A stretch of 64,000 bases of DNA from Rhodospirillaceae bacterium. Its GTDB lineage: Bacteria; Pseudomonadota; Alphaproteobacteria; UBA8366; Aestuariispiraceae. A program made the translations under genes and the position numbers. Under the pieces are notes generated by a model. That model was given only the letters and a program-made list of their open reading frames with translations. It was not told the origin of the DNA and did not search any database. The DNA is taken from NCBI GenBank assembly GCA_002709955.1, contig PAQY01000004.1, forward strand, positions 4,714-68,713, in the 5' to 3' direction. This document shows, in pieces, positions 1 through 64,000 of this stretch (its first letter is position 1; every line of letters starts with the position of its first letter).

Positions 1-79
1 GGGGGCCCTGGCGGGGGTTTTGATTTCGGAGGATTTCGGGCGTCACGGCGACCTGATTAAAGATAGGGCGGTGCAGGGC

Positions 80-1234
80 ATGACCACTTCTTTTAAAATG
101 CTAGGCTTGATCGGCGCGACCTGCGTGATGCTGACGGGATGTGACTCCCTATGGCCGTCACTGGACTCGCAAGACCCGGCTGGCGGTTCTTCGACCCCGA
201 CCACGGCGGCCAGCCCGACCGGCTCGGCTGCGCAAGGCACCAATCAAAGCACGGCCCCGACCGCGATGAGCCTGAATGACACCGGAACGGTCTCTGCCGA
301 GCGCACGGCTGTCTATAATGGCACCACGGCGGTGGGTGAGCGTATCGCGCAGATGGAGCGCGACCTGAACCAGTTGACCGCCAATGTGTCCGAGCTGAAA
401 TCCCAACTGAATGCTATTCGTGGCAACAGCGCGGCCAGTGCGACGGCCTATCACACCGCCAAGGCGGATATCACGTCGCGTCTGCAATTGGGCACAACGC
501 CGGGCAATCCCATTCTGGTGGATCAATGGAACCAGGCACAGGCCTCTCTGGCGACGGTGGAACAGACCATTCCCGCCTTGTCCTCACTGCACAGCAATGC
601 CTCGGATGAGGCCGCGTTCGGCAAATTCCTGTTGAGCACGGTTCAGGCAACCTATGGCCTGAGCGGCGCGGTGGACGAAGATCACGCCCGCCTGCGCATC
701 CTGGAAGATTCAGTCTATCAATCGCTGGTCGATCTGGACCGGATGCTGACCAGCGTGACCCAGGAAATCAATCGCCATAATCTGTATGTCTCGAACGAGC
801 GTCAGAACATGACGACCCTGGCGCTGGGCATCAAGAATGGGGAATTGTACGGCACCAATATCGCCAGCCGCTCCTTTGCGCTGGTTGAGGCTGCGGCGGC
901 CAGCCAGGCCTCGTCAAGTGCGGGCATTTCTCCGAATGCAGAGCCGCTGGTAATCATCCGCTTTGATCGCGATAACGTCCCCTATCAGCAGGCGTTGTAT
1001 AACGCCGTCAGCCAGGCGCTGACCGCTAAGCCTGATGCCGTGTTCGATCTGGTGGCGGTCAGCCCGAATGGGGGCAATGCCGCCCAGGTGGCGCTGAACG
1101 GGTCTGCCGCACGGCGCAATGCGGAAGATGTGCTGCGCACGCTGACGGATATGGGGGTTCAGCCGGGCCGGATTAACCTGTTGGCCGATACCCGCAACAC
1201 CGCCCAGAACGAAGTGCATCTATACGTTCGATAA
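80..1234 (+). CDS. OmpA-like C-terminal domain lipoprotein
   Basis: Predicted outer-membrane or periplasmic lipoprotein of 384 residues; function not known. The ATG at 80 gives a short N-terminus, hydrophobic stretch and lipobox ending L-T-G-C, so the mature protein would start at that cysteine (about residue 20). An upstream in-frame ATG at 20 would add a charged 20-residue leader and spoil the signal peptide. The next 70 residues are Ser/Thr/Ala-rich linker. Residues about 90-160 have heptad-like spacing suggesting a coiled coil. The last 95 residues (from LVIIRFDRDN) resemble the OmpA/MotB peptidoglycan-binding fold, including a run of Ala-Arg-Arg-Asn-Ala-like residues, but the match is weak. 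A role in envelope anchoring is inference. Confidence 0.75.
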   Translation: MTTSFKMLGLIGATCVMLTGCDSLWPSLDSQDPAGGSSTPTTAASPTGSAAQGTNQSTAPTAMSLNDTGTVSAERTAVYNGTTAVGERIAQMERDLNQLTANVSELKSQLNAIRGNSAASATAYHTAKADITSRLQLGTTPGNPILVDQWNQAQASLATVEQTIPALSSLHSNASDEAAFGKFLLSTVQATYGLSGAVDEDHARLRILEDSVYQSLVDLDRMLTSVTQEINRHNLYVSNERQNMTTLALGIKNGELYGTNIASRSFALVEAAAASQASSSAGISPNAEPLVIIRFDRDNVPYQQALYNAVSQALTAKPDAVFDLVAVSPNGGNAAQVALNGSAARRNAEDVLRTLTDMGVQPGRINLLADTRNTAQNEVHLYVR

Positions 1235-1325
1235 GGCCTGACCATCGGTGCGATGATCCTGTCGCGGCGGCACTGCGTATCTCCTGTATGGGAGGGGTTG
1301 TTGTGTCGTTCGGGAGATTGGGGTC

Positions 1326-1751
1326 ATGAAACACATGTTCCGTTGGGTTCTGGTTGGTCTGTTGATGGGGCTGTGGGCGACCACTGCCGGAGCCCAGGGT
1401 GATCCGGCACAGGCCACGGTCAAGCGCGTCATTCAGGATCAATTGTCTGCCTTTGCCCAAGGCGACAAAACCAGCGCCTATTCCCATGCCGCGCCGATCA
1501 TTCAACAGCGCTTTTCCAATCCTGACATTTTCATGCAGATGGTCACGTCCGGGTATCCTGCCCTGATCAGCCCAAAAATTGTAGATTTCAAAGACTATGA
1601 AATTCAGGGCGGGCGGGTCGAACAGGACGTGATGATCATTGCCAGCGATGGATCGGCCTGGATGGCACATTATTCCTTGCAGCAGATGGAAGACGGAACC
1701 TGGCGGATATCCGGCTGTTGGCTGGAACAGCTGCCAGGAGGTTCTGTTTAG
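1326..1751 (+). CDS. DUF4864 domain exported protein
   Basis: Small protein of 141 residues with a clear Sec signal peptide (hydrophobic VLVGLLMGLWATTAGAQ, cleavage probably after AGA). The mature part, with the pattern of an N-terminal helix (VKRVIQDQLSAFAQGD), a YSHAAP-IIQQRF segment and a beta-rich C-terminus ending in a WRISGCWL motif, fits the DUF4864 family common in Alphaproteobacteria, which has an NTF2/SnoaL-like look. No enzymatic role is known to me. It lies 91 bases after the lipoprotein gene on the same strand and ends just before a strong terminator shared with the convergent small gene. Confidence 0.75.
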   Translation: MKHMFRWVLVGLLMGLWATTAGAQGDPAQATVKRVIQDQLSAFAQGDKTSAYSHAAPIIQQRFSNPDIFMQMVTSGYPALISPKIVDFKDYEIQGGRVEQDVMIIASDGSAWMAHYSLQQMEDGTWRISGCWLEQLPGGSV

Positions 1752-1780
1752 TTTCTAGGCTGATCTGCGGTACACAAAAA

Positions 1781-1809
1781 AGCCCCATCCGCGAAAGATG
1801 GGGCTTTTC
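1781..1809. terminator. Bidirectional rho-independent terminator
   Basis: Perfect 9-bp stem AGCCCCATC (1781-1789) and GATGGGGCT (1797-1805) around a 7-base loop. T4 follows on the plus strand and a six-base A tract on the left arm gives T6 on the minus strand. It sits between the convergent genes ending at 1751 and 1876, so it can end both transcripts. Confidence 0.9.
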
Positions 1810-1875
1810 TGGCCGACGTCCGATGGGTGGAAAGGGGGGGACCATCCCATCTGTTAGGACGATCGGAGGGGGCCT

Positions 1876-2085
1876 CTAAGATCTGCAAGGGCTGGCGCTG
1901 GGACGTCCAATTTCCCGCAGGGTAAATCCGCTTACAAAGAACCGACAAATCGCAGAAACACCAGCCCATAAAGCCTCATTTCGGGCAATGGCGGCGCGGT
2001 TCAGCGCCTGCTTCACCTCAGCCTCTGTCGGAAATCCAGCGGAACCCGGATAGTCTGTGTGCGTGTTTGGGTCGTCTGCAGTCAT
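1876..2085 (-). CDS. Small uncharacterised protein
   Basis: A 69-residue protein I do not recognise. The start at 2085 is chosen because an AAGGAG ribosome-binding site (complement of 2093-2098) lies 7 bases upstream of that ATG; the ATG at 2091 is too close to it. The N-terminus is acidic and polar (MTADDPNTHTDYPG), followed by an amphipathic helix EAEVKQALNRAAIARNEAL and a hydrophobic patch WAGVSAICRFF. This arrangement recalls short alphaproteobacterial proteins of the DUF1127 type but lacks the conserved C-terminal motif. The terminator at 1781-1809 lies downstream in the right orientation, which supports a real transcription unit. Confidence 0.6.
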   Translation of the reverse strand: MTADDPNTHTDYPGSAGFPTEAEVKQALNRAAIARNEALWAGVSAICRFFVSGFTLREIGRPSASPCRS

Positions 2086-2292
2086 GATCATGCTCCTTGG
2101 GCGAGCCGGTCAGGATCCATCCTGGAATTCTTGGGCGACTCGCGTTTTCGTTGGCATATACTTAGCAATTGCGTCATTGCATAATAATCGTGAGAATGAT
2201 CCAATGATCTGTGCGCATCAGGAATAAATATCGCGTAAACTCTCGCGATAGATGACCAAAAGACTATAACAGGGTCGGAAGTGGAAAAGAGA

Positions 2293-3201
2293 ATGGATAG
2301 AGCCGGAGAAATGGCGGTCTTCACCAAGGTTGTGGAAGAGGGCAGCTTTTCCAGTGCCGCGCGGGCGCTGAAACTGACCCCGTCTGCCGTCAGCAAACAG
2401 ATCGGGCGATTGGAAGATCGTCTGGGTGTGCGGCTGTTGAACCGAACCACGCGGCAACTTTCCGCCACGGAAGAGGGGGATGCCTTTTATCAGCGCTGCA
2501 CCCGCATTCTGATGGATATGGAAGAGGCGGAACTGTCTGTCAGCCAGCGCCATTCGACGCCGCGTGGCACATTGCGGGTCAATTGCGGCGTTGCTTTTGG
2601 GAAGCATCAGATCAGTCCGTTAATTCCGGAGTTTCTGAGCCGCTATCCCGATGTGAATGTGGAAATGACCCTAACCGATGCGCTGTCGGATCTGGTGGAA
2701 GAAGGCCAGGACATCGCCATCCGTTTCGGCAAATTGCAGGATTCCTCGATGGTGGCGCGGCAATTGGCGGTCAGTCGGCGTGCGATCTGCTGCTCCCCCG
2801 GCTATCTGGCCCAGCATGGCGAACCCAAGGAACCCATGGAGCTGATCAATCACAATCGGCTGGCGTTTTCCACAGCGATTCATCTGAATGAATGGGTGTT
2901 CAAGCTGAAAGACGGTAGTGATTATCCGGTAAAGGCCGAAGGCAATTTCACGGCCAATAATGGCGAAACGATCCATGAAATGGTCCTGGCCGGGCTGGGC
3001 ATTGCGCGCCTGGCAGAATTTCTTGTCGCGCCAGAGGTGCAGGAAGGCAAGCTGGTGCGGATCCTGCGCCCGTTCTATAGGGATATCGAAGTGCCGATCA
3101 ACGCGGTCTATCCGACGCGCCGTCACCTGTCGCCAAAGGTCCGGGCCTTCGTTGATTTTCTGGTGGAAAAATTCAACCCCGTTCCGCCGTGGGAAGCTTG
3201 A
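2293..3201 (+). CDS. LysR-family transcriptional regulator
   Basis: 302-residue regulator. An N-terminal winged helix-turn-helix covers about residues 1-60, with the family signature GSFSSAARALKLTPSAVSKQ followed by IGRLEDRLGVRLLNRTTR. The remaining part is the LysR substrate-binding domain (two alpha/beta lobes), for example the segment LVEEGQDIAIRFGKL. Start chosen at ATG 2293 (MDRAGEM), the usual N-terminus in this subfamily; an in-frame GTG at 2281 is possible. The divergently oriented small gene at 1876-2085 is a candidate target because LysR proteins often regulate divergent neighbours. Effector unknown. Confidence 0.9.
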   Translation: MDRAGEMAVFTKVVEEGSFSSAARALKLTPSAVSKQIGRLEDRLGVRLLNRTTRQLSATEEGDAFYQRCTRILMDMEEAELSVSQRHSTPRGTLRVNCGVAFGKHQISPLIPEFLSRYPDVNVEMTLTDALSDLVEEGQDIAIRFGKLQDSSMVARQLAVSRRAICCSPGYLAQHGEPKEPMELINHNRLAFSTAIHLNEWVFKLKDGSDYPVKAEGNFTANNGETIHEMVLAGLGIARLAEFLVAPEVQEGKLVRILRPFYRDIEVPINAVYPTRRHLSPKVRAFVDFLVEKFNPVPPWEA

Positions 3202-3329
3202 TAAGACTCTGGCAGAACAGGGTTGCAAGTTTGGATGGGATAGAAGGACAGGCAGGATTGCAGCCCGGCCTGACACTACCGCGCCCCGAAGGACGTTGAC
3301 CGGACAATAGGGCACCACCGCACAGCAGA

Positions 3330-3358
3330 CTTTGATCCAGATCAAAGGGTAGAGAATT
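3330..3358. promoter_or_regulatory. FNR-type dyad / hairpin between convergent genes
   Basis: CTTTGATCCAGATCAAAG (3330-3347) contains TTGAT-N4-ATCAA, the full consensus of an FNR/Anr site (3332-3345). It lies between the ends of the LysR gene (3201, plus) and trpF (3373, minus), where no gene starts. A 7-bp stem with a CCAG tetraloop followed by a T5 run at 3357 suggests instead that it is a transcription terminator for the LysR gene. Confidence 0.4.
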
Positions 3359-3372
3359 TTTGTGGCGCTGGG

Positions 3373-4014
3373 TTAAGCCTCGGCAACGGCCTTCAGGAAG
3401 GCCTGAATTTTGGCTGGGTCCTTCTTGCCTGGGGCGGATTCGATTCCCGAAGACGCATCCACGCCCGGACAGCCCGTCACGCGGATGGCATTTTTCACAT
3501 TGTTCGGGGTCAGGCCACCGGCCAGCAACCACGGCACGGACCAGCGATGCCCTTCCAGAACCGTCCAATCGAATACTTCCGCATTGCCGCCAGGGCGCGT
3601 CGCATTCTCCGGCGGCTTCGCATCGAATAACAGGCGGTCACAGACCTTCGCATACTGGCTGGCGCTGACCAGGTCTTCTGCGTCCCGCACTTTGATGGCT
3701 TTAAAGATCTGTTTCCCGGTGCGCTCCCGCAATCCGGCGCAACGATCCAGTGGCTCATTGCCATGCAATTGAATCACATCCAGCGGCACCTGTGCCAGAA
3801 CCCGATCGATCAGGCTGTCATCGGGATCCACGAATAATCCAACGCTGGTCACATGGCCTGGAACAGGCCGCAGCAGCATCGCCGCCTCTTCCGGGGACAG
3901 GGCGCGCGGGCTGGGCGGAAAAAACACAAGCCCAACCATAGACGCGCCATATCGAACGGCGGCCTCCATCGCGATGGGATCGGTAATCCCGCAGATTTTT
4001 GCGTCAATTGTCAT
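3373..4014 (-). CDS. trpF: Phosphoribosylanthranilate isomerase
   Basis: 213 residues. Catalyses the Amadori isomerisation of N-(5-phosphoribosyl)anthranilate to CdRP in tryptophan biosynthesis. The KICGIT motif near the N-terminus carries the catalytic cysteine, and the catalytic aspartate lies in the later LFDAKPP segment. The conserved VQLHGNE-like stretch appears as VIQLHGNE, and the phosphate-binding LAGGLTPNNV segment is near the C-terminus. Full length for a monofunctional (beta/alpha)8 enzyme. Start ATG at 4014; a GTG at 4020 is also in frame. It lies 48 bases downstream of pyrF on the same strand, probably co-transcribed. trpB and trpA, which often follow trpF, are not present here. 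Confidence 0.96.
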   Translation of the reverse strand: MTIDAKICGITDPIAMEAAVRYGASMVGLVFFPPSPRALSPEEAAMLLRPVPGHVTSVGLFVDPDDSLIDRVLAQVPLDVIQLHGNEPLDRCAGLRERTGKQIFKAIKVRDAEDLVSASQYAKVCDRLLFDAKPPENATRPGGNAEVFDWTVLEGHRWSVPWLLAGGLTPNNVKNAIRVTGCPGVDASSGIESAPGKKDPAKIQAFLKAVAEA

Positions 4015-4062
4015 AGGCACCGTATATAGAAGGCCTGGATGCAGGGGACAAGATGCCCGTGG

Positions 4063-4800
4063 TCAGGCCTCCACCTCTGCAGCAATGGCGGCGGCGGCGG
4101 CGGCGGGATCATCGGCCCCGGTGATTGGGCGCCCGATGACCAGATAGTCCGCGCCCTCTGCAATCGCCTGCTTTGGTGTCATGACGCGCTTCTGATCGCC
4201 CAGTGCCGCGCCTGCGGGGCGAATGCCGGGCACGATCAGTTTGAAGTCGGGGCCGCATTCCGCGCGGATGGCTGCGATTTCCTTGGCCGAACAGACAACC
4301 CCGTCCAATCCCGCCTTCTGGGTCAGGGCGGCCAGGCGCAAAACCTGATCGCGCGCTGGTGTTGCCTGGCCCACCGCTGCCAGGTCATCATCGTCCAGGC
4401 TGGTTAAAACCGTGACCGCGATCAACATCGGGCGGGCAATGCCCAAATGCGCGGCCTCTTCTGTTGCAGCCTCAAGCGCTGTGGTCATCATCACCAAACC
4501 GCCTGCCGCATGAACATTCAGGATGGCAGGTGCTAAGGGCATGACCGACCGCACGGCGCCAGCCACCGTATTGGGGATATCGTGAAATTTCAGATCCAGG
4601 AACAGCGGTGGCGGCGCGCCTTCGGACGCAGCCTGTGCAACGTCGCGAACCCCCTGCGGCCCATTGGCATTGAAGAATTCCAGCCCCAGCTTGATACCCC
4701 CAACATATCCCCCCAACGCCCGGGACAGGTCCCCCGCCCGCGCACCATCTGGCGTATCCAAAGCCACAAGAATACGGTCGCGGGGTTTCAGGTTCGTCAT
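4063..4800 (-). CDS. pyrF: Orotidine 5'-phosphate decarboxylase
   Basis: 245 residues. Decarboxylates OMP to UMP, the last step of de novo pyrimidine synthesis. The active-site signature DLKFHDIPNTV supplies the catalytic Asp-Lys-Asp set, with a further Asp in RILVALDTPD near the N-terminus. The C-terminal phosphate loop VPGIRPAGAALGDQKRV and GADYLVIGRPIT match the family. The ATG at 4800 (MTNLKPRD) is preferred over a 29-residue upstream extension with no family similarity. It heads a two-gene unit with trpF. The region upstream is the AT-rich gap. Confidence 0.96.
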   Translation of the reverse strand: MTNLKPRDRILVALDTPDGARAGDLSRALGGYVGGIKLGLEFFNANGPQGVRDVAQAASEGAPPPLFLDLKFHDIPNTVAGAVRSVMPLAPAILNVHAAGGLVMMTTALEAATEEAAHLGIARPMLIAVTVLTSLDDDDLAAVGQATPARDQVLRLAALTQKAGLDGVVCSAKEIAAIRAECGPDFKLIVPGIRPAGAALGDQKRVMTPKQAIAEGADYLVIGRPITGADDPAAAAAAIAAEVEA

Positions 4801-4987
4801 ATCATTTCTCAAAATTAACCAATGATTCGTGCTTCTTGGCTGTCGTAACCGTGGAATCGTATTTGGTCCATACGTTTTAGAGAACAATTAGATAAAAAAT
4901 GGGGATAAACCTGTTTATAACAAGGGAAAGGTAAACATTTCGCAAAATGCCATTTGCGAGAAACAGGATGAGTGCTAATATTCAAAA

Positions 4988-5105
4988 TAGTTGAAGAGAG
5001 CGGGTACGGATATCCAAAACCGTAGCCCACGTCTGTACTCCACAAGAGACGATCTTTCCAACTAGCTTGTTGCCCCGTCTGTTCGCGCAGGCGGGGCAAT
5101 TTTTT
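4988..5105 (+). ncRNA. Candidate small RNA with intrinsic terminator
   Basis: A strong plus-strand terminator at 5070-5105 has no coding gene upstream on its strand, since pyrF runs the other way from 4800. The preceding 85 bases can fold into two more stems: GGGTACGG (5002-5009) with CCGTAGCCC (5020-5028, one bulged G), and CGTCT (5030-5034) with AGACG (5047-5051). A plausible promoter is TTGCGA (4954-4959), 16 bases, TAATAT (4976-4981), which would start transcription near 4988 and give about 118 nucleotides. No open reading frame of note lies in it. Identity unknown; I do not recognise a named RNA family. The 5' end is inferred, the terminator is directly visible. Confidence 0.5.
5070..5105 (+). 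terminator. Rho-independent terminator of candidate small RNA
   Basis: TTGCCCCGTCTG (5070-5081) pairs with CAGGCGGGGCAA (5088-5099), 12 pairs including one G-U, loop TTCGCG, followed directly by T6 (5100-5105). There is no T tract for the minus strand, so it works in the plus direction only. Confidence 0.88.
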
Positions 5106-5474
5106 GGACAATCTATTTGTCGCAACATTAGTAAACCATATAACAAAATACATCTCAATAAACATTTATAACACAATATGTTGTGGGCTTTCTCACTATG
5201 ATGTGGGTGTTTAAAATTTTTGTTCTATTGATTGTGATAATCTTTTTTTAAAAGTCGATTCCGATCAATATGTTGATCGAGCTGAGTTGGAAATTTTTAT
5301 AGAGTTCTTAAGAGGGAGTATTATTAAAACATTATTGGTTGGGTAACATATATGAATATTTTTTGTTGCAATTGAATCACACTCAATAAAGTCAAAGTAA
5401 CTTTGACTAACGAAACCAAGAAAAGCTCTTGAGTTCGCGAACGCCATTCGTCGGACCTCTAACTGTTGTGAATT
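5106..5474. other. AT-rich intergenic stretch with palindromes
   Basis: About 370 bases, visibly far richer in A and T than the surrounding genes, with no gene I can support. It holds CGATCAA-TATG-TTGATCG (5262-5279) and the 19-base palindrome AGTCAAAGTAACTTTGACT (5390-5408), the latter 66 bases past the stop of the minus-strand LysR gene and followed on that strand by TTTATT, so it could act as a weak terminator. A 42-codon open stretch at about 5218-5346 has no start codon. Confidence 0.5.
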
Positions 5475-6365
5475 CTAATCCAATCGGGCTTCTTCCAGCA
5501 GCCATTCGGTGAAGGCCTTGATTTTGGGGTGGTCGGCGCGGTCTTTTGGGCAGACGACCCAATAGGCATAGTCGCTGGGGATGGAGAAATCGAAGGGCTT
5601 GACCAGCAGGCCTTGTTCCAGCGCGTCATGGGCAATCGCGCTGCGGCCCAATGCGATGCCTTCACCCGCCATGGCTGCCTGCAACACCAGATTTGAATAG
5701 TTATAGCGCGGGCCCTTGTCCGGATTGACGCCGGTCACCCCGGCCGCCGTCAGCCAGACCCGCCAATCGGTTCGAATATCATCATGCAACAGTGTGTGGT
5801 GGCGCAGGTCTTCCAGCCGATCCAACGGCTTTTCGGGATCTTGCAGCAGGCGCGGGCTGCACACGGGAAACACTTCCTCCGTCATCATGCGGATTTCAAA
5901 CAGGTCGTCATAGCCACCGGTGCCCCAGCGGATCGCCAGATCGATATCTTCCACTGAAAAATCCGTCAGTTCATAATCCGCCGCCAGACGCACATCAATC
6001 TCTGGGTGGCGCGCCCGGAATCGCGCCAGGCGGGGAACCAGCCAGGCAGAGGCGAAGGACGGCAGGCAACTGACATTCAGCGCCCCGGTGGCATCCTGGC
6101 GTTTCACACGGTCGGCGGCAGTGGCAATCTGGCTTAAGGCCTGACGCACGGCCCCGGCAAAGGCCTGCCCCTCCTCCGTCAATAGAAGCGCGCGATTCAG
6201 GCGTCGAAACAGGCGCACCCCCAGCGCATCTTCCAACTGTTTGATCTGATGGCTGATCGCTGCTTGGGTCACAAAAAGTTCATCCGCAGCTTCGGTAAAG
6301 GACAGCAATCTGGCAGCGGCTTCAAAGGCTGGAAGCGGCTTTAACGGCGGCAAACGCGATACCAT
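5475..6365 (-). CDS. LysR-family regulator, GcvA-like
   Basis: 296-residue LysR regulator. The N-terminus LPPLKPLPAFEAAARLLSFT followed by an ADELFVTQAAISHQI helix-turn-helix and LEDALGVRLFRRLNR is typical of the GcvA/AmpR branch. The C-terminal effector domain includes DLAIRWGTG and a GEGIALGRS segment, usual for this branch, which in other bacteria controls glycine cleavage or beta-lactamase genes. Neither target is in the window. It faces away from the DUF1127 gene that starts at 6556, with 190 bases between them, so that small gene or itself are the nearest candidate targets. Ligand unknown. Confidence 0.92.
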   Translation of the reverse strand: MVSRLPPLKPLPAFEAAARLLSFTEAADELFVTQAAISHQIKQLEDALGVRLFRRLNRALLLTEEGQAFAGAVRQALSQIATAADRVKRQDATGALNVSCLPSFASAWLVPRLARFRARHPEIDVRLAADYELTDFSVEDIDLAIRWGTGGYDDLFEIRMMTEEVFPVCSPRLLQDPEKPLDRLEDLRHHTLLHDDIRTDWRVWLTAAGVTGVNPDKGPRYNYSNLVLQAAMAGEGIALGRSAIAHDALEQGLLVKPFDFSIPSDYAYWVVCPKDRADHPKIKAFTEWLLEEARLD

Positions 6366-6555
6366 GGCCTAATCCCTTCGCATTCAGAAAATTAATCTGA
6401 GGGATGAAAATATATCCTTTGTCGGTTTTGTCAAAAGAGCCTATTTCAGCCTTGTAAGGCAAAGATGCCCGACAAGAACAGCCGGTCGGATACCCCTCAG
6501 ACACTGAGAAATCCCGGAACTGTCTTGTGAAACCTGAGAAGTAGGAGTGACAGTC

Positions 6556-6813
6556 ATGGCGAATGTTTATCAAGTTTACGGGAATTCAAGCCCGGTCGCG
6601 CCGTTGGCAGCTCTGATGGTCGATGCAACTGCAGCGGCCTTGGACGGCCTGCGCACCGTAACGATCAACCCGATCAATACCCTGGTCCGGTTTCAGGCCC
6701 GTGCGCAACAGCGCCGTCAGCTGAAAGGCCTGGACGACCGCATGTTGGCTGATATCGGCCTGACCCGTAAGGCCGCAGACAAAGAAGCAAACAAGCCTTT
6801 CTGGATGGCATAA
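6556..6813 (+). CDS. DUF1127 domain small protein
   Basis: 85 residues. The C-terminal half carries the DUF1127 (YjiS-like) signature: a basic RAQQRRQLKGLDDRML stretch followed by ADIGLTRKAADKEANKPFW. In other Alphaproteobacteria small DUF1127 proteins affect RNA turnover and phosphate or carbon metabolism, and are often stress induced; applying that here is inference. The ATG at 6556 follows TAGGAG (6542-6547) at 8 bases; an in-frame GTG at 6547 overlaps that site. The gene is monocistronic with its own terminator at 6883-6912. Confidence 0.88.
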   Translation: MANVYQVYGNSSPVAPLAALMVDATAAALDGLRTVTINPINTLVRFQARAQQRRQLKGLDDRMLADIGLTRKAADKEANKPFWMA

Positions 6814-6882
6814 TCGCCGCCCGTTAGGACAACCAGTCCCCTGAGAGGCGGCCTTCCCCCCTGTTCGCCGCCTCACGAAGAG

Positions 6883-6912
6883 AAGCCCCCGTGCAAAGCA
6901 TGGGGGCTTTTC
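6883..6912 (+). terminator. Rho-independent terminator
   Basis: AAGCCCCCGTGC (6883-6894) pairs with GCATGGGGGCTT (6898-6909), including one G-U pair, around AAA, followed by a T run. It ends the DUF1127 transcript. Confidence 0.88.
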
Positions 6913-6965
6913 CTTTTGGGGCGAGGTCAGTACCAGCCAGGGGCCAGTGTTTCATGACCCAGACC

Positions 6966-6994
6966 TTGACGAAGTAATGCATTTGCATTACCTT
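6966..6994 (+). promoter_or_regulatory. Promoter and palindromic operator of the prlF-yhaV operon
   Basis: A near-perfect -35 element TTGACG (6966-6971) is followed by GTAATGCATTTGCATTAC (6974-6991), an 8-bp inverted repeat with a 2-base centre, ending at a -10-like TTACCT (6988-6993, 16-base spacer). The operator therefore fills the promoter spacer. Toxin-antitoxin operons are usually autorepressed by antitoxin or complex binding at such sites; that this dyad is the PrlF site is inference. Confidence 0.65.
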
Positions 6995-7031
6995 TTGTAT
7001 GGACGTTAGATTTGCTCATCAGGAGTTCGCC

Positions 7032-7358
7032 ATGGTCGCGCTTTCAAATGATATCTCAAAGCTAACCGCTCGCTATCAGACGACGGTGCCCAGCGGCGTT
7101 CGCAAACAACTGAAACTCCAAAAGGGTGATCAGATACGCTACTGCACCGATCCCAATGGTCGGGTGTATATAGAACCTGTCCGTGAGGCAGGGGATGATC
7201 CCGCATTGGGTGCGTTTCTTGATTTCCTGGAGGCCGACATTCACGCAAATCCTGCGCGTCTTCAGGCTTTCTCTGGCAGGCTGTATGATCGCCTGAATGG
7301 GTTGGTCGGTGGTGTGGACGTTAATATTGACGATTCTCTCTCACCCGATGACGAATGA
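7032..7358 (+). CDS. prlF: PrlF (SohA)-type antitoxin
   Basis: 108 residues. The N-terminal AbrB/MazE-like swapped-hairpin domain is seen in SKLTARYQTTVPSGVRKQL followed by KLQKGDQIRYCTD. This family neutralises the YhaV ribonuclease and binds its own promoter. ATG 7032 is preceded by AGGAG (7021-7025). An upstream in-frame start at 6999 would overlap the probable -10 region. Its stop overlaps the toxin start in an ATGA at 7355-7358, so the two are translationally coupled. The acidic C-terminal tail (about residues 60-108) probably wraps the toxin. Confidence 0.9.
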   Translation: MVALSNDISKLTARYQTTVPSGVRKQLKLQKGDQIRYCTDPNGRVYIEPVREAGDDPALGAFLDFLEADIHANPARLQAFSGRLYDRLNGLVGGVDVNIDDSLSPDDE

Positions 7359-7867
7359 CAGACACGCCCGTGTCAGCAGAAGCGCCCTTATGCGTAAACG
7401 GGTGGTCGATTTATGCCCACCCCCTGTTCCTGGATCAGCTTGAAGATCTGATCCAGGAGGTAGAGACACGCAAAGCACGCGATCCCAAGACTTGGCAGAA
7501 GAAGAACTGTACAAAGCGGCTTGCCGCGATCTTTAAGCTGGTGGGCGAAATGATTCCCGTTGATCCTGGTGCCCCAGCGTTCCGGCAGGGCGATACTTTG
7601 GGTGACACCAGAAAGCACTGGTTCTGGGCGAAATTCTTGCAACAATATCGGCTGTTCTATCGTTTCGACAGCACAGCCAAAGTGATCGTTCTGGCCTGGG
7701 TAAATGACGAACAGACGTTACGCGCATATGGTGCCAGGACAGATGCCTATGCCACATTCCGGCGTCTTCTGGATACTGGGAATCCGCCCGAAACTTTTGA
7801 TGCGCTGCTGAAGGACGCCCTTACATCGGCACAACGCTTCAGGGACGCCGTAGCGGGGACGCCTTAG
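7355..7867 (+). CDS. yhaV: YhaV-type ribonuclease toxin
   Basis: 170 residues, slightly longer than E. coli YhaV. The family features are visible: NGWSIYAHPLFLDQLEDL at the N-terminus, KRLAAIFKLVGEMIPVDPG, then GDTRKHWFWAKFLQQYRLFYRF and a central VIVLAWVNDEQTLRAYG. These match the RelE-superfamily YhaV ribosome-associated endoribonuclease. All expected regions are present and the frame is intact, so it should be active. It is coupled to prlF by a 4-base overlap and converges with the asparaginase gene 90 bases on. Confidence 0.92.
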   Translation: MTDTPVSAEAPLCVNGWSIYAHPLFLDQLEDLIQEVETRKARDPKTWQKKNCTKRLAAIFKLVGEMIPVDPGAPAFRQGDTLGDTRKHWFWAKFLQQYRLFYRFDSTAKVIVLAWVNDEQTLRAYGARTDAYATFRRLLDTGNPPETFDALLKDALTSAQRFRDAVAGTP

Positions 7868-7957
7868 TGGGACACCGGGTCGCTGACGGGTGGCAGAGTG
7901 TTGAACCGCCCCTATAAAAGGCGACTAATGCGCAACCCACGGAAAATACCGGAATGC

Positions 7958-9016
7958 TCAAAAGGACAGCCAGCTTGACGCGGGGCGGATGTCGCCGACG
8001 GTTTTGTTGGCCCGATTCTTCAGTTGCGGGTTCAGCCAGGGGGCCATTGCGTCCAAATGCGCGTCGTCCAGAACACCGACATGGCGCAGCAGGGCCGCCA
8101 TCATGGTTTCGGATCCACGGGTTGCGCCATCATCACATTTCAGCGCGATCCCCAGACCGTATTCCGGCAGGGACGCGCAGAAGACCCCTTCCGCGCCGGT
8201 CTTGATGAAGGCCTTATCGCCCAGAATTTTCATGACTTCGGTACAAAAGCGCCCGGTGCCTGCGACCATGAAGGGATTGGTAAAAACCGCACGCTTGATC
8301 CAGCCGATGGCGTCCGCGCGGGTTTGCGGCAGGTCCTTCGGGTCGGCGATACGGGCAAAGCCATAGGCCAGGTTTTCCAGCGGGATTGGCCAGTTCGGGG
8401 CGGAACAGCCGTCAATGCCCGGCTGGACACCCGACAGATCGACCCCGCACATTTGTTCCATCGCCCCCAGAATGCTCTGTTGCACGCCATGTGTCTGGTT
8501 GACATAGCCTTTCGTCGGCCCGCCCAAATGCTTGGCCAGGGCCAACATGCCACAATGCTTGCCCGAACAATTGTTATGCAATTGCGACGGGGCAACATCA
8601 TATTTGGCCATTTTGCGCGCTGTGTCTTCATGGTAGGGCCAGTGGCTGCCACATTCCAGATCCGCCTCACCCAGGCCTAATTTGTGCAACATTGATGAAG
8701 CGGTTTCGGTGTGCCCGACCTCTCCATTATGAGACGAGCAGGCAAGCGCGATTTCCGCATCGCTAAAGCCTGCAGCTGCCGCCGCGCCACTTTCCACCAT
8801 GGGCAGGGCCTGAATTGCCTTGATCGCAGAGCGGGGATAGGTGGGTTGGCGACTGTCGCCCCAGGCATCCTGGACCGACCCGGAGACATCGACGATGACC
8901 GCGCTGCCGCGATGCCGACTTTCCACGATCCCGTTCCGGGTGACTTCGACGGTCAGGGGATGAACATCGCCATGATAGGCATTGCTGTTGGAAATGGTGA
9001 CATGATCGTGGGGCAT
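7958..9016 (-). CDS. L-asparaginase II family protein
   Basis: 352 residues of the asparaginase family found in Rhizobium etli (AnsA-type, Pfam Asparaginase_II), structurally unlike E. coli AnsB. Predicted to hydrolyse L-asparagine to aspartate and ammonia. Recognisable segments: VEVTRNGIVESRHRGSAVIV, YPRSAIKAIQALPMVES, ALACSSHNGE, and the conserved QLHNNCSGKHCGMLA and GVDGCSAPNWPIPLENLA-like (here GIDGCSAPNWP). The start at 9016 (MPHDHVTISN) is where family similarity begins; the frame stays open a further 248 codons upstream, but that part is the shadow of the methyltransferase gene on the other strand. Confidence 0.93.
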   Translation of the reverse strand: MPHDHVTISNSNAYHGDVHPLTVEVTRNGIVESRHRGSAVIVDVSGSVQDAWGDSRQPTYPRSAIKAIQALPMVESGAAAAAGFSDAEIALACSSHNGEVGHTETASSMLHKLGLGEADLECGSHWPYHEDTARKMAKYDVAPSQLHNNCSGKHCGMLALAKHLGGPTKGYVNQTHGVQQSILGAMEQMCGVDLSGVQPGIDGCSAPNWPIPLENLAYGFARIADPKDLPQTRADAIGWIKRAVFTNPFMVAGTGRFCTEVMKILGDKAFIKTGAEGVFCASLPEYGLGIALKCDDGATRGSETMMAALLRHVGVLDDAHLDAMAPWLNPQLKNRANKTVGDIRPASSWLSF

Positions 9017-9121
9017 GGCGGTCAACCCTGTTGCTGATATGGGGGGAAAACTTGCCTTGCCCCGCAGGTTTGTGCAAGGTCGCGCAATTCCAGAACACCA
9101 GCACAGGACAGGCATGCGACA

Positions 9122-9694
9122 ATGGCGCAACAACGGGGATATTTTGGACTGGGCGTAGAAGGCCTGTCCAAGCCAATGAATGCTGGCAGCCTGATGCGGA
9201 CCGCCCATTCCTTTGGGGCCAGCTTTACCTTCGCAGTTTCGCCCTTTGTCGATATGCGCGGCATTCGTCATGCCGACACATCGCGCACCGCCGACCAGGT
9301 TCCGTATTATCAATGGGATACGCCCGGCGACATCGTTCTGCCCAAGGGCTGTGCCCTTGTTGGCGTTGAACTGGTGGAACAGTCGATCATGCTGCCCTCT
9401 TTCCGACATCCGGAACGGGCGGCCTATGTTCTGGGCCCGGAACGTGGATCGCTGTCGCAGGCGATGATTGACCGGTGTGAATTTGTCGTGCGCATCCCAA
9501 TCGCCTTTTGCGTGAATGTCGGCATTGCCGGTGCCATTGTTCTGTATGATCGCATGATCAGCCGGGGCCGCTATGCCGAACGCCCGGTAAAGGCCGGGGG
9601 ACCTGATATGGAATTGCCCCCCCATATCCACGGCGCGCAGGTTTTCCGAACCAAGCGGGTGGCGAAAAAGTCGCCTGTTGCAAAGCCCAAATGA
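9122..9694 (+). CDS. SpoU/TrmH-family RNA methyltransferase
   Basis: 190 residues, a compact SPOUT-class methyltransferase predicted to 2'-O-methylate a ribose in tRNA or rRNA. The knotted SAM-binding C-terminal part is seen in YVLGPERGSLSQAM, then VRIPIAFCVNVGIAGAIVLY, the family motifs 2 and 3. Motif 1 is degenerate: N of NAGSLMRTAHSFGA matches the N-x-G-x-x-x-R-x-A motif. It has no N-terminal substrate-recognition extension, so the target cannot be named. The gene is divergent from the asparaginase gene with 105 bases between starts. Confidence 0.9.
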   Translation: MAQQRGYFGLGVEGLSKPMNAGSLMRTAHSFGASFTFAVSPFVDMRGIRHADTSRTADQVPYYQWDTPGDIVLPKGCALVGVELVEQSIMLPSFRHPERAAYVLGPERGSLSQAMIDRCEFVVRIPIAFCVNVGIAGAIVLYDRMISRGRYAERPVKAGGPDMELPPHIHGAQVFRTKRVAKKSPVAKPK

Positions 9695-9893
9695 CACAAA
9701 TTCCCAGAACTGCCGCAGCCTTGCCTTATTTCCGCCCCGATAGCAGGGCTTTTGTGGCAATCTATGGTATTGAAGGCTACGGTGGTAAGGGCTTCATGCC
9801 GGTTCGTTGGGGGAGTATCCCTGTGATTTTGGCTTGGGTGGATTGGTCGTGATGGATGACGGTCAACCCGTTTTGGTGAGGATGTAAAACCAA

Positions 9894-10604
9894 ATGGCGC
9901 AGCAAATTGCACTGGTAGATGATGATCGCAATATTTTGACCTCTGTCTCTATTGCCTTGGAAGCGGAAGGTTTTGCCGTCAGCACTTATACCGATGGCGA
10001 AACTGCGCTGCGCGGCCTGACAACCCGTCCGGTTGACCTGGCGATTTTGGATATCAAGATGCCCCGCATGGATGGCATGGAATTGCTGGGTAAGCTGCGC
10101 CAGACATCAGAAGTGCCGGTGATTTTCCTGACATCCAAGGATGATGAAGTTGACGAATTGATGGGTCTGCGCATGGGCGCGGATGACTATATCAAAAAAC
10201 CGTTTTCCCAGCGTTTGCTGATCGAGCGTATTCGCGCCCTGCTGCGTCGGGCGGAATTGGAACAGCGCAATGCGGATGGCACACTGACCAAGGGTCAGGG
10301 CGCGTTTTCCCGGGGCGATCTGGTGATGGATGGGGACCGTCATCTGTGCACCTGGAAGGGAGAGCCGGTGAAGCTGACCGTGACAGAATTTCTGTTGCTG
10401 AAAGCCCTGGCGCATCGTCCCGGCCATGTGAAAAATCGCGATCAGCTGATGGATTCCGCGTATGGCGAAAATATCTATGTCGATGATCGGACCATTGACA
10501 GCCACATCAAACGCCTGCGCAAAAAACTGCGCCAGGTGGACGATACATTCGATAATATCGAAACCCTGTATGGGGTTGGCTACCGCTATAAGGATGAAGC
10601 CTGA
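9894..10604 (+). CDS. chvI: Two-component response regulator ChvI
   Basis: 236 residues, OmpR/PhoB-type regulator. Receiver domain residues 1-120: acidic pocket in ALVDDDRNI, phosphoacceptor Asp in [12 protein letters not shown], switch Thr in FLTSKDDE, and Lys in YIKKPFSQ. A winged-helix DNA-binding domain follows, with [19 protein letters not shown] and [14 protein letters not shown]. The receiver text ([34 protein letters not shown]) is characteristic of ChvI of Alphaproteobacteria, which responds to acid and cell-envelope stress. chvG follows 28 bases on. The hprK and pckA genes that often flank chvIG in this class are absent. Confidence 0.95.
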
Positions 10605-10632
10605 TATCAGGCTTTAAAGGGATGGTGGCGCG

Positions 10633-12411
10633 TTGAAATCTTCACGCACAGATACGGATGCGACGACCCAGTCTTCCTATCGCGGGCAGGGGCAGTCCGA
10701 TAGGGCGCATAAAGGGGATACATCATCGCCCCCCCGTGCGAAGGCGATGCGCCGCTTGCGTCGCCGCCAGCGGCTGTCCCCCCTGACCCGTAAAATACTG
10801 GCCGTCAACTTGCTGGCCCTTATCATTCCGGTATTGGGCATGCTGTATCTGGGCCCCTATCGCGACCGTTTGGTGGAGCAGGAACTTTTTGCCCTGAAAG
10901 AACAGGGGGAGATTTTCTCCGGTGCTTTAGGGGAAGGTGCCATCGGCCTGTTGGCAAATGGGCAGGAGGTCCTGAATATTGTGCCTGCGCGCGATCTGGT
11001 GCGTCGCCTGTCCGAAGCCAGCGATGTCCGCGCCCGCTTCTATCTGGCCGATGGGACGCTGGCAGTGGACAGCCGCCGCCTTGGTGTGACCGGCCAGGAC
11101 ATCATGGTCGAAGAGTTGCAGGATCCAATTGACGATGAACAGACATTGGCCCCGGTGGTCAATCCGATTGTTCGTTGGCTGGATGACTTGGCCCATTGGG
11201 TCGACAACCGGGATTATGATACCTATCGGGATCGGCGCGATTCCACGGTCGGTGATTATCCAGAAGCCATCCGGGCCCTGTCTGGCGAGACGGTGGGCTA
11301 TGTCCGGCAGGACGCCAATCGCGAATTGGTGCTGTCGGTCGCCTTGCCGGTGGCACGCTATGTCCATGTGTTTGGCAGTTTGATGCTGTCGCGGGATGGT
11401 GCGCGAATCGATTCTGCCATGCGGGATGTGCGCTTGACGGTGCTGGCGGTTTTTGCCGGGGCGCTGGTCATAACGACATTGCTGTCGCTGTATTTCGCCG
11501 GAACGATTGCCCGCCCCCTGCATCGATTGGCAGAGGCTGCAGAAAAGGTCCGTCATTCGGTTGGCCGGGATGCCATGGCGATACCGGATCTGACCGGGCG
11601 TCATGATGAAATTGGTGACCTGTCGGGCGTCTTGCGGGAAATGACGGATGCCTTGACCAGCCGCATCACGGCTATTGAACGATTTGCCGCAGATGTCAGT
11701 CATGAAATCAAGAATCCCCTGACCTCGCTGAAAAGTGCAATTGAAACCGTTCAACGGGTACAGAATCCAGACCATCAGCGCGAATTACTGCGCATTGTGA
11801 AAGAGGATGTCGAGCGGCTGGACCGGTTGATCACCGATATTTCAGACTCCTCACGCCTGGATGCGGAACTGGGTCGTATTCAGACGGAAGAGGTCGATAT
11901 TTCTGAAATGCTGGACATGCTTGTCAGCATTCACAGAACCACGCGCGGGGGGTCCCATAGCAGCGACGAGGCGGAGCAGGACCCCGGTATGCAGGCCACA
12001 ACCGGACCAATCCTGTCCTTCACCCGTCAGAACAATGGCCCATTCATTGTCGCGGGCATGGAAAGTCGATTGGTACAGGTTTTTCAGAACATTATCTCGA
12101 ATGCGGAAAGCTTCAGCCCGAATGGCGGGACGATCACTCTGTCCGTATTGCGCGATGATCGGTGGGTTGTCGCCATGTGTGAGGACGGAGGGCCAGGCCT
12201 GCCAGAAGGCAAGCTGGAGGCGATATTCAATCGCTTCTATACAGAACGCCCTGAACATGAAAAATTTGGGGGGCATTCCGGTTTGGGCCTGTCGATCTGT
12301 AAGCAGATTGTGGAGGCCCATGGCGGTGCCATTCACGCAGAAAATCGCACGGGTTCTCAGGGTAAACCATCGGGTGCGCGCTTTGTCGTTCGGTTGCCCG
12401 CCGCATCGTAA
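10633..12411 (+). CDS. chvG: Sensor histidine kinase ChvG
   Basis: 592 residues, partner of ChvI. After a basic cytoplasmic N-terminus there are two membrane segments (ILAVNLLALIIPVLGMLYLG near residue 60; LTVLAVFAGALVITTLLSLYF near residue 275) enclosing a periplasmic sensor domain. HAMP follows, then the DHp helix with FAADVSHEIKNPLTSLKSA (phospho-His) and the ATP-binding domain with N box FQNIISNAESF, G1 DGGPGLPEG and G2 GGHSGLGLSICKQI. The start is TTG 10633 with AAAGGGA about 10 bases upstream; no in-frame ATG occurs until 10747. Membrane sensor of envelope or pH stress by homology with ChvG/ExoS. Confidence 0.95.
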   Translation: MKSSRTDTDATTQSSYRGQGQSDRAHKGDTSSPPRAKAMRRLRRRQRLSPLTRKILAVNLLALIIPVLGMLYLGPYRDRLVEQELFALKEQGEIFSGALGEGAIGLLANGQEVLNIVPARDLVRRLSEASDVRARFYLADGTLAVDSRRLGVTGQDIMVEELQDPIDDEQTLAPVVNPIVRWLDDLAHWVDNRDYDTYRDRRDSTVGDYPEAIRALSGETVGYVRQDANRELVLSVALPVARYVHVFGSLMLSRDGARIDSAMRDVRLTVLAVFAGALVITTLLSLYFAGTIARPLHRLAEAAEKVRHSVGRDAMAIPDLTGRHDEIGDLSGVLREMTDALTSRITAIERFAADVSHEIKNPLTSLKSAIETVQRVQNPDHQRELLRIVKEDVERLDRLITDISDSSRLDAELGRIQTEEVDISEMLDMLVSIHRTTRGGSHSSDEAEQDPGMQATTGPILSFTRQNNGPFIVAGMESRLVQVFQNIISNAESFSPNGGTITLSVLRDDRWVVAMCEDGGPGLPEGKLEAIFNRFYTERPEHEKFGGHSGLGLSICKQIVEAHGGAIHAENRTGSQGKPSGARFVVRLPAAS

Positions 12412-12518
12412 CACCCCTTCCTTTAGGATGCGCGACGTTTTGGCGTCTTGAGCGGGACCGGTTGCTTCGTCTAGTGTCCGGCCTTGGATTTTTAGGATGT
12501 AACAAAAGCGCAGGATCA

Positions 12519-13175
12519 ATGAATCGCAAAGCTCTCCCCATACTTGGCGTCATGCTGGCGGCCCTGGCCGCGATCGGCCTGGCGGCATTGGTTGCCTGGA
12601 ATCAATTGGCCGACACGGGTCATGAACAAGGCGTCAGCCGGTCGGGGGAGGCGCTGGTTGCGCCCGGTATCACTGTTGGGGGCAGCTTTGAACTGACCAA
12701 TCAGGATGGACAGACTGTCACACAGGACAGTTTTTCTGGGCAGTTCAAGTTGATTTATTTCGGCTATAGCAGTTGCCCGGATGTGTGCCCGACGGAATTG
12801 TCCAGCATGGCGGCTGCTCTTGATATCGTTGCAGAAGACACGCCTGATTTGGCGCAACAAGTGACGCCGGTTTTCATCACCATCGACCCGGCACGTGATA
12901 CGCCGGCGTTGATGAAAGATTATGTAACGGCCTTTCATCCCCGCATGGTCGGCTTGACCGGTTCGGATGCAGCAATTGCTGATATCGCCCGCAAATTTCG
13001 CGTTTTCTATTCCAAAGGCACCGAAATTGAGGGTGGGTTCTATTTGATGAACCATTCCGGCTATGTCTATTTCATGGCCCCGGATGGATCTTTTGTTACC
13101 ATGTTTCACGGCGGCACATCCCCCGAAACAATGGCGGAAGCGATCACTCGTTATGTCTCTGGCGAGACCAGTTAG
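12519..13175 (+). CDS. SCO1/SenC copper chaperone
   Basis: 218 residues. One N-terminal membrane anchor (ILGVMLAALAAIGLAALVAW), then a thioredoxin-like domain on the periplasmic side. The copper-binding set is present: CPDVC in YFGYSSCPDVCPTELSSM and a distal histidine in LMNHSGYVYFMAPDG. SCO proteins deliver copper to the CuA site of cytochrome oxidase. No oxidase gene is in the window. ATG 12519 (MNRKALPI) gives a normal anchor; a frame extension back to 12462 would put odd residues first. It follows chvG by about 108 bases on the same strand, possibly read through. Confidence 0.93.
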   Translation: MNRKALPILGVMLAALAAIGLAALVAWNQLADTGHEQGVSRSGEALVAPGITVGGSFELTNQDGQTVTQDSFSGQFKLIYFGYSSCPDVCPTELSSMAAALDIVAEDTPDLAQQVTPVFITIDPARDTPALMKDYVTAFHPRMVGLTGSDAAIADIARKFRVFYSKGTEIEGGFYLMNHSGYVYFMAPDGSFVTMFHGGTSPETMAEAITRYVSGETS

Positions 13176-13276
13176 GGTATTTTACAAAATCCATAGCGCC
13201 AAAAAGGATACTGGGTGTCGCGTTCACGCTTGACGATGCTGATGCGTCCGCGATACTGCTTAATGAAATGTGGATC

Positions 13277-13500
13277 GGTGCTCCTTTAAGGGCCTTAAGG
13301 TCTTGGAGCGAAGAGGGAACACAGGAAGGGTCTACCCATCAGGGGACCTGCGCCTGGGCCGCCCCCGCGACCGTGAGCGGTGAGTATCTTTTGGGTTTGC
13401 CACTGGGGCTTCGCGCCTTGGGAAGGCAGAAAGATACGATGATCCGTGAGCCGGGAGACCTGCCGAGTGACCACAGGATCTCAAGAAACCGTCGGGTGTG
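13277..13500 (+). promoter_or_regulatory. Cobalamin (B12) riboswitch
   Basis: The 300-base gap before cbtB contains the B12-box core AGCCGGGAGACCTGCC (13449-13464), with a GGTGCTCC-type beginning near 13277, a GGGAAcACAGG-like J segment around 13314-13326, and a paired domain between. These are the landmarks of the adenosylcobalamin riboswitch. Downstream at 13500-13513 is a GGGGGGAG purine run that is the likely ribosome-binding site of cbtB and could be occluded when cobalamin binds, which would make this a translational switch. Exact limits are approximate. Confidence 0.9.
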
Positions 13501-13517
13501 ACGGGGGGAGAAAAAGT

Positions 13518-13709
13518 ATGAAGACGCGTAACACGACGACAACGGCCGATCAGGCCTATCTTGCAAATCGGACACAGACCCTGGCTGCGGCGCTTACGGC
13601 CGCTGTATTTGGGTCATTTTTGTTCCTGGCGGTTGGTTTTGCCCATTCCGCAACGGTCCATAATGCGACCCATGATGCCCGGCACGCATTCGCGCTGCCC
13701 TGCCATTAA
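13518..13709 (+). CDS. cbtB: CbtB, cobalt transporter small subunit
   Basis: 63 residues, one membrane helix (AALTAAVFGSFLFLAVGFAH). The family signature is a histidine-rich C-terminus: here NATHDARHAFALPCH. CbtA and CbtB were proposed as a cobalt uptake system because they lie under B12 riboswitches; that is the case here. The ATG at 13518 follows the GGGGGGAG run. cbtA starts 122 bases further on. Confidence 0.93.
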   Translation: MKTRNTTTTADQAYLANRTQTLAAALTAAVFGSFLFLAVGFAHSATVHNATHDARHAFALPCH

Positions 13710-13831
13710 TCGCAGTGAAATGATGGGGATTTGGGTCGGGGGCCTTTTCGGCCCGATGGCCTATTGTACTCATTTCATCTCTATTGACCTATCGTGACGC
13801 GAAGACGCGCCGCGCATTTGGGGATATGTCC

Positions 13832-14602
13832 ATGTTCAAAAAGCTTTTCGGGGCGGCCTTTGCCGCCGGTATCGTTGCTGGTCTGTTGATCACCGGCATT
13901 CAGGAAGTCACCACAACGCCGCTTATTCTGCATGCGGAAGAATATGAAAATGGCGGGCATGATCATGCTGCCAGCCTTAAGTCAGACTATGTGATTATTC
14001 AGACCAAACTGTTTTCCACCCGCACGCCTGTCGGGTCGGAGAAGCTGTTCCTGGCGCATAGCAACAGCGGGACAGAAGGGCATGATCACGGCGAAGAGGA
14101 ATGGGGCCCGGAAGATGGCCTGGAGCGCACGCTCTATACATTGGGGGCCAATATCACGATGGGCATCGCCTTTGCCCTGATGCTGACAGCGGCCTTTGCC
14201 GTGCATGGCGGGGAAATGTCGGGCCGACGGGGCGTCCTGTGGGCAATGGGTGGTTTTGCCATGTTCACATTGGGTCCGAATCTGGGCCTGCCCCCAGAAG
14301 TGCCCGGTAGCATGGCGGCTGAACTTGGGGCCCGTCAGATGTGGTGGCTGGGCTGTGCCGCGGCGACCGGGATTGGCCTGTGTCTGATGGTATTCGGGCG
14401 CAAGATTGGTTTTGTCGTGCTGGGCATTCTGATCCTGATTGCGCCGCATGTCATTGGCGCGCCGCAGCCAGACGAAATCGGCGGTGGGGTGCCACCGGAA
14501 CTGGCGGGTCATTTTGCCGCCGCATCCATCGTGGTTGCCGCCGTTTTCTGGGCCATGCTGGGCTGGCTCAGCGGCACGTTCTACAAGCGGTTTGAGGCCT
14601 AA
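13832..14602 (+). CDS. cbtA: CbtA, cobalt transporter large subunit
   Basis: 256 residues with about five membrane segments (first one LFGAAFAAGIVAGLLITGI, then LGANITMGIAFALMLTAAFAV, ALLWAMGGFAMF-like, MWWLGCAAATGIGLCLMVFG and VVLGILILIAPHVIGAP). A histidine/acid-rich loop near the N-terminus (ENGGHDHAAS and EGHDHGEEE) could bind Co2+. This matches CbtA. ATG 13832 is 8 bases from a GGGG stretch; ATG 13826 is closer. The gene shares the riboswitch with cbtB. Confidence 0.93.
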   Translation: MFKKLFGAAFAAGIVAGLLITGIQEVTTTPLILHAEEYENGGHDHAASLKSDYVIIQTKLFSTRTPVGSEKLFLAHSNSGTEGHDHGEEEWGPEDGLERTLYTLGANITMGIAFALMLTAAFAVHGGEMSGRRGVLWAMGGFAMFTLGPNLGLPPEVPGSMAAELGARQMWWLGCAAATGIGLCLMVFGRKIGFVVLGILILIAPHVIGAPQPDEIGGGVPPELAGHFAAASIVVAAVFWAMLGWLSGTFYKRFEA

Positions 14603-14603
14603 A

Positions 14604-14745
14604 GCAAACCCCGAGCAGACGAAAGTCTGCGACGACGCGTTTGCTATAAAAATAAGAAGCCAGCGCATTTTGTGTGCGCTCATGCGGACGCATGATGCGC
14701 TGGCGCAAACCCCGAGCAGACGAAAGTCTGCGACGACGCGTTTGC
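14604..14745. repeat. BIME-like composite palindromic repeat
   Basis: Two identical 41-base copies (14604-14644 and 14705-14745). Each starts GCAAACCCCG, ends GCGTTTGC, and contains a GCAGAC-GAAA-GTCTGC hairpin. Between them lie a 10-bp inverted repeat GCCAGCGCAT (14659-14668) with ATGCGCTGGC (14695-14704) and an inner CATGCG-GA-CGCATG hairpin (14681-14694). It sits between the convergent ends of cbtA and the transporter gene, the usual place for REP/BIME elements. Confidence 0.85.
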
Positions 14746-14757
14746 GTAAAATGATTT

Positions 14758-15663
14758 CTAAAGCAGGTTCTGTTCAGCGGGATCTATCTGTTTGTTTAGG
14801 CGGTTTTCGCGCCAGGCAATGAAGATCCCGCTGGCAGTGACCATGCCACAGCCGATCCAGGTGGCCAGGGTCGGGAATTCCTGGAAGACATAATATCCAA
14901 CGATGGTGGATGTCACCATTTCCAGATAGGGCATGGGGGCCATGGCGGATGCTTCCAGCCGATCTGCCGCCCAGACAATCAGCCCATGGCCCAGTGTCAG
15001 GATCGCCCCCATAATGCCGATCATGCCCCATTGGCGGGGTGTGAAGGGCTGATAGACCGGAATCACCACCACGGACATCACCAGAACCCCGATGAACCCC
15101 ATCCACATCATCGTCACCATGGGCGGGTTATGGCCTGCAATTTTGCGGGTGACCAATAGATATCCGGCAAAGCAGGCAGCCGTCGCCAGCGCATACAGGG
15201 ACCCGGTCTGGAACGAGTCCGCACCGGGTCGCACGATCATCAGCATACCCAGAAAGCCAACCACCACGCCGGACCATCGCCAGATCCCGACACGCTCTTT
15301 CAGCACCAGTCCGGACAGGGCGGTGACCAACAGGGGTGCCACAAACAGGGTCGCGGTCATGGTCGGCAGGGGGATGGTCAACAGGCCAGTGAAGAAAAAG
15401 ACGGTCGCGGTGACCAAGAACAGGGCACGGATAACCTGGCCCCAGAAATGCTTGGGTCTCAGTGCGGTGCGTCCATAAAGAATAAGCACCAGTGGCGTCA
15501 TGATGGCGGCATGGGCGACCCAACGACCCCATCCGATCTGAAGGGGCGAAAGACCCTCCGCCCCCATCATTTTACCCAATGCATCCGCCAGGGGCAGCAT
15601 CAGGAAGCCCATTCCAGCGATCATAAATGCCAGGGACAGGCGGGGGCCTGGCACGGTTACCAT
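14758..15663 (-). CDS. DMT-superfamily (EamA) transporter
   Basis: 301 residues with ten predicted membrane helices in two EamA repeats. First repeat: LSLAFMIAGMGFLMLPLADAL to about VVGFLGMLMIVRPG; second: from YALATAACFAGYLLVTRKIAG. The RPG after the fifth helix and the GWGRW motif in the first loop are typical for the alphaproteobacterial RhaT/YdcZ-like exporters. Substrate cannot be told. It lies 27 bases downstream of lpdA on the same strand and may be co-transcribed with it. Confidence 0.9.
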   Translation of the reverse strand: MVTVPGPRLSLAFMIAGMGFLMLPLADALGKMMGAEGLSPLQIGWGRWVAHAAIMTPLVLILYGRTALRPKHFWGQVIRALFLVTATVFFFTGLLTIPLPTMTATLFVAPLLVTALSGLVLKERVGIWRWSGVVVGFLGMLMIVRPGADSFQTGSLYALATAACFAGYLLVTRKIAGHNPPMVTMMWMGFIGVLVMSVVVIPVYQPFTPRQWGMIGIMGAILTLGHGLIVWAADRLEASAMAPMPYLEMVTSTIVGYYVFQEFPTLATWIGCGMVTASGIFIAWRENRLNKQIDPAEQNLL

Positions 15664-15690
15664 TTTGTCATGACCTCACCCGATGCTGCA

Positions 15691-17094
15691 TTACATGTGG
15701 ATTGGGCGATTATCCACGGCCATGGCGGCTTCTTTCACGGCCTCAGAATAGGTTGGGTGCGCGTGGCAGGTCCGCGCGATATCTTCTGCCGAGCCGCCAA
15801 ATTCGATGATGGTCACGATCTCGTGGATGATATCGCCGGCACCCGGTCCAATGATATGGGCACCCAGAACCTTGTCGGTTTCCGCATCGGCCAGGATTTT
15901 CACGAACCCTTCGGTCGCATCATTCGCCTTGCCCCGTGAATTGGCAGAGAAGGGGAATTTCCCGACCTTATAGGCACGGCCTTCTTTTTTCAGGCGTTCC
16001 TCGCTGGCCCCGACATCGGCGACTTCTGGCCAGGTATAAATCACGCCTGGAATGGCGTCGTAATTGATATGGGGCTTTTGCCCGACCAGCATTTCTGCCA
16101 CGACAACGCCTTCATCTTCGGCCTTATGGGCCAGCATCTGACCGGGGATGCAGTCGCCGATTGCATAGATGCCATCGACATTGGTCTTGTAATGGGCATC
16201 CACCTGAATGACGCCCCGCTTGTCGCGCTCAACCCCCAATTCGTCCAGGCCCAGCCCGTCCGTATAGGGGCGGCGACCAATGCACAGCAGAACCTTGTCG
16301 CAGGTCATTTTTTCTGCGTCGCCGCCATCGGCGGGTTCCATGGTCAGTTCAACGCCGGATTTCACCTTCTTCGCGCCGGTGACTTTGGTCTTCATCTTAA
16401 AGTCCAGACCCTGCTTTTTCAGGATGCGCTGGAAGTTTTTTGAGACCTCGCCATCCATGGTCGGCGTGATGCGGTCCAGGAATTCGATCACGGTGACATC
16501 TGCCCCCAGGCGCTTCCAGACAGAGCCCAGCTCCAGCCCGATGACACCGCCGCCGATCACGACCAGATGCTTGGGCACTGCCTCAAACTCCAGGGCGCCG
16601 GTGGAGGTGACAATGGATTTTTCATCCACGTCGATCCCAGGCAGGGGGGTTGATTCCGACCCGGTGGCGATCAGGATGTTTTTTGTGGAAAGCGTCTTGC
16701 CCTTATCGTCGCCTTCGGTGACCGACACCGTGCCTGGCGCGTCGATATGGCCGCGACCTTTGATATAATCGACCTTGTTTTTCTTGAACAGAAACTCAAT
16801 GCCCTTGGTCAGGTCGCCCACGATCTTGGATTTGCGCGCCATCATCGCCTTCAGGTCCAGCTTGGGGCTGACCACGATGCCATGATTGGCAAAGGAATGT
16901 TGGGCTTCGTGATAGAATTCAGACGATTGCAGCATCGCCTTGGACGGGATGCAGCCGACATTCAAACAAGTGCCGCCCAGGCTGCCGCGCATTTCAACAC
17001 AGGCAACCTTCAGGCCCAGTTGCGCGGCGCGAATTGCCGCCACATAGCCGCCCGGCCCGCCGCCAATCACTACCAGATCATATGTATCAGCCAT
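15691..17094 (-). CDS. lpdA: Dihydrolipoyl dehydrogenase (E3)
   Basis: 467 residues, normal length. Reoxidises dihydrolipoyl groups of 2-oxoacid dehydrogenase complexes with NAD+. FAD site [20 protein letters not shown], redox disulfide [16 protein letters not shown] site [20 protein letters not shown], second FAD motif [22 protein letters not shown], and the C-terminal catalytic HAHPTYSEA (His-Glu pair from the partner subunit). No E1/E2 genes are nearby, so this is a stand-alone E3, possibly shared by several complexes. Confidence 0.97.
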
Positions 17095-17171
17095 CGTCTA
17101 AACCCTCATATCTGTCATTGCTGCATCATTGTGCGGACAGTGCCCCAAAGACACGCGCTGGGCAAGTGTGG

Positions 17172-17227
17172 CGGGTAAAATGGACGGGGCAAAATGGACG
17201 GGGTAAAATGGACTGGGCAAAAGGATA
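17172..17227. repeat. 14-bp tandem repeat
   Basis: Four consecutive 14-base units upstream of the small exported protein gene: CGGGTAAAATGGAC (17172-17185), GGGGCAAAATGGAC (17186-17199), GGGGTAAAATGGAC (17200-17213) and a diverged TGGGCAAAAGGATA (17214-17227). No function is visible. Confidence 0.8.
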
Positions 17228-17328
17228 TTTGGCCTATGGGCTTTTGACACCGCCATAATTCAGCCCCACATATATTTTAAGGAACCGGGATAAGACCCAA
17301 TTGTGCGACTTGTTGAAAGGAAACGCTT

Positions 17329-17613
17329 ATGCGCCGTCTCATTCTCGCTTCTGCTGTGGCCGCCCTGATCGGGGGAACGGCTGTATCGGGCATTGCCTGG
17401 GCTGAGGAAAACAAAAGCCCGGAATCCTTAGCGGCAGAGGGATTGCAACAGGTCATGCGGGCGATGGAAATGTTCATTTCAAACATCCCCCTATATGAAG
17501 CACCGGAAGTCCTGCCCAATGGGGATATCATCATCCGCCGGGTACAGCCCGATGACGCCCCCAAAGACAAGGACGCTGATAAGAATGATCCTGGGACAAC
17601 AAAGGATATTTGA
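17329..17613 (+). CDS. Small exported protein of unknown function
   Basis: 94 residues. Signal peptide with basic start MRR, core LILASAVAALIGGTAVSGIA and cleavage after AWA. The mature protein begins EENKSPESLAAEGLQQVMRAMEMFI, an amphipathic helix, then PLYEAPEVLPNGDIIIRRV, then an Asp/Lys-rich tail. Similar short proteins with LPNGDIIIRR occur in alphaproteobacterial genomes, but I know of no function. It stands alone on the plus strand, after the 14-bp tandem repeat, and 118 bases before the GntR gene. Confidence 0.7.
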   Translation: MRRLILASAVAALIGGTAVSGIAWAEENKSPESLAAEGLQQVMRAMEMFISNIPLYEAPEVLPNGDIIIRRVQPDDAPKDKDADKNDPGTTKDI

Positions 17614-17731
17614 AAACTTTTGCGGTGGCCGGTGAAGGCGAAAAGTGATTTTTGTGAATTCTGTTGCGATGCGGGGGCGTCGCTCGCACACTGTGATCAC
17701 ATTCAAAGATTACAGCCTGACAGGCGCATGT

Positions 17732-18433
17732 ATGGCATCTGACGATCAACATCCCCCGGACACGATCCCAACGGCAACCTTGCAAGAGCGGGTGTATCGC
17801 GAATTGCGTGAAGCCATCATGCTGGGCCAGTTTCATCCAGGCGATGCGATGACAATCCGGGGACTGGCGGAAAAGCTGGGGACCAGCATGATGCCCGCAA
17901 GAGAGGCTTTGCGCCGGCTGGTGGCAGAACGGGCGCTGACCTTGCTGCCCAATCGACGGGTTGCCGTGCCCCGTATGACGCCGGAAACCTTTCGGGAATT
18001 GACGGAAGCGCGTGTCGCGCTGGAGGTTCTGGCGGCCCGGCGGGCCTTTCCCGCCACGGATCCGGCCCTGGCAGACCGTCTGGCCGCGATCAATACCCAG
18101 CAGGATGAAGCGATTGCCGCCGGGGATTGGTCTGGATACCAGGAACGAAATCGCGCTTTTCATTTTGCCCTTTATGCCTGTGCGCCGGCGCAGGTGCTGA
18201 TGCCCCTGATCGAAAGCCTGTGGCTGCAGATTGGCCCGTTTCTGTATCTGACGCGGGAGAGCCTGGGCACGACCTATCTGGACGACCGCCATGAAGAGGC
18301 GATTGCTGCGATCAAGGACCGGGACGAAGATGGTCTTGCCCTGGCGATAGAACAGGATATTCGCGATGGGATGGGTGGATTGCCAGCCTTGTTGGCAAAT
18401 CGGGTTCCCCCACCGACAGGAGGGCCGGAATGA
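17732..18433 (+). CDS. GntR-family regulator, FCD (FadR) subfamily
   Basis: 233 residues. Winged helix-turn-helix at residues about 20-85 (LQERVYRELREAIMLGQF, RGLAEKLGTSMMPAREALRRL, then LTLLPNRRVAVP), followed by an all-helical FCD effector domain with metal ligands Asp/His of the type ERNRAFHFALY and DRHEEAIAAI. Start ATG 17732 (MASDDQHPP) is preferred; the frame stays open back to 17645. Its stop overlaps the next start (ATGA at 18430-18433), so it is coupled to the PuuE-like gene and probably controls it. Confidence 0.92.
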   Translation: MASDDQHPPDTIPTATLQERVYRELREAIMLGQFHPGDAMTIRGLAEKLGTSMMPAREALRRLVAERALTLLPNRRVAVPRMTPETFRELTEARVALEVLAARRAFPATDPALADRLAAINTQQDEAIAAGDWSGYQERNRAFHFALYACAPAQVLMPLIESLWLQIGPFLYLTRESLGTTYLDDRHEEAIAAIKDRDEDGLALAIEQDIRDGMGGLPALLANRVPPPTGGPE

Positions 18434-19332
18434 CCCAGACGAAACGCGATCTGGTCGGCTATGGCCGCACACCGCCAGATGCCCAATGGCCAAAGGGGGC
18501 CCGCATCGCCGTCAATTTCTGCCTGAATTATGAGGAAGGGGCAGAGCGGCATATCGACCATGGCGATGGCCAATCTGAGAGCATTCTGCATGAAGTCGGC
18601 GGCGATCCCCGCATCGGCGCGCGCGATCTGAATTCAGAAAGCATGTATGAATATGGGTCCAGGGCCGGATTCTGGCGGGTGCTGAAATGTTTTGAAGATC
18701 GCGGGCTGGATTTCACCATCAATGCGGTGGGCCAGGCCCTGACACTGAACCCGGATGCGGCCCAGGCGATTGCCGACAGTGGGGCTGATATTCATGCCCA
18801 TGGCTGGCGCTGGATCGATTATGCCGATATGCCGGAAGATCAGGAACGCAGCCATATCCGCCAGACTGTTGCGGAAATTGAACGCCTGATCGGGCGGGCG
18901 CCGGTCGGGTGGTATACCGGGCGGCCCAGTCTGAACACCCGCCGTCTGGTGATTGAACAGGGCGGGTTTCTGTATGATTCCGATTCCTATGCGGATGATC
19001 TGCCCTATTGGTGTTATGACTATGGGCGACCGCATCTGATCCTGCCCTACAGCATTGATACCAATGACAGCCGGTTTTTCCGCACCAGCGGCTTTGTCAC
19101 CGGGGATGATTTCTTTCAGTATAATCGCGACGCCTTCGACATCCTGTATCAGGAAGGCGGGCGCATGGTGACGGTGGGGCTGCATGCCAGACTGATCGGG
19201 CGTCCGGGGCGGATTGGTGGATTAATGCGGTTGCTGGACCATATGATGGCGCAAGACGACGTCTGGATTGGCCGGCGGGAAGACATTGCCCGTCACTGGA
19301 TCGCCACGCATCCCCCTACAGAAGAGCGATAA
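18430..19332 (+). CDS. puuE: Polysaccharide deacetylase family, PuuE-type allantoinase
   Basis: 300 residues. The fold is a NodB-type deacetylase, and the extended N-terminus MTQTKRDLVGYGRTPPDA with NYEEGAERHIDHGD, the ESMYEYGSRAGFWRVL stretch and HAHGWRWIDY match the metal-independent allantoinase PuuE group. That enzyme opens the allantoin ring in purine catabolism. Other members of the group act on different amides, so the substrate is only probable. The gene is coupled to the GntR regulator by 4 bases and its 3' end overlaps the convergent cbiB by 17 bases. No other purine genes are in the window. Confidence 0.8.
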   Translation: MTQTKRDLVGYGRTPPDAQWPKGARIAVNFCLNYEEGAERHIDHGDGQSESILHEVGGDPRIGARDLNSESMYEYGSRAGFWRVLKCFEDRGLDFTINAVGQALTLNPDAAQAIADSGADIHAHGWRWIDYADMPEDQERSHIRQTVAEIERLIGRAPVGWYTGRPSLNTRRLVIEQGGFLYDSDSYADDLPYWCYDYGRPHLILPYSIDTNDSRFFRTSGFVTGDDFFQYNRDAFDILYQEGGRMVTVGLHARLIGRPGRIGGLMRLLDHMMAQDDVWIGRREDIARHWIATHPPTEER

Positions 19333-20359
19333 TACCGCCGCACAGGATCGCAAACCACAGCAGCAGATTGGCGACGATATAAAGCGCCCGGGACCGGTCG
19401 ATATCGCGGGGTTCCAGCCGGGCGCGGCCATCCCCGATCCAGACGCCGACAACCTCTCCGCCCGGATAGGTGCGCGGGCCCCCCAATGCGATATTCAGCG
19501 CCCCGGCAAAGGCCCCTTCGGGCCAGCCGCCATTGGGGGATTTGTGCTTTCTGGCATCCCGCAGCATGGTCTTTACCGCGCCGATGGGATAGCTGGTGGG
19601 CGTGAAACAGGCGGCCAGACAGACCAAAGCGCCACTGATCCGGGCGGGCAGCCAATTGGCCAGATCGTCCAGTTTGGCGGCGGTAAAGCCAAAGGATCGG
19701 TATTTCGCGGTCTTATAGGCGATCATGCTGTCTAGGGTATTGATCGCCTTATAGGCCAACAGGCCGGGCAGGCCGAACAGCAGATAAAAGAAGATGGGGG
19801 CGACAACCCCATCGCTGAAATTCTCCGACAGGGATTCAATTGCAGACCGGGCGACGCCATGCCGATCCAGGCTTTTGGGGTCGCGGCTGACGATATGGGC
19901 GATGGCGCGGCGACCGCCTTCCAGCCCATCGACGCGCAGGCCGGTGCCAACCCGTCGCACATGATCGTGCAGGCTGCGCGCCGCCAAAAGAATGGAAACC
20001 ACCAGGGCTTCGACCATCCAGCCCCAATGGACACTGTCCAGCAATCGATCCAGGCCATAGCCGATGGCGGTACAGGTCCCAACCACCAGCAAGACCGTCA
20101 CGGCCCCCCGCGCCAGTCGGTCCTTTTCCCCCCGATCTTGGCGGTTCAGGCGACGATCCAGAAAGGCAATCGGCTTGCCGATCAAGACAACAGGATGGGG
20201 GATCAGACGATACAGCCAGCGGGGATCACCGATGAGGGCATCGATCAGCAGGGCCAATGCCAGGATGAGGGCCAGCGGTGGACTGGGGGGCAGGGCGCCA
20301 AAGAAAGCAGCGGCCCCATCCGAAATGGTGGCCCCAATCGTGGGCAGTATCGTCTCCAT
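19316..20359 (-). CDS. cbiB: Adenosylcobinamide-phosphate synthase
   Basis: 347 residues, integral membrane protein. Adds the aminopropanol side chain to adenosylcobyric acid in cobalamin synthesis (CbiB, also called CobD). Family markers: ALLIDALIGDPRWLYRLIPHPVVLIGK at the N-terminus, ESLSENFSDGVVAPIFFYLLFGLPGLLAYKAINTLDSMI in the middle, and SPNGGWPEGAFAGALNIALGGP near the C-terminus. About five to seven membrane segments. No other cobalamin synthesis genes are nearby, but cbtBA lie 5 kb away and carry a B12 riboswitch, so cobalamin metabolism is evidently active. Confidence 0.96.
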   Translation of the reverse strand: METILPTIGATISDGAAAFFGALPPSPPLALILALALLIDALIGDPRWLYRLIPHPVVLIGKPIAFLDRRLNRQDRGEKDRLARGAVTVLLVVGTCTAIGYGLDRLLDSVHWGWMVEALVVSILLAARSLHDHVRRVGTGLRVDGLEGGRRAIAHIVSRDPKSLDRHGVARSAIESLSENFSDGVVAPIFFYLLFGLPGLLAYKAINTLDSMIAYKTAKYRSFGFTAAKLDDLANWLPARISGALVCLAACFTPTSYPIGAVKTMLRDARKHKSPNGGWPEGAFAGALNIALGGPRTYPGGEVVGVWIGDGRARLEPRDIDRSRALYIVANLLLWFAILCGGIIALL

Positions 20360-20371
20360 GTAACGCGGTCC

Positions 20372-21631
20372 CTATCGACGGACGGCGCGCGGTGATGGCG
20401 GGTTTCTGGTGCGCGCGATCTGTTGCAGCACCGCATCCAGATAGCGCCCCTGGAACATGGTTATGCCCATGGACTGCCCGGTCCGTATCATCGCCTCGTT
20501 GTCACAGCGTGACAGGATGACCCGGCCTTTGCCGACACGCTCCACCTGTTGTGCGATGGCGGCGCGAATGTCTGGATTGCCACCGGAATCGAATACGCTG
20601 TCTGACGACAGTTTCACCAGGTCCACTTCCATATATTGGCGATCAATGAAGCGGATCAGGTCGGGTGTGATGCCATCCAGACAAATCCGATATCCCTTTT
20701 CACGCACAAAATCCCGGGCAAAGACAAAGGCGGAATAGTCCGACAAAATATCCAGCAACTGCAATTCAACCACCAATGTGCCCCGGCTGCCCATGCGCAG
20801 GCTGGAATCAAATTCCAGGAATTCCGGGGCCAGAAGCGTGCCGACATTGACATTGATGGAAAAGGACGAATGCAGCGAACTGTCATCGGCCCGGGCCAGC
20901 ATTTTCAGCACGCGTCGGTCCAATGTCTGGGTCAGATGCTGAAAAAGCCACCGGTTTGACGACAGGTTCACGTCGGGCAGAACGGTTTTTGCCAGATCAA
21001 AGATTGAAATGAACAATTCATTGAAAATGGGCTTGGGGGGCGCATCCTTGTGCACCACGCTGACGGCCTGGCGTCGAAACACGCTGGACAGGTCGGCGCG
21101 TTCCAGAAATTCCTCCAGGCGACCCAATTGCTCCGGCTTTAGCGGGCGGCGCGCATCTTCAAAGGTTTCGCCCGTCTGTTCCGCCATCTGCTGCAGGCGT
21201 TTCTGGCGGGCGCGTTCTTCTTCAAAGACACGTTCGCATAATTCCATGAATTTGGCGTATTGCCCTTCGATATTATACAGCGTGGCAAAGCGGCCGTGGC
21301 CTTCCCCATCGGAATCGGCCTGGGTCAATGGGTCTTCGCTGAACAGATAGCGCATGCGCATGACAGCATCATCCATCTGCTGCAGGCTTGCCCCCTTCAC
21401 AACGAAAATCAGGTCGCCATTGCCCAACAGGAAGGACTGACCCTCAAACGTCTGAACAAAGTCATCCAGGGTGTTCATCGCGATGCGGATATGATGTTCG
21501 CGCCGATTCTGGGGCTTTAGTCGCGACAAATGGACATGCACGCCCCGTCGCCCGTCGCGGTGACGTTCCAGTCGTTGGGCATAGTCGAGAAGCAAATACT
21601 CCTGGCTGGCCGTATTCGGCTGCTGTGCCAT
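20372..21631 (-). CDS. Degenerate EAL-domain protein
   Basis: 419 residues. The C-terminal half (about residues 200-405) has the order of secondary structure of an EAL phosphodiesterase: SINVNVGTLLAPEFLEFD, a DFVREKGYRICLDGITPDLIRF strand-helix unit, VDLVKLSSDSVF, and VILSRCDNEAMIRTGQSMGITMFQGRYL, which corresponds to the end of EAL domains (EGVE-x-Q-GxxxxQGYLF). The EAL motif and the acidic metal ligands are missing, so hydrolysis of c-di-GMP is unlikely. Residues 1-200 form an unrecognised helical part rich in Arg and Glu. Start ATG 21631 is preferred over GTG 21643 because of the AGGGGTGAG ahead of it. It may bind a nucleotide or a partner protein. Confidence 0.7.
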   Translation of the reverse strand: MAQQPNTASQEYLLLDYAQRLERHRDGRRGVHVHLSRLKPQNRREHHIRIAMNTLDDFVQTFEGQSFLLGNGDLIFVVKGASLQQMDDAVMRMRYLFSEDPLTQADSDGEGHGRFATLYNIEGQYAKFMELCERVFEEERARQKRLQQMAEQTGETFEDARRPLKPEQLGRLEEFLERADLSSVFRRQAVSVVHKDAPPKPIFNELFISIFDLAKTVLPDVNLSSNRWLFQHLTQTLDRRVLKMLARADDSSLHSSFSINVNVGTLLAPEFLEFDSSLRMGSRGTLVVELQLLDILSDYSAFVFARDFVREKGYRICLDGITPDLIRFIDRQYMEVDLVKLSSDSVFDSGGNPDIRAAIAQQVERVGKGRVILSRCDNEAMIRTGQSMGITMFQGRYLDAVLQQIARTRNPPSPRAVRR

Positions 21632-21731
21632 TGGACGTCTCACCCCTTATTGTTATCAGTCAATTACAGAATCACTGAATTTTGGATCCAGGTCACAATA
21701 AATTAACTCAATAGAACCGCTTGGGCGATAG

Positions 21732-21745
21732 ATTATGCACATAAT
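21732..21745. promoter_or_regulatory. Palindromic site between divergent genes
   Basis: ATTATG-CA-CATAAT (21732-21745) is an inverted repeat in the AT-rich 220 bases between the divergent EAL-like and maeB genes. It may be an operator for either; no known regulator is assigned. Confidence 0.4.
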
Positions 21746-21863
21746 TATGTCAAGAAAAGGGGAGAACGGAAAAACTGTCATATCCTGATCCATATGCTAA
21801 CTCTAGGATCGACAAAATCAGGATTGCCGAAATGGCAGTATAGAGGAAGGCTATGAGGACATA

Positions 21864-24125
21864 ATGGCTGACAGTAAAATAACAGAAGAGGAAGCGCTGC
21901 AATTTCATGCTCAGGGGCGCCCCGGTAAAATAGAGCTGACACCAACCAAGCCACTGACAACACAGCGTGATTTGTCATTGGCCTATTCGCCGGGTGTGGC
22001 TGTGCCCTGTTTGCGCATCGAAGCGGATCCAAGCCTTGCCTATGATTATACGGCGAAGGGAAACCTGGTCGCCGTCATATCCAATGGCACGGCAGTTCTG
22101 GGTCTTGGCAATATCGGCGCGCTGGCCTCCAAACCGGTGATGGAAGGCAAGGCCGTCCTGTTCAAGCGCTTTGCCGATGTGGATTCCATTGATCTGGAAG
22201 TCTCGACCGAAGATGTGGATGAATTTGTCAACTGCGTCCGGTTCCTGGGCCCGACTTTTGGGGGCATCAATCTGGAAGACATCAAGGCACCGGAATGTTT
22301 CATCATCGAACAGCGCCTGCGCGAATTGATGGATATTCCGGTCTTTCATGATGATCAGCATGGTACGGCAATCATCGCGGCAGCCGGGCTGATCAACGCC
22401 CTGCATCTGACCGGTCGGTCGATTGCCGATATCCGCCTGGTCGTGAACGGTGCCGGTGCGGCGGCGATTGCCTGTACGGAGCTGGTCAAGGCAATGGGGG
22501 TTGCCCCGAACAATGTCATCCTGTGCGATTCCAAAGGCGTGATCTATCAGGGCCGCGAGGCGGGGATGAACCAGTGGAAATCCGCCCATGCCGCGATTAC
22601 CGATGCCCGCACGCTGGAAGACGCCCTGGACGGGGCGGATGTGTTCTTTGGCCTGTCGGTGAAAGGCGCGGTTACCCCCCAAATGGTCGCCCGCATGGCC
22701 GATAAGCCGATCATATTTGCCATGGCCAACCCGGACCCAGAAATCACCCCGGACGAGGTGAAATCGGTGCGGTCCGACGCGATCATGGCGACTGGGCGAT
22801 CTGATTATCCCAATCAGGTGAACAATGTTCTGGGCTTTCCCTATATCTTTCGGGGGGCCCTGGATGTGCGGGCATCGACCATCAATGACGATATGAAAAT
22901 CGCTGCCGCCCAGGCGATTGCGGAATTGGCCAGGGAAGATGTGCCCGATGAAGTTGCCAATGCCTATGGCGGGCAGGCGCTGCAATATGGGTCGGAATAT
23001 ATCATTCCCGTTCCCTTTGATCCCCGATTGATTGTCGCGGTGCCAATGGCGGTTGCCGAGGCGGCGATGGCGTCCGGTGTTGCCCGGCATCCGATCATGG
23101 ATATGGAAACCTATCGGCGGGACCTGAAGGCGCGCCTGGATCCAACGGCAAATATGCTGCATTTCATCTTTGAACGGGTGAAACAAAATCAGCGTCGCGT
23201 CTGTTTCGCCGAAGGGGAAGATCCCCGGGTCATTCGCGCCGCCGCCCTGTTCCGGAATGCAGGTTACGGCATTCCGGTCCTGATCGGGCGCGAAGACCGG
23301 ATCCGCGAGACGGCGCGGGAAGTCGGGCTGGATTCCTCCATAGAATTTGAAATCCACAATGCCCGGATCAGCTCAGACAATGAACTCTATACCGATCATT
23401 TGTATCAGAAGGTTCAGCGCAAGGGGATGCTGTATAGGGACTGTCAGCGCTTGGTGAATCAGGATCGCAATGTATTTGCGGCCTGTATGTTGGCAAATGG
23501 GGCCGTGGATGCCGTGGTGACCGGGGCGACGCGCGCCTATAATGTCGCCTATGATGGCATCCGCCAGGTCATTGATACGGCACCGGGGGCGATTGCGATG
23601 GGGTTGACCATCATGATCTCGCGCGGGCGGACGATCTTTATCGCCGATACGGCGGTCAATGAATTGCCCGATGGAAAGATCCTGGCCGAAATTGCGAAAG
23701 AAGCGGCAGCCTATGCCCGCCGGTTGGGGCATGAGCCCCGGGTGGGCATGCTGTATGCGTCTAATTTCGGCAATCCGGAACGCCCCGGCGGTCAGCGGGT
23801 CCGCGATGCTGTGGCCATCCTGACTCAGCAGACCCCGGATTTTGAGTTTGAAGGGGAATTGTCGCCCAATGTGGCCCTGGATTATGGCCTGATGAAGCGG
23901 CTGTATCCCTTCAGTCGTCTGACCGGTCCGGCCAATGTCCTGGTCATGCCGGGGATCAATTCCGCCCATGTCGCCACCCGGATGCTGCAAAGCCTGGGCG
24001 GCGGTACCATGATTGGGCCATTGTTGATCGGGCTGGAACATCCGGTGCAGATCGCCCAGATGGGGGCCGGTGTCAGTGATATTGTCTCTTTGGCAGCCCT
24101 GGCTGCTCACGATGCGATTGTGTGA
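21864..24125 (+). CDS. maeB: NADP-dependent malic enzyme with phosphotransacetylase-like domain
   Basis: 753 residues. N-terminal malic enzyme domain (residues about 1-430): malate binding in [16 protein letters not shown](P)-binding [19 protein letters not shown], Lys/Asp active-site segment [20 protein letters not shown], then [13 protein letters not shown]-terminal half (about residues 430-750) is a phosphate acetyltransferase-like domain ([26 protein letters not shown]) as in E. coli MaeB, where it has lost enzymatic activity and serves in regulation. It converts malate to pyruvate with NADPH production. The stop overlaps the phoR start. Confidence 0.96.
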
Positions 24126-25444
24126 TGGTGATGTCGGGATCCTGGCTCAGATCGATAATACTGGCGTCGGCACCGGCGCTGGTGATCCTGGCTATCCTGC
24201 ATTATCAGCAGTCACTATCCACCTGGATCGTGCTGTTATTGGTGTTGGCCGTTGTATTTGGGGCATCTATTGCCGTTCGCCGGCGGCTTTCCGCAGAAGA
24301 AGTGGTGATGCGGCGGCTGAACCGGTTGACGGCGGAGGCCCAGACCCAGCTGGATGCCCTTAGCTACAAGGCCGCCGTTGCGGATCGCATTATCGCGTCG
24401 CTGCCGCATCCGATCTTTTTTCTGGATCGGGAACGCAGGGTGGTGCGGGCCAATGCGGTTGCCCGTGTTCTGGTCGACAGTGATCTGATCGGGCGCGACA
24501 TCGCCGATGGTCTGCGCGACCCGACCCTGTTATCGGCGATAGATCGGGTGATCGATGGTCAGGGCTCCCAGACCGTCGATTTGGTCTTGCCGGTGCCGGT
24601 GGAAACCGAATTCATTGTGCGGGTGGAACCGGTGGACCCGCCGCCCGGCACGCCGCCGGGCCGGGATGCCCCGGTGGTGCTGATCGATATGCAGGATATC
24701 ACCGCCCTGCGCCGGTCAGAGCGGATGCGTGTCGATTTCGTCGCCAATGTCAGTCATGAACTCAGGACGCCCCTGACCAGCCTGACCGGCTTTATCGAAA
24801 CATTGCGTGGCCCCGCCCGCGACGATGCCGTGGCACGGGATCATTTCCTGGCCATCATGCAGGAACAGTCTGAGCGGATGTTCCGGTTGATTTCCGATCT
24901 GTTAAGCCTGTCGCGGATTGAGTTGGAAGAGCACAGCCGCCCGCAGGAGCAAGTCAATATTCCAGACCTGCTGAGGCGTCTGATCGAGTTACTGTCACAA
25001 AAGGCCGAAAAGGTTTCGGTAAAGATCATTACCGACTGGCCCGATGACCTGCCCCCGGTGCGTGGCGATTCTGATCAATTGTTTCAGGTCTTCCAGAACC
25101 TGTTGGATAACGCCCTGAAATATGGCGCGAAAGGCGATGCGGTCACGATTACCGCAAGACTGAATGAGCGACGGCGATTGGTGGTGGAAATCACCGACCA
25201 GGGGCCGGGGATTCCGCCGGAACATGTTCCGCGCCTGACAGAACGCTTCTATCGCGTCGATGCGGCGCGATCGCGAGAGCTGGGCGGTACCGGCCTGGGG
25301 CTCGCCATCGTGAAACATATCCTGAACCGCCATCGGGGGCGGTTGACTGTGACAAGTAAAGTTGGAAAAGGCAGCACGTTTGGCGTGATTCTGCCGGTTG
25401 CTGTTACACCGCAAGGCAACGCGCCGCGCCCAAAAAGCCGCTGA
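24125..25444 (+). CDS. phoR: Phosphate regulon sensor kinase PhoR
   Basis: 439 residues. Two N-terminal membrane segments (ASAPALVILAILHY; IVLLLVLAVVFGASIAV) with almost no periplasmic loop, a PAS-type domain (residues about 85-190), then HisKA with FVANVSHELRTPLTSLTGF and HATPase_c with FQNLLDNALKYG, DQGPGIPPEH and GGTGLGLAIVKHIL. This layout, without a large sensor domain, is that of PhoR, which reads phosphate through PstSCAB and PhoU. ATG 24125 overlaps the maeB stop; GTG 24122 is an alternative. PhoR is transcribed ahead of the pst genes, and PhoB lies at the far end of the pst operon. Confidence 0.93.
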   Translation: MVMSGSWLRSIILASAPALVILAILHYQQSLSTWIVLLLVLAVVFGASIAVRRRLSAEEVVMRRLNRLTAEAQTQLDALSYKAAVADRIIASLPHPIFFLDRERRVVRANAVARVLVDSDLIGRDIADGLRDPTLLSAIDRVIDGQGSQTVDLVLPVPVETEFIVRVEPVDPPPGTPPGRDAPVVLIDMQDITALRRSERMRVDFVANVSHELRTPLTSLTGFIETLRGPARDDAVARDHFLAIMQEQSERMFRLISDLLSLSRIELEEHSRPQEQVNIPDLLRRLIELLSQKAEKVSVKIITDWPDDLPPVRGDSDQLFQVFQNLLDNALKYGAKGDAVTITARLNERRRLVVEITDQGPGIPPEHVPRLTERFYRVDAARSRELGGTGLGLAIVKHILNRHRGRLTVTSKVGKGSTFGVILPVAVTPQGNAPRPKSR

Positions 25445-25523
25445 CATCAGGGATTAAATCTGGAAATGCAGCCTGAAGCGCAGACAGAATTTGACACACA
25501 ATCATCTATACAAATTTTCGTTT

Positions 25524-25541
25524 AAGTCACAAAACTGTCTC
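25524..25541 (+). promoter_or_regulatory. Pho box upstream of pstS
   Basis: AAGTCACAAAACTGTCTC (25524-25541) matches the PhoB consensus CTGTCATAWAWCTGTCAC at 14 of 18 positions, with the second half-site CTGTC intact and the two half-sites 11 bases apart. It lies 232 bases ahead of the pstS start in the 330-base phoR-pstS gap. PhoB activation of the pst operon is inferred from this. Confidence 0.65.
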
Positions 25542-25570
25542 GTCAGTATCACAAAACGGAAAGCAGAAAC

Positions 25571-25685
25571 CCCTAGAAGTCTCCTCAACGTCTTCTAGGG
25601 CGCAGCATGTTCGTTTTTCGCGAACGCGGTGCGCTTGATTGAAGGTGGAAATTTTTGGGTTGGGGTCTGATCCCCGTAGGGGGAT
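25571..25685 (+). promoter_or_regulatory. pstS leader with two hairpins
   Basis: The gap before pstS holds a perfect 9-bp stem CCCTAGAAG (25571-25579) with CTTCTAGGG (25592-25600), and ATCCCC-GTAG-GGGGAT (25670-25685). Neither has a T tract, so they are not obvious terminators. They may shape the leader of the highly expressed pstS mRNA or stabilise it. Confidence 0.45.
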
Positions 25686-25773
25686 TCCTTCCGGGCCGAC
25701 CATCCACAAAAGACATGCATCTGAAGACGGACTTATCCACTAAAACTTCGACTTTCCAAAATGGAGCGAAATA

Positions 25774-26808
25774 ATGAGCAGACTTTCACTGACGCTTGCG
25801 GCTGTAGCCGTAGGGTCCATGGCCTTCGCCGGTGCCGCCCAGGCACGCGACCAGATCCGCATCGTCGGGTCGTCCACGGTTTTCCCATACACCCAGGCTG
25901 TTGCCGAAGAATATGCTTCCAAGACCGGTAAGGCGGCACCTGTCGTTGAATCGACCGGTACCGGCGGCGGCATGAAGATTTTCTGCGGTGGCGTTGGTGT
26001 TGATCATCCGGATATCACTGGTGCGTCCCGTGCGATGAAAGAATCTGAATACAAGCTGTGCGTTGAAAACGGCGTGACCGACATCACCGAAGCCTTGATC
26101 GGCTATGACGGCCTGTCGATCGCTGTGTCCCGTGACGGTCAGGTACTTGACCTGACCCTGCCTCAGGTTTTCCAGGCGCTGGCTGCGGAAGTTCCAGTTG
26201 ATGGCAAATGGGTTGCCAATCCTTACATGAAATGGTCCGACATTGACTCGTCTCTGCCGGACTTCGCGATCCAGGTCATGGGCCCGCCCCCGACCTCCGG
26301 TACCCGCGATGCTTTCGTTGAATTGGCGATGGAAGAAGGCTGTCATTCTTTCCCGGAATACAAGGATCTGTCCAAGGACGATGCTAAAGTCAAATGCGCC
26401 CGTATGCGTCAGGATGGCCCGTTCATCGAAGCTGGTGAAAACGATAACCTGATCGTTCAGCGTCTCGAATCCGATAAGACCGCTTATGGTATTTTCGGCT
26501 ATTCCTTCTTGTACGAAAATGCAGACAAGCTGCAGGGTGTGAAACTGAATGGCGTTGAAGTTTCCTTCGACACTATTGCTGATGGATCCTTCCCGCTGTC
26601 CCGCCCGCTGTTCTTCTACGTGAAGAATGCTCACCGTGGTGTCATCCCCGGCCTGAACGAGTTCGTTGCTGAATATGTCAGCGACTCTGCCATGGGCGCT
26701 GGTGGTTACCTGCATGAGCGTGGCCTGGTTTCGCTGTCTGATGAAAAGCGTGCCGAGCTCGCCAAGAGTGTTACCGAAGGCATGATGATGACCCGTTACG
26801 GTTCGTAA
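25774..26808 (+). CDS. pstS: Phosphate-binding protein PstS
   Basis: 344 residues. Sec signal peptide (MSRLSLTLAAVAVGSMAFA, cleavage after AQA). Periplasmic PBP domain with the phosphate ligands in IVGSSTVFPYTQAV, a conserved ESTGTGGGMKIFCGG loop with the second ligand set, and a GPPPTSGTRDAFVE loop carrying the Thr-Ser-Gly-Arg set. Captures inorganic phosphate for PstCA. First gene of pstSCAB-phoU-phoB. Codon use is strongly biased (for example many GCT, GTT and CGT codons), typical of a highly expressed gene. Confidence 0.96.
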   Translation: MSRLSLTLAAVAVGSMAFAGAAQARDQIRIVGSSTVFPYTQAVAEEYASKTGKAAPVVESTGTGGGMKIFCGGVGVDHPDITGASRAMKESEYKLCVENGVTDITEALIGYDGLSIAVSRDGQVLDLTLPQVFQALAAEVPVDGKWVANPYMKWSDIDSSLPDFAIQVMGPPPTSGTRDAFVELAMEEGCHSFPEYKDLSKDDAKVKCARMRQDGPFIEAGENDNLIVQRLESDKTAYGIFGYSFLYENADKLQGVKLNGVEVSFDTIADGSFPLSRPLFFYVKNAHRGVIPGLNEFVAEYVSDSAMGAGGYLHERGLVSLSDEKRAELAKSVTEGMMMTRYGS

Positions 26809-26824
26809 CATCATCTGAAGGACC

Positions 26825-26856
26825 CCGCCGTGTTGTGGAAACCCGCGGCACGGCGG
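26825..26856 (+). promoter_or_regulatory. pstS-pstC intercistronic hairpin
   Basis: CCGCCGTG (26825-26832) pairs with CACGGCGG (26849-26856) in the 125 bases between pstS and pstC, followed by a weak ACCTTTG. Such hairpins behind binding-protein genes partly stop transcription or protect the upstream mRNA, so that the binding protein outnumbers the permease. Here that is inference. Confidence 0.6.
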
Positions 26857-26933
26857 ACCTTTGTTGGACTTAACAGCATCTTTCTTTGATACCTTTCCGG
26901 CCTGTCAGGCCGGGTTCTATGAGGATTTCCCCC

Positions 26934-28313
26934 ATGTTTGGAACAACCGCCCTTGCGATTTTGGTCCTTGCGATAGTCGGTTTCATCCTTGCGCGCGGCT
27001 TTGCGACAAGCCGGGCCGCCGTGGACGGCACGAAATTAAACTCCCTCCCTTCCTATTACGGAACCTACGTGGCGCTGTGGACAGGTGTTCCGGCGCTGCT
27101 TCTAATCCTGCTATGGAGCGCGCTGCAGGAAAAGGTGCTGAACACCATAGTGATGGGAACCTTTCCAGACGAAATGCTTGCCGGTATGGGGACGGGTCAG
27201 CTTCAACTGTTGTTAAGTGAAATTCGATCCATCGCGGGCGGACGCATCTTTGGAGAGCCTGCGCCTGAAGTTCTGCGTGCGGCGGAAATGCTCATTACCA
27301 TGCAAAATAGCGCCGACTATGCCATGATTGTGGTTGGTTGTGCGGCGGCGGTGCTGGGCCTCGTCTTTACGCGGTCACAGCTCAGTAACGATTTCCGTGC
27401 CCGCACTCGGGTCGAAAGCTTTGTTAAGGTGGCGATGATCCTCTGTTCGATCTTCGCAATCTTGGTCACTGTGGGGATCGTGTTCTCCCTGTTGTTCGAA
27501 TCCTATCGTTTCTTCCAGATGGTTCCCTGGTACGAGTTCTTCTTCGGTTTGAGCTGGGAGCCGCAAATTCCAATGCGCGATGATCAGGTCGCGGGTGCCG
27601 GGGCCTTTGGTGCAGTGCCAGTATTCCTGGGGACCATCGTCGTTGCCACAATCGCGATGTTGTTTGCGACCCCGATTGGTCTGTTGAGTGCAATCTATAT
27701 GGCTGAATATGCCACACCGAAATTCCGGGATATCGTGAAGCCGATCTTGGAGATCCTGGCAGGTATTCCGACCGTGGTTTATGGTTTCTTCGCCGTGCTG
27801 ACGGTAGCCCCGGCATTGCGTCAGATGGGGGCCAGCATCGGAATGGATGTTGCGGCCAACAGCGCCTTGGCGGCTGGTGGGGTGATGGGCATCATGATCA
27901 TTCCCTTCATTTCCTCTCTGTCAGATGACGCCCTGCGCGCCGTGCCCCATAGTATGCGTGAAGGATCCTATGGTTTGGGGGCGACCAAGGCGGAAACAAT
28001 CACCGCCGTGCTGTTCCCGGCGGCATTGCCGGGCATCGTCGGTGGCATTCTGCTGGCGGTCAGTCGGGCCATCGGGGAAACCATGATCGTCGTGATGGCG
28101 GCGGGCCTGATTGCCTCCCTGACAGTGAATCCTTTCTCGGCCGTGACCACAGTGACGGTGCAGATCGTGACTCTGCTGATTGGTGATACCGAATTTGACA
28201 GTCCGAAGACGCTGGCCGCCTTCGCGCTGGGCCTTGTGCTGTTCGTTGCGACCTTGTGCCTGAACGTCCTGGCACTGCGGATCGTTCAAAAATACCGTGA
28301 AAAATACGATTGA
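26934..28313 (+). CDS. pstC: Phosphate ABC permease PstC, long form
   Basis: 459 residues, about 140 longer than E. coli PstC. The first ~200 residues form an extra N-terminal part with two to three membrane segments (FGTTALAILVLAIVGFILAR; TYVALWTGVPALLLILLW; VVGCAAAVLGLVF), as in the alphaproteobacterial long PstC. The core permease follows, with the EAA loop around GSYGLGATKAETITAVLFPAALPGIVG that docks with PstB. ATG 26934 has GAGGA at 26921-26925, 8 bases upstream. It carries phosphate across the inner membrane with PstA and PstB. Confidence 0.94.
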   Translation: MFGTTALAILVLAIVGFILARGFATSRAAVDGTKLNSLPSYYGTYVALWTGVPALLLILLWSALQEKVLNTIVMGTFPDEMLAGMGTGQLQLLLSEIRSIAGGRIFGEPAPEVLRAAEMLITMQNSADYAMIVVGCAAAVLGLVFTRSQLSNDFRARTRVESFVKVAMILCSIFAILVTVGIVFSLLFESYRFFQMVPWYEFFFGLSWEPQIPMRDDQVAGAGAFGAVPVFLGTIVVATIAMLFATPIGLLSAIYMAEYATPKFRDIVKPILEILAGIPTVVYGFFAVLTVAPALRQMGASIGMDVAANSALAAGGVMGIMIIPFISSLSDDALRAVPHSMREGSYGLGATKAETITAVLFPAALPGIVGGILLAVSRAIGETMIVVMAAGLIASLTVNPFSAVTTVTVQIVTLLIGDTEFDSPKTLAAFALGLVLFVATLCLNVLALRIVQKYREKYD

Positions 28314-28327
28314 TCAGGAGCGACATG

Positions 28328-29605
28328 ATGTCCGTGACGACCGTCCAACCCGTGCCTGAGGATCAGGCAAAGAAAAATATCCAGCGGCGCAAGTCGAAGA
28401 ATATCCGGCTCCAGATTTATGGCCTGTCTGCCATTGGAACGGCTGTTCTTTTGCTGGGAATTCTGTTCAGCTCCTTGCTCTATACTGGGGCTTCGGCTTT
28501 CACCCAAACGCATCTGACGTTTGATGTGAAAATTGATCCGAATCTTGTTAAGGAAGATGACATCTTTGGCAGTAATTTCCGGGGTATCGTTCGCTCGGGT
28601 CTTTACAGCCTGTTTCCGGAGGTAACGAATCCCCGGGATCAGCGCCAATTGGGGGATATTCCCTCAAACGGGGCGCAGTTTACATTGCGGGACAGGGTTG
28701 TCGAAGACCCCAGCCTGATCGGACAGACTGTATCAATCACAGTTCCAGTTTCTGATGCGTTTGACCAATTCTATAAGGGTGTCATCCCCCGTGATGTGCC
28801 GGAAGAACAGCGCAAGGTCTCTGACAAGCAGATCGTGTGGTGGGATCAACTGGTGGATAATGGACAAGTCTCCAAGCCATTCAACTGGACCCTGCTGTTT
28901 TCTGCTGACAGCCGCTTCCCTGAACTGGCCGGATTGTCCGGTGCGATTGTCGGGTCCTTCTATGCCCTGCTGGTTTGTTTCCTGATCAGTTTCCCAGTTG
29001 GGATTGCAGCAGCGGTCTATCTGGAAGAGTTTGCCCCGAAGAACCGCTGGACTGATCTGATCGAAGTGAACATCAACAATCTTGCCGCCGTGCCATCTGT
29101 CGTATTCGGTCTTTTGGGTCTTGCGGTATTCCTGCAATTCTTCGGTCTACCGCGCTCTGCGCCTTTGGTTGGTGGGATGGTCTTGTCGCTGATGACATTG
29201 CCTACGATCATTATTACAACGCGGGCGGCGCTGAAGGCGGTGCCTCCGTCAATCCGTGAAGGCGGGTTTGGGATCGGGGCCTCGCACCAGCAAGTGGTCA
29301 TGCATCATGTATTGCCGTTGGCCATGCCAGGTATTCTGACCGGGACGATTATTGGTCTGGCCCAGGCATTGGGTGAAACCGCGCCATTGTTGCTGATCGG
29401 GATGAACGCCTTCATTACCTCTGCGCCCGGCGGTATAATGGAATCGGCCACCGCACTGCCTACACAAATATTTATCTGGGCAGACAGCCCAGAGCGGGGA
29501 TTTGTCGCCCGCACATCGGCGGCCATTCTGGTTCTGATCGGATTTTTGGTCGTCATGAACCTGATCGCCGTCGTTCTTCGTCAACGCTTCCAACGTAAGT
29601 GGTAG
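28328..29605 (+). CDS. pstA: Phosphate ABC permease PstA, long form
   Basis: 425 residues, about 130 more than E. coli PstA. The first ~190 residues carry one membrane segment ([20 protein letters not shown]) and a periplasmic DUF3333-type region, as in other alphaproteobacterial PstA. Then come permease helices and the EAA-type loop [31 protein letters not shown] 28328 is chosen over 28325 because AGGAG (28316-28320) lies 7 bases ahead. It forms the membrane channel with PstC. Confidence 0.94.
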
Positions 29606-29610
29606 GATCC

Positions 29611-30459
29611 ATGTCTTCAGAATCAATCGAACCAACAGCCTTTGAACAAGCCAAGGATTCAAGCAAAGTAACCGTCCAGGCTTCCCCCAGCGCAGGCACG
29701 GGCAAGGCGAAAATGAAGGGCCGCAAGGTCACCGTTTTCTATGGTGAAAAGCAGGCACTGTTTGATGTTGATATCGACATCATGGAAAACGAAGTGACTG
29801 CGCTGATCGGTCCGTCCGGTTGCGGTAAGTCGACCTTTTTGCGCTGCTTGAACCGGATGAACGATGTCGTTGATATCTGTCGTGTCCATGGTGAGATCAT
29901 TATGGATGGCAAGGATATCTATGATCGGGATGTCGATGTCGTGCATCTTCGTGCCCGTGTCGGCATGGTGTTCCAGAAGCCCAATCCTTTCCCCAAGTCG
30001 ATCTATGAGAACGTCGCTTATGGGCCGCGCATTCATGGCCTGACACGCAACAAGTCGGAACTGGACGAAATTGTCGAAACCTCGTTGCAGAAGGCAGGCC
30101 TGTGGAATGAGGCAAAGGATCGCCTGAACCAACCAGGAACCGGTCTTTCTGGCGGTCAGCAGCAGCGTCTGTGTATTGCCCGCGCAATCGCCGTCGCCCC
30201 GGAAGTTATTCTGATGGATGAACCCTGTTCCGCACTAGATCCGATTGCGACGGCAAAGATCGAAGATCTGATTCATGAACTGCGCGAGAATTACACCATC
30301 GCCATCGTGACCCATTCCATGCAGCAGGCGGCACGCGTATCCCAGAAAACCGCATTCTTCCATCTGGGTAACCTGGTTGAATATGGCGAAACGGAACAGA
30401 TTTTCACGAATCCCAAGGAAGAGCGGACGCAAGGTTATATCACCGGACGGTTTGGCTGA
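29611..30459 (+). CDS. pstB: Phosphate import ATP-binding protein PstB
   Basis: 282 residues. Walker [18 protein letters not shown]-loop at [14 protein letters not shown] signature [15 protein letters not shown], Walker [14 protein letters not shown] and switch His in [22 protein letters not shown]-type N-terminal tail of about 30 residues. Powers PstCA. Begins 5 bases after pstA, preceded by TAGGAT. Confidence 0.97.
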
Positions 30460-30530
30460 TTTTTTCCGAATCCTGATATACTGGGCATCCTGCGGCATCG
30501 CCCGGCCCCTGATAGAAAGAGTGATGTATC

Positions 30531-31304
30531 ATGTCAAATGTCTCCGAAGGTCATATTCATGCGGAATATGACAATGAATTTAAAAAGCTGACCAAGCTGC
30601 TGGCCCGTATGGGCGGGCTGGCGGAAAGTCAGTTGGCCAATGCCCTGATCGCGATTGAAAAACGCGACAATAAGCTGGCGATGGCCGTGAAGGACGGGGA
30701 TAAGGAAATTGATGCGCTGGAGCACGAGATCGAAAGTCTGGTCGTGCGGATGTTGGCCCTGCGCCAGCCCATGGCCAATGATCTGCGCTATGTCGTATCC
30801 ACCCTGCGCACGTCTTCGGATATTGAACGGATCGGCGATTACGCGAAAAACATCGCCAAACGCGCTATGGCCCTGAACCAATTGCCGGCAGAGCCCTTGT
30901 TGCGGGGTGTTCTGCGCATCGGTCGCCCGGTTCAAGCCATGCTGAAAGACGTAATGGATGCCCACCTGCAAGGAGATACTGCCAAAGCGGTTGAGGTGTG
31001 GGAAGCCGATGAAGAGGTTGATGCCCTTTACACCAGCCTGTTTCGTGAATTGCTGACCTATATGATGGAAGACCCCCGGCATATCACGCCCTGCACACAT
31101 TTGCTGTTTATCGCAAAGAATCTGGAACGGATCGGCGACCACGCGACCAATATCGCGGAAATCATCCATTTCCAGGTGGAAGGGGTTTCTCTGGGCGATC
31201 GCCGCCCGAAGGCAGATGCCTCGAATTATGAAGTCATGCAGCCAGAGGATGACTCAGATGACGACGATGAAGACGATAACGACGGGCCATCGGGCCATGT
31301 CTGA
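30531..31304 (+). CDS. phoU: Phosphate signalling protein PhoU
   Basis: 257 residues, two tandem PhoU helical repeats. Metal-binding E/D-rich motifs are present in KEIDALEHEIESLVVRMLALRQPMANDLRYVVSTLR and the corresponding part of the second repeat (WEADEEVDALYTSLFRELL), as well as ERIGDYAKNI and ERIGDHATNI. It links PstSCAB to PhoR and represses PhoB when phosphate is plentiful. A highly acidic tail (DDSDDDDEDDNDG) is an addition relative to E. coli. The stop overlaps the phoB start by 8 bases. Confidence 0.96.
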   Translation: MSNVSEGHIHAEYDNEFKKLTKLLARMGGLAESQLANALIAIEKRDNKLAMAVKDGDKEIDALEHEIESLVVRMLALRQPMANDLRYVVSTLRTSSDIERIGDYAKNIAKRAMALNQLPAEPLLRGVLRIGRPVQAMLKDVMDAHLQGDTAKAVEVWEADEEVDALYTSLFRELLTYMMEDPRHITPCTHLLFIAKNLERIGDHATNIAEIIHFQVEGVSLGDRRPKADASNYEVMQPEDDSDDDDEDDNDGPSGHV

Positions 31305-32031
31305 TGTACGCGATCAGGTTTCGGTAAAATCAATGGGCGGTATGAAGCCCAAAGTATTGATTGTCGAAGACGAAACCGCAGTGGTGACGCTGCTGCGCTA
31401 TAATTTGGAATATCAGGGTTTTGAAGTCGATGCCGTTTCCGATGGCGAAGAAGCCTTGGTCGCGATTGAGGAAAACCCACCAGATATCGTGCTGTTGGAT
31501 TGGATGCTGCCGCAATTGTCCGGCATTGAAGTATGCCGCCAGTTGCGCCGCCGCCCGGCCACCAAGACCCTGCCGATCATTCTGTTGACGGCGCGGGGCG
31601 AGGAAGCCGATACCGTGCGCGGCCTGGATTCCGGTGCTGATGATTATGTCACCAAGCCGTTCTCCCCCGCGGAATTGACGGCCCGCGTGCATGCCTTGCT
31701 GCGTCGCTCTCGCCCGGCCTTGTCGGACGAGGCCCTGAATGCTGCGGATGTTCAGATGGATCTGGCAGCCCACCGCGTTCATCGCAATGGCCGCGAAATC
31801 AAGCTGGGCCCTACGGAATATCGCCTGCTGCGCCATTTCATGGAACATCCAGGCCGGGTCTTCAGCCGTGAACAATTGCTGGACGCTGTCTGGGGCCGTG
31901 ATGTCTATGTTGAATTGCGCACGGTGGATGTGCATATCCGTCGCCTGCGCAAGGCCCTGAATGAAGGCGGGGAAACCGATGTGATCCGCACGGTGCGGTC
32001 CGCTGGCTATGCGTTGGAACTGCAAAGCTGA
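31297..32031 (+). CDS. phoB: Phosphate regulon response regulator PhoB
   Basis: 244 residues. Receiver domain with EDE acidic pocket (LIVEDETAVVTLLRYNLEYQGF), phosphoacceptor in VLLDWMLPQLSG, switch region LTARGEEAD and KPFSPAELTARV. DNA-binding domain with LGPTEYRLLRHFMEHPGRVFSREQLLDAVWGRDVYVELRTVDVHIRRLRKAL. This is the canonical PhoB. The start at 31297 overlaps the phoU stop; an alternative at 31342 (MKPKVLIVED) would trim a 15-residue leader, so the true N-terminus is uncertain. Confidence 0.93.
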   Translation: MSDVRDQVSVKSMGGMKPKVLIVEDETAVVTLLRYNLEYQGFEVDAVSDGEEALVAIEENPPDIVLLDWMLPQLSGIEVCRQLRRRPATKTLPIILLTARGEEADTVRGLDSGADDYVTKPFSPAELTARVHALLRRSRPALSDEALNAADVQMDLAAHRVHRNGREIKLGPTEYRLLRHFMEHPGRVFSREQLLDAVWGRDVYVELRTVDVHIRRLRKALNEGGETDVIRTVRSAGYALELQS

Positions 32032-32158
32032 CAACTTGACGCTCTTTTCTCGCTGAGCGGCGCAAATTGGCTATAATTCCAGGGCGGTATAAGGCATTGT
32101 GCCTCCCGACCCTGGAACCAGCCTGCCCCCTGTGATACAGTGGGTAAAAGGATTTGCA

Positions 32159-34942
32159 ATGCCCGACACAGCCCTGAAAACCATCACCTTTTCTCTGGAT
32201 GGACGCGATGTGACCGCGTTTCCTGGCGAAAGCATTTGGCAGGTCGCCAAACGTGAAGGCACAACAATTCCGCATCTGTGCTGGCAGCCGGAACCTGGCT
32301 ATCGCGCCGACGGCAATTGCCGCGCCTGTATGGTGGAGATTGAGGGGGAGCGGACTCTGGCGGCCTCCTGTATCCGCACGCCCAGCGAAGGCATGGTGGT
32401 GAAATCCGCCTCTGATCGCGCCAAGGCGTCCCGGGATATGGTGTTCGAGCTATTATTGGCCGATCAGCCCGCGCGGGAAGTCGCCCATGAAACAGACAGC
32501 AAGTTCTGGACATGGATCGATAAAATGGATGTCGAAACATCCCGTTTTCCCCAGCGCGCAGCGCCTGCCACCGATGACAGCCACACCGCGATGCGCGTCA
32601 ATCTTGATGCCTGCATTCATTGTAACCTGTGCGTTCGCGCCTGTCGGGAAGTTCAGATCAATGATGTGATCGGCATGGCCTATCGCGGGCACGGGGCCAA
32701 GATCGTGTTTGATTTTGATGATCCGATGGGCCAATCCACCTGTGTCGCCTGTGGCGAATGTGTTCAGGCCTGCCCGACCGGCGCGCTGATGCCAGCCACG
32801 AAGGTTGATGAAAATCAGGTATATGTTGGTGCAGCGGATTCGGTTGTAGACTCTGTCTGCCCCTTCTGTGGGGTTGGCTGTCAGACGGAAATTCATGTCA
32901 AAGACAACAAGATCGTCGAAGTGCGCGGCAAGAATGGGCCAGCCAATGAACAGCGCCTGTGTGTTAAGGGGCGGTTTGGGATGGATTATTCCAGCCATGC
33001 CGGACGCCTGACCAAGCCTTTGATCCGCAGAAAGGATGCGGAAAAGCGGTGGGATATTGAAGTTGATCCGATGAACCCGCTGACACATTTCCGGGAAGCC
33101 ACCTGGGAAGAGGCCATCGAATTTGCCGTTTCCGGGTTGCGCAAGATCCGTGATGAAAAGGGTGGTGATGCCCTGGCTGGATTTGGCTCCGCAAAAGGGT
33201 CGAATGAAGAAGCCTATCTGTTCCAGAAGCTGGTGCGGACCGGGTTTGAAACAAACAATGTCGATCATTGCACCCGTCTGTGTCACGCATCCTCTGTCGC
33301 GGCCCTGATGGAAGGGGTGAATTCCGGCGCTGTCACGGCACCCTTCACCGCCGCGAAAGACGCCGATTGCATGATCGTGATTGGCGCGCGGCCTGCCCAG
33401 AATCATCCCGTCGCCGCGACATTCTTGAAGCAGGCGGTCAAGCGCGGCGCGAAAATGATCGTGCTGGATCCCCGGGGTCAGGATTTGGCGCGCCATGCCT
33501 GGAAGCATTTGCAATTCACACCGGGCCGTGATGTGCCGCTGTTAAATGCCATGATCCATACCATCATCTACGAAAATCTGGTGGATGAGCAGTTCATCCA
33601 GGCGCGGGTCGAAAATTATCAGGCCGTGAAAGAGAATGTGCGTCCGTTCTCGCCCGAAGAAATGGCGCCGATTTGTGGCATTGACGCAGAAACCATTCGG
33701 GAGGTTGCGCGTGTCTATGCGCGGTCGGAAAAATCCATCATTTTCTGGGGCATGGGCGTTTCCCAGCATGTACATGGTACCGATAATGCGCGGTGCCTGA
33801 TCACTCTGGCTGCGATTACCGGTCAGATCGGACGGCCCGGCACCGGGCTGCACCCACTGCGCGGTCAGAACAATGTTCAGGGCGCGTCGGATGCCGGCCT
33901 GATCCCCATGGTGTTTCCCGACTATAAATCGGTTGAAAACACTGAAATACGCGAAATGTATGAAAAATTCTGGGGCCAGAGCCTGGACCCCAATCGCGGC
34001 CTGACCGTGGTTGAAATTGTCGACGCGATCCTGGCTGGCAGCATCAAGGGCATGTATATCATGGGTGAAAATCCGGCCATGTCGGACCCGGATACCCGGC
34101 ACGCCCGTCAGGCCCTGGCAGAATTGGACCATCTGGTCGTGCAGGACATCTTCCTGACCGAAACCTGTTATCATGCGGATGTGATATTCCCGGCCTCGGC
34201 CCTGGCTGAAAAATGGGGTACCTTCACCAATACCAATCGCCAGGTCCAAATCGGCAGGCCCGCCCTGACCCCCCCGGGCGAAGCGCGGCAGGATTGGGAA
34301 TTGATTCAGGCCATTGCTCAGGGATTGGGGCAGAATTGGAACTATAGCCACCCGAAAGAGGTTTTTGCGGAAATGGGACAGATTATGCAGTCCTTTAACG
34401 GCATTACCTGGGATCGTTTGGAAAATGAAGGGGCGGTTACCTATCCCTGTGATGATGAAACCTCACCCGGTCACGAAATTATCTTTGCGGAAACCTTCCC
34501 CACGGCGAATGGCCGCGTGAAACTGACCCCAACGGATCTGGTGCCACCGTCAGAATTGCCGGATGCAGAGTATCCAATGGTGCTGACCACGGGACGTTTG
34601 CTGGAACATTGGCATACGGGTGCGATGACACGGCGGGCCACAGTGCTGGATATTCTGGAACCGGAAGCTGTCGCCCATCTGCATCCCAGATGGCTGGCGA
34701 AACATGGCGTGAAACCAGGCGATATGGTGGCTGTGTACACCAGACGCGGCGCGGTCAAGGTAAAGGCGCGGGCGGACAGGGATGTCACCGAAGACATGGT
34801 CTTCATGCCATTCTGCTTTGCGGAAGGGCCGGCCAATATGCTGACAAACCCGCAATTGGACCCCTTTGGTAAGATTCCAGAATTCAAATTCTGCGCCGCC
34901 CGTGTCGCCCCCCTGGTTCAAGTACCAGAAGCGGCGGAATAG
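32159..34942 (+). CDS. Formate dehydrogenase alpha subunit, Cys type
   Basis: 927 residues, molybdenum- or tungsten-bis-MGD enzyme oxidising formate to CO2. N-terminal [2Fe-2S] ferredoxin domain (PHLCWQPEPGYRADGNCRACMVE), then two [4Fe-4S] motifs (CIHCNLCVRACRE and CVACGECVQACPTG), then the catalytic domain with its own [4Fe-4S] CPFCGVGCQTE. The molybdenum ligand is Cys375 in HCTRLCHASSVAAL, where E. coli FdhF has selenocysteine. In soluble NAD-linked FDHs this subunit works with FdsB/FdsG partners; none are nearby, so the electron acceptor is unknown. It starts 127 bases after phoB. ATG 32159 (MPDTALKTI) is chosen because homology starts there. Confidence 0.9.
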   Translation: MPDTALKTITFSLDGRDVTAFPGESIWQVAKREGTTIPHLCWQPEPGYRADGNCRACMVEIEGERTLAASCIRTPSEGMVVKSASDRAKASRDMVFELLLADQPAREVAHETDSKFWTWIDKMDVETSRFPQRAAPATDDSHTAMRVNLDACIHCNLCVRACREVQINDVIGMAYRGHGAKIVFDFDDPMGQSTCVACGECVQACPTGALMPATKVDENQVYVGAADSVVDSVCPFCGVGCQTEIHVKDNKIVEVRGKNGPANEQRLCVKGRFGMDYSSHAGRLTKPLIRRKDAEKRWDIEVDPMNPLTHFREATWEEAIEFAVSGLRKIRDEKGGDALAGFGSAKGSNEEAYLFQKLVRTGFETNNVDHCTRLCHASSVAALMEGVNSGAVTAPFTAAKDADCMIVIGARPAQNHPVAATFLKQAVKRGAKMIVLDPRGQDLARHAWKHLQFTPGRDVPLLNAMIHTIIYENLVDEQFIQARVENYQAVKENVRPFSPEEMAPICGIDAETIREVARVYARSEKSIIFWGMGVSQHVHGTDNARCLITLAAITGQIGRPGTGLHPLRGQNNVQGASDAGLIPMVFPDYKSVENTEIREMYEKFWGQSLDPNRGLTVVEIVDAILAGSIKGMYIMGENPAMSDPDTRHARQALAELDHLVVQDIFLTETCYHADVIFPASALAEKWGTFTNTNRQVQIGRPALTPPGEARQDWELIQAIAQGLGQNWNYSHPKEVFAEMGQIMQSFNGITWDRLENEGAVTYPCDDETSPGHEIIFAETFPTANGRVKLTPTDLVPPSELPDAEYPMVLTTGRLLEHWHTGAMTRRATVLDILEPEAVAHLHPRWLAKHGVKPGDMVAVYTRRGAVKVKARADRDVTEDMVFMPFCFAEGPANMLTNPQLDPFGKIPEFKFCAARVAPLVQVPEAAE

Positions 34943-35767
34943 GGATCACAGGCACCAATCGCGCCGGCCGCTCTGGATCCCGGATCAAGTCCGGGATGAC
35001 GCCGTATCTTACCAGATGCACTCTCACCCTGAGGAGCGGAGCGTCTCGAAGGGGGAGCCCGCTGCAAGCACCGCCCTTACAGCCCCACCTTCGAGACGGC
35101 GCAGATGCGCCTCCTCAGGATGAGAATGGAGTGGTTTGGCTCTATGAGAACGAGCCCTTCAGCGTCTATCGCAGTAAACCTTTATAAGAGGGAACGCAGA
35201 GGGCGCGGGGGAGGCGCAGAGGGCGCAAAGACCATCACTGTATCGTCTCTCCCGCGAGTCCTTGGAGTCCAGGGCCACAGGCACTAATTACACCTGCCGC
35301 TCTGGATCCCGGATCAAGTCCGGGATGACGAAAAGTGTATAGGTTGGCCCTTCAGCGTCCTTTGCGGTAGACCTTTATAAGAGGGATCGCAGAGGGCGCG
35401 GGGGAGGCGCAGAGGGCGCAAAGACTATCACTGTACCGTCTCTCCCGCGAAGGCGGGAGTCCAGGGCCACAGGCCCCAATTACACCTGTCGCTCTGGACC
35501 CCGGATCAAGTTCGAGGTGACGCGTATCTTACCAAACGCACCCTCACCCTGAGGAGCGGAGCGTCTCGAAGGGGGAGCCCGCTGCAAGCACCGCCCTTAC
35601 AACCTCTCCTTCGAGACGGCGCAAATGCGCCTCCTCAGGATGAGACCGGAGTGGTTTGGCTTTATGAAGAAGAGCCCCTTTGCGTCCTTTGCGGTAAACC
35701 TTCAAGGGCGGCAAAGCTCATACCCTGGTCTCCAGGGACCAGGGTGACGTTTAGATTAGGCGGGCCT
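34943..35767. repeat. Composite intergenic repeat island (A-B-C modules)
   Basis: About 820 bases without a supportable gene, made of three repeated modules. A (~55 bases) occurs at 34947-35002, 35276-35330 and 35468-35522 and has arms ATCCCGGA and TCCGGGAT around TCAAG (perfect in the first two copies, diverged in the third). B (~155 bases) occurs at 35003-35157 and 35523-35677, with outer arms CTCACCCTGAGGAG / CTCCTCAGGATGAG and inner arms GTCTCGAAGG / CCTTCGAGAC. C (~120 bases) occurs at 35158-35275 and 35351-35467, with a truncated piece at 35678-35702. Order A B C A C A B c. A further CCCTGGTCTCCAGGGACCAGGG-like hairpin lies at 35723-35746. A and B resemble common alphaproteobacterial intergenic palindromes. 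Confidence 0.88.
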
Positions 35768-37036
35768 TCAGACGATCAGGATTGCCCTGAAGTCGTTGAC
35801 ATTGGTCAGCGTCGGGCCGGGTTTGATCTGGTCGCCCAGGGCTTCAAAAAAGCTGTGAGCATCGTTGTTCTCCAGGGCCGCGCGGGCATTCAGTCCAGCA
35901 GCTTCGGCGCGCGCCAAAGTATCCGGGTCGATGATTGCGCCTGCCACCTCTGCGGCCCCATCCACCCCGTCAGTGTCACAGGCCAGGCCATAGACGCCCG
36001 CCATGCCCTTTAGGGCCACCGCAAGGGCCAGGGTGAATTCCGCATTCGGGCCGCCAATGCCGTCGCCCTTGATCGTCACGGTGGTTTCACCGCCAGACAG
36101 CAAGACCGCCGGGGCCGGAACTGGCAGGCCATGGTCGCGGATGGATCGGGCGATGCCGGCCATGACCGTTGCAACCTCCCGGCTTTCCCCTTCCAGCGCA
36201 TCCCCCAGAATCAGGGGCGTTACCCCCGCCTGTCGTGCGATGTCTGCCGCGGCCTGCAGCGAGGCCAGGGGCCGCGCGGCCATGACCGTAGTGGTGTTGT
36301 TAAATACAGGATCCCCGGACCCTGGTGTTTCCGCATCGGGCTGGTTCAGGCGGGCGCGTACCGCATCGGGGACATCGATCTTGCGCCGTTCCAGAATTTC
36401 CCGCGCCTGGGCCAGGGTTGTATCATCCGGGACGGTTGGGCCAGACGCGATGACGGCGGGGTCGTCGCCGGGAACATCGGAGATCAGGATCGTATGGACC
36501 CTGGCCGGATAGGCGGCTGCCGCGAGCCGCCCGCCCTTGATGGCTGACAGATGCTTGCGGACGCAATTCATTTCCCCGATCGCGGCACCGGACCGCAACA
36601 GGGCTTTGTTCACGGCCTGTTTGTCCGCCAGGGTCAAGCCATCACCGGGCAGGCTTAACAAGGCAGAACCGCCCCCGGAAATGGCACAGATCAGAAGGTC
36701 TTCCGGCCCTAATTCCTGGGCCAGATCAAGGATACGTTGCGCAGCCGCTTCGCCCGCAGCGTCTGGAACCGGATGGGATGCTTCGACAATTTCCACCCGG
36801 TCGCAGGGCACCGCATGGCCATAGCGGGTGACAACCAGGCCTTCCAGCGGGTGGGGCCAGGCTTTTTCGATGGCTTGTGCCATCAGGGCCGATGCTTTCC
36901 CCGCCCCGATCAGAACGGTTCGACGCCCCGGCGTCTGGGGCAGCATGGGCGGCACACAGCGCAGCGGGTCGGCGGCTGCCAGGGCGGCATCGAACAGAGA
37001 GGATAAAAGGGCGCGTGGATTTTCCAATGACATCAT
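35768..37036 (-). CDS. gckA: Glycerate 2-kinase (GckA/MOFRL type)
   Basis: 422 residues, type II glycerate kinase, often annotated as hydroxypyruvate reductase TtuD. It phosphorylates D-glycerate to 2-phosphoglycerate. N-terminal DUF4147 domain with VLIGAGKASALMAQAIEKAW, DLLICAISGGGSALLSLPGDGLTL, CVRKHLSAIKGGRLA and ILISDVPGDDPAVIASGPT; C-terminal MOFRL domain with LLSGGETTVTIKGDGIGGPNAEFTLALA and ACDTDGVDG. Transcribed away from psuG. Start could be ATG 37036 or 37033. Its 3' end is next to the repeat island. Confidence 0.92.
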   Translation of the reverse strand: MMSLENPRALLSSLFDAALAAADPLRCVPPMLPQTPGRRTVLIGAGKASALMAQAIEKAWPHPLEGLVVTRYGHAVPCDRVEIVEASHPVPDAAGEAAAQRILDLAQELGPEDLLICAISGGGSALLSLPGDGLTLADKQAVNKALLRSGAAIGEMNCVRKHLSAIKGGRLAAAAYPARVHTILISDVPGDDPAVIASGPTVPDDTTLAQAREILERRKIDVPDAVRARLNQPDAETPGSGDPVFNNTTTVMAARPLASLQAAADIARQAGVTPLILGDALEGESREVATVMAGIARSIRDHGLPVPAPAVLLSGGETTVTIKGDGIGGPNAEFTLALAVALKGMAGVYGLACDTDGVDGAAEVAGAIIDPDTLARAEAAGLNARAALENNDAHSFFEALGDQIKPGPTLTNVNDFRAILIV

Positions 37037-37068
37037 CTCTTCTCAATATCGTGCTTTTTATGATCCGT

Positions 37069-37096
37069 CGAGCGCTTGCGGGCGAGCGCTTGCGGG
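37069..37096. repeat. Perfect 14-bp tandem duplication
   Basis: CGAGCGCTTGCGGG is present twice in a row (37069-37082 and 37083-37096) in the 87 bases between the divergent gckA and psuG genes, so it lies in both promoter regions. Each unit contains the palindrome AGCGCT. Confidence 0.8.
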
Positions 37097-37123
37097 ATTG
37101 TCGCGACCCTGCCAGCATAGGGT

Positions 37124-38044
37124 ATGAGAAACGCCCTGACCCTGTCTGCTGAAATTCGTGCGGCCCTGGCTGATGGTATGCCCGTTGTCGCGTTGGAATC
37201 GACCGTCATTGCCCATGGTCTTCCCCATCCGGATAACCTGGAAACCAGCCAGGCGATGGAACAGGCCGTGCGGGATACGGGTGCAATCCCCGCCACGATA
37301 GCTGTTGTGGATGGTCGCATTCGGGTTGGTCTATCGGAAGAAGACCGCGCGCATCTGGCCGACCCCGAGGCTGATATTGCCAAACTAAGTCGCCGGGACA
37401 TCGCGGCCTGTGTTGTTGCGGGCGGGACCGGGGCGACGACGGTGTCCGCCACAATGATCTGTGCCCAGGCGGCAGGGATTGAGGTTTTCGCCACGGGCGG
37501 CATTGGTGGGGTGCATCGGGGCGCGGTGGAGACGATGGATATCTCTGCTGATTTGCTGGAATTGTCGCGCACACCGGTGCTGACCGTGGCTTCCGGGGCG
37601 AAAAGCATTCTGGATCTGCCCAAGACGCTGGAATATCTGGAGACACAGGGCGTCCCGGTCCTGGGCTATCAGACCGATACCCTACCGGCCTTTCACAGCC
37701 GGGCCAGTGACCTGCCCCTGGATCATCGCGTTGATACGCCAGAACAGGCCGCGCGCATTGCCCGGCTGCACTGGTCACTTGGCCTGGGTGGTCTGCTGTT
37801 ATGCAATCCGGTGCCGGAAGATGCCGCCCTGGCCTTGGGGGAGGTGGAAACCTGGATCGACGCCGCCCTGGCAGAGGCCGGTCAGGCCGGAATTGCGGGC
37901 AAGACCGTAACCCCGTTCCTGTTATCGCGGATTGCGAAATCATCCGGCGGGCGCAGCCTGACCGCCAATCGGGCGCTGTTGATCGATAATGCCCGTGTTG
38001 GGGCAGAAATTGCCATTGCCCTGTCACAAAGGAATGACGGATGA
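37124..38044 (+). CDS. psuG: Pseudouridine-5'-phosphate glycosidase
   Basis: 306 residues. Cleaves or, in reverse, forms pseudouridine 5'-phosphate from uracil and ribose 5-phosphate. Family segments: VVALESTVIAHGLPHPDNLE near the N-terminus, IAVVDGRIRVGL, the active-site Lys region LSRRDIAACVVAGGTGATTVSATM, and VFATGGIGGVHRGA. Normal length. The usual partner psuK kinase is not adjacent. It is coupled to the HIT gene by an ATGA overlap at 38041-38044. Confidence 0.95.
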   Translation: MRNALTLSAEIRAALADGMPVVALESTVIAHGLPHPDNLETSQAMEQAVRDTGAIPATIAVVDGRIRVGLSEEDRAHLADPEADIAKLSRRDIAACVVAGGTGATTVSATMICAQAAGIEVFATGGIGGVHRGAVETMDISADLLELSRTPVLTVASGAKSILDLPKTLEYLETQGVPVLGYQTDTLPAFHSRASDLPLDHRVDTPEQAARIARLHWSLGLGGLLLCNPVPEDAALALGEVETWIDAALAEAGQAGIAGKTVTPFLLSRIAKSSGGRSLTANRALLIDNARVGAEIAIALSQRNDG

Positions 38045-38451
38045 CGGATCCATTCGAACTGCACCCGCAATTGGCCAAGGATACATATCCTGTCGGCCAG
38101 ACGGACTTATGTGAGGTCCTGTTGTCCCGGGATGCACGCTATCCCTGGCTGATCCTGGTGCCGCGTCAGGCAGACCTGCGCGAGATGCATGATCTGTCCA
38201 ATGCAGACCAGATGCGCCTGATGACGGATATCACCCATATCAGCCAGGCCATGCAAACGGCGTGGCAGGCCGACAAGGTGAATGTCGCAGCCTTGGGCAA
38301 TATGGTGCCACAGTTGCACATCCACATCATCCTGCGCTATCGCAATGATGCGGCCTGGCCTGGTCCGATCTGGGGTGTTGGCGCGGCACAGGACTATTCA
38401 GACGCCGCCCTGACGGACGCGCTGACACGGGCAGCAACCTGCCTCCCCTAA
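38041..38451 (+). CDS. HIT-domain protein
   Basis: 136 residues, single HIT domain of the small alphaproteobacterial type. Core segments: TYPVGQTDLCEVLLSRDARYPWLILVPR at the N-terminus and the signature NMVPQLHIHIILRYRNDAAWPGPIWG. The His-x-His pair is present, but the third position of the triad, usually another His, is Ile, so nucleotide hydrolase activity may be changed. The WPGPIWG end is characteristic of this subgroup. Co-transcribed with psuG. Confidence 0.85.
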   Translation: MTDPFELHPQLAKDTYPVGQTDLCEVLLSRDARYPWLILVPRQADLREMHDLSNADQMRLMTDITHISQAMQTAWQADKVNVAALGNMVPQLHIHIILRYRNDAAWPGPIWGVGAAQDYSDAALTDALTRAATCLP

Positions 38452-38484
38452 TCGCCGCGATACCCCAATCGGTGCTCTCGCGCC

Positions 38485-38751
38485 TTAGTGCGCCTGTTCA
38501 CCCATTGTGAATTCACCGTTTCTGATTCGATAGGGCAGGGTTTCGATAATGTCTGCGACATCATCCTCCCCATGATCCTCTACCAGATCCGTCAGTGCCA
38601 GATACAGACAGACCTCAGACAGCAATTCGCTCGGAATCCCCTCGACGCAGGCTTGGTCCCATACGTCCAAAAACAGGGTCATCACTTTGCGTTTTTGCTC
38701 TTCGGCAAAATCCACCCGGGTCCCCCCGGTCAATTCCATCGTATTTATCAT
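38485..38751 (-). CDS. Conserved small acidic protein of unknown function
   Basis: 88 residues, predicted all-helical and acidic, with no signal peptide or membrane segment. Central helices VDFAEEQKRKVMTLFLDVWDQAC and IPSELLSEVCLYLALTDLVEDHGEDDVADIIETLPYRIRNGEF are continuous and free of low-complexity sequence, so the frame looks real. I do not recognise a domain. The gene faces the HIT gene convergently and is divergent from the Lhr-type helicase. Confidence 0.6.
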   Translation of the reverse strand: MINTMELTGGTRVDFAEEQKRKVMTLFLDVWDQACVEGIPSELLSEVCLYLALTDLVEDHGEDDVADIIETLPYRIRNGEFTMGEQAH

Positions 38752-38763
38752 CGTCCCTCCACT

Positions 38764-38775
38764 CGAACCGGTTCG
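38764..38775. promoter_or_regulatory. Palindrome CGAACCGGTTCG
   Basis: A perfect 12-base palindrome in the 220 bases between the divergent small gene (start 38751) and the helicase (start 38973). Being 13 bases from the small gene start, it could be an operator for that gene. Confidence 0.4.
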
Positions 38776-38972
38776 CCAGAAGGCCCGAGCTGTTAACCAA
38801 GTCGTACAGCGATTCTTTTGCGCTTGTCACCATTCCATTTTTTGTTTTTTGCAAAGGAGCTTAACAGGTGTTGCTAATGCGTCATTACAAGCCGTTAAAC
38901 TGCTAGATGATGTGGTTGAAGAAATACTTTAACGCTATAACGGCGCTCGCCGAACTGCGCTGACGCGCTATA

Positions 38973-41432
38973 ATGACTGCTGATATGACTGAAATTGACG
39001 CCGCCTTACCAAAAAAATTCATCGACTGGTTCCAGCAAAAGGGCTGGCAGCCCCACCGTCATCAGTTGGATATGGTGGCGGCGGATGGGCGGGGTGCGCA
39101 TACTCTGCTGATCGCCCCGACGGGCGGCGGCAAGACCCTGGCTGGATTTCTGCCCAGCCTGATCGATCTGGTCAGCAACCCGACAGAGGGCCTGCACACC
39201 CTCTATATCTCCCCCCTGAAAGCCCTGGCGGTGGATATCCAGCGCAATCTGATGACACCGGTTGAGGAGATGGGGCTGGATATCCGCATCGAAACCAGGA
39301 CCGGCGATACGCCTGCCAATCGGCGTCAGCGCCAAAAGGAAAACCCACCCCAGATATTGCTGACCACACCGGAATCTTTAGGCCTGCTGATCTCTCAACC
39401 GGAAAGCTTCATCCTCTTCAAATCCCTGCGCCGCGTCATTCTGGACGAGGTTCATGCGATTGCTGGCAGCAAGCGGGGGGATCAATTGGCACTGTGCTTG
39501 GCGCGCCTGTCGATCATCGCGCCGGACCTGCGGCGTGTCGGCCTATCTGCAACGGTCGCCTGGCCTGACGATCTGCGCCGCTATATCTCCCCCAATGCGG
39601 ATGCGGAAGAGGTCGTGACGGTGACGGGAATGGGGGCAAAGCGGGCGGATGTGCGCCTGTTGGAAACCGCTGTGCGGCTGCCCTGGGCGGGTCATTATGG
39701 CCTGCATGCGATCCCGGAGATTTATCAGGAGATTAAGAAAACTGAAACGGCGATCATTTTCGTCAATACGCGCGCGCAGGCCGAACTGGTCTTTCAGGAA
39801 TTGTGGCGCGCCAACGAGGATGCCCTGCCCATTGCCCTGCATCATGGTTCCCTGGCGCGGGATCAGCGGTGCAAGGTAGAGGCCGCGATGGCTGATGGCA
39901 GCCTGCGCGCGGTGGTCGCGACGTCTTCCCTGGATCTGGGAATCGACTGGGCGGCGGTGGATCTGGTGGTTCAGGTCGGGCCGCCAAAAGGGGTATCGCG
40001 CATGATTCAGCGCATCGGGCGTGCCGGACATCGCCTGGATGTGCCCAGCCGCGCCCTGTTGGTGCCGTGTAATCGGTTTGAGGTACTGGAATGCCGCTGT
40101 GTCATTGAGGGCGTGGCGGAAGGCACGCTGGATGGTGACCCGCACCGGGACGGTGGCCTGGATGTTCTGTGTCAGCATATTATGAGCCTGGCCTGCGCCG
40201 CGCCATTTCGCGCCGATGATGTTTTCGCGGAAATCAGGCAGGCAGCGCCCTATCGCAGCCTGACCCGCGCGGCCTTCGATGCGGCCTTGCGGTTCGTTGA
40301 AGATGGCGGCTATGCCTTGAAAAGCTATGATCGCTGGAAGCGGCTGTTCCTGACGGCAGCCGGTACCTATGAAGTTGCCAATCCAAGGCTTGCCCATCGC
40401 CATCGCATGAATATCGGAACGATTGTTGAGGCGGTCACCCTGAAGGTGCGCCTGCGCGGCGGCGGCGTTCTGGGGGAGATCGAGGAATATTTTGCAACCG
40501 GGCTTGAGCCTGGCGATACCTTCGTCTTTGCCGGGCGCATGTTGCGGTTTGAGGGGATCAAACAGACCGCGGTGGAGGTCAGTGTCGCGCGCGGCAAAGA
40601 CCCAAAAGTTCCTGCCTATATGGGGGGGCGGCTGCCTTTCACGACGCTGCTGTCAGACCGGGTCCGCGCCACGCTGGCCGATCCCTCATCCTGGGCTGAA
40701 TTGCCTGATCAGGTGCGCGAATGGCTGAACCTGCAGCAATGGCGGTCCCTGCTGCCGGGGCGTGACGGGTTGCTGGTGGAAACCTTCCCCCGTGCGGGCA
40801 AGGAATATCTGGTCGCCTATAGCTTTGCCGGGCGCAACGCACATCAAACGCTGGGGATGCTGTTGACCAAACGCATGGAGCGGCTGGGCCTGGCACCCCT
40901 GGGCTTTGTCGCCAGCGATTATGTCATCGCCGTCTGGGGCCTGCATGCGGCGAAGGATATGGCGGTGCTGTTTGATGAGGATATGCTGGGCGATGATCTG
41001 GAGGCCTGGATGGAAGAAAGTTCCCTGATGAAACGGACCTTTCGCAATGTCGCAGTGATCGCGGGCCTGATCGAACGCCGCCAGCCGGGGCAGGAAAAGA
41101 CGGGACGTCAGGTCACCTTCAATTCCGACCTGATCTATGATGTCCTGAGGCGGCATGAGCCGGATCATGTGTTGTTGCAGGCCACCCGTGCGGATGCCAA
41201 GGGCGGAATGATTGATGTGGGGCGGTTGGCGGAATTTCTGGCGCGGGTCAAAAGTGGCGGGATTCGTCATCGTCGTTTGGATCGGGTTTCCCCTCTGGCG
41301 GTGCCGATCCTGTTGGAGATTGGCAAGGAAGCCGTCTATGGCGATGCGGAGGATCAGCTGTTCGACGAATTGGCCGAAGAATTGATAGAAGAGGCCATGC
41401 GGATAGACCCGCAAGGGGGGCTTCCGCTATAA
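38973..41432 (+). CDS. Lhr-type ligase-associated DEXH-box helicase
   Basis: 819 residues. SF2 helicase of the Lhr-C1 group found with DNA ligase and PdeM in bacteria. Motif I APTGGGKT, motif II DEVH in VILDEVHAIAGSKRG, motif III SATV, motif IV IIFVNTRAQAELVFQEL, motif VI IQRIGRAGHR. A winged helix and Lhr-core C-terminal region follow motif VI. It probably acts in DNA repair with PdeM, whose gene begins directly after the stop codon. The ATP-dependent ligase and exonuclease that complete the usual set are absent here. Confidence 0.94.
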   Translation: MTADMTEIDAALPKKFIDWFQQKGWQPHRHQLDMVAADGRGAHTLLIAPTGGGKTLAGFLPSLIDLVSNPTEGLHTLYISPLKALAVDIQRNLMTPVEEMGLDIRIETRTGDTPANRRQRQKENPPQILLTTPESLGLLISQPESFILFKSLRRVILDEVHAIAGSKRGDQLALCLARLSIIAPDLRRVGLSATVAWPDDLRRYISPNADAEEVVTVTGMGAKRADVRLLETAVRLPWAGHYGLHAIPEIYQEIKKTETAIIFVNTRAQAELVFQELWRANEDALPIALHHGSLARDQRCKVEAAMADGSLRAVVATSSLDLGIDWAAVDLVVQVGPPKGVSRMIQRIGRAGHRLDVPSRALLVPCNRFEVLECRCVIEGVAEGTLDGDPHRDGGLDVLCQHIMSLACAAPFRADDVFAEIRQAAPYRSLTRAAFDAALRFVEDGGYALKSYDRWKRLFLTAAGTYEVANPRLAHRHRMNIGTIVEAVTLKVRLRGGGVLGEIEEYFATGLEPGDTFVFAGRMLRFEGIKQTAVEVSVARGKDPKVPAYMGGRLPFTTLLSDRVRATLADPSSWAELPDQVREWLNLQQWRSLLPGRDGLLVETFPRAGKEYLVAYSFAGRNAHQTLGMLLTKRMERLGLAPLGFVASDYVIAVWGLHAAKDMAVLFDEDMLGDDLEAWMEESSLMKRTFRNVAVIAGLIERRQPGQEKTGRQVTFNSDLIYDVLRRHEPDHVLLQATRADAKGGMIDVGRLAEFLARVKSGGIRHRRLDRVSPLAVPILLEIGKEAVYGDAEDQLFDELAEELIEEAMRIDPQGGLPL

Positions 41433-42143
41433 ATGGTCAGGATGACGTCGGCGATAGGAAAAGATAACAGCGCCTTTGTGCTGAATGGGGCACACTTGTT
41501 GGCCCTGGCGGATGGCAGTCTGTACTGGCCGGATCGGAACACCCTTGTCGTTGCCGATCTGCATCTGGAAAAAGGGTCTGCTTTTGCCAGTCGGGGTCAG
41601 ATGCTGCCCCCCTATGACAGTCGCGCCACACTGGCCGCCCTGACGACAACCCTGACCCGATTGCGACCGGATCGTGTCATCTGCCTGGGGGACAGTTTCC
41701 ATGACGCACAGGCGTCAGATCGATTGCCACCGCAGGATCGGGCGGTATTGGGAAAACTGGTTGCAGATGCGGACTGGATCTGGATCGCGGGCAATCATGA
41801 CCCTGCACCGCCTGCGGATCTGGGCGGCCGCGTTCATGCCCACTGGGTCGATGGCCCATTGGTTTTCCGGCATGAAGCAGAACATGGTTCAATAGCGGGT
41901 GAGATTTCCGGTCACTTTCACCCAAAAGCCAGTGTCCAGACCCGCGCAAGGCGGCTGTCAGCACGCTGCTTTATCGAAGATGGGAAACGCCTGATCTTGC
42001 CAGCCTATGGCAGTTATACCGGCGGGCTAAGTGTATGGCATCCCGCGATCAGTGGTTTGTTCCCAAAAGGATTTTCTGTGCATCTGGCATCGGGACGCAG
42101 CGTTGTTCGGGTGCCAGGCGCCCGATTACTGCGCGCAGCGTGA
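41433..42143 (+). CDS. pdeM: Ligase-associated phosphoesterase PdeM
   Basis: 236 residues, metallophosphoesterase fold. Metal ligand motifs in order: DLHLEKG (D-x-H), CLGDSFHD (G-D-x-x-H-D), IAGNHD (G-N-H-D) and GEISGHFHPKAS (G-H-x-H). This is the DNA damage-response endonuclease family that accompanies the Lhr-type helicase. Its start ATG immediately follows the helicase stop; ATG 41442 is an alternative. A nuclease role is inferred from the family. Confidence 0.93.
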   Translation: MVRMTSAIGKDNSAFVLNGAHLLALADGSLYWPDRNTLVVADLHLEKGSAFASRGQMLPPYDSRATLAALTTTLTRLRPDRVICLGDSFHDAQASDRLPPQDRAVLGKLVADADWIWIAGNHDPAPPADLGGRVHAHWVDGPLVFRHEAEHGSIAGEISGHFHPKASVQTRARRLSARCFIEDGKRLILPAYGSYTGGLSVWHPAISGLFPKGFSVHLASGRSVVRVPGARLLRAA

Positions 42144-42405
42144 TCCCCCATAACGCACTGGACCAGCGAGAGTATCGCCAGTCCAGTGGTGCCCCTGGCG
42201 AATGTGGGGGGGAAGGACCCGCCAGGGACACGGCAAGCGATGCTCACCACGCATAAAGAATTACGAATCTGGTGTGGCGCTGGATCAATCATGTTTGTGA
42301 AACTTTTCTTGAATTTCCCTAATCCGAAACGGGTTTCCAAGGCGTATCACCATTAGGATATCATAAACTCTGCGCATTCGCGCAGGTATTGGGTTGAAAG
42401 GGTCT

Positions 42406-43857
42406 ATGTCAAAAGTCAGTCTTCACTGGTTTCGCAAGGATTTACGCCTGTCGGACAATCCCGCCTTGCGCGCGGCTTTGGCGCAGGGGGATGAAACCGT
42501 TTGCGTGTTCATTCTGGACCCCGACAGCGAAGGCGCATTGCCCGTCGGGGCGGCTGGTGCCTGGTGGCTGCATCACAGCCTAACCGCCTTGGCGCAGGAT
42601 ATCGCAGCACTGGGCGGTCACTTGATCCTAAGACGGGGTCCTGCGCGGCGCTGTTTGGAGGATTTGTGCCAGGAAACCGGCGCGACGGCTGTTTATTGGA
42701 ACCGGTGTTACGAACCAGAAGCCATTGCTCGGGATTCTGAGATCAAGCAGCATTTGAAAGACCAGGGGCTTCTGGTTGAAAGCTTCAATGGGTCCCTGCT
42801 GCATGAGCCCTGGGAGGTTAAAACCAAAATAGGCGGGTCCTATGGGGTGTTCTCCCCCTTCTGGAAGGCGGAACTGGAACTTGGCGATTTGCCCCGCCCG
42901 TTCCAGAAACCCGGCGCACTCAATTCCCCGGCGCAGGCGATTGCCAGCGATACCCTGGCGGATTGGGCCTTGTTGCCGACCAAGCCTGACTGGGCGGGCG
43001 GCATGCGCGAAAGCTGGACACCAGGAGAGGCGGGCGCACGGCAACGATTGGGCGATTTTCTGGATACGATTGCCCAACGCTATGACGATACGCGCAATCG
43101 ACCGGATATCGCCGGGACATCCCGGTTAAGCCCACATTTGGCCTTTGGAGAGATCAGCCCGCGCGAGATTTGGCATATCGCGCTGGACAGAATCCGCACG
43201 GAAAACGGGGCAGTGCTGGATAAGGGCATATGGTCTTTCCTGCGGGAGCTTGGTTGGCGGGATTTCAATCACAACCTGCTGTTTCACAATCCGACCTTGC
43301 CGAAAGAGAACTATAATTCCCGCTTTGACGCCTTCCCATGGCAGGAAGACCCAACCGCGCTGAATGCCTGGAAATCAGGTCAGACCGGATATCCGCTGGT
43401 CGATGCCGGAATGCGGGAATTGTGGCAGACAGGATTTATGCATAACCGCGTGCGCATGGTCGTCGCCTCCTTCCTGATCAAACATCTGATGATTGACTGG
43501 CGGGTGGGAGAGGCCTGGTTCCGCGACACGCTGGTCGATGCGGATCTGGCCAATAATGTTGCAAACTGGCAATGGACCGCAGGTTGTGGGGCGGATGCGG
43601 CACCGTATTTCCGAATCTTCAACCCGATCGGACAGGGCGAGAAATTTGATCCAGACGGCGTTTATATTCGCCAATGGGTGCCGGAACTTAAGGGCATGCC
43701 GACCAATTATCTGAACAAACCCTGGGAAGCCCCCCCAGAGGTCCTGCGGGAGGCCGGGGTTGAGCTTGGAAAAAACTACCCGAAACCTGTCGTGCGCCAT
43801 ATTGATGCCCGCAATCGGGCGCTAGAGGCGTATAATGACATCAAGGGGGCGGCATAA
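42406..43857 (+). CDS. phrB: Deoxyribodipyrimidine photolyase
   Basis: 483 residues. N-terminal alpha/beta antenna domain (LHWFRKDLRLSDNPALRAAL) and C-terminal FAD domain with TSRLSPHLAFGEISPREIWH, LRELGWRDFNHNLLFHNP, GYPLVDAGMRELWQTGFMHNRVRMVVASFLIKHLMIDW and WQWTAGCGADAAPYFRIFNP. The tryptophan-rich electron path is conserved. Repairs cyclobutane pyrimidine dimers with blue light. ATG 42406 has TGAAAGGG ahead. It leads a cluster of lipid and redox genes; the next gene starts 3 bases after its stop. Confidence 0.95.
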   Translation: MSKVSLHWFRKDLRLSDNPALRAALAQGDETVCVFILDPDSEGALPVGAAGAWWLHHSLTALAQDIAALGGHLILRRGPARRCLEDLCQETGATAVYWNRCYEPEAIARDSEIKQHLKDQGLLVESFNGSLLHEPWEVKTKIGGSYGVFSPFWKAELELGDLPRPFQKPGALNSPAQAIASDTLADWALLPTKPDWAGGMRESWTPGEAGARQRLGDFLDTIAQRYDDTRNRPDIAGTSRLSPHLAFGEISPREIWHIALDRIRTENGAVLDKGIWSFLRELGWRDFNHNLLFHNPTLPKENYNSRFDAFPWQEDPTALNAWKSGQTGYPLVDAGMRELWQTGFMHNRVRMVVASFLIKHLMIDWRVGEAWFRDTLVDADLANNVANWQWTAGCGADAAPYFRIFNPIGQGEKFDPDGVYIRQWVPELKGMPTNYLNKPWEAPPEVLREAGVELGKNYPKPVVRHIDARNRALEAYNDIKGAA

Positions 43858-43860
43858 TTT

Positions 43861-45225
43861 ATGAAAATCGCTGTTATCGGAAGCGGCATTGCAGGTCTGG
43901 GCAGCGCCTGGCTGTTGAACGGCGCATATGATGTCACGGTCTACGAAAAGAACGGCACGGTCGGCGGTCATTCCAATACCATCGATGCCCCAACGGGTCT
44001 GGATGGGGCGACGATCCCCGTGGATACGGGGTTTATCGTCTATAATGAACGGACCTATCCCAACCTGATCGGATTGTTTGATACTTTGGGTGTGACCCGG
44101 ATCAAGACCGATATGTCCTTTGGCGTGTCGGTGGATCAGGGGCGGCTGGAATATGGTGGCAGCGACCTTGGCAGCTTGTTCGCGCAGAAGCGAAACCTGA
44201 TTTCGCCCCGGTTCATCCGTATGGTGCGCGATATTCTGCGGTTTTATAAGGTGGCACCCGGTCTGTTATCCTCCGGGGCGGCGGATGGGTTGACGCTGGC
44301 GGATCTGTTGGCGCGGGATGGATATTCCAAGGCTTTCATAGACGATCACCTATTGCCCATGGCAGCGGCAATTTGGTCCTGCCCGGTCAGCAAGATGGGT
44401 CAGTTTCCGGCGGCCAGTTTCATTCGGTTCTTTGATAATCACGGGCTGTTGCAGGTTGAAAACCGGCCGCAATGGTGGACGGTCCAGGGCGGCAGCCGAA
44501 AGTATGTGAATCGCATTCGGGCGGATCTAGGCCGGGATGTTCTGGTCAATCAGGGCGTCAAGGCCGTGACGCGGGGCGATGATCAGGTCACCCTGCATCT
44601 GGAAGACGGGGGCCAGGTGGACTATGACCGCGTGATCTTTGCTTGTCATGGCGACCAGGCCCATCGCCTGCTGGCCGATAAAACCGATAAGGAATCCCAG
44701 ATTCTGTCGCGGTTTACCTATCAGACCAATCGCGCCGTGCTGCATAAAGATGTCGCACAGATGCCCCGCCGTCGGAAGGTATGGTCCAGTTGGAATTATC
44801 TGACGCAACGGGGAACCGACCTGGACACTCGCCAGGTGTCGGTCACCTATTGGATGAACCAGCTGCAAAGCCTGGATCCCGATCATCCGCTGTTTGTCAC
44901 ATTAAACCCAATTCACGACATTGATCCTGGAATGATTTACCAGGAATTCGACTATGATCATCCGGTGTTCGATCATGGGGCCCTGGAGGCGCAGGCCCGC
45001 CTGCCGGAGATTCAGGGGCATGGCGGTGTGTGGTTCTGTGGCAGCTATTGTGGTTATGGTTTTCATGAGGACGGTTTGGGCTCAGCCGTCGCCGTCGCCC
45101 GTGCCTTTGGGGTGGCCGCCCCCTGGGGTCATCATCCTGTGCATGCCATGCAGGCGGTCGGGCCAGTTTCGGATTCTGCTGTTGGTGTCCCAACAGGTCG
45201 GGCCGATAAAGAGGCGGCGGCATGA
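43861..45225 (+). CDS. FAD-dependent oxidoreductase (amine-oxidase fold)
   Basis: 454 residues. FAD-binding start KIAVIGSGIAGLGSAWLLN and GGHSNTID, the DUF3833/cfa-linked NAD(P)-binding Rossmann-like family. Further conserved pieces: VNRIRADLGRDV, DRVIFACHGDQAHRLLADKTDKE and VWFCGSYCGYGFHEDGLGSA near the C-terminus. The family is always close to DUF1365 and cyclopropane synthase genes; in other species it is needed for modified membrane fatty acids in the singlet-oxygen response. Its stop overlaps the DUF1365 start (45222). Confidence 0.9.
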   Translation: MKIAVIGSGIAGLGSAWLLNGAYDVTVYEKNGTVGGHSNTIDAPTGLDGATIPVDTGFIVYNERTYPNLIGLFDTLGVTRIKTDMSFGVSVDQGRLEYGGSDLGSLFAQKRNLISPRFIRMVRDILRFYKVAPGLLSSGAADGLTLADLLARDGYSKAFIDDHLLPMAAAIWSCPVSKMGQFPAASFIRFFDNHGLLQVENRPQWWTVQGGSRKYVNRIRADLGRDVLVNQGVKAVTRGDDQVTLHLEDGGQVDYDRVIFACHGDQAHRLLADKTDKESQILSRFTYQTNRAVLHKDVAQMPRRRKVWSSWNYLTQRGTDLDTRQVSVTYWMNQLQSLDPDHPLFVTLNPIHDIDPGMIYQEFDYDHPVFDHGALEAQARLPEIQGHGGVWFCGSYCGYGFHEDGLGSAVAVARAFGVAAPWGHHPVHAMQAVGPVSDSAVGVPTGRADKEAAA

Positions 45226-46010
45226 CCAACCTTGCGCCCCAGTCTGACGGAACCCTGTATCGGGGGAAGGTTTTTCATAAACGCATGAAACCTTTCGTTC
45301 ATGAACTGGCCTATTCGGTCTTTTCAATTCTGGTGGATGTGGATGCCCTGCCACAGATGGACCAGCGCATGCGGTTATTTGGTCATAATCGCTGGGCGCC
45401 GATCAGCCTGTGGGACAAGGATTATGGGATGCGGGACGGCAGCGCCATTCGGGGCTGGGTCGAGGCTGCATTGCTGGAACAGGGTCTGGTGCTAAACGGC
45501 GGGGCGATCCGTCTGCTGACCTTTCCCAGACTATGGGGCTATGCCTTCAATCCGTTGAGCCTTTATTATTGTTATGATTCCGATCACCAGCTTCGGGCTG
45601 TCTTGTATGAGGTATCGAACACATTCGGCGAATCTCACGGCTATCTGATTCCCGTATCGCCGGAACAGGCGGCCGGTGCGGCCATTCATCAGGAAACCGC
45701 CAAGGTTTTCCATGTTTCCCCCTTTATCGAGATGACATGCCGGTATCATTTCAGCCTGACCGCGCCTGGCGCGCGCCTGTCGGTGCTGATCAATCAGTCT
45801 GATTCATCGGGCGATCCGATCCTGATGGCAAAGCATACCGCCCAGGGGGTACCCCTGACGGATCGGGCCGTGTTGGGGGCAATAATGCGCCATCCCCTGA
45901 TGACCGCAAAAGTAATTGGCGGCATTCATTGGGAGGCGCTGAGACTGTGGCTGAAGGGTGCGAAATATTACCCGAAGCCCCCCGCGCCAACAAAGCATGT
46001 GACGCGATGA
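45222..46010 (+). CDS. DUF1365 protein
   Basis: 262 residues. DUF1365 signature: VFHKRMKPFVHELAYSVFSIL at the N-terminus, then TFPRLWGYAFNPLSLYYCYD, AVLYEVSNTFGESHGY and KVFHVSPFIEMTCRYHF. No known catalytic residues stand out beyond the conserved His/Tyr/Asn positions. Families of this kind co-occur with the preceding oxidoreductase and the following methyltransferase, suggesting one lipid-modification pathway. 4-base overlap with the gene before it. Confidence 0.92.
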   Translation: MTNLAPQSDGTLYRGKVFHKRMKPFVHELAYSVFSILVDVDALPQMDQRMRLFGHNRWAPISLWDKDYGMRDGSAIRGWVEAALLEQGLVLNGGAIRLLTFPRLWGYAFNPLSLYYCYDSDHQLRAVLYEVSNTFGESHGYLIPVSPEQAAGAAIHQETAKVFHVSPFIEMTCRYHFSLTAPGARLSVLINQSDSSGDPILMAKHTAQGVPLTDRAVLGAIMRHPLMTAKVIGGIHWEALRLWLKGAKYYPKPPAPTKHVTR

Positions 46011-46065
46011 CACGACCAAATCGGACAATAGCAAAACCAAAAATACGGATAGGGACGAATTGATA

Positions 46066-47334
46066 ATGAGCGATGGTGTTTCAGAAACAGATTATTCGAC
46101 AACAAAGTGTTCGACTGGGGATCAAATGATTGGGCGTAAGAATCAGGATGAACCAAGACTGTCGCTGTTAAGCCGGATGCATTTCGCCATGGCCAACCGC
46201 ATCCATTACGGGACATTTGAAGTCACTGTGCCGGAAGGTGTGACGCGGAAATGTGGCGGCAAGGAACCCGGCCCCAATGGACCTATTAAGCTGAACAACA
46301 GCCGCATGGTGCCCCGCATGATTCTGGGTGGAAATGTGGGTTTGGGGGAAAGTTACCTGGATGGCGACTGGGACAGCGATAATCTGGCGGATTTCCTGAC
46401 CGTCGGCGCGATGAATTATGAGGCGCTGGACGAAACCCTGAATGGCAGCATGGTCTATCGTGTCGCAAATCGCCTGATCCATCATGGGTTTAACAGCAAT
46501 TCCAAACGGGGCAGCCGCAAGAATATCGCCCATCATTATGATCTGGGGAATGCGTTCTATGAACGGTGGCTGGACCCCAGCATGACCTATTCTTCGGCAC
46601 AGTTTGACGACGTGGCGGGGGATCTGGAATCGGCGCAGGCCCGCAAATATGACCTGCTGGCAGATCGCCTGAATCTGACCCCTGACAGCACGGTGCTGGA
46701 AATCGGTTGTGGTTGGGGTGGCTTTGCAGAACGTGTTGCGAAACAGCGGGGCGCAAAGGTGACCGGCATCACGATTTCCCGCGAACAGCATGATTATGCC
46801 CAGGCCCGCATGCAGCGAGAAGGGCTGAATGACAAGGTCGATATCCGTCTGATCGATTACCGCGATTTAGAAGGTCAGTTCGACCATATCGCCTCAATAG
46901 AAATGTTTGAGGCGGTGGGTGAGAAATACTGGCCGGTGTTCTTTGATGGATTGCGCGATCGCCTGAAAGAGGGGGGACGCGCCGCCTTACAGATCATCAC
47001 CATCGGGGATCGGCATTTTGATAACTATCGCCGCCGTCCGGATTTTATCCAGCGCTACATTTTCCCCGGCGGGATGCTGCCATCGCCCAGTGTTCTGAAG
47101 AATGGCGCAGAAGCGGTCGGCCTCAGTCAGATTTCTTCGGAAGGCTTCGGTCTTTCCTATGCCCGGACCCTGTCGGAATGGAACGATCGCTTCCAGAAAG
47201 CCTGGGGAGAGATTGCGGAGATCGGCTTCGACAATCGCTTTAAGCGGATGTGGGAATATTATCTGGCCTATTGCGAGGCGGGATTCCGATCCGGGACAAT
47301 TGATGTGAAACGTGTAACCCTGGCAAAGGTTTAA
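46066..47334 (+). CDS. cfa: Cyclopropane-fatty-acyl-phospholipid synthase family methyltransferase
   Basis: 422 residues. The SAM-binding motif is VLEIGCGWGGFAERVAKQRG, followed by VTGITISREQHDYA and the active-site regions IASIEMFEAVGEKYWPVFF and FIQRYIFPGGMLPSPS, as in CfaA. It methylates unsaturated fatty-acyl chains in phospholipids. In this cluster type the product may be a methylated or furan fatty acid precursor rather than plain cyclopropane; which is not visible. ATG 46066 has AGGGA at 46051-46055. Confidence 0.92.
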   Translation: MSDGVSETDYSTTKCSTGDQMIGRKNQDEPRLSLLSRMHFAMANRIHYGTFEVTVPEGVTRKCGGKEPGPNGPIKLNNSRMVPRMILGGNVGLGESYLDGDWDSDNLADFLTVGAMNYEALDETLNGSMVYRVANRLIHHGFNSNSKRGSRKNIAHHYDLGNAFYERWLDPSMTYSSAQFDDVAGDLESAQARKYDLLADRLNLTPDSTVLEIGCGWGGFAERVAKQRGAKVTGITISREQHDYAQARMQREGLNDKVDIRLIDYRDLEGQFDHIASIEMFEAVGEKYWPVFFDGLRDRLKEGGRAALQIITIGDRHFDNYRRRPDFIQRYIFPGGMLPSPSVLKNGAEAVGLSQISSEGFGLSYARTLSEWNDRFQKAWGEIAEIGFDNRFKRMWEYYLAYCEAGFRSGTIDVKRVTLAKV

Positions 47335-47380
47335 GGTCATCCAAACCGCCCCTGCAGCAACACAATCCGCGGTTCCACCG

Positions 47381-48688
47381 ATGGTGCTGATCGCCTATGG
47401 CTTGCTGGGTCTGCCCCTGGCGGCGGCAACCTTGCCTTTGTATGTCCATATCCCGAATTATTACGCCGTGGATCTGGGGCTGGGACTGGCTGCGGTTGGC
47501 GGCATAATGTTCCTGATGCGATTGTGGGATGTGGTGACAGACCCCCTGGTGGGTGTGTTGTCGGATCGCATTGTGGGGCGGTATGGCCGTCGTCGTCTTT
47601 GGGTCGGATTGGGCATTCCGGTCGCCATGGTGGGGGGCTGGATGATTTTTCGCCCTCCTGTCGGGGCGGATATCCTGTATCTGGGGATCGCCGGGTTGAT
47701 CCTGCATCTGGGCTGGACCATGGTCATATTGCCCTATCAGGCCTGGGGGGCGGAACTCAGCCGGGACTATAACACCCGCAACCGCATCGCTGCCGCGCGG
47801 GAAATGTTTGTGATTGCCGGTACTTTGGTTGCAGGCGGGCTGGTTGCGCTTGCGGCAACCCCGGCGGATCGGGGACATGCCCTGGGTCTGGTTGGCGTGT
47901 TCCTGGCGATCGGCTTGCCGCTGGCCGTGCTGCCGCTGTTCTGGAAAGTGCCAGACCCCGTGATTGTCGGGCCCGTGAAAACCGTTTCATGGCGGCAGGG
48001 CCTGTCTGTCATGACGGGCAACAGGCCGTTTCGCAGGCTGCTGTTGGCCTGGGTCCTGAATGGGATCGCCAATGCATTGCCCGCGACACTGTTTTTACTG
48101 TTCGTTGAAAACATTGTCGGCGCGCCCCAGCAATCCGGTTTGTATCTTTTGACGTATTTCCTAGTAGCCGTTGTCGGCATGCCGATCTGGCTGAAGGTTG
48201 CGCGAAAATATGGCAAGCACCGGACCTGGTGTATTGCCATGATCTGGGCCTGTGGCTGGTTTGCCCTGGCACCTTTGATCGGGCTGGGGGACGGTGCGCT
48301 GTATCTGGCGCTGTGTATCGGGACGGGTTTTGCCCTGGGGGCGGATCTGGCCTTGCCGCCATCGATGCAGGCCGATGTGGTGGATGTTGATACTGCTGCC
48401 CTGGCAAAGGCTGGTGGTGGCGCGGCCCGCACGGGCGTGTATTTCGCCCTGTGGGGCATGGCGACGAAACTGTCGCTGGCCCTGGCGGTGGGTATCGCAT
48501 TCCCCTTGCTGGACTGGGCAGGGTTTCAGGCCAACAGCCTGGACACCAGTGGGGAGACGGCGTTGGTTCTGTTGTATGGGTTCGTGCCGATCCTGTTCAA
48601 AGCAGCGGCGATTGCGGTGATGTGGCATTTCCCACTGAGCCTGAAGGATCAGGAAGCGCTGAAGGCGCGGATAGAGGGTGGTGGGTGA
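47381..48688 (+). CDS. MFS transporter, GPH sugar/cation symporter type
   Basis: 435 residues, twelve membrane helices. MFLMRLWDVVTDPLVGVLSDR and a YGRRRLW loop after TM2 are the GPH-family signatures; VDTAALAKAGGGAARTGVYFALWGM is another. Substrate unknown; within this cluster a lipid precursor is possible. The frame is open upstream through a 14-codon stretch (IQTAPAATQSAVPP) that has no usual start codon, so ATG 47381 without a clear ribosome-binding site is the best call. It overlaps nothing but lies 46 bases after cfa. Confidence 0.88.
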   Translation: MVLIAYGLLGLPLAAATLPLYVHIPNYYAVDLGLGLAAVGGIMFLMRLWDVVTDPLVGVLSDRIVGRYGRRRLWVGLGIPVAMVGGWMIFRPPVGADILYLGIAGLILHLGWTMVILPYQAWGAELSRDYNTRNRIAAAREMFVIAGTLVAGGLVALAATPADRGHALGLVGVFLAIGLPLAVLPLFWKVPDPVIVGPVKTVSWRQGLSVMTGNRPFRRLLLAWVLNGIANALPATLFLLFVENIVGAPQQSGLYLLTYFLVAVVGMPIWLKVARKYGKHRTWCIAMIWACGWFALAPLIGLGDGALYLALCIGTGFALGADLALPPSMQADVVDVDTAALAKAGGGAARTGVYFALWGMATKLSLALAVGIAFPLLDWAGFQANSLDTSGETALVLLYGFVPILFKAAAIAVMWHFPLSLKDQEALKARIEGGG

Positions 48689-48689
48689 T

Positions 48690-49265
48690 ATGAAACGGTT
48701 TATGACGGGCGCGCTGCTTCTGGCGCTGACACTGTTAATGGGATGCAGCACAATGAAAATCACAGACTTTGAGGGCAAGACACCGAAATTCATCCTGGAA
48801 GATTATTTCGAGGGCAAGACCGAAGCGTCTGGAATTTTCTATGATCGCTTCGGTGACATCCGCAGGCAATTTGTCGTATCGATCACAGGCAAGGTTGAAG
48901 GCGAAAAATTGTATTTGCAGGAAGATTTCGTTTATGACGATGGCGAAACCGAACAGCGCAATTGGACTCTGACCCGCACCGGGCCAACGACCTATGAAGG
49001 GACGGCAGCGGGTGTTGTCGGAATTGCAAAGGGGCAGATCGCCGGGAATGCGTTCCAGTGGACCTATACCTATGATCTGAAAATGAAAGATCGTACGCTG
49101 CGCGTCACTTTTGATGACTGGATGTTCCTACAGCCCAACGGGGTGGTCATGAACCGCGCAACCGTTTCCAAATGGGGCATAGAGCTTGGCACCGTTGTCA
49201 TATCGTTCAGCCGGATCGATGCAAAGACCCCCAAATCTGTATCAATGACCAACGCCGCTGAATAG
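48690..49265 (+). CDS. DUF3833 lipoprotein
   Basis: 191 residues. Lipobox L-L-M-G-C at about residue 19 after a hydrophobic MTGALLLALTLL; the mature part is a beta-rich DUF3833 domain (EDYFEGKTEASGIFYDRFGD, FDDWMFLQPNGVVMNRATVSKWG). DUF3833 lipoproteins accompany the FAD-oxidoreductase/DUF1365/Cfa set. It starts one base after the MFS stop, so translation may be coupled. It converges with the NTF2-like gene, leaving 2 bases between the stops. Confidence 0.9.
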   Translation: MKRFMTGALLLALTLLMGCSTMKITDFEGKTPKFILEDYFEGKTEASGIFYDRFGDIRRQFVVSITGKVEGEKLYLQEDFVYDDGETEQRNWTLTRTGPTTYEGTAAGVVGIAKGQIAGNAFQWTYTYDLKMKDRTLRVTFDDWMFLQPNGVVMNRATVSKWGIELGTVVISFSRIDAKTPKSVSMTNAAE

Positions 49266-49267
49266 GG

Positions 49268-49708
49268 TCAGGCGCGGATCATCGCCTGTATCCGCCGAAT
49301 GATCCAACCGATTACGGGCAGTTTCGCATACAGTTGTGCGCCGCTGTCCCAATGATCGTAATGGGCCTTAACACGGCCGTCTTCGGCGATGTGAATTTCG
49401 CTCATCCCTTCAAACTGCCACATATCCTTTCGCCCTTTCGGGATGCAGGAAAAGGACCAGCGGATATAGCCTGCCCGGTCAGAAGCGGTAATATCATGCA
49501 CCGCGAAGCTGGGGGCGTCGGACCGTTCAAGCATGTCTTCCAGAATGGCTGCCAAAGCGGGCTTACCGCGCACATCATTGAACGGGTCGGTGAAGTGGAT
49601 ATCCTCTGTCGCCAGGGCCAGCAAGGCAGGCAACCCGCCAGGCATGGGTGCTGAAAAGGCCGCCGCCCAGCGCTGGGTGACCGTGTGCAGGTCTTGCGAT
49701 TGCGTCAT
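49268..49708 (-). CDS. NTF2-like (SnoaL) protein
   Basis: 146 residues, single NTF2-like domain: HTVTQRWAAAFSAPMPGGLP start, VRGKPALAAILEDML and IHIAEDGRVKAHYDHWDSGAQ. No catalytic residues assigned. The ATG at 49708 overlaps the SDR stop in an ATGA, so it is the second gene of a two-gene minus-strand unit with the SDR. It belongs to the lipid/redox cluster by neighbourhood. Confidence 0.88.
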   Translation of the reverse strand: MTQSQDLHTVTQRWAAAFSAPMPGGLPALLALATEDIHFTDPFNDVRGKPALAAILEDMLERSDAPSFAVHDITASDRAGYIRWSFSCIPKGRKDMWQFEGMSEIHIAEDGRVKAHYDHWDSGAQLYAKLPVIGWIIRRIQAMIRA

Positions 49709-50463
49709 TGTCCCGTCGCCTTTCGGATCAGGGAAAAATACCATTTCGCGGGTAACAGCTGCAAGAATTTCAATTGCCAGACAAAACGGCGGGGGAAGGA
49801 TATCTCAAACCGGTCGCTCATCAATCCCGCCCAGATCCGGCTGGCGGCATCCTCTGGCTCCATCAGATAGGGCATGGGAAAATCATTCTTGTCAGTCAGT
49901 GGGGTGCGCACAAATCCAGGACAGATCACCTGGACTTTCACGCCTTTGGGATCGATCTCACAGGCCAGGGATTCTGCCAGGGCGATGGTGCCAGCCTTGC
50001 TGGCGCAATAGGCTCCGGCGCGGGGCAATCCACGGAATCCGGCAACGCTGGCCGTCAGGGCGATTTGACCAGCACCCCGGGGCAGAAACCGCTTCAGCAA
50101 CGGGTCCAGCCCATTGGCCATCCCGGTCATGTTCAGGGCATAGATTTTCGCAACTTCCTGGGCGTCAAAGGCGCTGGCGGGCATATCCGCATGGGTTCCC
50201 GCATTCAGAACGGCAATCGTAATGGGCCCGTGATCGTGCTCAATCGCCTCAACAACAGCGGTCGTCGCCGCCAGGTCCAGAACATCCAGGGGATAGGCAA
50301 AAATATGGTCTGGATTTTCATCCGCCAAGGCCGTCAGTTTATCTTCAGACCGGGCGCTGATGGCTACTTTCCATCCCTGATTGGCAGCATGGCGCGCCAG
50401 ATGGGCACCAATCCCCATGCTGGCCCCGGTGATCCAGATCAGTCCTGGTTGCCTGTTTCTCAT
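49705..50463 (-). CDS. Short-chain dehydrogenase/reductase
   Basis: 252 residues. Cofactor site TGASMGIGAHLA (T-G-x3-G-x-G), NAGTHAD, catalytic Ser in LTASVAGF, and Y-x3-K in GAYCASKAG. Substrate unknown. Preceded by AAGGAG 5 bases ahead of ATG 50463. Its promoter, TGAATC with 17 bases to TACAAT, has the palindrome GTACGCGTAC (50490-50499) just downstream, so it may be regulated. It is coupled to the NTF2-like gene. Confidence 0.93.
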   Translation of the reverse strand: MRNRQPGLIWITGASMGIGAHLARHAANQGWKVAISARSEDKLTALADENPDHIFAYPLDVLDLAATTAVVEAIEHDHGPITIAVLNAGTHADMPASAFDAQEVAKIYALNMTGMANGLDPLLKRFLPRGAGQIALTASVAGFRGLPRAGAYCASKAGTIALAESLACEIDPKGVKVQVICPGFVRTPLTDKNDFPMPYLMEPEDAASRIWAGLMSDRFEISFPRRFVWQLKFLQLLPAKWYFSLIRKATGQ

Positions 50464-50489
50464 ACTGCTCCTTCCCGGCGCGCTGATGC

Positions 50490-50528
50490 GTACGCGTACA
50501 TTGTATGCGCCGATAGTGTACCGATTCA
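50490..50528 (-). promoter_or_regulatory. Promoter and palindrome upstream of the SDR gene
   Basis: On the minus strand TGAATC (50528-50523), 17 bases, TACAAT (50505-50500), with the perfect palindrome GTACGCGTAC (50490-50499) starting at the -10 box edge. The TACA/TGTA-rich sequence loosely recalls operators of B12-photoreceptor (CarH/LitR) regulators, but the match is partial. Confidence 0.4.
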
Positions 50529-50539
50529 GGCTTTAAGGT

Positions 50540-51217
50540 TCAAACGAGCTGATAATCAAATTCATCCCCTTTGAAGGGGAAGCTCAACTTGGTCCACTGG
50601 CTTTTTCGATCATACCATAGGTTCAATTCGATATCGCCGTTGACGGAAAACCCCTGGGCTTCTACCGGACCAGCAGCGGTCGTGATCGTTTGCCACCCTT
50701 TTGGCTGGACGGTAACCGCCATGACCCGACCTTTCTGGGTATCCAGCAATCGGCTGCAGTGAACGGTCTGTTCATTCCAATAGGTGGTGGGTAAAATGCC
50801 CAGATCATCAATTTCATAATCTTCGTCATGATCCCGCGTCACCCGAATGACGGACTGATCCCGAACGGCCTGCACTACATAGGGGGTGCCGTCATCATCT
50901 GTCTTGGACGCAAAGGATTTAAACGATCCGTCTTCCCAGATTTCAATGTTCTGATGGCGATAGCGATACAGGACAACCGGTCCTAACCCGACCTCCAACA
51001 AAATATCGATCTTGGCTGTCGTGCGGGTGCCGTCCTGTTGCAGGTCGATCTTGTGATGACCGATTGCGGACCCGTTTCGGAAGACATCGAAATCAAGCTC
51101 CCCATCCCGCGGGCTGAACTTGACCTCAGACAGGCTGGCCCGGGAGAAACTGGAAAATGGTGCCATCAGCGCAAGGCTGGCTGCACCCATAATCACATGG
51201 CGGCGGGTTTGATGCAT
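50540..51217 (-). CDS. DUF6134 exported protein
   Basis: 225 residues. An N-terminal signal sequence starts with RRHVIMGAASLALMAPF, which might be a Tat signal (twin Arg), and cleavage near SRAS. The mature part is beta-rich: YRYRHQNIEIWEDGSFKSFASKTDDDGTPYVVQ and WNEQTVHCSRLLDTQKGRV. It corresponds to the DUF6134 family; function unknown. It lies upstream of the SDR on the same strand, with 76 bases and a separate promoter between. Confidence 0.82.
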   Translation of the reverse strand: MHQTRRHVIMGAASLALMAPFSSFSRASLSEVKFSPRDGELDFDVFRNGSAIGHHKIDLQQDGTRTTAKIDILLEVGLGPVVLYRYRHQNIEIWEDGSFKSFASKTDDDGTPYVVQAVRDQSVIRVTRDHDEDYEIDDLGILPTTYWNEQTVHCSRLLDTQKGRVMAVTVQPKGWQTITTAAGPVEAQGFSVNGDIELNLWYDRKSQWTKLSFPFKGDEFDYQLV

Positions 51218-51444
51218 TTTAACAGCCCTTTTATTTGGTTTTACCCTACGAACTGTACGGTTGATGGGGGTTTTTGGATCAGATTGCAGGATAGAATTCG
51301 ATGTTGGTCATAGATATTTCACCATCGCGTCATGGTGTCTAAATTCTGTTTTGGCATATTGCGCACAGTGCCCAGTCGTCGTTTCATGCGATCTGTCATG
51401 GGCTGCATCTTACCCAATCTTCATTGATAAGGAATTGATCTGCT

Positions 51445-53400
51445 ATGACGCTGACCCGTGAACAGGCGATGGAATTCGCTGAAGACAAGCCCAGCAACCC
51501 GTCAGACAACGAAACCTTTGGCGGTATCAGCCAGCGGCGCTATTCCCGACGGGGTGTCCTGAAAGGGGCCCTGATGACCGGCACTGCGCTTGCAATTGCA
51601 GGCCTGTCCCGGCCAGGCCAGGCGTCGATGGATGCACGCTTTGCCTTTGATGAAATCAGCCATGGCGTCGATGAGACGCACCATGTCGCCCCCGGCTATG
51701 ATGCCGACATCCTGCTGCGCTGGGGCGATGCCCTGTTCCCCGATTCGCCAGACTTTGACCCCGCCAATCAGACAGAAGCCTCTCAGTTGCGCCAATTTGG
51801 CTATAACAATGATTTCATCGGCATGATCCCATTAAGTGCGGATCGTGCGGCCCTGTGTATCAATCATGAATACACCAATGAAGAATTGATGTTTCCGGGC
51901 CTTGGCAATCAGGAAAAGAAGGACTTTGCCGATATGTCCCCCGCCCTGGTCGGCGTGGAAATGGCCGCCCATGGCGGCACAATCGTTGAAATAGCGCGCG
52001 GTTCCAATGGGAAATGGGCGGTTGATCGAAATGGCGCGCTGAACCGGCGCATTACGGCCAGCACGCCGATGCGCCTGTCCGGTCCGGCTGCGGGCCATGC
52101 CAGGATGCAGACGCAGGCCGATCCCAATGGCACGACCGTTCTGGGCACGATCAACAATTGCGCCGGTGGGATTACGCCCTGGGGCACCTATCTGATGGCG
52201 GAAGAGAATTTCAACGGCTATTTCTGGGGCAAGGATGCCCTGGACGCGCATCCAGAAGCAGCCGCGCTGAAGCGGTATGGTGCGCCGGGGCAATGGTATT
52301 CCTGGGGCAAATATGACACCCGCTTTGATATCGCCAAAGAGCCCAATGAGGTAAACCGTTTCGGTTGGGTGGTTGAGGTGGATATCATGGACCCGACCTC
52401 GACGCCGGTAAAGCGCACCGCGCTGGGTCGCTTCAAGCATGAAGGGGCCGAAACCATCGTCAACAAGGATGGCCGTCTGGTTGTCTATATGGGCGATGAT
52501 CAGCGCTTTGATTACCTGTACAAATTTGTCACCAAGGGCACGGTCAATATGCAAGACCGCAGCGCCAATAAAGACTTGCTGGACGATGGGACCCTGTATG
52601 TCGCGAAATTTGACGATCAGGGCGATGTGACTTGGTTGCCGCTGATCCATGACCAGGGGCCCCTGACGGCAGAAAATGGGTTCCGGGATCAGGGGGATGT
52701 TCTGATCTCCACCCGTCTGGCAGCAGATGCCCTGGGCGTGACCAAGATGGACCGGCCCGAAGATGTTCAGGCCAATCCGAAGACCGGCCATGTCTATGTC
52801 ATGCTGACGAATAATTCCAAACGCGAGGCCGATCAGGTGGATGGCCCGAACCCGCGTGCAGAAAACAGCTTTGGTCAGATCGTGGAGCTGACACCGCCAG
52901 ATATGGACCATGCCGCGACAACCGCGAAATGGTCCCTGTTGGTCGTCTGTGGTGACCCGGCACAGCCGGATGTGAAGGCCCAGTGGAATTCACAGACCAC
53001 AGAAAATGGCTGGTTCGCGTCCCCGGATAATTGTGTCGTGGACCCGGATGGCCGTTTGTGGATTTCGACCGATCAGGGCAGCGGTTGGTCGAAATCCGGC
53101 ACGGCTGATGGAATCTGGGCACTGGAAACCGAGGGCGCCTTGCGGGGTATGGGCAAAATGTTCTTCCGCGTGCCAATTGGTGCGGAAATGTGCGGCCCCT
53201 GCTTCAGTGAAGATGGTGCAACGCTCTTCGTCGCGGTCCAGCATCCAGCATCCGACGGTGTGAAGAACTATACCGGGTTTGAACGGGAATCGACTTTCGA
53301 AGACCCGGCCACGCGCTGGCCCGACTTCAAAGACGGCATGCCCCCGCGCCCGTCTGTCGTGATGATCACAAAACAGGGCGGCGGCAAGATCGGCGTCTGA
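51445..53400 (+). CDS. phoX: PhoX-type alkaline phosphatase
   Basis: 651 residues, DUF839 family. The N-terminus has a Tat signal (RRYSRRGVLKGALM, with hydrophobic TGTALAIAGLSRPGQA). Conserved features of calcium/iron-dependent PhoX: CINHEYTNEELMFPG, NNCAGGITPWGTYLMAEENFNGYF, RFKHEGAETIV, MGDDQRFDYLYKFVTKG, ARPEDVQANPKTGHVYVMLTNN-like and a C-terminal FVAVQHPASDG. It releases phosphate from organic esters in the periplasm. Consistent with the Pho system nearby, but the phoX promoter shows only a weak Pho-box-like sequence. The first ATG, 51445, fits the signal peptide. Confidence 0.95.
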   Translation: MTLTREQAMEFAEDKPSNPSDNETFGGISQRRYSRRGVLKGALMTGTALAIAGLSRPGQASMDARFAFDEISHGVDETHHVAPGYDADILLRWGDALFPDSPDFDPANQTEASQLRQFGYNNDFIGMIPLSADRAALCINHEYTNEELMFPGLGNQEKKDFADMSPALVGVEMAAHGGTIVEIARGSNGKWAVDRNGALNRRITASTPMRLSGPAAGHARMQTQADPNGTTVLGTINNCAGGITPWGTYLMAEENFNGYFWGKDALDAHPEAAALKRYGAPGQWYSWGKYDTRFDIAKEPNEVNRFGWVVEVDIMDPTSTPVKRTALGRFKHEGAETIVNKDGRLVVYMGDDQRFDYLYKFVTKGTVNMQDRSANKDLLDDGTLYVAKFDDQGDVTWLPLIHDQGPLTAENGFRDQGDVLISTRLAADALGVTKMDRPEDVQANPKTGHVYVMLTNNSKREADQVDGPNPRAENSFGQIVELTPPDMDHAATTAKWSLLVVCGDPAQPDVKAQWNSQTTENGWFASPDNCVVDPDGRLWISTDQGSGWSKSGTADGIWALETEGALRGMGKMFFRVPIGAEMCGPCFSEDGATLFVAVQHPASDGVKNYTGFERESTFEDPATRWPDFKDGMPPRPSVVMITKQGGGKIGV

Positions 53401-53450
53401 GGATTGACATGCCAGTCCTGTGATTTTCCGGTCATTTAATGAAAAATGAG

Positions 53451-53480
53451 CCACCGCATGTCACGTATGGCATGCGGTGG
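53451..53480. terminator. Terminator after phoX
   Basis: CCACCGCATG (53451-53460) pairs perfectly with CATGCGGTGG (53471-53480) around a 10-base loop, followed by TTGGGTTATT. It is 50 bases after the phoX stop and just before the truncated Fic sequence. Confidence 0.7.
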
Positions 53481-53492
53481 TTGGGTTATTAA

Positions 53493-54449
53493 AGGCTTGG
53501 TCGTGGGGCCAATGATGCCCGCAAGCGAGACCTTCAGCTTGAAGCGAAATCCCATATCACCGTCCAGAAATGGATTGATGGCGGTGGGTTGAAGGACACA
53601 GCGATGTCGCTGGACAGCATCCTGGCAATCCATAGCCGTTTCTGTGACCTGCTACCTCCTGACATGCTTTGGGTTGAAGATCCTGATACTGGCAAGAAAT
53701 ACCCCCTTGTGCCCGGAGAGCTGCGCCAGCGCGATGTAAAAGTTGGCAAGCATGTCGGAGTCAGTCCCGGTGCTGTGCCCAGATTCCTGACTCGTTTTGA
53801 AATGGCCTATGCGAAACTAGGCAAGGTGGATGCGATTCTGGCCGCTGCCGCCGCTCATCATCGTTTGCTTTGGATTCACCCGTTTATGGATAGTAATGGT
53901 CGTGTTGCAAGGCTCATGACTCATGCCATGCTGCTTGATGCCCTGGATACGGGCTCTGTTTGGTCGGTGTCCCGTGGGCTTGCCCATAACGAAGCCAAGT
54001 ACAAAGCCCGACTGGCGGCTTGTGATCTTGACCGTCGCAACGATCTGGATGGTCGTGGTACGCTCAGTGAAGAAGAACTGGCGAAATTCACCCATTTCTT
54101 TTTGGAAATCTGTCTGGACCAGGTCCGCTTCATGCGCGACCTCGTCGAGCCTAACAAGTTACGCGCGCGCATCCTGATATGGGTTGAGGAAGAGATTAGA
54201 ACGGACGCCCTGCCGCCAAAGGCAGGTGCGGTCCTTGAGGCCATTCTTTACAGAGGTGAACTCCCCCGGCGCGATGTTCCGAAGCTTTTAGGCATGACAG
54301 ACCGGCACGCGCGGAGGATTACATCCGCCCTCTTGAAAGCAGAAGTTCTTACCTCTGATAATGACCGCGCGCCACTGCGACTTGCTTTCCCCGCACGTCT
54401 TGCCGCGCGTTGGATGCCTGGACTGTTTCCTGAACAGCCAGGAGCATGA
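53493..54449 (+). pseudogene. Fic-family gene lacking its 5' end
   Basis: About 318 codons. Fic signature HPFMDSNGRVAR (H-P-F-x-D-x-N-G-R), the AMP/phosphoryl transfer site, lies in AAAAHHRLLWIHPFMDSNGR. It is followed by an intact C-terminal helical region ending WMPGLFPEQ. Homology to Fic proteins starts at 53493 (RLGRGANDARKRD) with no start codon, directly after an in-frame stop at 53490 and the phoX terminator; the first possible starts are TTG 53589 and ATG 53604. The missing N-terminal portion would include the inhibitory alpha-helix and recognition part. The gene is probably a remnant, though a shortened protein from 53604 cannot be excluded. Confidence 0.75.
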
Positions 54450-54463
54450 TCAAGATCGATACT

Positions 54464-55375
54464 CTAAAGACTGCCAAGTCGCAGGGTTGGGTCGGCGCGC
54501 AGGCGGTCTCTTAGCAAGTCTGCCGCCACCCGCAGCTTTGCAGAGGTGCGGTGTCCCTCCCCATGCAGGATATGGATGGGCAGGCCGGGGGCGGCAACAT
54601 CCTCCAGCACGGGGACAACCACACCGGATTCCAGGGCTGGGGCGATCTGATAGGAGAGTAACCGTCCGATGCCTTTTCCGGCACGGACCACATCCAGGAC
54701 GGCCTGATTATCATTGACGGTCAATCGAGGTGATACCCGGACGGCAAGACGATCCCCGTCTTTCTGAAACAGCCAGCTTGCGGCATTTTCCGTGTTGCCG
54801 GCCTGAATGATGTGATGATGTGTCAGGTCTGATGGCACTGTCGGGGTGCCGTGCCGGGCCAGATAGTCTGGCGCGGCAAAGACAATCGGTCGTACCGCCC
54901 CGACCCGAATGGCGCTGAGGGAGGAGTCTTCCGGCACACCGATCCGAATGGCGATATCCAGGCCTTCTTCCGCCAGATTGACAACCCGGTCCAGCAGCAA
55001 GGCGTGCACGCGCATTTCCGGATACAGATCCAGCATTTCCGTAAGAATGGGGGTGATATAGTACCGCCCAAAAAGTACTGGCGCGGTGATGCGCAACACG
55101 CCACGGGGTCTGCCATGGCTGCCGGTGACGGAGGCTTCGGCGTCGCGCAGCTCAGACAGGACGCGGCGGGCATCACTCAAAAACCGTTCGCCGGATTCAC
55201 TCAAACGAACCTGCCGCGTGGTGCGCAGGAACAGGGTCACACCCAGCCGTGCTTCCAATTGTGCAATGATGCGTGTCACCGCAGGCGGGGATTGCCCCAG
55301 TCTTTGTGCAGCCCCGTTGAAGGCGCCCGATTCAGCCACCGCGATAAAGGTTTCGAGGGCCTGGAACCTGTCCAT
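54464..55375 (-). CDS. LysR-family regulator
   Basis: 303 residues. Helix-turn-helix in SGAFNGAAQRLGQSPPAVTRIIAQLEARLGVTLFLRTTRQ, then the effector domain with LAEEGLDIAIRIGVPED and VRAGKGIGRLLSYQIAP. Divergent from the PNPOx-like gene with about 107 bases between starts; two near-identical 18-base repeats lie there (55384-55401 and 55405-55422), which may be its binding sites. It converges with the truncated Fic gene 14 bases away. Confidence 0.92.
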   Translation of the reverse strand: MDRFQALETFIAVAESGAFNGAAQRLGQSPPAVTRIIAQLEARLGVTLFLRTTRQVRLSESGERFLSDARRVLSELRDAEASVTGSHGRPRGVLRITAPVLFGRYYITPILTEMLDLYPEMRVHALLLDRVVNLAEEGLDIAIRIGVPEDSSLSAIRVGAVRPIVFAAPDYLARHGTPTVPSDLTHHHIIQAGNTENAASWLFQKDGDRLAVRVSPRLTVNDNQAVLDVVRAGKGIGRLLSYQIAPALESGVVVPVLEDVAAPGLPIHILHGEGHRTSAKLRVAADLLRDRLRADPTLRLGSL

Positions 55376-55383
55376 CTATTATT

Positions 55384-55422
55384 CCAATAAACTGAATTAA
55401 TAAGTCCAATAATATGAATTAA
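55384..55422. promoter_or_regulatory. Paired direct repeats between LysR and PNPOx-like gene
   Basis: CCAATAAACTGAATTAAT (55384-55401) and CCAATAATATGAATTAAT (55405-55422), 16 of 18 identical and 21 bases apart start to start (two helical turns). They sit in the divergent promoter region, just upstream of the LysR start (55375). Likely LysR sites. Confidence 0.6.
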
Positions 55423-55482
55423 TTTCGCTCACAACAATGGTTATCTTCTGTGCAACAGAAATCGAAACAGAAGGATCTGATC

Positions 55483-56079
55483 ATGAGCGACCATTATGCA
55501 AAGCTTACCTTTACCCCGGCGGTTCAGGCAGAACAGGTCCGCCACGGCAGCCGGTCTGCCTATGCCAATCGTGGCACAAGAGAGTCTGAGCCGGACGTTT
55601 TTGATGCCGATGCCACGGCCTTCATTCAGGCACGCGACAGTTTTTACATGGCCAGCGTGTCTGAAACCGGCTGGCCCTATGTCCAGCATCGCGGTGGGCC
55701 TGTTGGTTTCTTAAAGGTGCTATCGCCAACGACCATGGGCTTTGCTGATTTTCGGGGCAATCGACAGTATATCAGTGCCGGAAATCTGAAGCAGGATGAC
55801 CGTGTCAGTTTGATCCTGGTGGATTATCCAAGACGGGCACGATTGAAAATAATGGGCCATGTGCGCGTGACCGAAGATCCACAGATCCTGGCGTCACTTT
55901 CTATGCCGGACTATAAGGCCAAGGTTGAACAGGCCTTTGTGATTGATCTTGCCGCCCTGGAATGGAACTGCCCGCAACATATCACACCGCGCTTTACCGA
56001 AGCGGAAATCCAGCAGGCGGTCGCGCCCTTGCACTCCCGAATCGTAGAGCTGGAGGCGGAACTGGCACGGCGGGGATGA
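55483..56079 (+). CDS. Pyridoxamine 5'-phosphate oxidase-like flavoprotein
   Basis: 198 residues. PNPOx-like split barrel: FIQARDSFYMASVSETGWPYVQHRGGPVGFLKVLS, a flavin-binding pattern, then GFADFRGNRQYISAGNL and RARLKIMGHVRV. These small enzymes bind FMN and act as reductases or oxidases; not biosynthetic PdxH. Start ATG 55483 follows AAGGAT (55471-55476). It pairs with the divergent LysR gene, so that regulator probably controls it. It ends at the stop of the HD-GYP gene without gap. Confidence 0.85.
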   Translation: MSDHYAKLTFTPAVQAEQVRHGSRSAYANRGTRESEPDVFDADATAFIQARDSFYMASVSETGWPYVQHRGGPVGFLKVLSPTTMGFADFRGNRQYISAGNLKQDDRVSLILVDYPRRARLKIMGHVRVTEDPQILASLSMPDYKAKVEQAFVIDLAALEWNCPQHITPRFTEAEIQQAVAPLHSRIVELEAELARRG

Positions 56080-57870
56080 TTATTCCGCCGCGCTGCGGGT
56101 GGTCAGCATGGTCGGGCTGGGCAGGTAATCTTCGATAGTGACCGGGTCCACCTGGCTGGGGTCCAGGAATTCATCCGCATAGGTTTTCCAGACACCAGAG
56201 CGCAGGAACAGGTCGAACAGATCCGCATCAATGTGCTGGTCCTTGCACATGAATTTCATGATTTTCAGCGACTCGCTGACCGTCTTGGCCTTTTTATAGG
56301 GGCGGTCGGCGGCGGTCAGGGCCTCAAAGATATCGGCAATTGCCATGATGCGCGCGGGGATCGACATATCTGCCTTGGTTAATCCTTTTGGATAACCGGT
56401 CCCGTCCATCTTTTCATGGTGACCGCCCGCATATTCCGGGACCCGCCGCATCTTTTTCGGGAAGGGCAATTGTTCCAGCATCTTGATGGTCACGACGATA
56501 TGGTCGTTGATCTTTTCGCGCTCTTCCGCTGTCAGGGTTCCACGTCGGATCGACAGGTTGGTCAATTCGCCCAGGTTATAATTGCCCGTCTTGTGTTCCG
56601 GCAGGTCCCCGATCAGGGGTTCTTGGGCCGGGGCAGGCGGTGGCGGGTTCTTTGCAACCAACATGGCCTCTGGCGGGCTCAACCCAATGCCCTTGTCGAA
56701 ATAGCGAGTCCAGCTTCGTTGCCCAATCTCTTTCAGGCGCTCAATATCGGCATCGTCCATGAACTCCCCGCCAACATTCGCATTGGCGACGAACGCATAT
56801 TCTTCCTGCAGCTTATCCACCGCGAATTGAAAGTCCCGATCACAGGTATCGGGGTCTTCCCCGGCAAGCTTCCGCTTCAGGCATTCAATTTCCGCATCCC
56901 GGTGCATCACCTCAAATCGGGTGCGAACCTCATGAATGCGGTTATAGATCGTCTCCAGCTTGGACGCCTTATCGACGACATATTCCGGTGTCGTGACCTT
57001 CCCGCAATCGTGCAGCCAGGCCGCGATGTGCAATTCGTACCATTCGTCTTCGTCCAGGTCGAAACCGGCGAAAATGCCTTCTTCGGATTCGCAGGCCGCT
57101 TTTGCCAGCAGCTTAGTGATTTCCGGCACGCGCTGACAATGGCCGCCGGTATAGGGCGACTTGTCATCGATCGAGGCTGCGATCATCTCGATCAAGGAAT
57201 TCCACAGCGCCCGTTGCTGCTGGATCAGCATCTGATTTTCCAGCGCCACAGCCGCCTGGCTGGTCAATGCCTCGATCATCGGCTGAAGCGAGGTTTCAAA
57301 GGCGATGGTGTTGCTGGTCTGGTCCCGCGCATTGATCAATTGCAGCACGCCAATGACTTCGCGCTGGGTATTGATCATCGGGACGGTCAGAAAGGATTTT
57401 GACCGATAGCCCGTTGTCTCATCAAATTTCTTGGTGCCGGAAAAGTCGTATTCCTGAGCCTCATAGGCATCCACGATATTGCTGGCCACGGCCTGATGAT
57501 ACACGGCTGACGCCACATTGTTCATATTCTTGGACGAATCAGACCGATACAGTGGCACTGGAGGGAAGGGGATTTTCTTTCCCGTTGTGCCGCCCATGGA
57601 AATATTCAGCGTGTCATTGCGCATAATCTGGAACGACAGGCCGGTTTCATCGTCGGTCACCAGATACAGGGTTCCGCCATCGGCGTTATAGATATTCTTG
57701 GCTTCCAGCAGGATCATTTCCATCAGGCGGTCATGATCTTTTTCCGACGACAGCGCGATCCCAAGCTCCACCAGACGATGGATCATCTTTTCGCCCGCGC
57801 GGCGTCCAAACCGGTCTTCGCGCCGGTTGTCCTCTGTCAGCTGACTGTTAATGTCTGAATCTTGTTCCAT
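56080..57870 (-). CDS. GAF-HD-GYP phosphodiesterase
   Basis: 596 residues. N-terminal GAF domain (residues about 25-210; LVELGIALSSEKDHDRLMEMIL and the conserved FLTVPMINTQREVIGVLQLINA), then HD-GYP with HDCGKV (about 287) and HHEKMDGTGYPKG (about 484). Between the two halves lies a long insert of roughly 140 residues, partly acidic, containing NPPPPAPAQEP. Predicted to hydrolyse cyclic di-GMP, with the GAF domain as sensor. Start ATG 57870 (MEQDSDIN); TTG 57921 also in frame. It sits next to the cyclase operon, so second-messenger genes are grouped. Confidence 0.92.
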   Translation of the reverse strand: MEQDSDINSQLTEDNRREDRFGRRAGEKMIHRLVELGIALSSEKDHDRLMEMILLEAKNIYNADGGTLYLVTDDETGLSFQIMRNDTLNISMGGTTGKKIPFPPVPLYRSDSSKNMNNVASAVYHQAVASNIVDAYEAQEYDFSGTKKFDETTGYRSKSFLTVPMINTQREVIGVLQLINARDQTSNTIAFETSLQPMIEALTSQAAVALENQMLIQQQRALWNSLIEMIAASIDDKSPYTGGHCQRVPEITKLLAKAACESEEGIFAGFDLDEDEWYELHIAAWLHDCGKVTTPEYVVDKASKLETIYNRIHEVRTRFEVMHRDAEIECLKRKLAGEDPDTCDRDFQFAVDKLQEEYAFVANANVGGEFMDDADIERLKEIGQRSWTRYFDKGIGLSPPEAMLVAKNPPPPAPAQEPLIGDLPEHKTGNYNLGELTNLSIRRGTLTAEEREKINDHIVVTIKMLEQLPFPKKMRRVPEYAGGHHEKMDGTGYPKGLTKADMSIPARIMAIADIFEALTAADRPYKKAKTVSESLKIMKFMCKDQHIDADLFDLFLRSGVWKTYADEFLDPSQVDPVTIEDYLPSPTMLTTRSAAE

Positions 57871-58004
57871 GGGAACGTGTTTTAACCCATACCGGTTCCG
57901 GTTGCTATTTATGATTAACAACCTTGTGATGATCTGAATAACGAATGCAGTTTATCACAGCATCACGACTTGTATATCGCAACCTCGGAAATCATTCTCA
58001 GGCG

Positions 58005-60296
58005 TTATTTGCTGGTCGCGATATAGACGCCATCCCAATTTTCTGGCGGGGGATTTTGGCGGTATTCGTCGATGCGTTCCTGATAAATTGCGTAAAATCC
58101 GTCCATCCGACCCGCCAACTTTCCGGTCAGCGCTTTCAGAAGGCCTTCCGCCTGATCCCATTCCTGCGCGCGAAAGGCGGAAAGCAGGTCTTCATGGTGG
58201 CGGGCATGGTCCAGAAATTCCTGGGACTGTCTAAGATCGCTGCGCCCGATGCAGGTTGCGATTGTCACAGCCTCGGACTTGCCCTTCACTGCGATTCGAT
58301 CCAGTTCCAGTGTTGCGAAATCATCCGCAACGGCATGCCATGTGTCAGTGCCCAGGACAATGCCTACCCCATAGCTCTTTGACTGGCCCTCCAAACGCGA
58401 CGCCAGATTCACGGCATCCCCCAAAACTGAATAGTCAAAGCGCTGGGCTGATCCCATATTCCCAACTACGCAATCGCCTGTATTGACCCCAATGCCAATA
58501 TTCAGTGGCAGGAAGGGGTCACCCGCCGCCTGTGCTTCCGCCTCCCGCGCATTGTTTAATGTTTCCAGGGCCTCGAACATCGACAAGGCGGCTTCGCAGG
58601 CGTTTTTGGGGTGATTCGGGACGTCCAGCGGCGCATTCCAGAAGGCCATGATACAATCGCCCATATATTTGTCGATTGTCCCCCGGCGATCCAGAATACA
58701 ATCCGTCAAGGGTGTCAGGAAACGATTGATCAGCAGGGTCAGCCCCTGGGGATTGCCCTTAAAGCTTTCCGAAATCGTGGTGAATCCGCGAACATCGCAA
58801 AACAGGAAGGTCAGTGTCTTTGTCTCGCCCCCCAGTTTCAGGCGTTCAGGCTGGTCTGCTAGTTGCTGTACCAGATCCGGGGAGAGATAATGCGCGAAAG
58901 CACCGCGAATCTGGCGGCGCTGAGATTCTTCCCGAACGAACAGTATTACGGTTCCTGTCAGATAGATTGCCAGCGTCGCGCCGCTGGGGAAAACGGGGTC
59001 GAACAGTTGCAGATGCTGGGTGAACATCATCCAGGCGAAACCAAAGGCCCCGATGACGCAGACCCCGCCAAACAGCGCGGATCTGGCGGCCCCCAATCGC
59101 GGCATTGCGGCGATTAACAGCAGGCCCAGAATCAGGATAAAGCCCAGCTCAAAATAGAATGCTGTCCCGGGTCTTTCCAAAAAATGATCGCTGATGATCT
59201 GTTCGGCGATTTCAGCATGGATCTCCACCCCTGGATATTGCGAGGCCAAGGCGGTTGCGCGCAAATCCAGCAGGCCCGCTGCTGTCGCACCGACAAATAC
59301 GATTGCCCCCTGGACAAGCGCCGGATCAAAGGTGCCGTTCAATACGGATTGTGCTGAGATGAACCGATCTTGCTGGTGGCCACTGGAATGCAGCCAGATT
59401 CGGCCAAAAGGATCTGTTGGAATGGTCTTTGCCCCAATCTGGATATTGGCCAGACCGTTCACATTGCCCTGTTCCAACAGGGATGCGGTGCTGTCAGTTC
59501 CCGCCGCCCGCACGATCATGGTTTTAACCCCCTGGACCGTGCGAAAGGCTTCTGCGACCAGGGATGGATATAACAGCGTGTCCCCCCCATTCTTGGGATC
59601 CAACTGGAAAATCACCGGCACGCGGCGAACCAGACCATCCTGTTCCAGGCGCATGCTGAAGCTGCCATTGCCAGACGCGGCTTTCTCAAAAATCGGCAGA
59701 TTGGTGACGGCGCCCGTATAAACGGGTTTCAGGAAGCGTCGCACATCGCCCGCATTCAGGCCCTTGGTCGCAAAGGTTCCATCAAAATCCGGTATGCGGG
59801 GCAGGCGCTCGTCCTGGCTGAGCACGAATCCCAGAACCACGGGGTTCAATGCCTCCAGATATTGGGCAAAGGCCGCATCGAAGTCTGGCAGGTTCTTAAT
59901 CTGCTCCATCAGGTCTTCGGCCCCTTCAAGAACAGACCATTCCTTAACGGCATTGGGGGGAGAAATGCGGTCCGGTTCCGAAAACACAATATCAAAGGCG
60001 ACCACCGCCGCACCGGCCTGGCGCAGGTTCAGAACCATCTGGGCAATTGTCAGGCGCGACCAGGGCCATTGACCCTGGGCGGCCAGGCTATCCTCGTCAA
60101 TATCGATAATCCGGACGGGAATATCGGCGTTTGGATTGTAATCTCTAGGATAGGCGCGCATCAATTCGTCAAATACCGCGAATTGCAGCCCCTCCAGCCA
60201 ATTGGGCTCTGACGCACGCACAAAAAGGGCGCTGATCAACAGCAGAAGCGGCGCCCAGAAATGTGCTTTTTTCCCAAACCAGATCATGGCCGACAT
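58005..60296 (-). CDS. CHASE2-domain class III adenylate/guanylate cyclase
   Basis: 763 residues. An N-terminal membrane segment, an extracytoplasmic CHASE2 sensor domain (residues about 30-330, PVRIIDIDEDSLAAQGQWPWSR and IVFVGATAAGLLDLRAT), three membrane helices (about 340-430), then a cyclase domain with LFCDVRGFTTISESF, GTIDKYMGDCIMAFWNAPLDV, and ALNIGIGVNTGDCVVGNMGS. Both metal Asp residues are present. Makes cyclic AMP or GMP in response to an unknown periplasmic signal. Third gene of the operon after the barrel protein and FecR protein. Confidence 0.94.
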   Translation of the reverse strand: MSAMIWFGKKAHFWAPLLLLISALFVRASEPNWLEGLQFAVFDELMRAYPRDYNPNADIPVRIIDIDEDSLAAQGQWPWSRLTIAQMVLNLRQAGAAVVAFDIVFSEPDRISPPNAVKEWSVLEGAEDLMEQIKNLPDFDAAFAQYLEALNPVVLGFVLSQDERLPRIPDFDGTFATKGLNAGDVRRFLKPVYTGAVTNLPIFEKAASGNGSFSMRLEQDGLVRRVPVIFQLDPKNGGDTLLYPSLVAEAFRTVQGVKTMIVRAAGTDSTASLLEQGNVNGLANIQIGAKTIPTDPFGRIWLHSSGHQQDRFISAQSVLNGTFDPALVQGAIVFVGATAAGLLDLRATALASQYPGVEIHAEIAEQIISDHFLERPGTAFYFELGFILILGLLLIAAMPRLGAARSALFGGVCVIGAFGFAWMMFTQHLQLFDPVFPSGATLAIYLTGTVILFVREESQRRQIRGAFAHYLSPDLVQQLADQPERLKLGGETKTLTFLFCDVRGFTTISESFKGNPQGLTLLINRFLTPLTDCILDRRGTIDKYMGDCIMAFWNAPLDVPNHPKNACEAALSMFEALETLNNAREAEAQAAGDPFLPLNIGIGVNTGDCVVGNMGSAQRFDYSVLGDAVNLASRLEGQSKSYGVGIVLGTDTWHAVADDFATLELDRIAVKGKSEAVTIATCIGRSDLRQSQEFLDHARHHEDLLSAFRAQEWDQAEGLLKALTGKLAGRMDGFYAIYQERIDEYRQNPPPENWDGVYIATSK

Positions 60297-60328
60297 TTAG
60301 ATCAGAAAAGAGTGATTATGGTACAAAA

Positions 60329-61684
60329 TCACATGCCAGTGCTGAGCGTTGCGCTGCCTGTTCCGGTTCCGCCATTATGGCTGACCGAAAGTTCCAGTGA
60401 ATTCGTTCCGGTAAATGTAACGCCGCCGGTGCAACTGCTGCAGGTTCCGGTATTGTTGTTGGATCCGATGGCGAAGCTGGAGGTCAAGTCGTTCACGGAC
60501 ACACCGCTTCCGGAATTCAGGATAACGGTCCCAATATTTGTCGACCCCTGTGTCAGGTTGCCTGTCTGAATATCCACGGTGCGGGCCGAAAAATTGACAT
60601 TGGTGTTGAAGCTGCCGATTATCGCGCCGGTCAGGTCCCCTGACCCGCTGACGCTGCTTTCCCCGGAAAATGCCGCAGCGATATCGGCATAGGTGAAACC
60701 CCGACTGTTGCTGGCCAGATCATTTGTATTGGCGACATCCTGAGACTGGCTTGTACTGGTGGTGGTGGTGCTGATCGTGTTCACCTGTTTGAAGGAGGTG
60801 TCATTCGATACATTGGATTGGGCCTGGGCATTCTCGGTACCGCCGCTTTCCGTGTTGGTATCCGGGGAATTGGATTGATCACCAGATGAGTCATTGCCGC
60901 TGTCGGCGTTTGAACTCTGATTGTTTCCCCGCGCCGATAGACCGGTGCTGATCTGTTGCAGGGCGCTGGGTGGGGCAATAAAAAACACAGGTGTCTGCCC
61001 TGGCGTTGCCAGAACGGCACCGCCCGGACGATTCAGGTCCACAGATCCATTGGGCGTGGAAAAGGTGAACGACCCGATCGGCGCGCCGGTCTGGGTCAGC
61101 GGCCCAGGTCCAGACAGGGCTGCGAAGACCACCGGCTGTGGATTACCAGATGGATCTTGGATACCTTGATTCTGTTGTTCCATCTCCTGCGGGAAAATTT
61201 CAGTTGCTTGTTCTACGGTCAGGATGGCCACATCGCCAAGGGTCCCGCGAATCCCAATGGTGCCGACCGGCAATTTGATCGTCATGTTCTGGGGATTGCC
61301 AGACGATACCTTCCCTGTCACGAACCGCATCACCCCCTTGGTCATATTGGCGGCAAGCGAGCCCTGTCCTGTCGCGGGGTCGTAGACAAAGGTATCGATG
61401 GAAATTTCACTTTCCGGACCGATGGTGAAGACGGTTTCATCCAACAGCATGATCTGCATGCCAGATTCCGGCCCTGATGTGACGGCATCGTTCAGGAAGA
61501 TCGGCTCGCCACTGTCGATTTGCCGTCCGACCGCATCGACGCGCGCAACACTGACCTGACCTTGCACGGCCGCGGAAACACCGGCCTGCACCAGGTCTTG
61601 CGAAACGGCTGGACCGAAGGGCAGCAGGACCAGCGCGGCAACAGCGCAAATCTGTGAGGTAAGAGGGCGTGTCGCATATGTCAT
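60329..61684 (-). CDS. FecR-domain exported protein
   Basis: 451 residues. Signal peptide (ICAVAALVLLPFGPAVSQ, cleavage near VSQ). Residues about 60-150 form the FecR domain: LNDAVTSGPESGMQIMLLDETVFTIGPESEISIDTFVYD and GVMRFVTGKVSS, with TIGIRGT. The middle is low-complexity Asn/Ser/Gln/Thr-rich (residues about 240-320, for example TTTTSTSQSQDV). The C-terminal part is a beta-rich, Gly/Thr/Ser-rich domain. ATG 61684 has GAAGGGA upstream. FecR-like proteins next to CHASE2 cyclases have been seen in other Alphaproteobacteria; a periplasmic role between barrel and cyclase is inferred. Confidence 0.88.
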   Translation of the reverse strand: MTYATRPLTSQICAVAALVLLPFGPAVSQDLVQAGVSAAVQGQVSVARVDAVGRQIDSGEPIFLNDAVTSGPESGMQIMLLDETVFTIGPESEISIDTFVYDPATGQGSLAANMTKGVMRFVTGKVSSGNPQNMTIKLPVGTIGIRGTLGDVAILTVEQATEIFPQEMEQQNQGIQDPSGNPQPVVFAALSGPGPLTQTGAPIGSFTFSTPNGSVDLNRPGGAVLATPGQTPVFFIAPPSALQQISTGLSARGNNQSSNADSGNDSSGDQSNSPDTNTESGGTENAQAQSNVSNDTSFKQVNTISTTTTSTSQSQDVANTNDLASNSRGFTYADIAAAFSGESSVSGSGDLTGAIIGSFNTNVNFSARTVDIQTGNLTQGSTNIGTVILNSGSGVSVNDLTSSFAIGSNNNTGTCSSCTGGVTFTGTNSLELSVSHNGGTGTGSATLSTGM

Positions 61685-61700
61685 CGGGCCGATCCCTTCG

Positions 61701-63215
61701 TCAAAAATCAAAGCTGCGCGACAGCAGAAGCTGGATGCGCTTATTTTCAGTCTGGTAGTTTGTGATATTGGAGCGCTGGTAGCGATATTCCCCGGTCAGA
61801 GAGATTGTCGTCTCTTCGGCAAAAGACAGGAATTCCGCGTTTTGTGCGCGCTGTTCCTGTATCCAGTCCGACCCGATCAATTCTGATAGGGGCATCCCAT
61901 AGGTCATGCGAACACGAAAGGGCTGTTCCAGGCGGTGAACCCCGTTTTGCACCAAGGGGTCCGGGTGTTTGTACTGTCTTGTGCCCAGCATCACGCTACT
62001 GACCAGAAATTTCCCGTTTTCGAGGATCCAGGTATGGTTCGCCTCAACATTTTGATAGGAGTATGAGAAGGTCTTCGCCCCATTGTTTCCACTATCGGCG
62101 GCACCGCTCTTATATTGAGATTGCGCGACCAGAGAGACATAGTGATCCGGGAATAAAAGCGTTCCAACCCCCAGCTCCACATCTGATTTCTTGCCGCTGC
62201 GCAGGGTTAAGGTCTGGAAATCAGGTGTGTTGTGATAGTTTTCATCCTGACCGGAGACCAGAAACCAGGTGTCCAGCAGGGCGGCGTCCGGGTCGGGCAG
62301 ACGGATCTTGTGGTCCAGCCGCAATTCCGCGCCTTTTGAGGTATAAAACTTGTTCCAGCCGATGCGCATGTTGGACAGGAAAACCCGAGGGGCGATGGTG
62401 ATGCTGGGATAGCGCCAGCGGAATCCCAGATCCGTATTCAGGGCATGAATATCCAGCTTGTTCTGTTCGGACAGCGTATCCCCATACAGATCAACGCCGC
62501 CAAAGAATTCATGCTGGTTCTGAAGGCCCGGATCATGGGTGAAGTCGTATCCCAATATTGTCAGCAACCCGATATCGCCGTTTGGGCGATCCCGCTCCAG
62601 GGCAATCGGACTGCGCGCACCAAAGGCCAACAGACTTTCCGAAACGGGTGCTGCATTTCGATTGGTATCGGCGTAAACGCCAACACTGACCCGGACTGAT
62701 TGTTTGGTTGCCTGTTGTTGCTGTTGAATGTCGGAAAGGTATGTATTGACCTGCTGGCGCACATCGTCCGGCAGGTCTGCTTCGGCGACAGTTTGAAATT
62801 CGCGTTCTGCGCCGGCCAGATTGTCCAGACGATACAAAATAATGGCATATAACAGGCGAACATTCAGCGCCTCAGGGGCGATCAGCAAAACCCGCTCCAG
62901 CGTGGCCAGCGCCCCCTTCACATTGCCGTCCTGAATCTGTGTCCGCGCGTAACAGACATTCAAGGCGGTGTCGTCTGGATTGGACAGGACATCTGCAAAG
63001 GTGACCGGCGGGCAATTCGGGTCATTCATCGCTGTAATGGCGGCGCTGGTCGCCTGCCTGATGTCATTTAAGGCCGGCGTGCCTTGCTGAGCCTGATCAA
63101 TTTGCTGGTCCAGAGAGTTCTGCGCGACCTGCTGGGCACCAACGCCCCCTGCAGGAAAAATCCACACAACAGTGGTTAGAAGAATCGAAAGAATAAAAGA
63201 ATGCTTTTGGTCCAT
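61701..63215 (-). CDS. Outer-membrane barrel protein with TPR domain
   Basis: 504 residues. Sec signal (FILSILLTTVVWIFPAGGVGAQ). Residues about 60-160 form TPR-like helical repeats (NVKGALATLERVLLIAPEALNVRLLYAIILYRLDNLAGAEREFQTVAEADLP). The rest is a beta-barrel of about 300 residues ending in a terminal Phe (RIQLLLSRSFDF), the usual outer-membrane insertion signal. The family with TPR plus barrel resembles surface lipoprotein assembly modifiers (Slam-type). GAGGAAG precedes ATG 63215. It is the first gene of an operon with the FecR protein and the cyclase. Confidence 0.85.
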   Translation of the reverse strand: MDQKHSFILSILLTTVVWIFPAGGVGAQQVAQNSLDQQIDQAQQGTPALNDIRQATSAAITAMNDPNCPPVTFADVLSNPDDTALNVCYARTQIQDGNVKGALATLERVLLIAPEALNVRLLYAIILYRLDNLAGAEREFQTVAEADLPDDVRQQVNTYLSDIQQQQQATKQSVRVSVGVYADTNRNAAPVSESLLAFGARSPIALERDRPNGDIGLLTILGYDFTHDPGLQNQHEFFGGVDLYGDTLSEQNKLDIHALNTDLGFRWRYPSITIAPRVFLSNMRIGWNKFYTSKGAELRLDHKIRLPDPDAALLDTWFLVSGQDENYHNTPDFQTLTLRSGKKSDVELGVGTLLFPDHYVSLVAQSQYKSGAADSGNNGAKTFSYSYQNVEANHTWILENGKFLVSSVMLGTRQYKHPDPLVQNGVHRLEQPFRVRMTYGMPLSELIGSDWIQEQRAQNAEFLSFAEETTISLTGEYRYQRSNITNYQTENKRIQLLLSRSFDF

Positions 63216-63451
63216 TTCACAGACTTCCTCATTCGAATTATTTTCAGCTTATAACGCTCCCGCCAACGAACCATGACTGTCAAATTAATGACGAAACATT
63301 AGCACAAATGCATGTTTCTTGCGCAACAAAATCACCGTTAACCAATAACTGCCAAAAAGTTACGGGTTATTGTTGCCGGTATGCAACGAAAATGCTGCTC
63401 AACCGGGGTTTTTGCGGGCCGGTGGGTCAGATAATTACCCGTTACGCGCCC

Positions 63452-64000
63452 CTACAGCAGGTTGATTCGCATATTCTCCCGGGCGATGATCGCGCCGGAC
63501 CAGGTTTCGCGCGCCTTGATTTCCAAGGCTTCCATAAAGGCATCATCATGGGTGGGATCGTGATGGAAAATTGCCAGCATGCGAACATTCGCGGCACGGC
63601 ATAACCGAATGCCTTCTTCCCATGTGGAATGTCCCCAGCCCACCTTTTCCGGAAATTCCTGTTCCGTATAGGTACTGTCATAGATCACCAGATCCGCCCC
63701 TTCGATCAGGGCCAGGACATTTTCATCCGGCTTGCCGGGTACATGTTCCGTGTCGGTCACATAACACATCGCCTTACCGCGATGTTCAATGCGATAGCCG
63801 GTTGCGCCATTGGGGTGGTTCAGGGGCATGGTTTTTACACGGACATTTTCTGATAAATCGAAGACATCGCCTGCCTTGAAATCCGAAAAGGTCAACTTGC
63901 CGCGCATCGCTTCCAGGGGGACAGGAAAAAACGGTTGCGCCATTTGACCAGACAGAACCTTGCGAATGCCGCCCTGATCTTCTTCAACATGCCCGGCCAT
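63452..64000 (-). CDS. Metallo-beta-lactamase-fold hydrolase (partial, 3' end only)
   Basis: Only the last 182 residues are in the window; the gene runs off the right edge. The visible part has MBL-fold strands: NVRVKTMPLNHPNGATGYRIE with His-Pro, YVTDTEHVPGKPDENVLALIEGADLVIYDSTYTEQEFPEK, a GWGHSTWEEGIRL motif and a histidine pair AIFHHDPTHDD. These are zinc-ligand motifs of the phosphonate/cyclic-nucleotide phosphodiesterase-like MBL subgroup. Product not identifiable from this part. Confidence 0.8.
   Translation of the reverse strand: MAGHVEEDQGGIRKVLSGQMAQPFFPVPLEAMRGKLTFSDFKAGDVFDLSENVRVKTMPLNHPNGATGYRIEHRGKAMCYVTDTEHVPGKPDENVLALIEGADLVIYDSTYTEQEFPEKVGWGHSTWEEGIRLCRAANVRMLAIFHHDPTHDDAFMEALEIKARETWSGAIIARENMRINLL

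Follow-up and report, generated by a model that had tools for sequence, protein, structure and literature searches.

FecR sigma regulators carry an anti-sigma N-terminal domain and are linked to an ECF sigma factor and a TonB receptor. LapA-type adhesins, which leave the cell by type I secretion, hold an N-terminal retention module in the periplasm with the remainder of the protein outside. The sensory domain CHASE2 was described in 2016 as having an unknown input, and the available account of the Burkholderia BiofilmReg operon places a gene for a FecR protein (LysM-FecR) beside a CHASE2 sensor gene (PMC5192318). In Campylobacterota, a four-gene cluster described in 2022 encodes a CHASE2 adenylate cyclase, a phosphodiesterase, a FecR-domain outer-membrane protein and a TPR protein; a single pathway was proposed for these products and horizontal transfer was noted (PMC9239204). 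Type XI secretion has its own literature, in which the seven experimentally verified translocons all come from an animal-associated cluster, going by the available text (PMC12282271). The terms ‘fecr’ and ‘cyclase’ are absent from the main text of PMC8406197 and PMC12282271.

The window analyzed here, a stretch of 64,000 nucleotides from a Rhodospirillaceae bacterium, contains an operon that appears to couple an export channel and a probably exported FecR protein to a cyclic-nucleotide enzyme. In this way the cell may monitor the condition of a surface protein that it has exported. The features of the operon and its surroundings are as follows.

63452 to 64000, minus strand: 3' part of an MBL-fold metallo-hydrolase gene, upstream of the barrel gene and extending beyond the window end
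61701 to 63215, minus strand: TPR plus 14-strand outer-membrane barrel protein, 504 aa, a distant Slam / type XI translocon relative by Pfam, AF2 and profile comparison
61704 to 62708, minus strand: barrel part of that protein, residues 170-504, 14 strands in the AF2 model; used in the hhalign comparison of barrel parts
60329 to 61684, minus strand: FecR-domain protein, 451 aa, with an SPI-like non-lipidated signal sequence (read by eye) and a predicted Slam-cargo C-terminus
61070 to 61597, minus strand: FecR domain region within the FecR protein, residues 30-205
60695 to 60979, minus strand: low-complexity S/T/N/Q/G linker of the FecR protein, residues 236-330, by composition
60332 to 60694, minus strand: C-terminal small beta-barrel of the FecR protein, residues 331-451, with the predicted fold of fHbp/NHBA/haemophilin/TbpB barrels (model on residues 324-451)
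58005 to 60296, minus strand: CHASE2 class III nucleotidyl cyclase, 763 aa, CHASE2 at residues 22-392 and catalytic domain at 492-678 (Pfam)
56080 to 57870, minus strand: GAF-HD-GYP protein, from ATG 57870; the longest ORF starts at TTG 57921

The first-pass annotation of this DNA had described three genes in one orientation with gaps of 32 bases or less, and this holds: the barrel, FecR and cyclase genes are real and co-directional on the minus strand, separated by 16 bases (barrel/FecR) and 32 bases (FecR/cyclase). The ATG at 61684 gives the 451-aa FecR protein; the longest ORF, from TTG 61711, overlaps the barrel gene. Pfam likewise agrees with the naming of the third gene as a CHASE2 cyclase (CHASE2 3.3e-55, Guanylate_cyc 2.7e-19), and its translation shows what we take to be active-site-like class III motifs, with cAMP as the probable, predicted product. 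As had been stated, an HD-GYP gene comes next; it lies on the minus strand too, and its product (HD_5 5.1e-45, with HD and HHEKxDGxGYP motifs visible in the translation) has an additional GAF domain. The description of a trans-envelope unit stands in that the neighborhood is recurrent and has a product for each envelope layer, from outer membrane through periplasm to inner membrane, but it omitted the MBL-fold gene that lies on the same strand ahead of the barrel gene and is also its upstream neighbor in the window’s close relatives. As a guess, the MBL-fold protein could be a phosphodiesterase.

The barrel protein has a Pfam TPR_19 match (3.4e-09), and its AF2 model (pLDDT 83) joins an N-terminal TPR region to a C-terminal 14-strand barrel. 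This is the organization of type XI (Slam / DUF560 / SlipAM) translocons as presented in the text available, and the likeness extends to homology over the whole barrel (PMC8406197, PMC12282271). The window barrel is too divergent for PF04575, to which it has no direct match over the cut-off; some relatives do match. We therefore term it a Slam-like relative and not a PF04575 member. A PF04575 scan of 28 genomes missed all window-clade barrels, so profile-profile comparison was required. With barrel parts only, 16 window-clade rows aligned by hhalign to 25 Slam sequences over 291 columns (probability 99.7, E 3.8e-26); the Slam set used 25 of 30 loci, five having been dropped, four as fragments or broken pieces and one for an in-frame stop. 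The same comparison gave E 9.7e-7 (218 columns) against PF10082 barrels, with ORFs obtained from 23 of 24 loci, and the controls gave E 7e-4 for Porin_4 (20 loci) and 0.015 for reversed Slam. Slam also aligns with the PF10082 barrels (E 2.3e-12), so these outer-membrane barrel families are not sharply divided. Among 24 aligned barrel relatives, 13 matched SlipAM (E<=0.1, best 6.5e-10) and 19 matched TPR_Slam.

Across the loci of cyclase relatives, ORFs in 29/80 matched the Slam barrel-only profile at E<=1e-3. TPR proteins near L045, L048, L053, L059 and L074 matched the full barrel profile, L045 being TPR-only by Pfam; these five TPR-only loci had no match to the Slam barrel-only profile and were excluded from the Slam counts. 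Foldseek with the barrel model returned no Slam structure among the matches listed, so the fold match of the model is to general 14-strand porins. By profile-profile comparison the window barrel is a distant relative of the Slam translocon, and cargo translocation is predicted.

The neighboring FecR protein matches PF04773 (E 3.9e-07, 30.9 bits against a cut-off of 24), its sole Pfam match at E<=1. Its putative Sec signal sequence, read by eye, is without a lipobox, and the Ser/Thr/Gln-rich middle reported earlier is present as a 95-residue linker (residues 236-330) made up of 64% S/T/N/Q/G. An adjacent signal-sequence protein with a variable N-terminus and a C-terminal small barrel is also what the available descriptions give for type XI systems with TbpB-like or haemophilin-like cargo (PMC8406197, PMC12282271); the window’s cargo candidate differs in having a FecR domain and linker at its N-terminus. 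The AF2 model of the C-terminus (pLDDT 80), whose input alignment contained 5 divergent rows, has nine strand segments by DSSP, two of them of 3-4 residues; small barrels of the TbpB/fHbp type have eight strands. Its Foldseek ranks 1-10 are haemophilin, NHBA, TbpB and PmSLP chains (E 9.5e-4 to 0.018, with just one match at E<=0.001). VIA-align places it on the fHbp C-terminal barrel with Z 10.3 (rmsd 3.2, 112 aligned), against Z 7.3 to 8.1 for unrelated small barrels.

At the level of sequence profiles, the window-clade C-terminus compared with Slam-dependent lipoproteins by hhalign was not significant (E 0.018, probability 2.6), whereas that of divergent relatives reached E 5e-11, in a comparison whose 28 cargo rows include one (L211) probably in the wrong frame. 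Divergent relatives also gave slam_lipo matches below that model’s cut-off. When five divergent rows were included in the C-terminal profile, 18/19 PDB matches were fHbp or NHBA (best E 0.0018; four of the 18 labeled only ‘lipoprotein’) and the remaining one was a nanobody. Without those rows, retinol-binding proteins ranked first (0.025), with TbpB at 0.13, and the case for the window FecR protein as cargo therefore rests on structure. The window FecR C-terminus has the predicted fold of TbpB/fHbp-type Slam cargo, a link that is structural only.

This C-terminal domain goes with the presence of a Slam gene. Leaving aside the rows from which the C-domain profiles were made, it was present in 13/16 complete Slam-adjacent FecR proteins vs 1/22 Slam-less ones, the latter from 19 stretches picked for FecR near CHASE2 and hence a non-random sample. 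L108 is a Slam-adjacent FecR protein without the domain, and L207, among the Slam-less rows, is without a nearby CHASE2 gene. Contig ends removed L109 and L110 from the first count and L058 and L206 from the second, which also omits L008, where the Slam position lies off the contig. L117 duplicates L050, whose FecR row went into the C-domain profiles.

The barrel and FecR genes form the constant part of the locus. All 15 barrels found in 28 genomes of the order (15/15) have a FecR match directly downstream, starting within 300 bp. The cyclase is not an obligate partner: it adjoins barrel and FecR in 6/12 testable cases, and the three-gene unit put forward in the first-pass annotation is accordingly not obligate by the refuting condition set there, independent occurrence of the genes in relatives, the other 6/12 having the pair without an adjacent cyclase. 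Three of these six cyclase-less loci keep FecR and the HD-GYP gene, which follows FecR directly. The trio does recur, with a Slam-like barrel and FecR both within 6 kb in 27/80 loci of cyclase relatives. Locus L007, from the marine relative Thalassospira lucentensis, has the trio as well. The co-occurrence of the three genes proposed as a check nonetheless turned out incomplete, as both barrel and FecR are lacking within 6 kb at 27/50 well-flanked loci of CHASE2 cyclase relatives; nine of these 27 adjoin type I secretion genes. A tree of the loci shows 10 label changes, an overcount, since some ‘none’ labels (e.g. L005, L008) are contig-end effects.

FecR and CHASE2 genes lie together far more often than chance would give. 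At least 24/84 CHASE2 matches have a FecR match within 5 kb, where about 1.2 would be expected; this is a lower bound, from the 150 FecR matches listed, and the CHASE2 set comprises 84 of 85 rows, one overlapping piece of a gene in G016, where FecR has no match, having been dropped. The proximity holds across differing gene orders and strands and also without a Slam gene, in which case FecR is usually without the C-terminal barrel. The window’s own genome has a second CHASE2 cyclase, located after a 4,094-aa adhesin-like FecR protein with adjoining type I secretion genes. Both this giant protein and L055 have LapA retention-module matches below the cut-off.

Among described systems, the Campylobacterota cluster has, by its published description, closely similar gene kinds (PMC9239204). 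A similar four-gene set was already known, and the available text of that study does not call its TPR protein a translocon or its FecR protein a cargo (PMC9239204). The Burkholderia BiofilmReg operon, as described, differs in that its CHASE2 sensor is a histidine kinase and not a cyclase, has LysM where the window has a cargo barrel and comes with no described translocon (PMC5192318). Relative to type XI systems, the window operon is linked to a CHASE2 cyclase and an HD-GYP gene and is without a TonB receptor. A periplasmic N-terminal module also recalls LapA-type adhesins, as does the giant FecR protein beside the second cyclase; however, their route is type I and not Slam, the window operon is without LapD/LapG control, and its FecR module is only putatively retained.

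We tentatively favor, at somewhat less than even confidence, a secretion-linked signaling unit in which a FecR-tethered protein is exported by the Slam-like channel and read by CHASE2. The components are well supported and the signaling is inferred. As a type XI-like translocon, the TPR-barrel would recognize the FecR protein by its small C-terminal barrel and deliver it to the cell surface with the C-terminus leading, an order proposed as a model for Slam in the available text of PMC9090332. The FecR domain, at the far end of a long disordered linker, would fold in the periplasm and lag or remain there; because Slam cargo is thought, in the same text, to move along its whole length (PMC9090332), we keep this retention as a conditional step. 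The inner-membrane cyclase would then touch the periplasmic FecR domain through CHASE2, a contact that we infer from gene neighborhood, and its activity, probably the making of cAMP, would depend on whether the exported protein is ligand-bound, pulled, exported or stalled. The GAF-HD-GYP protein may act alongside, on c-di-GMP. Against this explanation, the cyclase is missing at half of the testable barrel-FecR loci.

That absence also fits co-regulation only, in which the Slam-like channel and FecR make up an unremarkable pair for a surface or secreted protein (an adhesin or binding protein), the cyclase and HD-GYP genes are neighbors through a shared role in attachment or biofilm control, and CHASE2 senses something else. 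The flanks examined at Thalassospira loci contain no HD-GYP homolog, and the cyclase loci beside type I secretion genes without FecR point the same way; hitch-hiking, though, poorly explains FecR-CHASE2 proximity without Slam across gene orders and strands, and we regard this account as rather unlikely. Less likely again is an export checkpoint: the FecR protein would normally be secreted in full, and slow or failed Slam-like export would leave its FecR domain in the periplasm to engage CHASE2, so that the cyclase reports translocon capacity. RcsF, which reports defects in outer-membrane assembly, offers an analogy. FecR-domain-only proteins of ~150 aa adjoin CHASE2 genes with no Slam in the stretch examined, and in its signal without a lipobox and its one C-terminal barrel the window FecR protein is like the soluble type XI cargo described in the text available. 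The checkpoint shares the gaps of the signaling unit that we favor. Nothing in the sequence tells whether the FecR domain is retained or transient, but the sub-cut-off LapA retention-module matches favor retention.

Two further readings give the barrel another function. In the relay envisaged in the first-pass annotation, a ligand is sensed by an outer-membrane barrel and the signal reaches the CHASE2 cyclase by way of FecR in the periplasm, as in FecA-FecR-FecI with the cyclase replacing the sigma factor. The FecR domain, the envelope order of the three products and their recurrent clustering agree with this, but the barrel is Slam-related, with 14 strands and TPR, and matched no TonB-receptor plug or barrel model in Pfam and NCBIfam scans. 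The Pfam matches of the four operon proteins include no sigma factor or TonB receptor, so that ECF sigma factor and TonB-dependent transducer are both missing, and the FecR protein has no second matched domain and a cargo-like barrel of its own. We rejected the FecA-like receptor on Slam homology and consider the relay very improbable. A TPR-porin of BcsC/PgaA/PelB type, exporting polysaccharide under regulation by FecR, cyclase and HD-GYP, has in its favor BcsC and PelB among the Foldseek matches of the barrel model and weak NCBIfam matches to PgaA and BcsC, far under the cut-off. Homology to Slam far exceeds that to PF10082 and Porin_4, the two non-Slam families compared, and neither the four operon proteins nor the MBL gene gave a polysaccharide-enzyme match; we give this weak reading almost no credence.

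The signaling unit that we favor may be one form of something more general, although we hold this extension to be doubtful. FecR-CHASE2 could be a bacterial module for sensing the cell’s own exported surface proteins, with FecR as an N-terminal handle retained in the periplasm. The other end would be placed outside by any route, Slam-like here and type I in the case of the giant LapA-like protein, and the handle would be read by a CHASE2 cyclase or kinase. The window operon would be the Slam-routed version, a protein threaded through its export pore as a trans-envelope sensor. The locus suggests a FecR-tethered protein as a testable partner for CHASE2 and, for a divergent branch of Slam, a class of cargo with a FecR domain. 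If the FecR domain is periplasmic while the C-terminus lies outside, bacteria could read the state of one exported molecule across two membranes.

The first-pass annotation had described a TPR-barrel gene, a FecR gene and a CHASE2 cyclase gene as sharing one orientation with tight spacing, and this arrangement is confirmed: the trio lies on the minus strand, with internal gaps of 16 and 32 bases. In order, the genes of the region are:

63452 to beyond 64000, minus strand, MBL-fold gene
61701-63215, minus strand, TPR-barrel gene
60329-61684, minus strand, FecR gene
58005-60296, minus strand, CHASE2 cyclase gene
56080-57870, minus strand, GAF-HD-GYP gene (coordinates from ATG)

With ATG starts, the four successive gaps are 236, 16, 32 and 134 bases. 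The genome (4.23 Mb, 24 contigs) has three CHASE2 matches. Among the named genomes compared, its nearest relative is locus L004, from a Rhodospirillales MAG, whose cyclase is 96% identical. An MBL-fold hydrolase gene lies upstream of the barrel in the window (63452-64000) and in L004, L050, L102, L103, L104 and L110; its 23 homologs occur in 22/112 stretches, most of which also contain a CHASE2 cyclase. Elsewhere in the window, an ORF at 53589-54449 resembles a Fic-family protein and carries HPFMDSNGR in place of the usual Fic motif, HPFxDGNGR.

Pfam recognizes only TPR-type repeats in the window barrel protein. Its AF2 model, built with 24 aligned relatives (mean pLDDT 83), predicts a helical stretch (residues 50-167) followed by a barrel of 14 strands (170-503). 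Its solved matches are 14-strand porins: CymA at Z 22.7 (rmsd 3.7 with 283 aligned) and OmpG at Z 20.6 (rmsd 3.4 with 264 aligned). Two models of the family of Slam, the type XI secretion translocon, pick up the aligned relatives: TPR_Slam matches 19/24, and SlipAM 13/24 at E<=0.1, with 6.5e-10 as the lowest value; the L060 barrel exceeds the SlipAM cut-off (26.7 vs 22 bits). To exclude the TPR part, we compared barrel-only alignments of 16 rows from the window clade with 25 Slam sequences, and hhalign matched them over 291 columns (probability 99.7, E 3.8e-26). The same clade gave E 9.7e-7 over 218 columns against PF10082 barrels, 7e-4 against Porin_4 and 0.015 against reversed Slam. Because PF10082 barrels themselves match Slam at E 2.3e-12, these two families are not cleanly separate. 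By profile comparison the window-clade barrel is nevertheless far closer to Slam than to the control families, and it is very probably Slam-like.

Across 28 genomes of the order, we found 15 barrels (E<=1e-15) spread over 13 genomes, and each has a FecR-domain match starting within 300 bases (15/15). Three of the 15 lie at contig ends; among the 12 testable for a cyclase neighbor, a CHASE2 cyclase adjoins the barrel-FecR pair in six (G000, the window's genome, and G009, G010, G012, G014 and G019) and not in the other six, three of which (G007, G008 and G013) have a GAF-HD-GYP homolog directly after FecR. Co-occurrence of the whole trio thus holds for barrel and FecR and fails for the cyclase in half of the testable cases; the fixed unit is therefore the barrel-FecR pair, which the cyclase often joins. 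Behind second barrel-FecR pairs in G010 and G012 (L106 and L107) lie small ORFs of 141 and 251 aa with no Pfam match at E<=0.1, and neither a cyclase nor an HD-GYP homolog was found in those stretches.

Among the loci of 80 cyclase relatives from named records, the barrel-only Slam profile matched ORFs of at least 300 aa in 29/80, and none in five TPR-only loci (0/5). FecR also occurs within 6 kb in 27/29, and in the two exceptions, L038 and L049, the barrel is less than 0.5 kb from a contig end. Fifty loci are flanked by 3 kb or more on both sides. Barrel and FecR occur together at 23 of them and singly at none; at nine, type I secretion ABC and HlyD genes take their place, and the remaining 18 show none of these genes. 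Gene order and strand differ among L044, L055, L061, L062, L065 and L067, and the association therefore outlives rearrangement. Cyclases with the Slam label group together on an 81-cyclase tree, where the label changes 10 times vs a shuffled mean of 24.3 (some 'none' labels are contig-end effects); even so, no fewer than four changes follow from well-supported branches. The nine type I secretion-adjacent cyclases (L054, L068, L070, L072, L076, L078, L079, L080 and L083) have no FecR or Slam within 6 kb and sit in a part of the cyclase tree free of Slam-linked rows.

After a signal sequence that lacks a lipobox, as read by eye, the FecR protein carries the FecR domain, then a low-complexity linker of 95 residues and finally a C-terminal domain, modeled by AF2 at pLDDT 80. 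The top ten Foldseek matches of the C-domain model are chains of haemophilin, NHBA (itself Slam or type XI cargo), TbpB and PmSLP, with E values from 9.5e-4 to 0.018. In pairwise alignment with VIA-align, the domain matched the C-terminal barrel of fHbp (Z 10.3, rmsd 3.2, 112 aligned), NHBA (Z 9.5, rmsd 2.8, 100 aligned) and haemophilin (Z 8.7, rmsd 3.4, 106 aligned), vs Z 7.3 to 8.1 for unrelated small barrels (Ail, OmpA and a designed barrel). Published work describes fHbp, TbpB and haemophilins as Slam or type XI cargo. At the sequence level, the link to Slam cargo holds for divergent relatives only. The model of Slam-dependent lipoproteins, slam_lipo, matched the C-termini of L060 (7.3e-7) and L039 (1.7e-7), both below the family cut-off, and not those of L055 and L061; a second scan found matches in 4/23 FecR C-termini. 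Five divergent C-termini aligned to 28 slam_lipo regions at E 5e-11, vs a non-significant 0.018 for the window clade, whose C-domain is conserved as far as Elusimicrobia- and Omnitrophota-labelled bins (hhalign 6.8e-8). We regard the C-domain as likely of cargo type. Tandem FecR genes stand behind a Slam-like barrel at L062 (4852-7654) and L067 (5936-8460), with a C-domain match in every copy, although 3/4 of these rows served in building the profile.

Leaving out profile-building rows, the C-domain is present in 13/16 complete Slam-adjacent FecR proteins vs 1/22 Slam-less ones, meaning that full and barrel-only profiles found no Slam in the fetched stretch (Fisher p 1.3e-6, relatedness ignored). 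Counterexamples occur in both directions: L108 is Slam-adjacent and lacks the domain, and L116 has it with no neighboring Slam, its genome carrying Slam-like genes elsewhere. By eye, L115 resembles L116, and L104 and L107 have ends similar to those of L103 and L106, yet none of the three gives a C-domain match. Slam-less FecR proteins end at the FecR domain in L199, L201-L205 and L207 (146 to 174 aa) or carry other tails, many glycine/asparagine-rich, proline-rich or acidic. FecR and CHASE2 belong together even without Slam: counting the FecR matches listed for the 28 genomes, at least 24/84 CHASE2 matches have one within 5 kb (about 1.2 expected) and at least 31/84 within 15 kb (about 3.5 expected).

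A parallel neighborhood lies in the window's own genome (L236, G000:C11:572001-591868; cyclase/FecR/type I secretion region at 1739-4114, 4209-16493 and 16803-19868). Here a 4,094-aa ORF lies 94 bases ahead of a second CHASE2 cyclase on the same strand, and type I secretion ABC and HlyD-family genes diverge from it. The product of the 4,094-aa ORF has a FecR domain at residues 235-342, which a LapA retention-module match at 203-268 overlaps (E 3e-10, 40.5 bits against a cut-off of 50), as well as an RTX repeat match slightly below cut-off. The neighbors in G003 look similar by eye, FecR there lying in an ORF of 1,042 aa, and in G019 a FecR ORF of 1,968 aa precedes a CHASE2 gene by 1.6 kb. Below cut-off, the retention module also matches the Slam-linked FecR protein of L055 (E 5.9e-7, 29.8 bits), which supplied one of the five divergent cargo-like C-termini.

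Co-occurrence is already in print, as a Campylobacterota cluster of CHASE2 adenylate cyclase, phosphodiesterase, FecR-domain protein and TPR protein has been published (PMC9239204). In the window's own cluster, the MBL-fold hydrolase may, at a guess, be the phosphodiesterase. According to other reports, Burkholderia CHASE2 kinases adjoin LysM-FecR proteins (PMC5192318), a CHASE2 cyclase gene follows mtxA in magnetotactic bacteria (PMC4439547), and in Sinorhizobium the CyaD1 cyclase gives constitutive cAMP when CHASE2 is deleted, with a FecR protein and a TPR protein among the Clr targets (PMC5498481). The main texts of two type XI surveys (PMC8406197, PMC12282271) never mention FecR or cyclase, and our searches of an open-licence library turned up no publication linking Slam, cargo and cyclase.

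The trio had been read as a trans-envelope signalling unit, and part of that reading stands: FecR-CHASE2 proximity (at least 24/84 vs about 1.2) speaks for it, and the Slam-like barrel (E 3.8e-26) against the mechanism as first drawn. In the model proposed for Slam, a C-terminal motif of unfolded cargo is recognised, the chain is passed outward and the N-terminal lipid anchor is flipped last (PMC9090332). Applied to this operon, that model would have the FecR domain leave through the barrel last; if folded or CHASE2-bound, the domain would stay behind with the linker in the pore. We infer such retention from this parallel. The sequence data fit almost as well an arrangement wherein FecR meets CHASE2 only on failed export, and plain co-regulation of the barrel-FecR and cyclase genes is possible. 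We tentatively propose, while leaning slightly toward doubt, that the CHASE2 cyclase may read an exported FecR protein and thereby signal.
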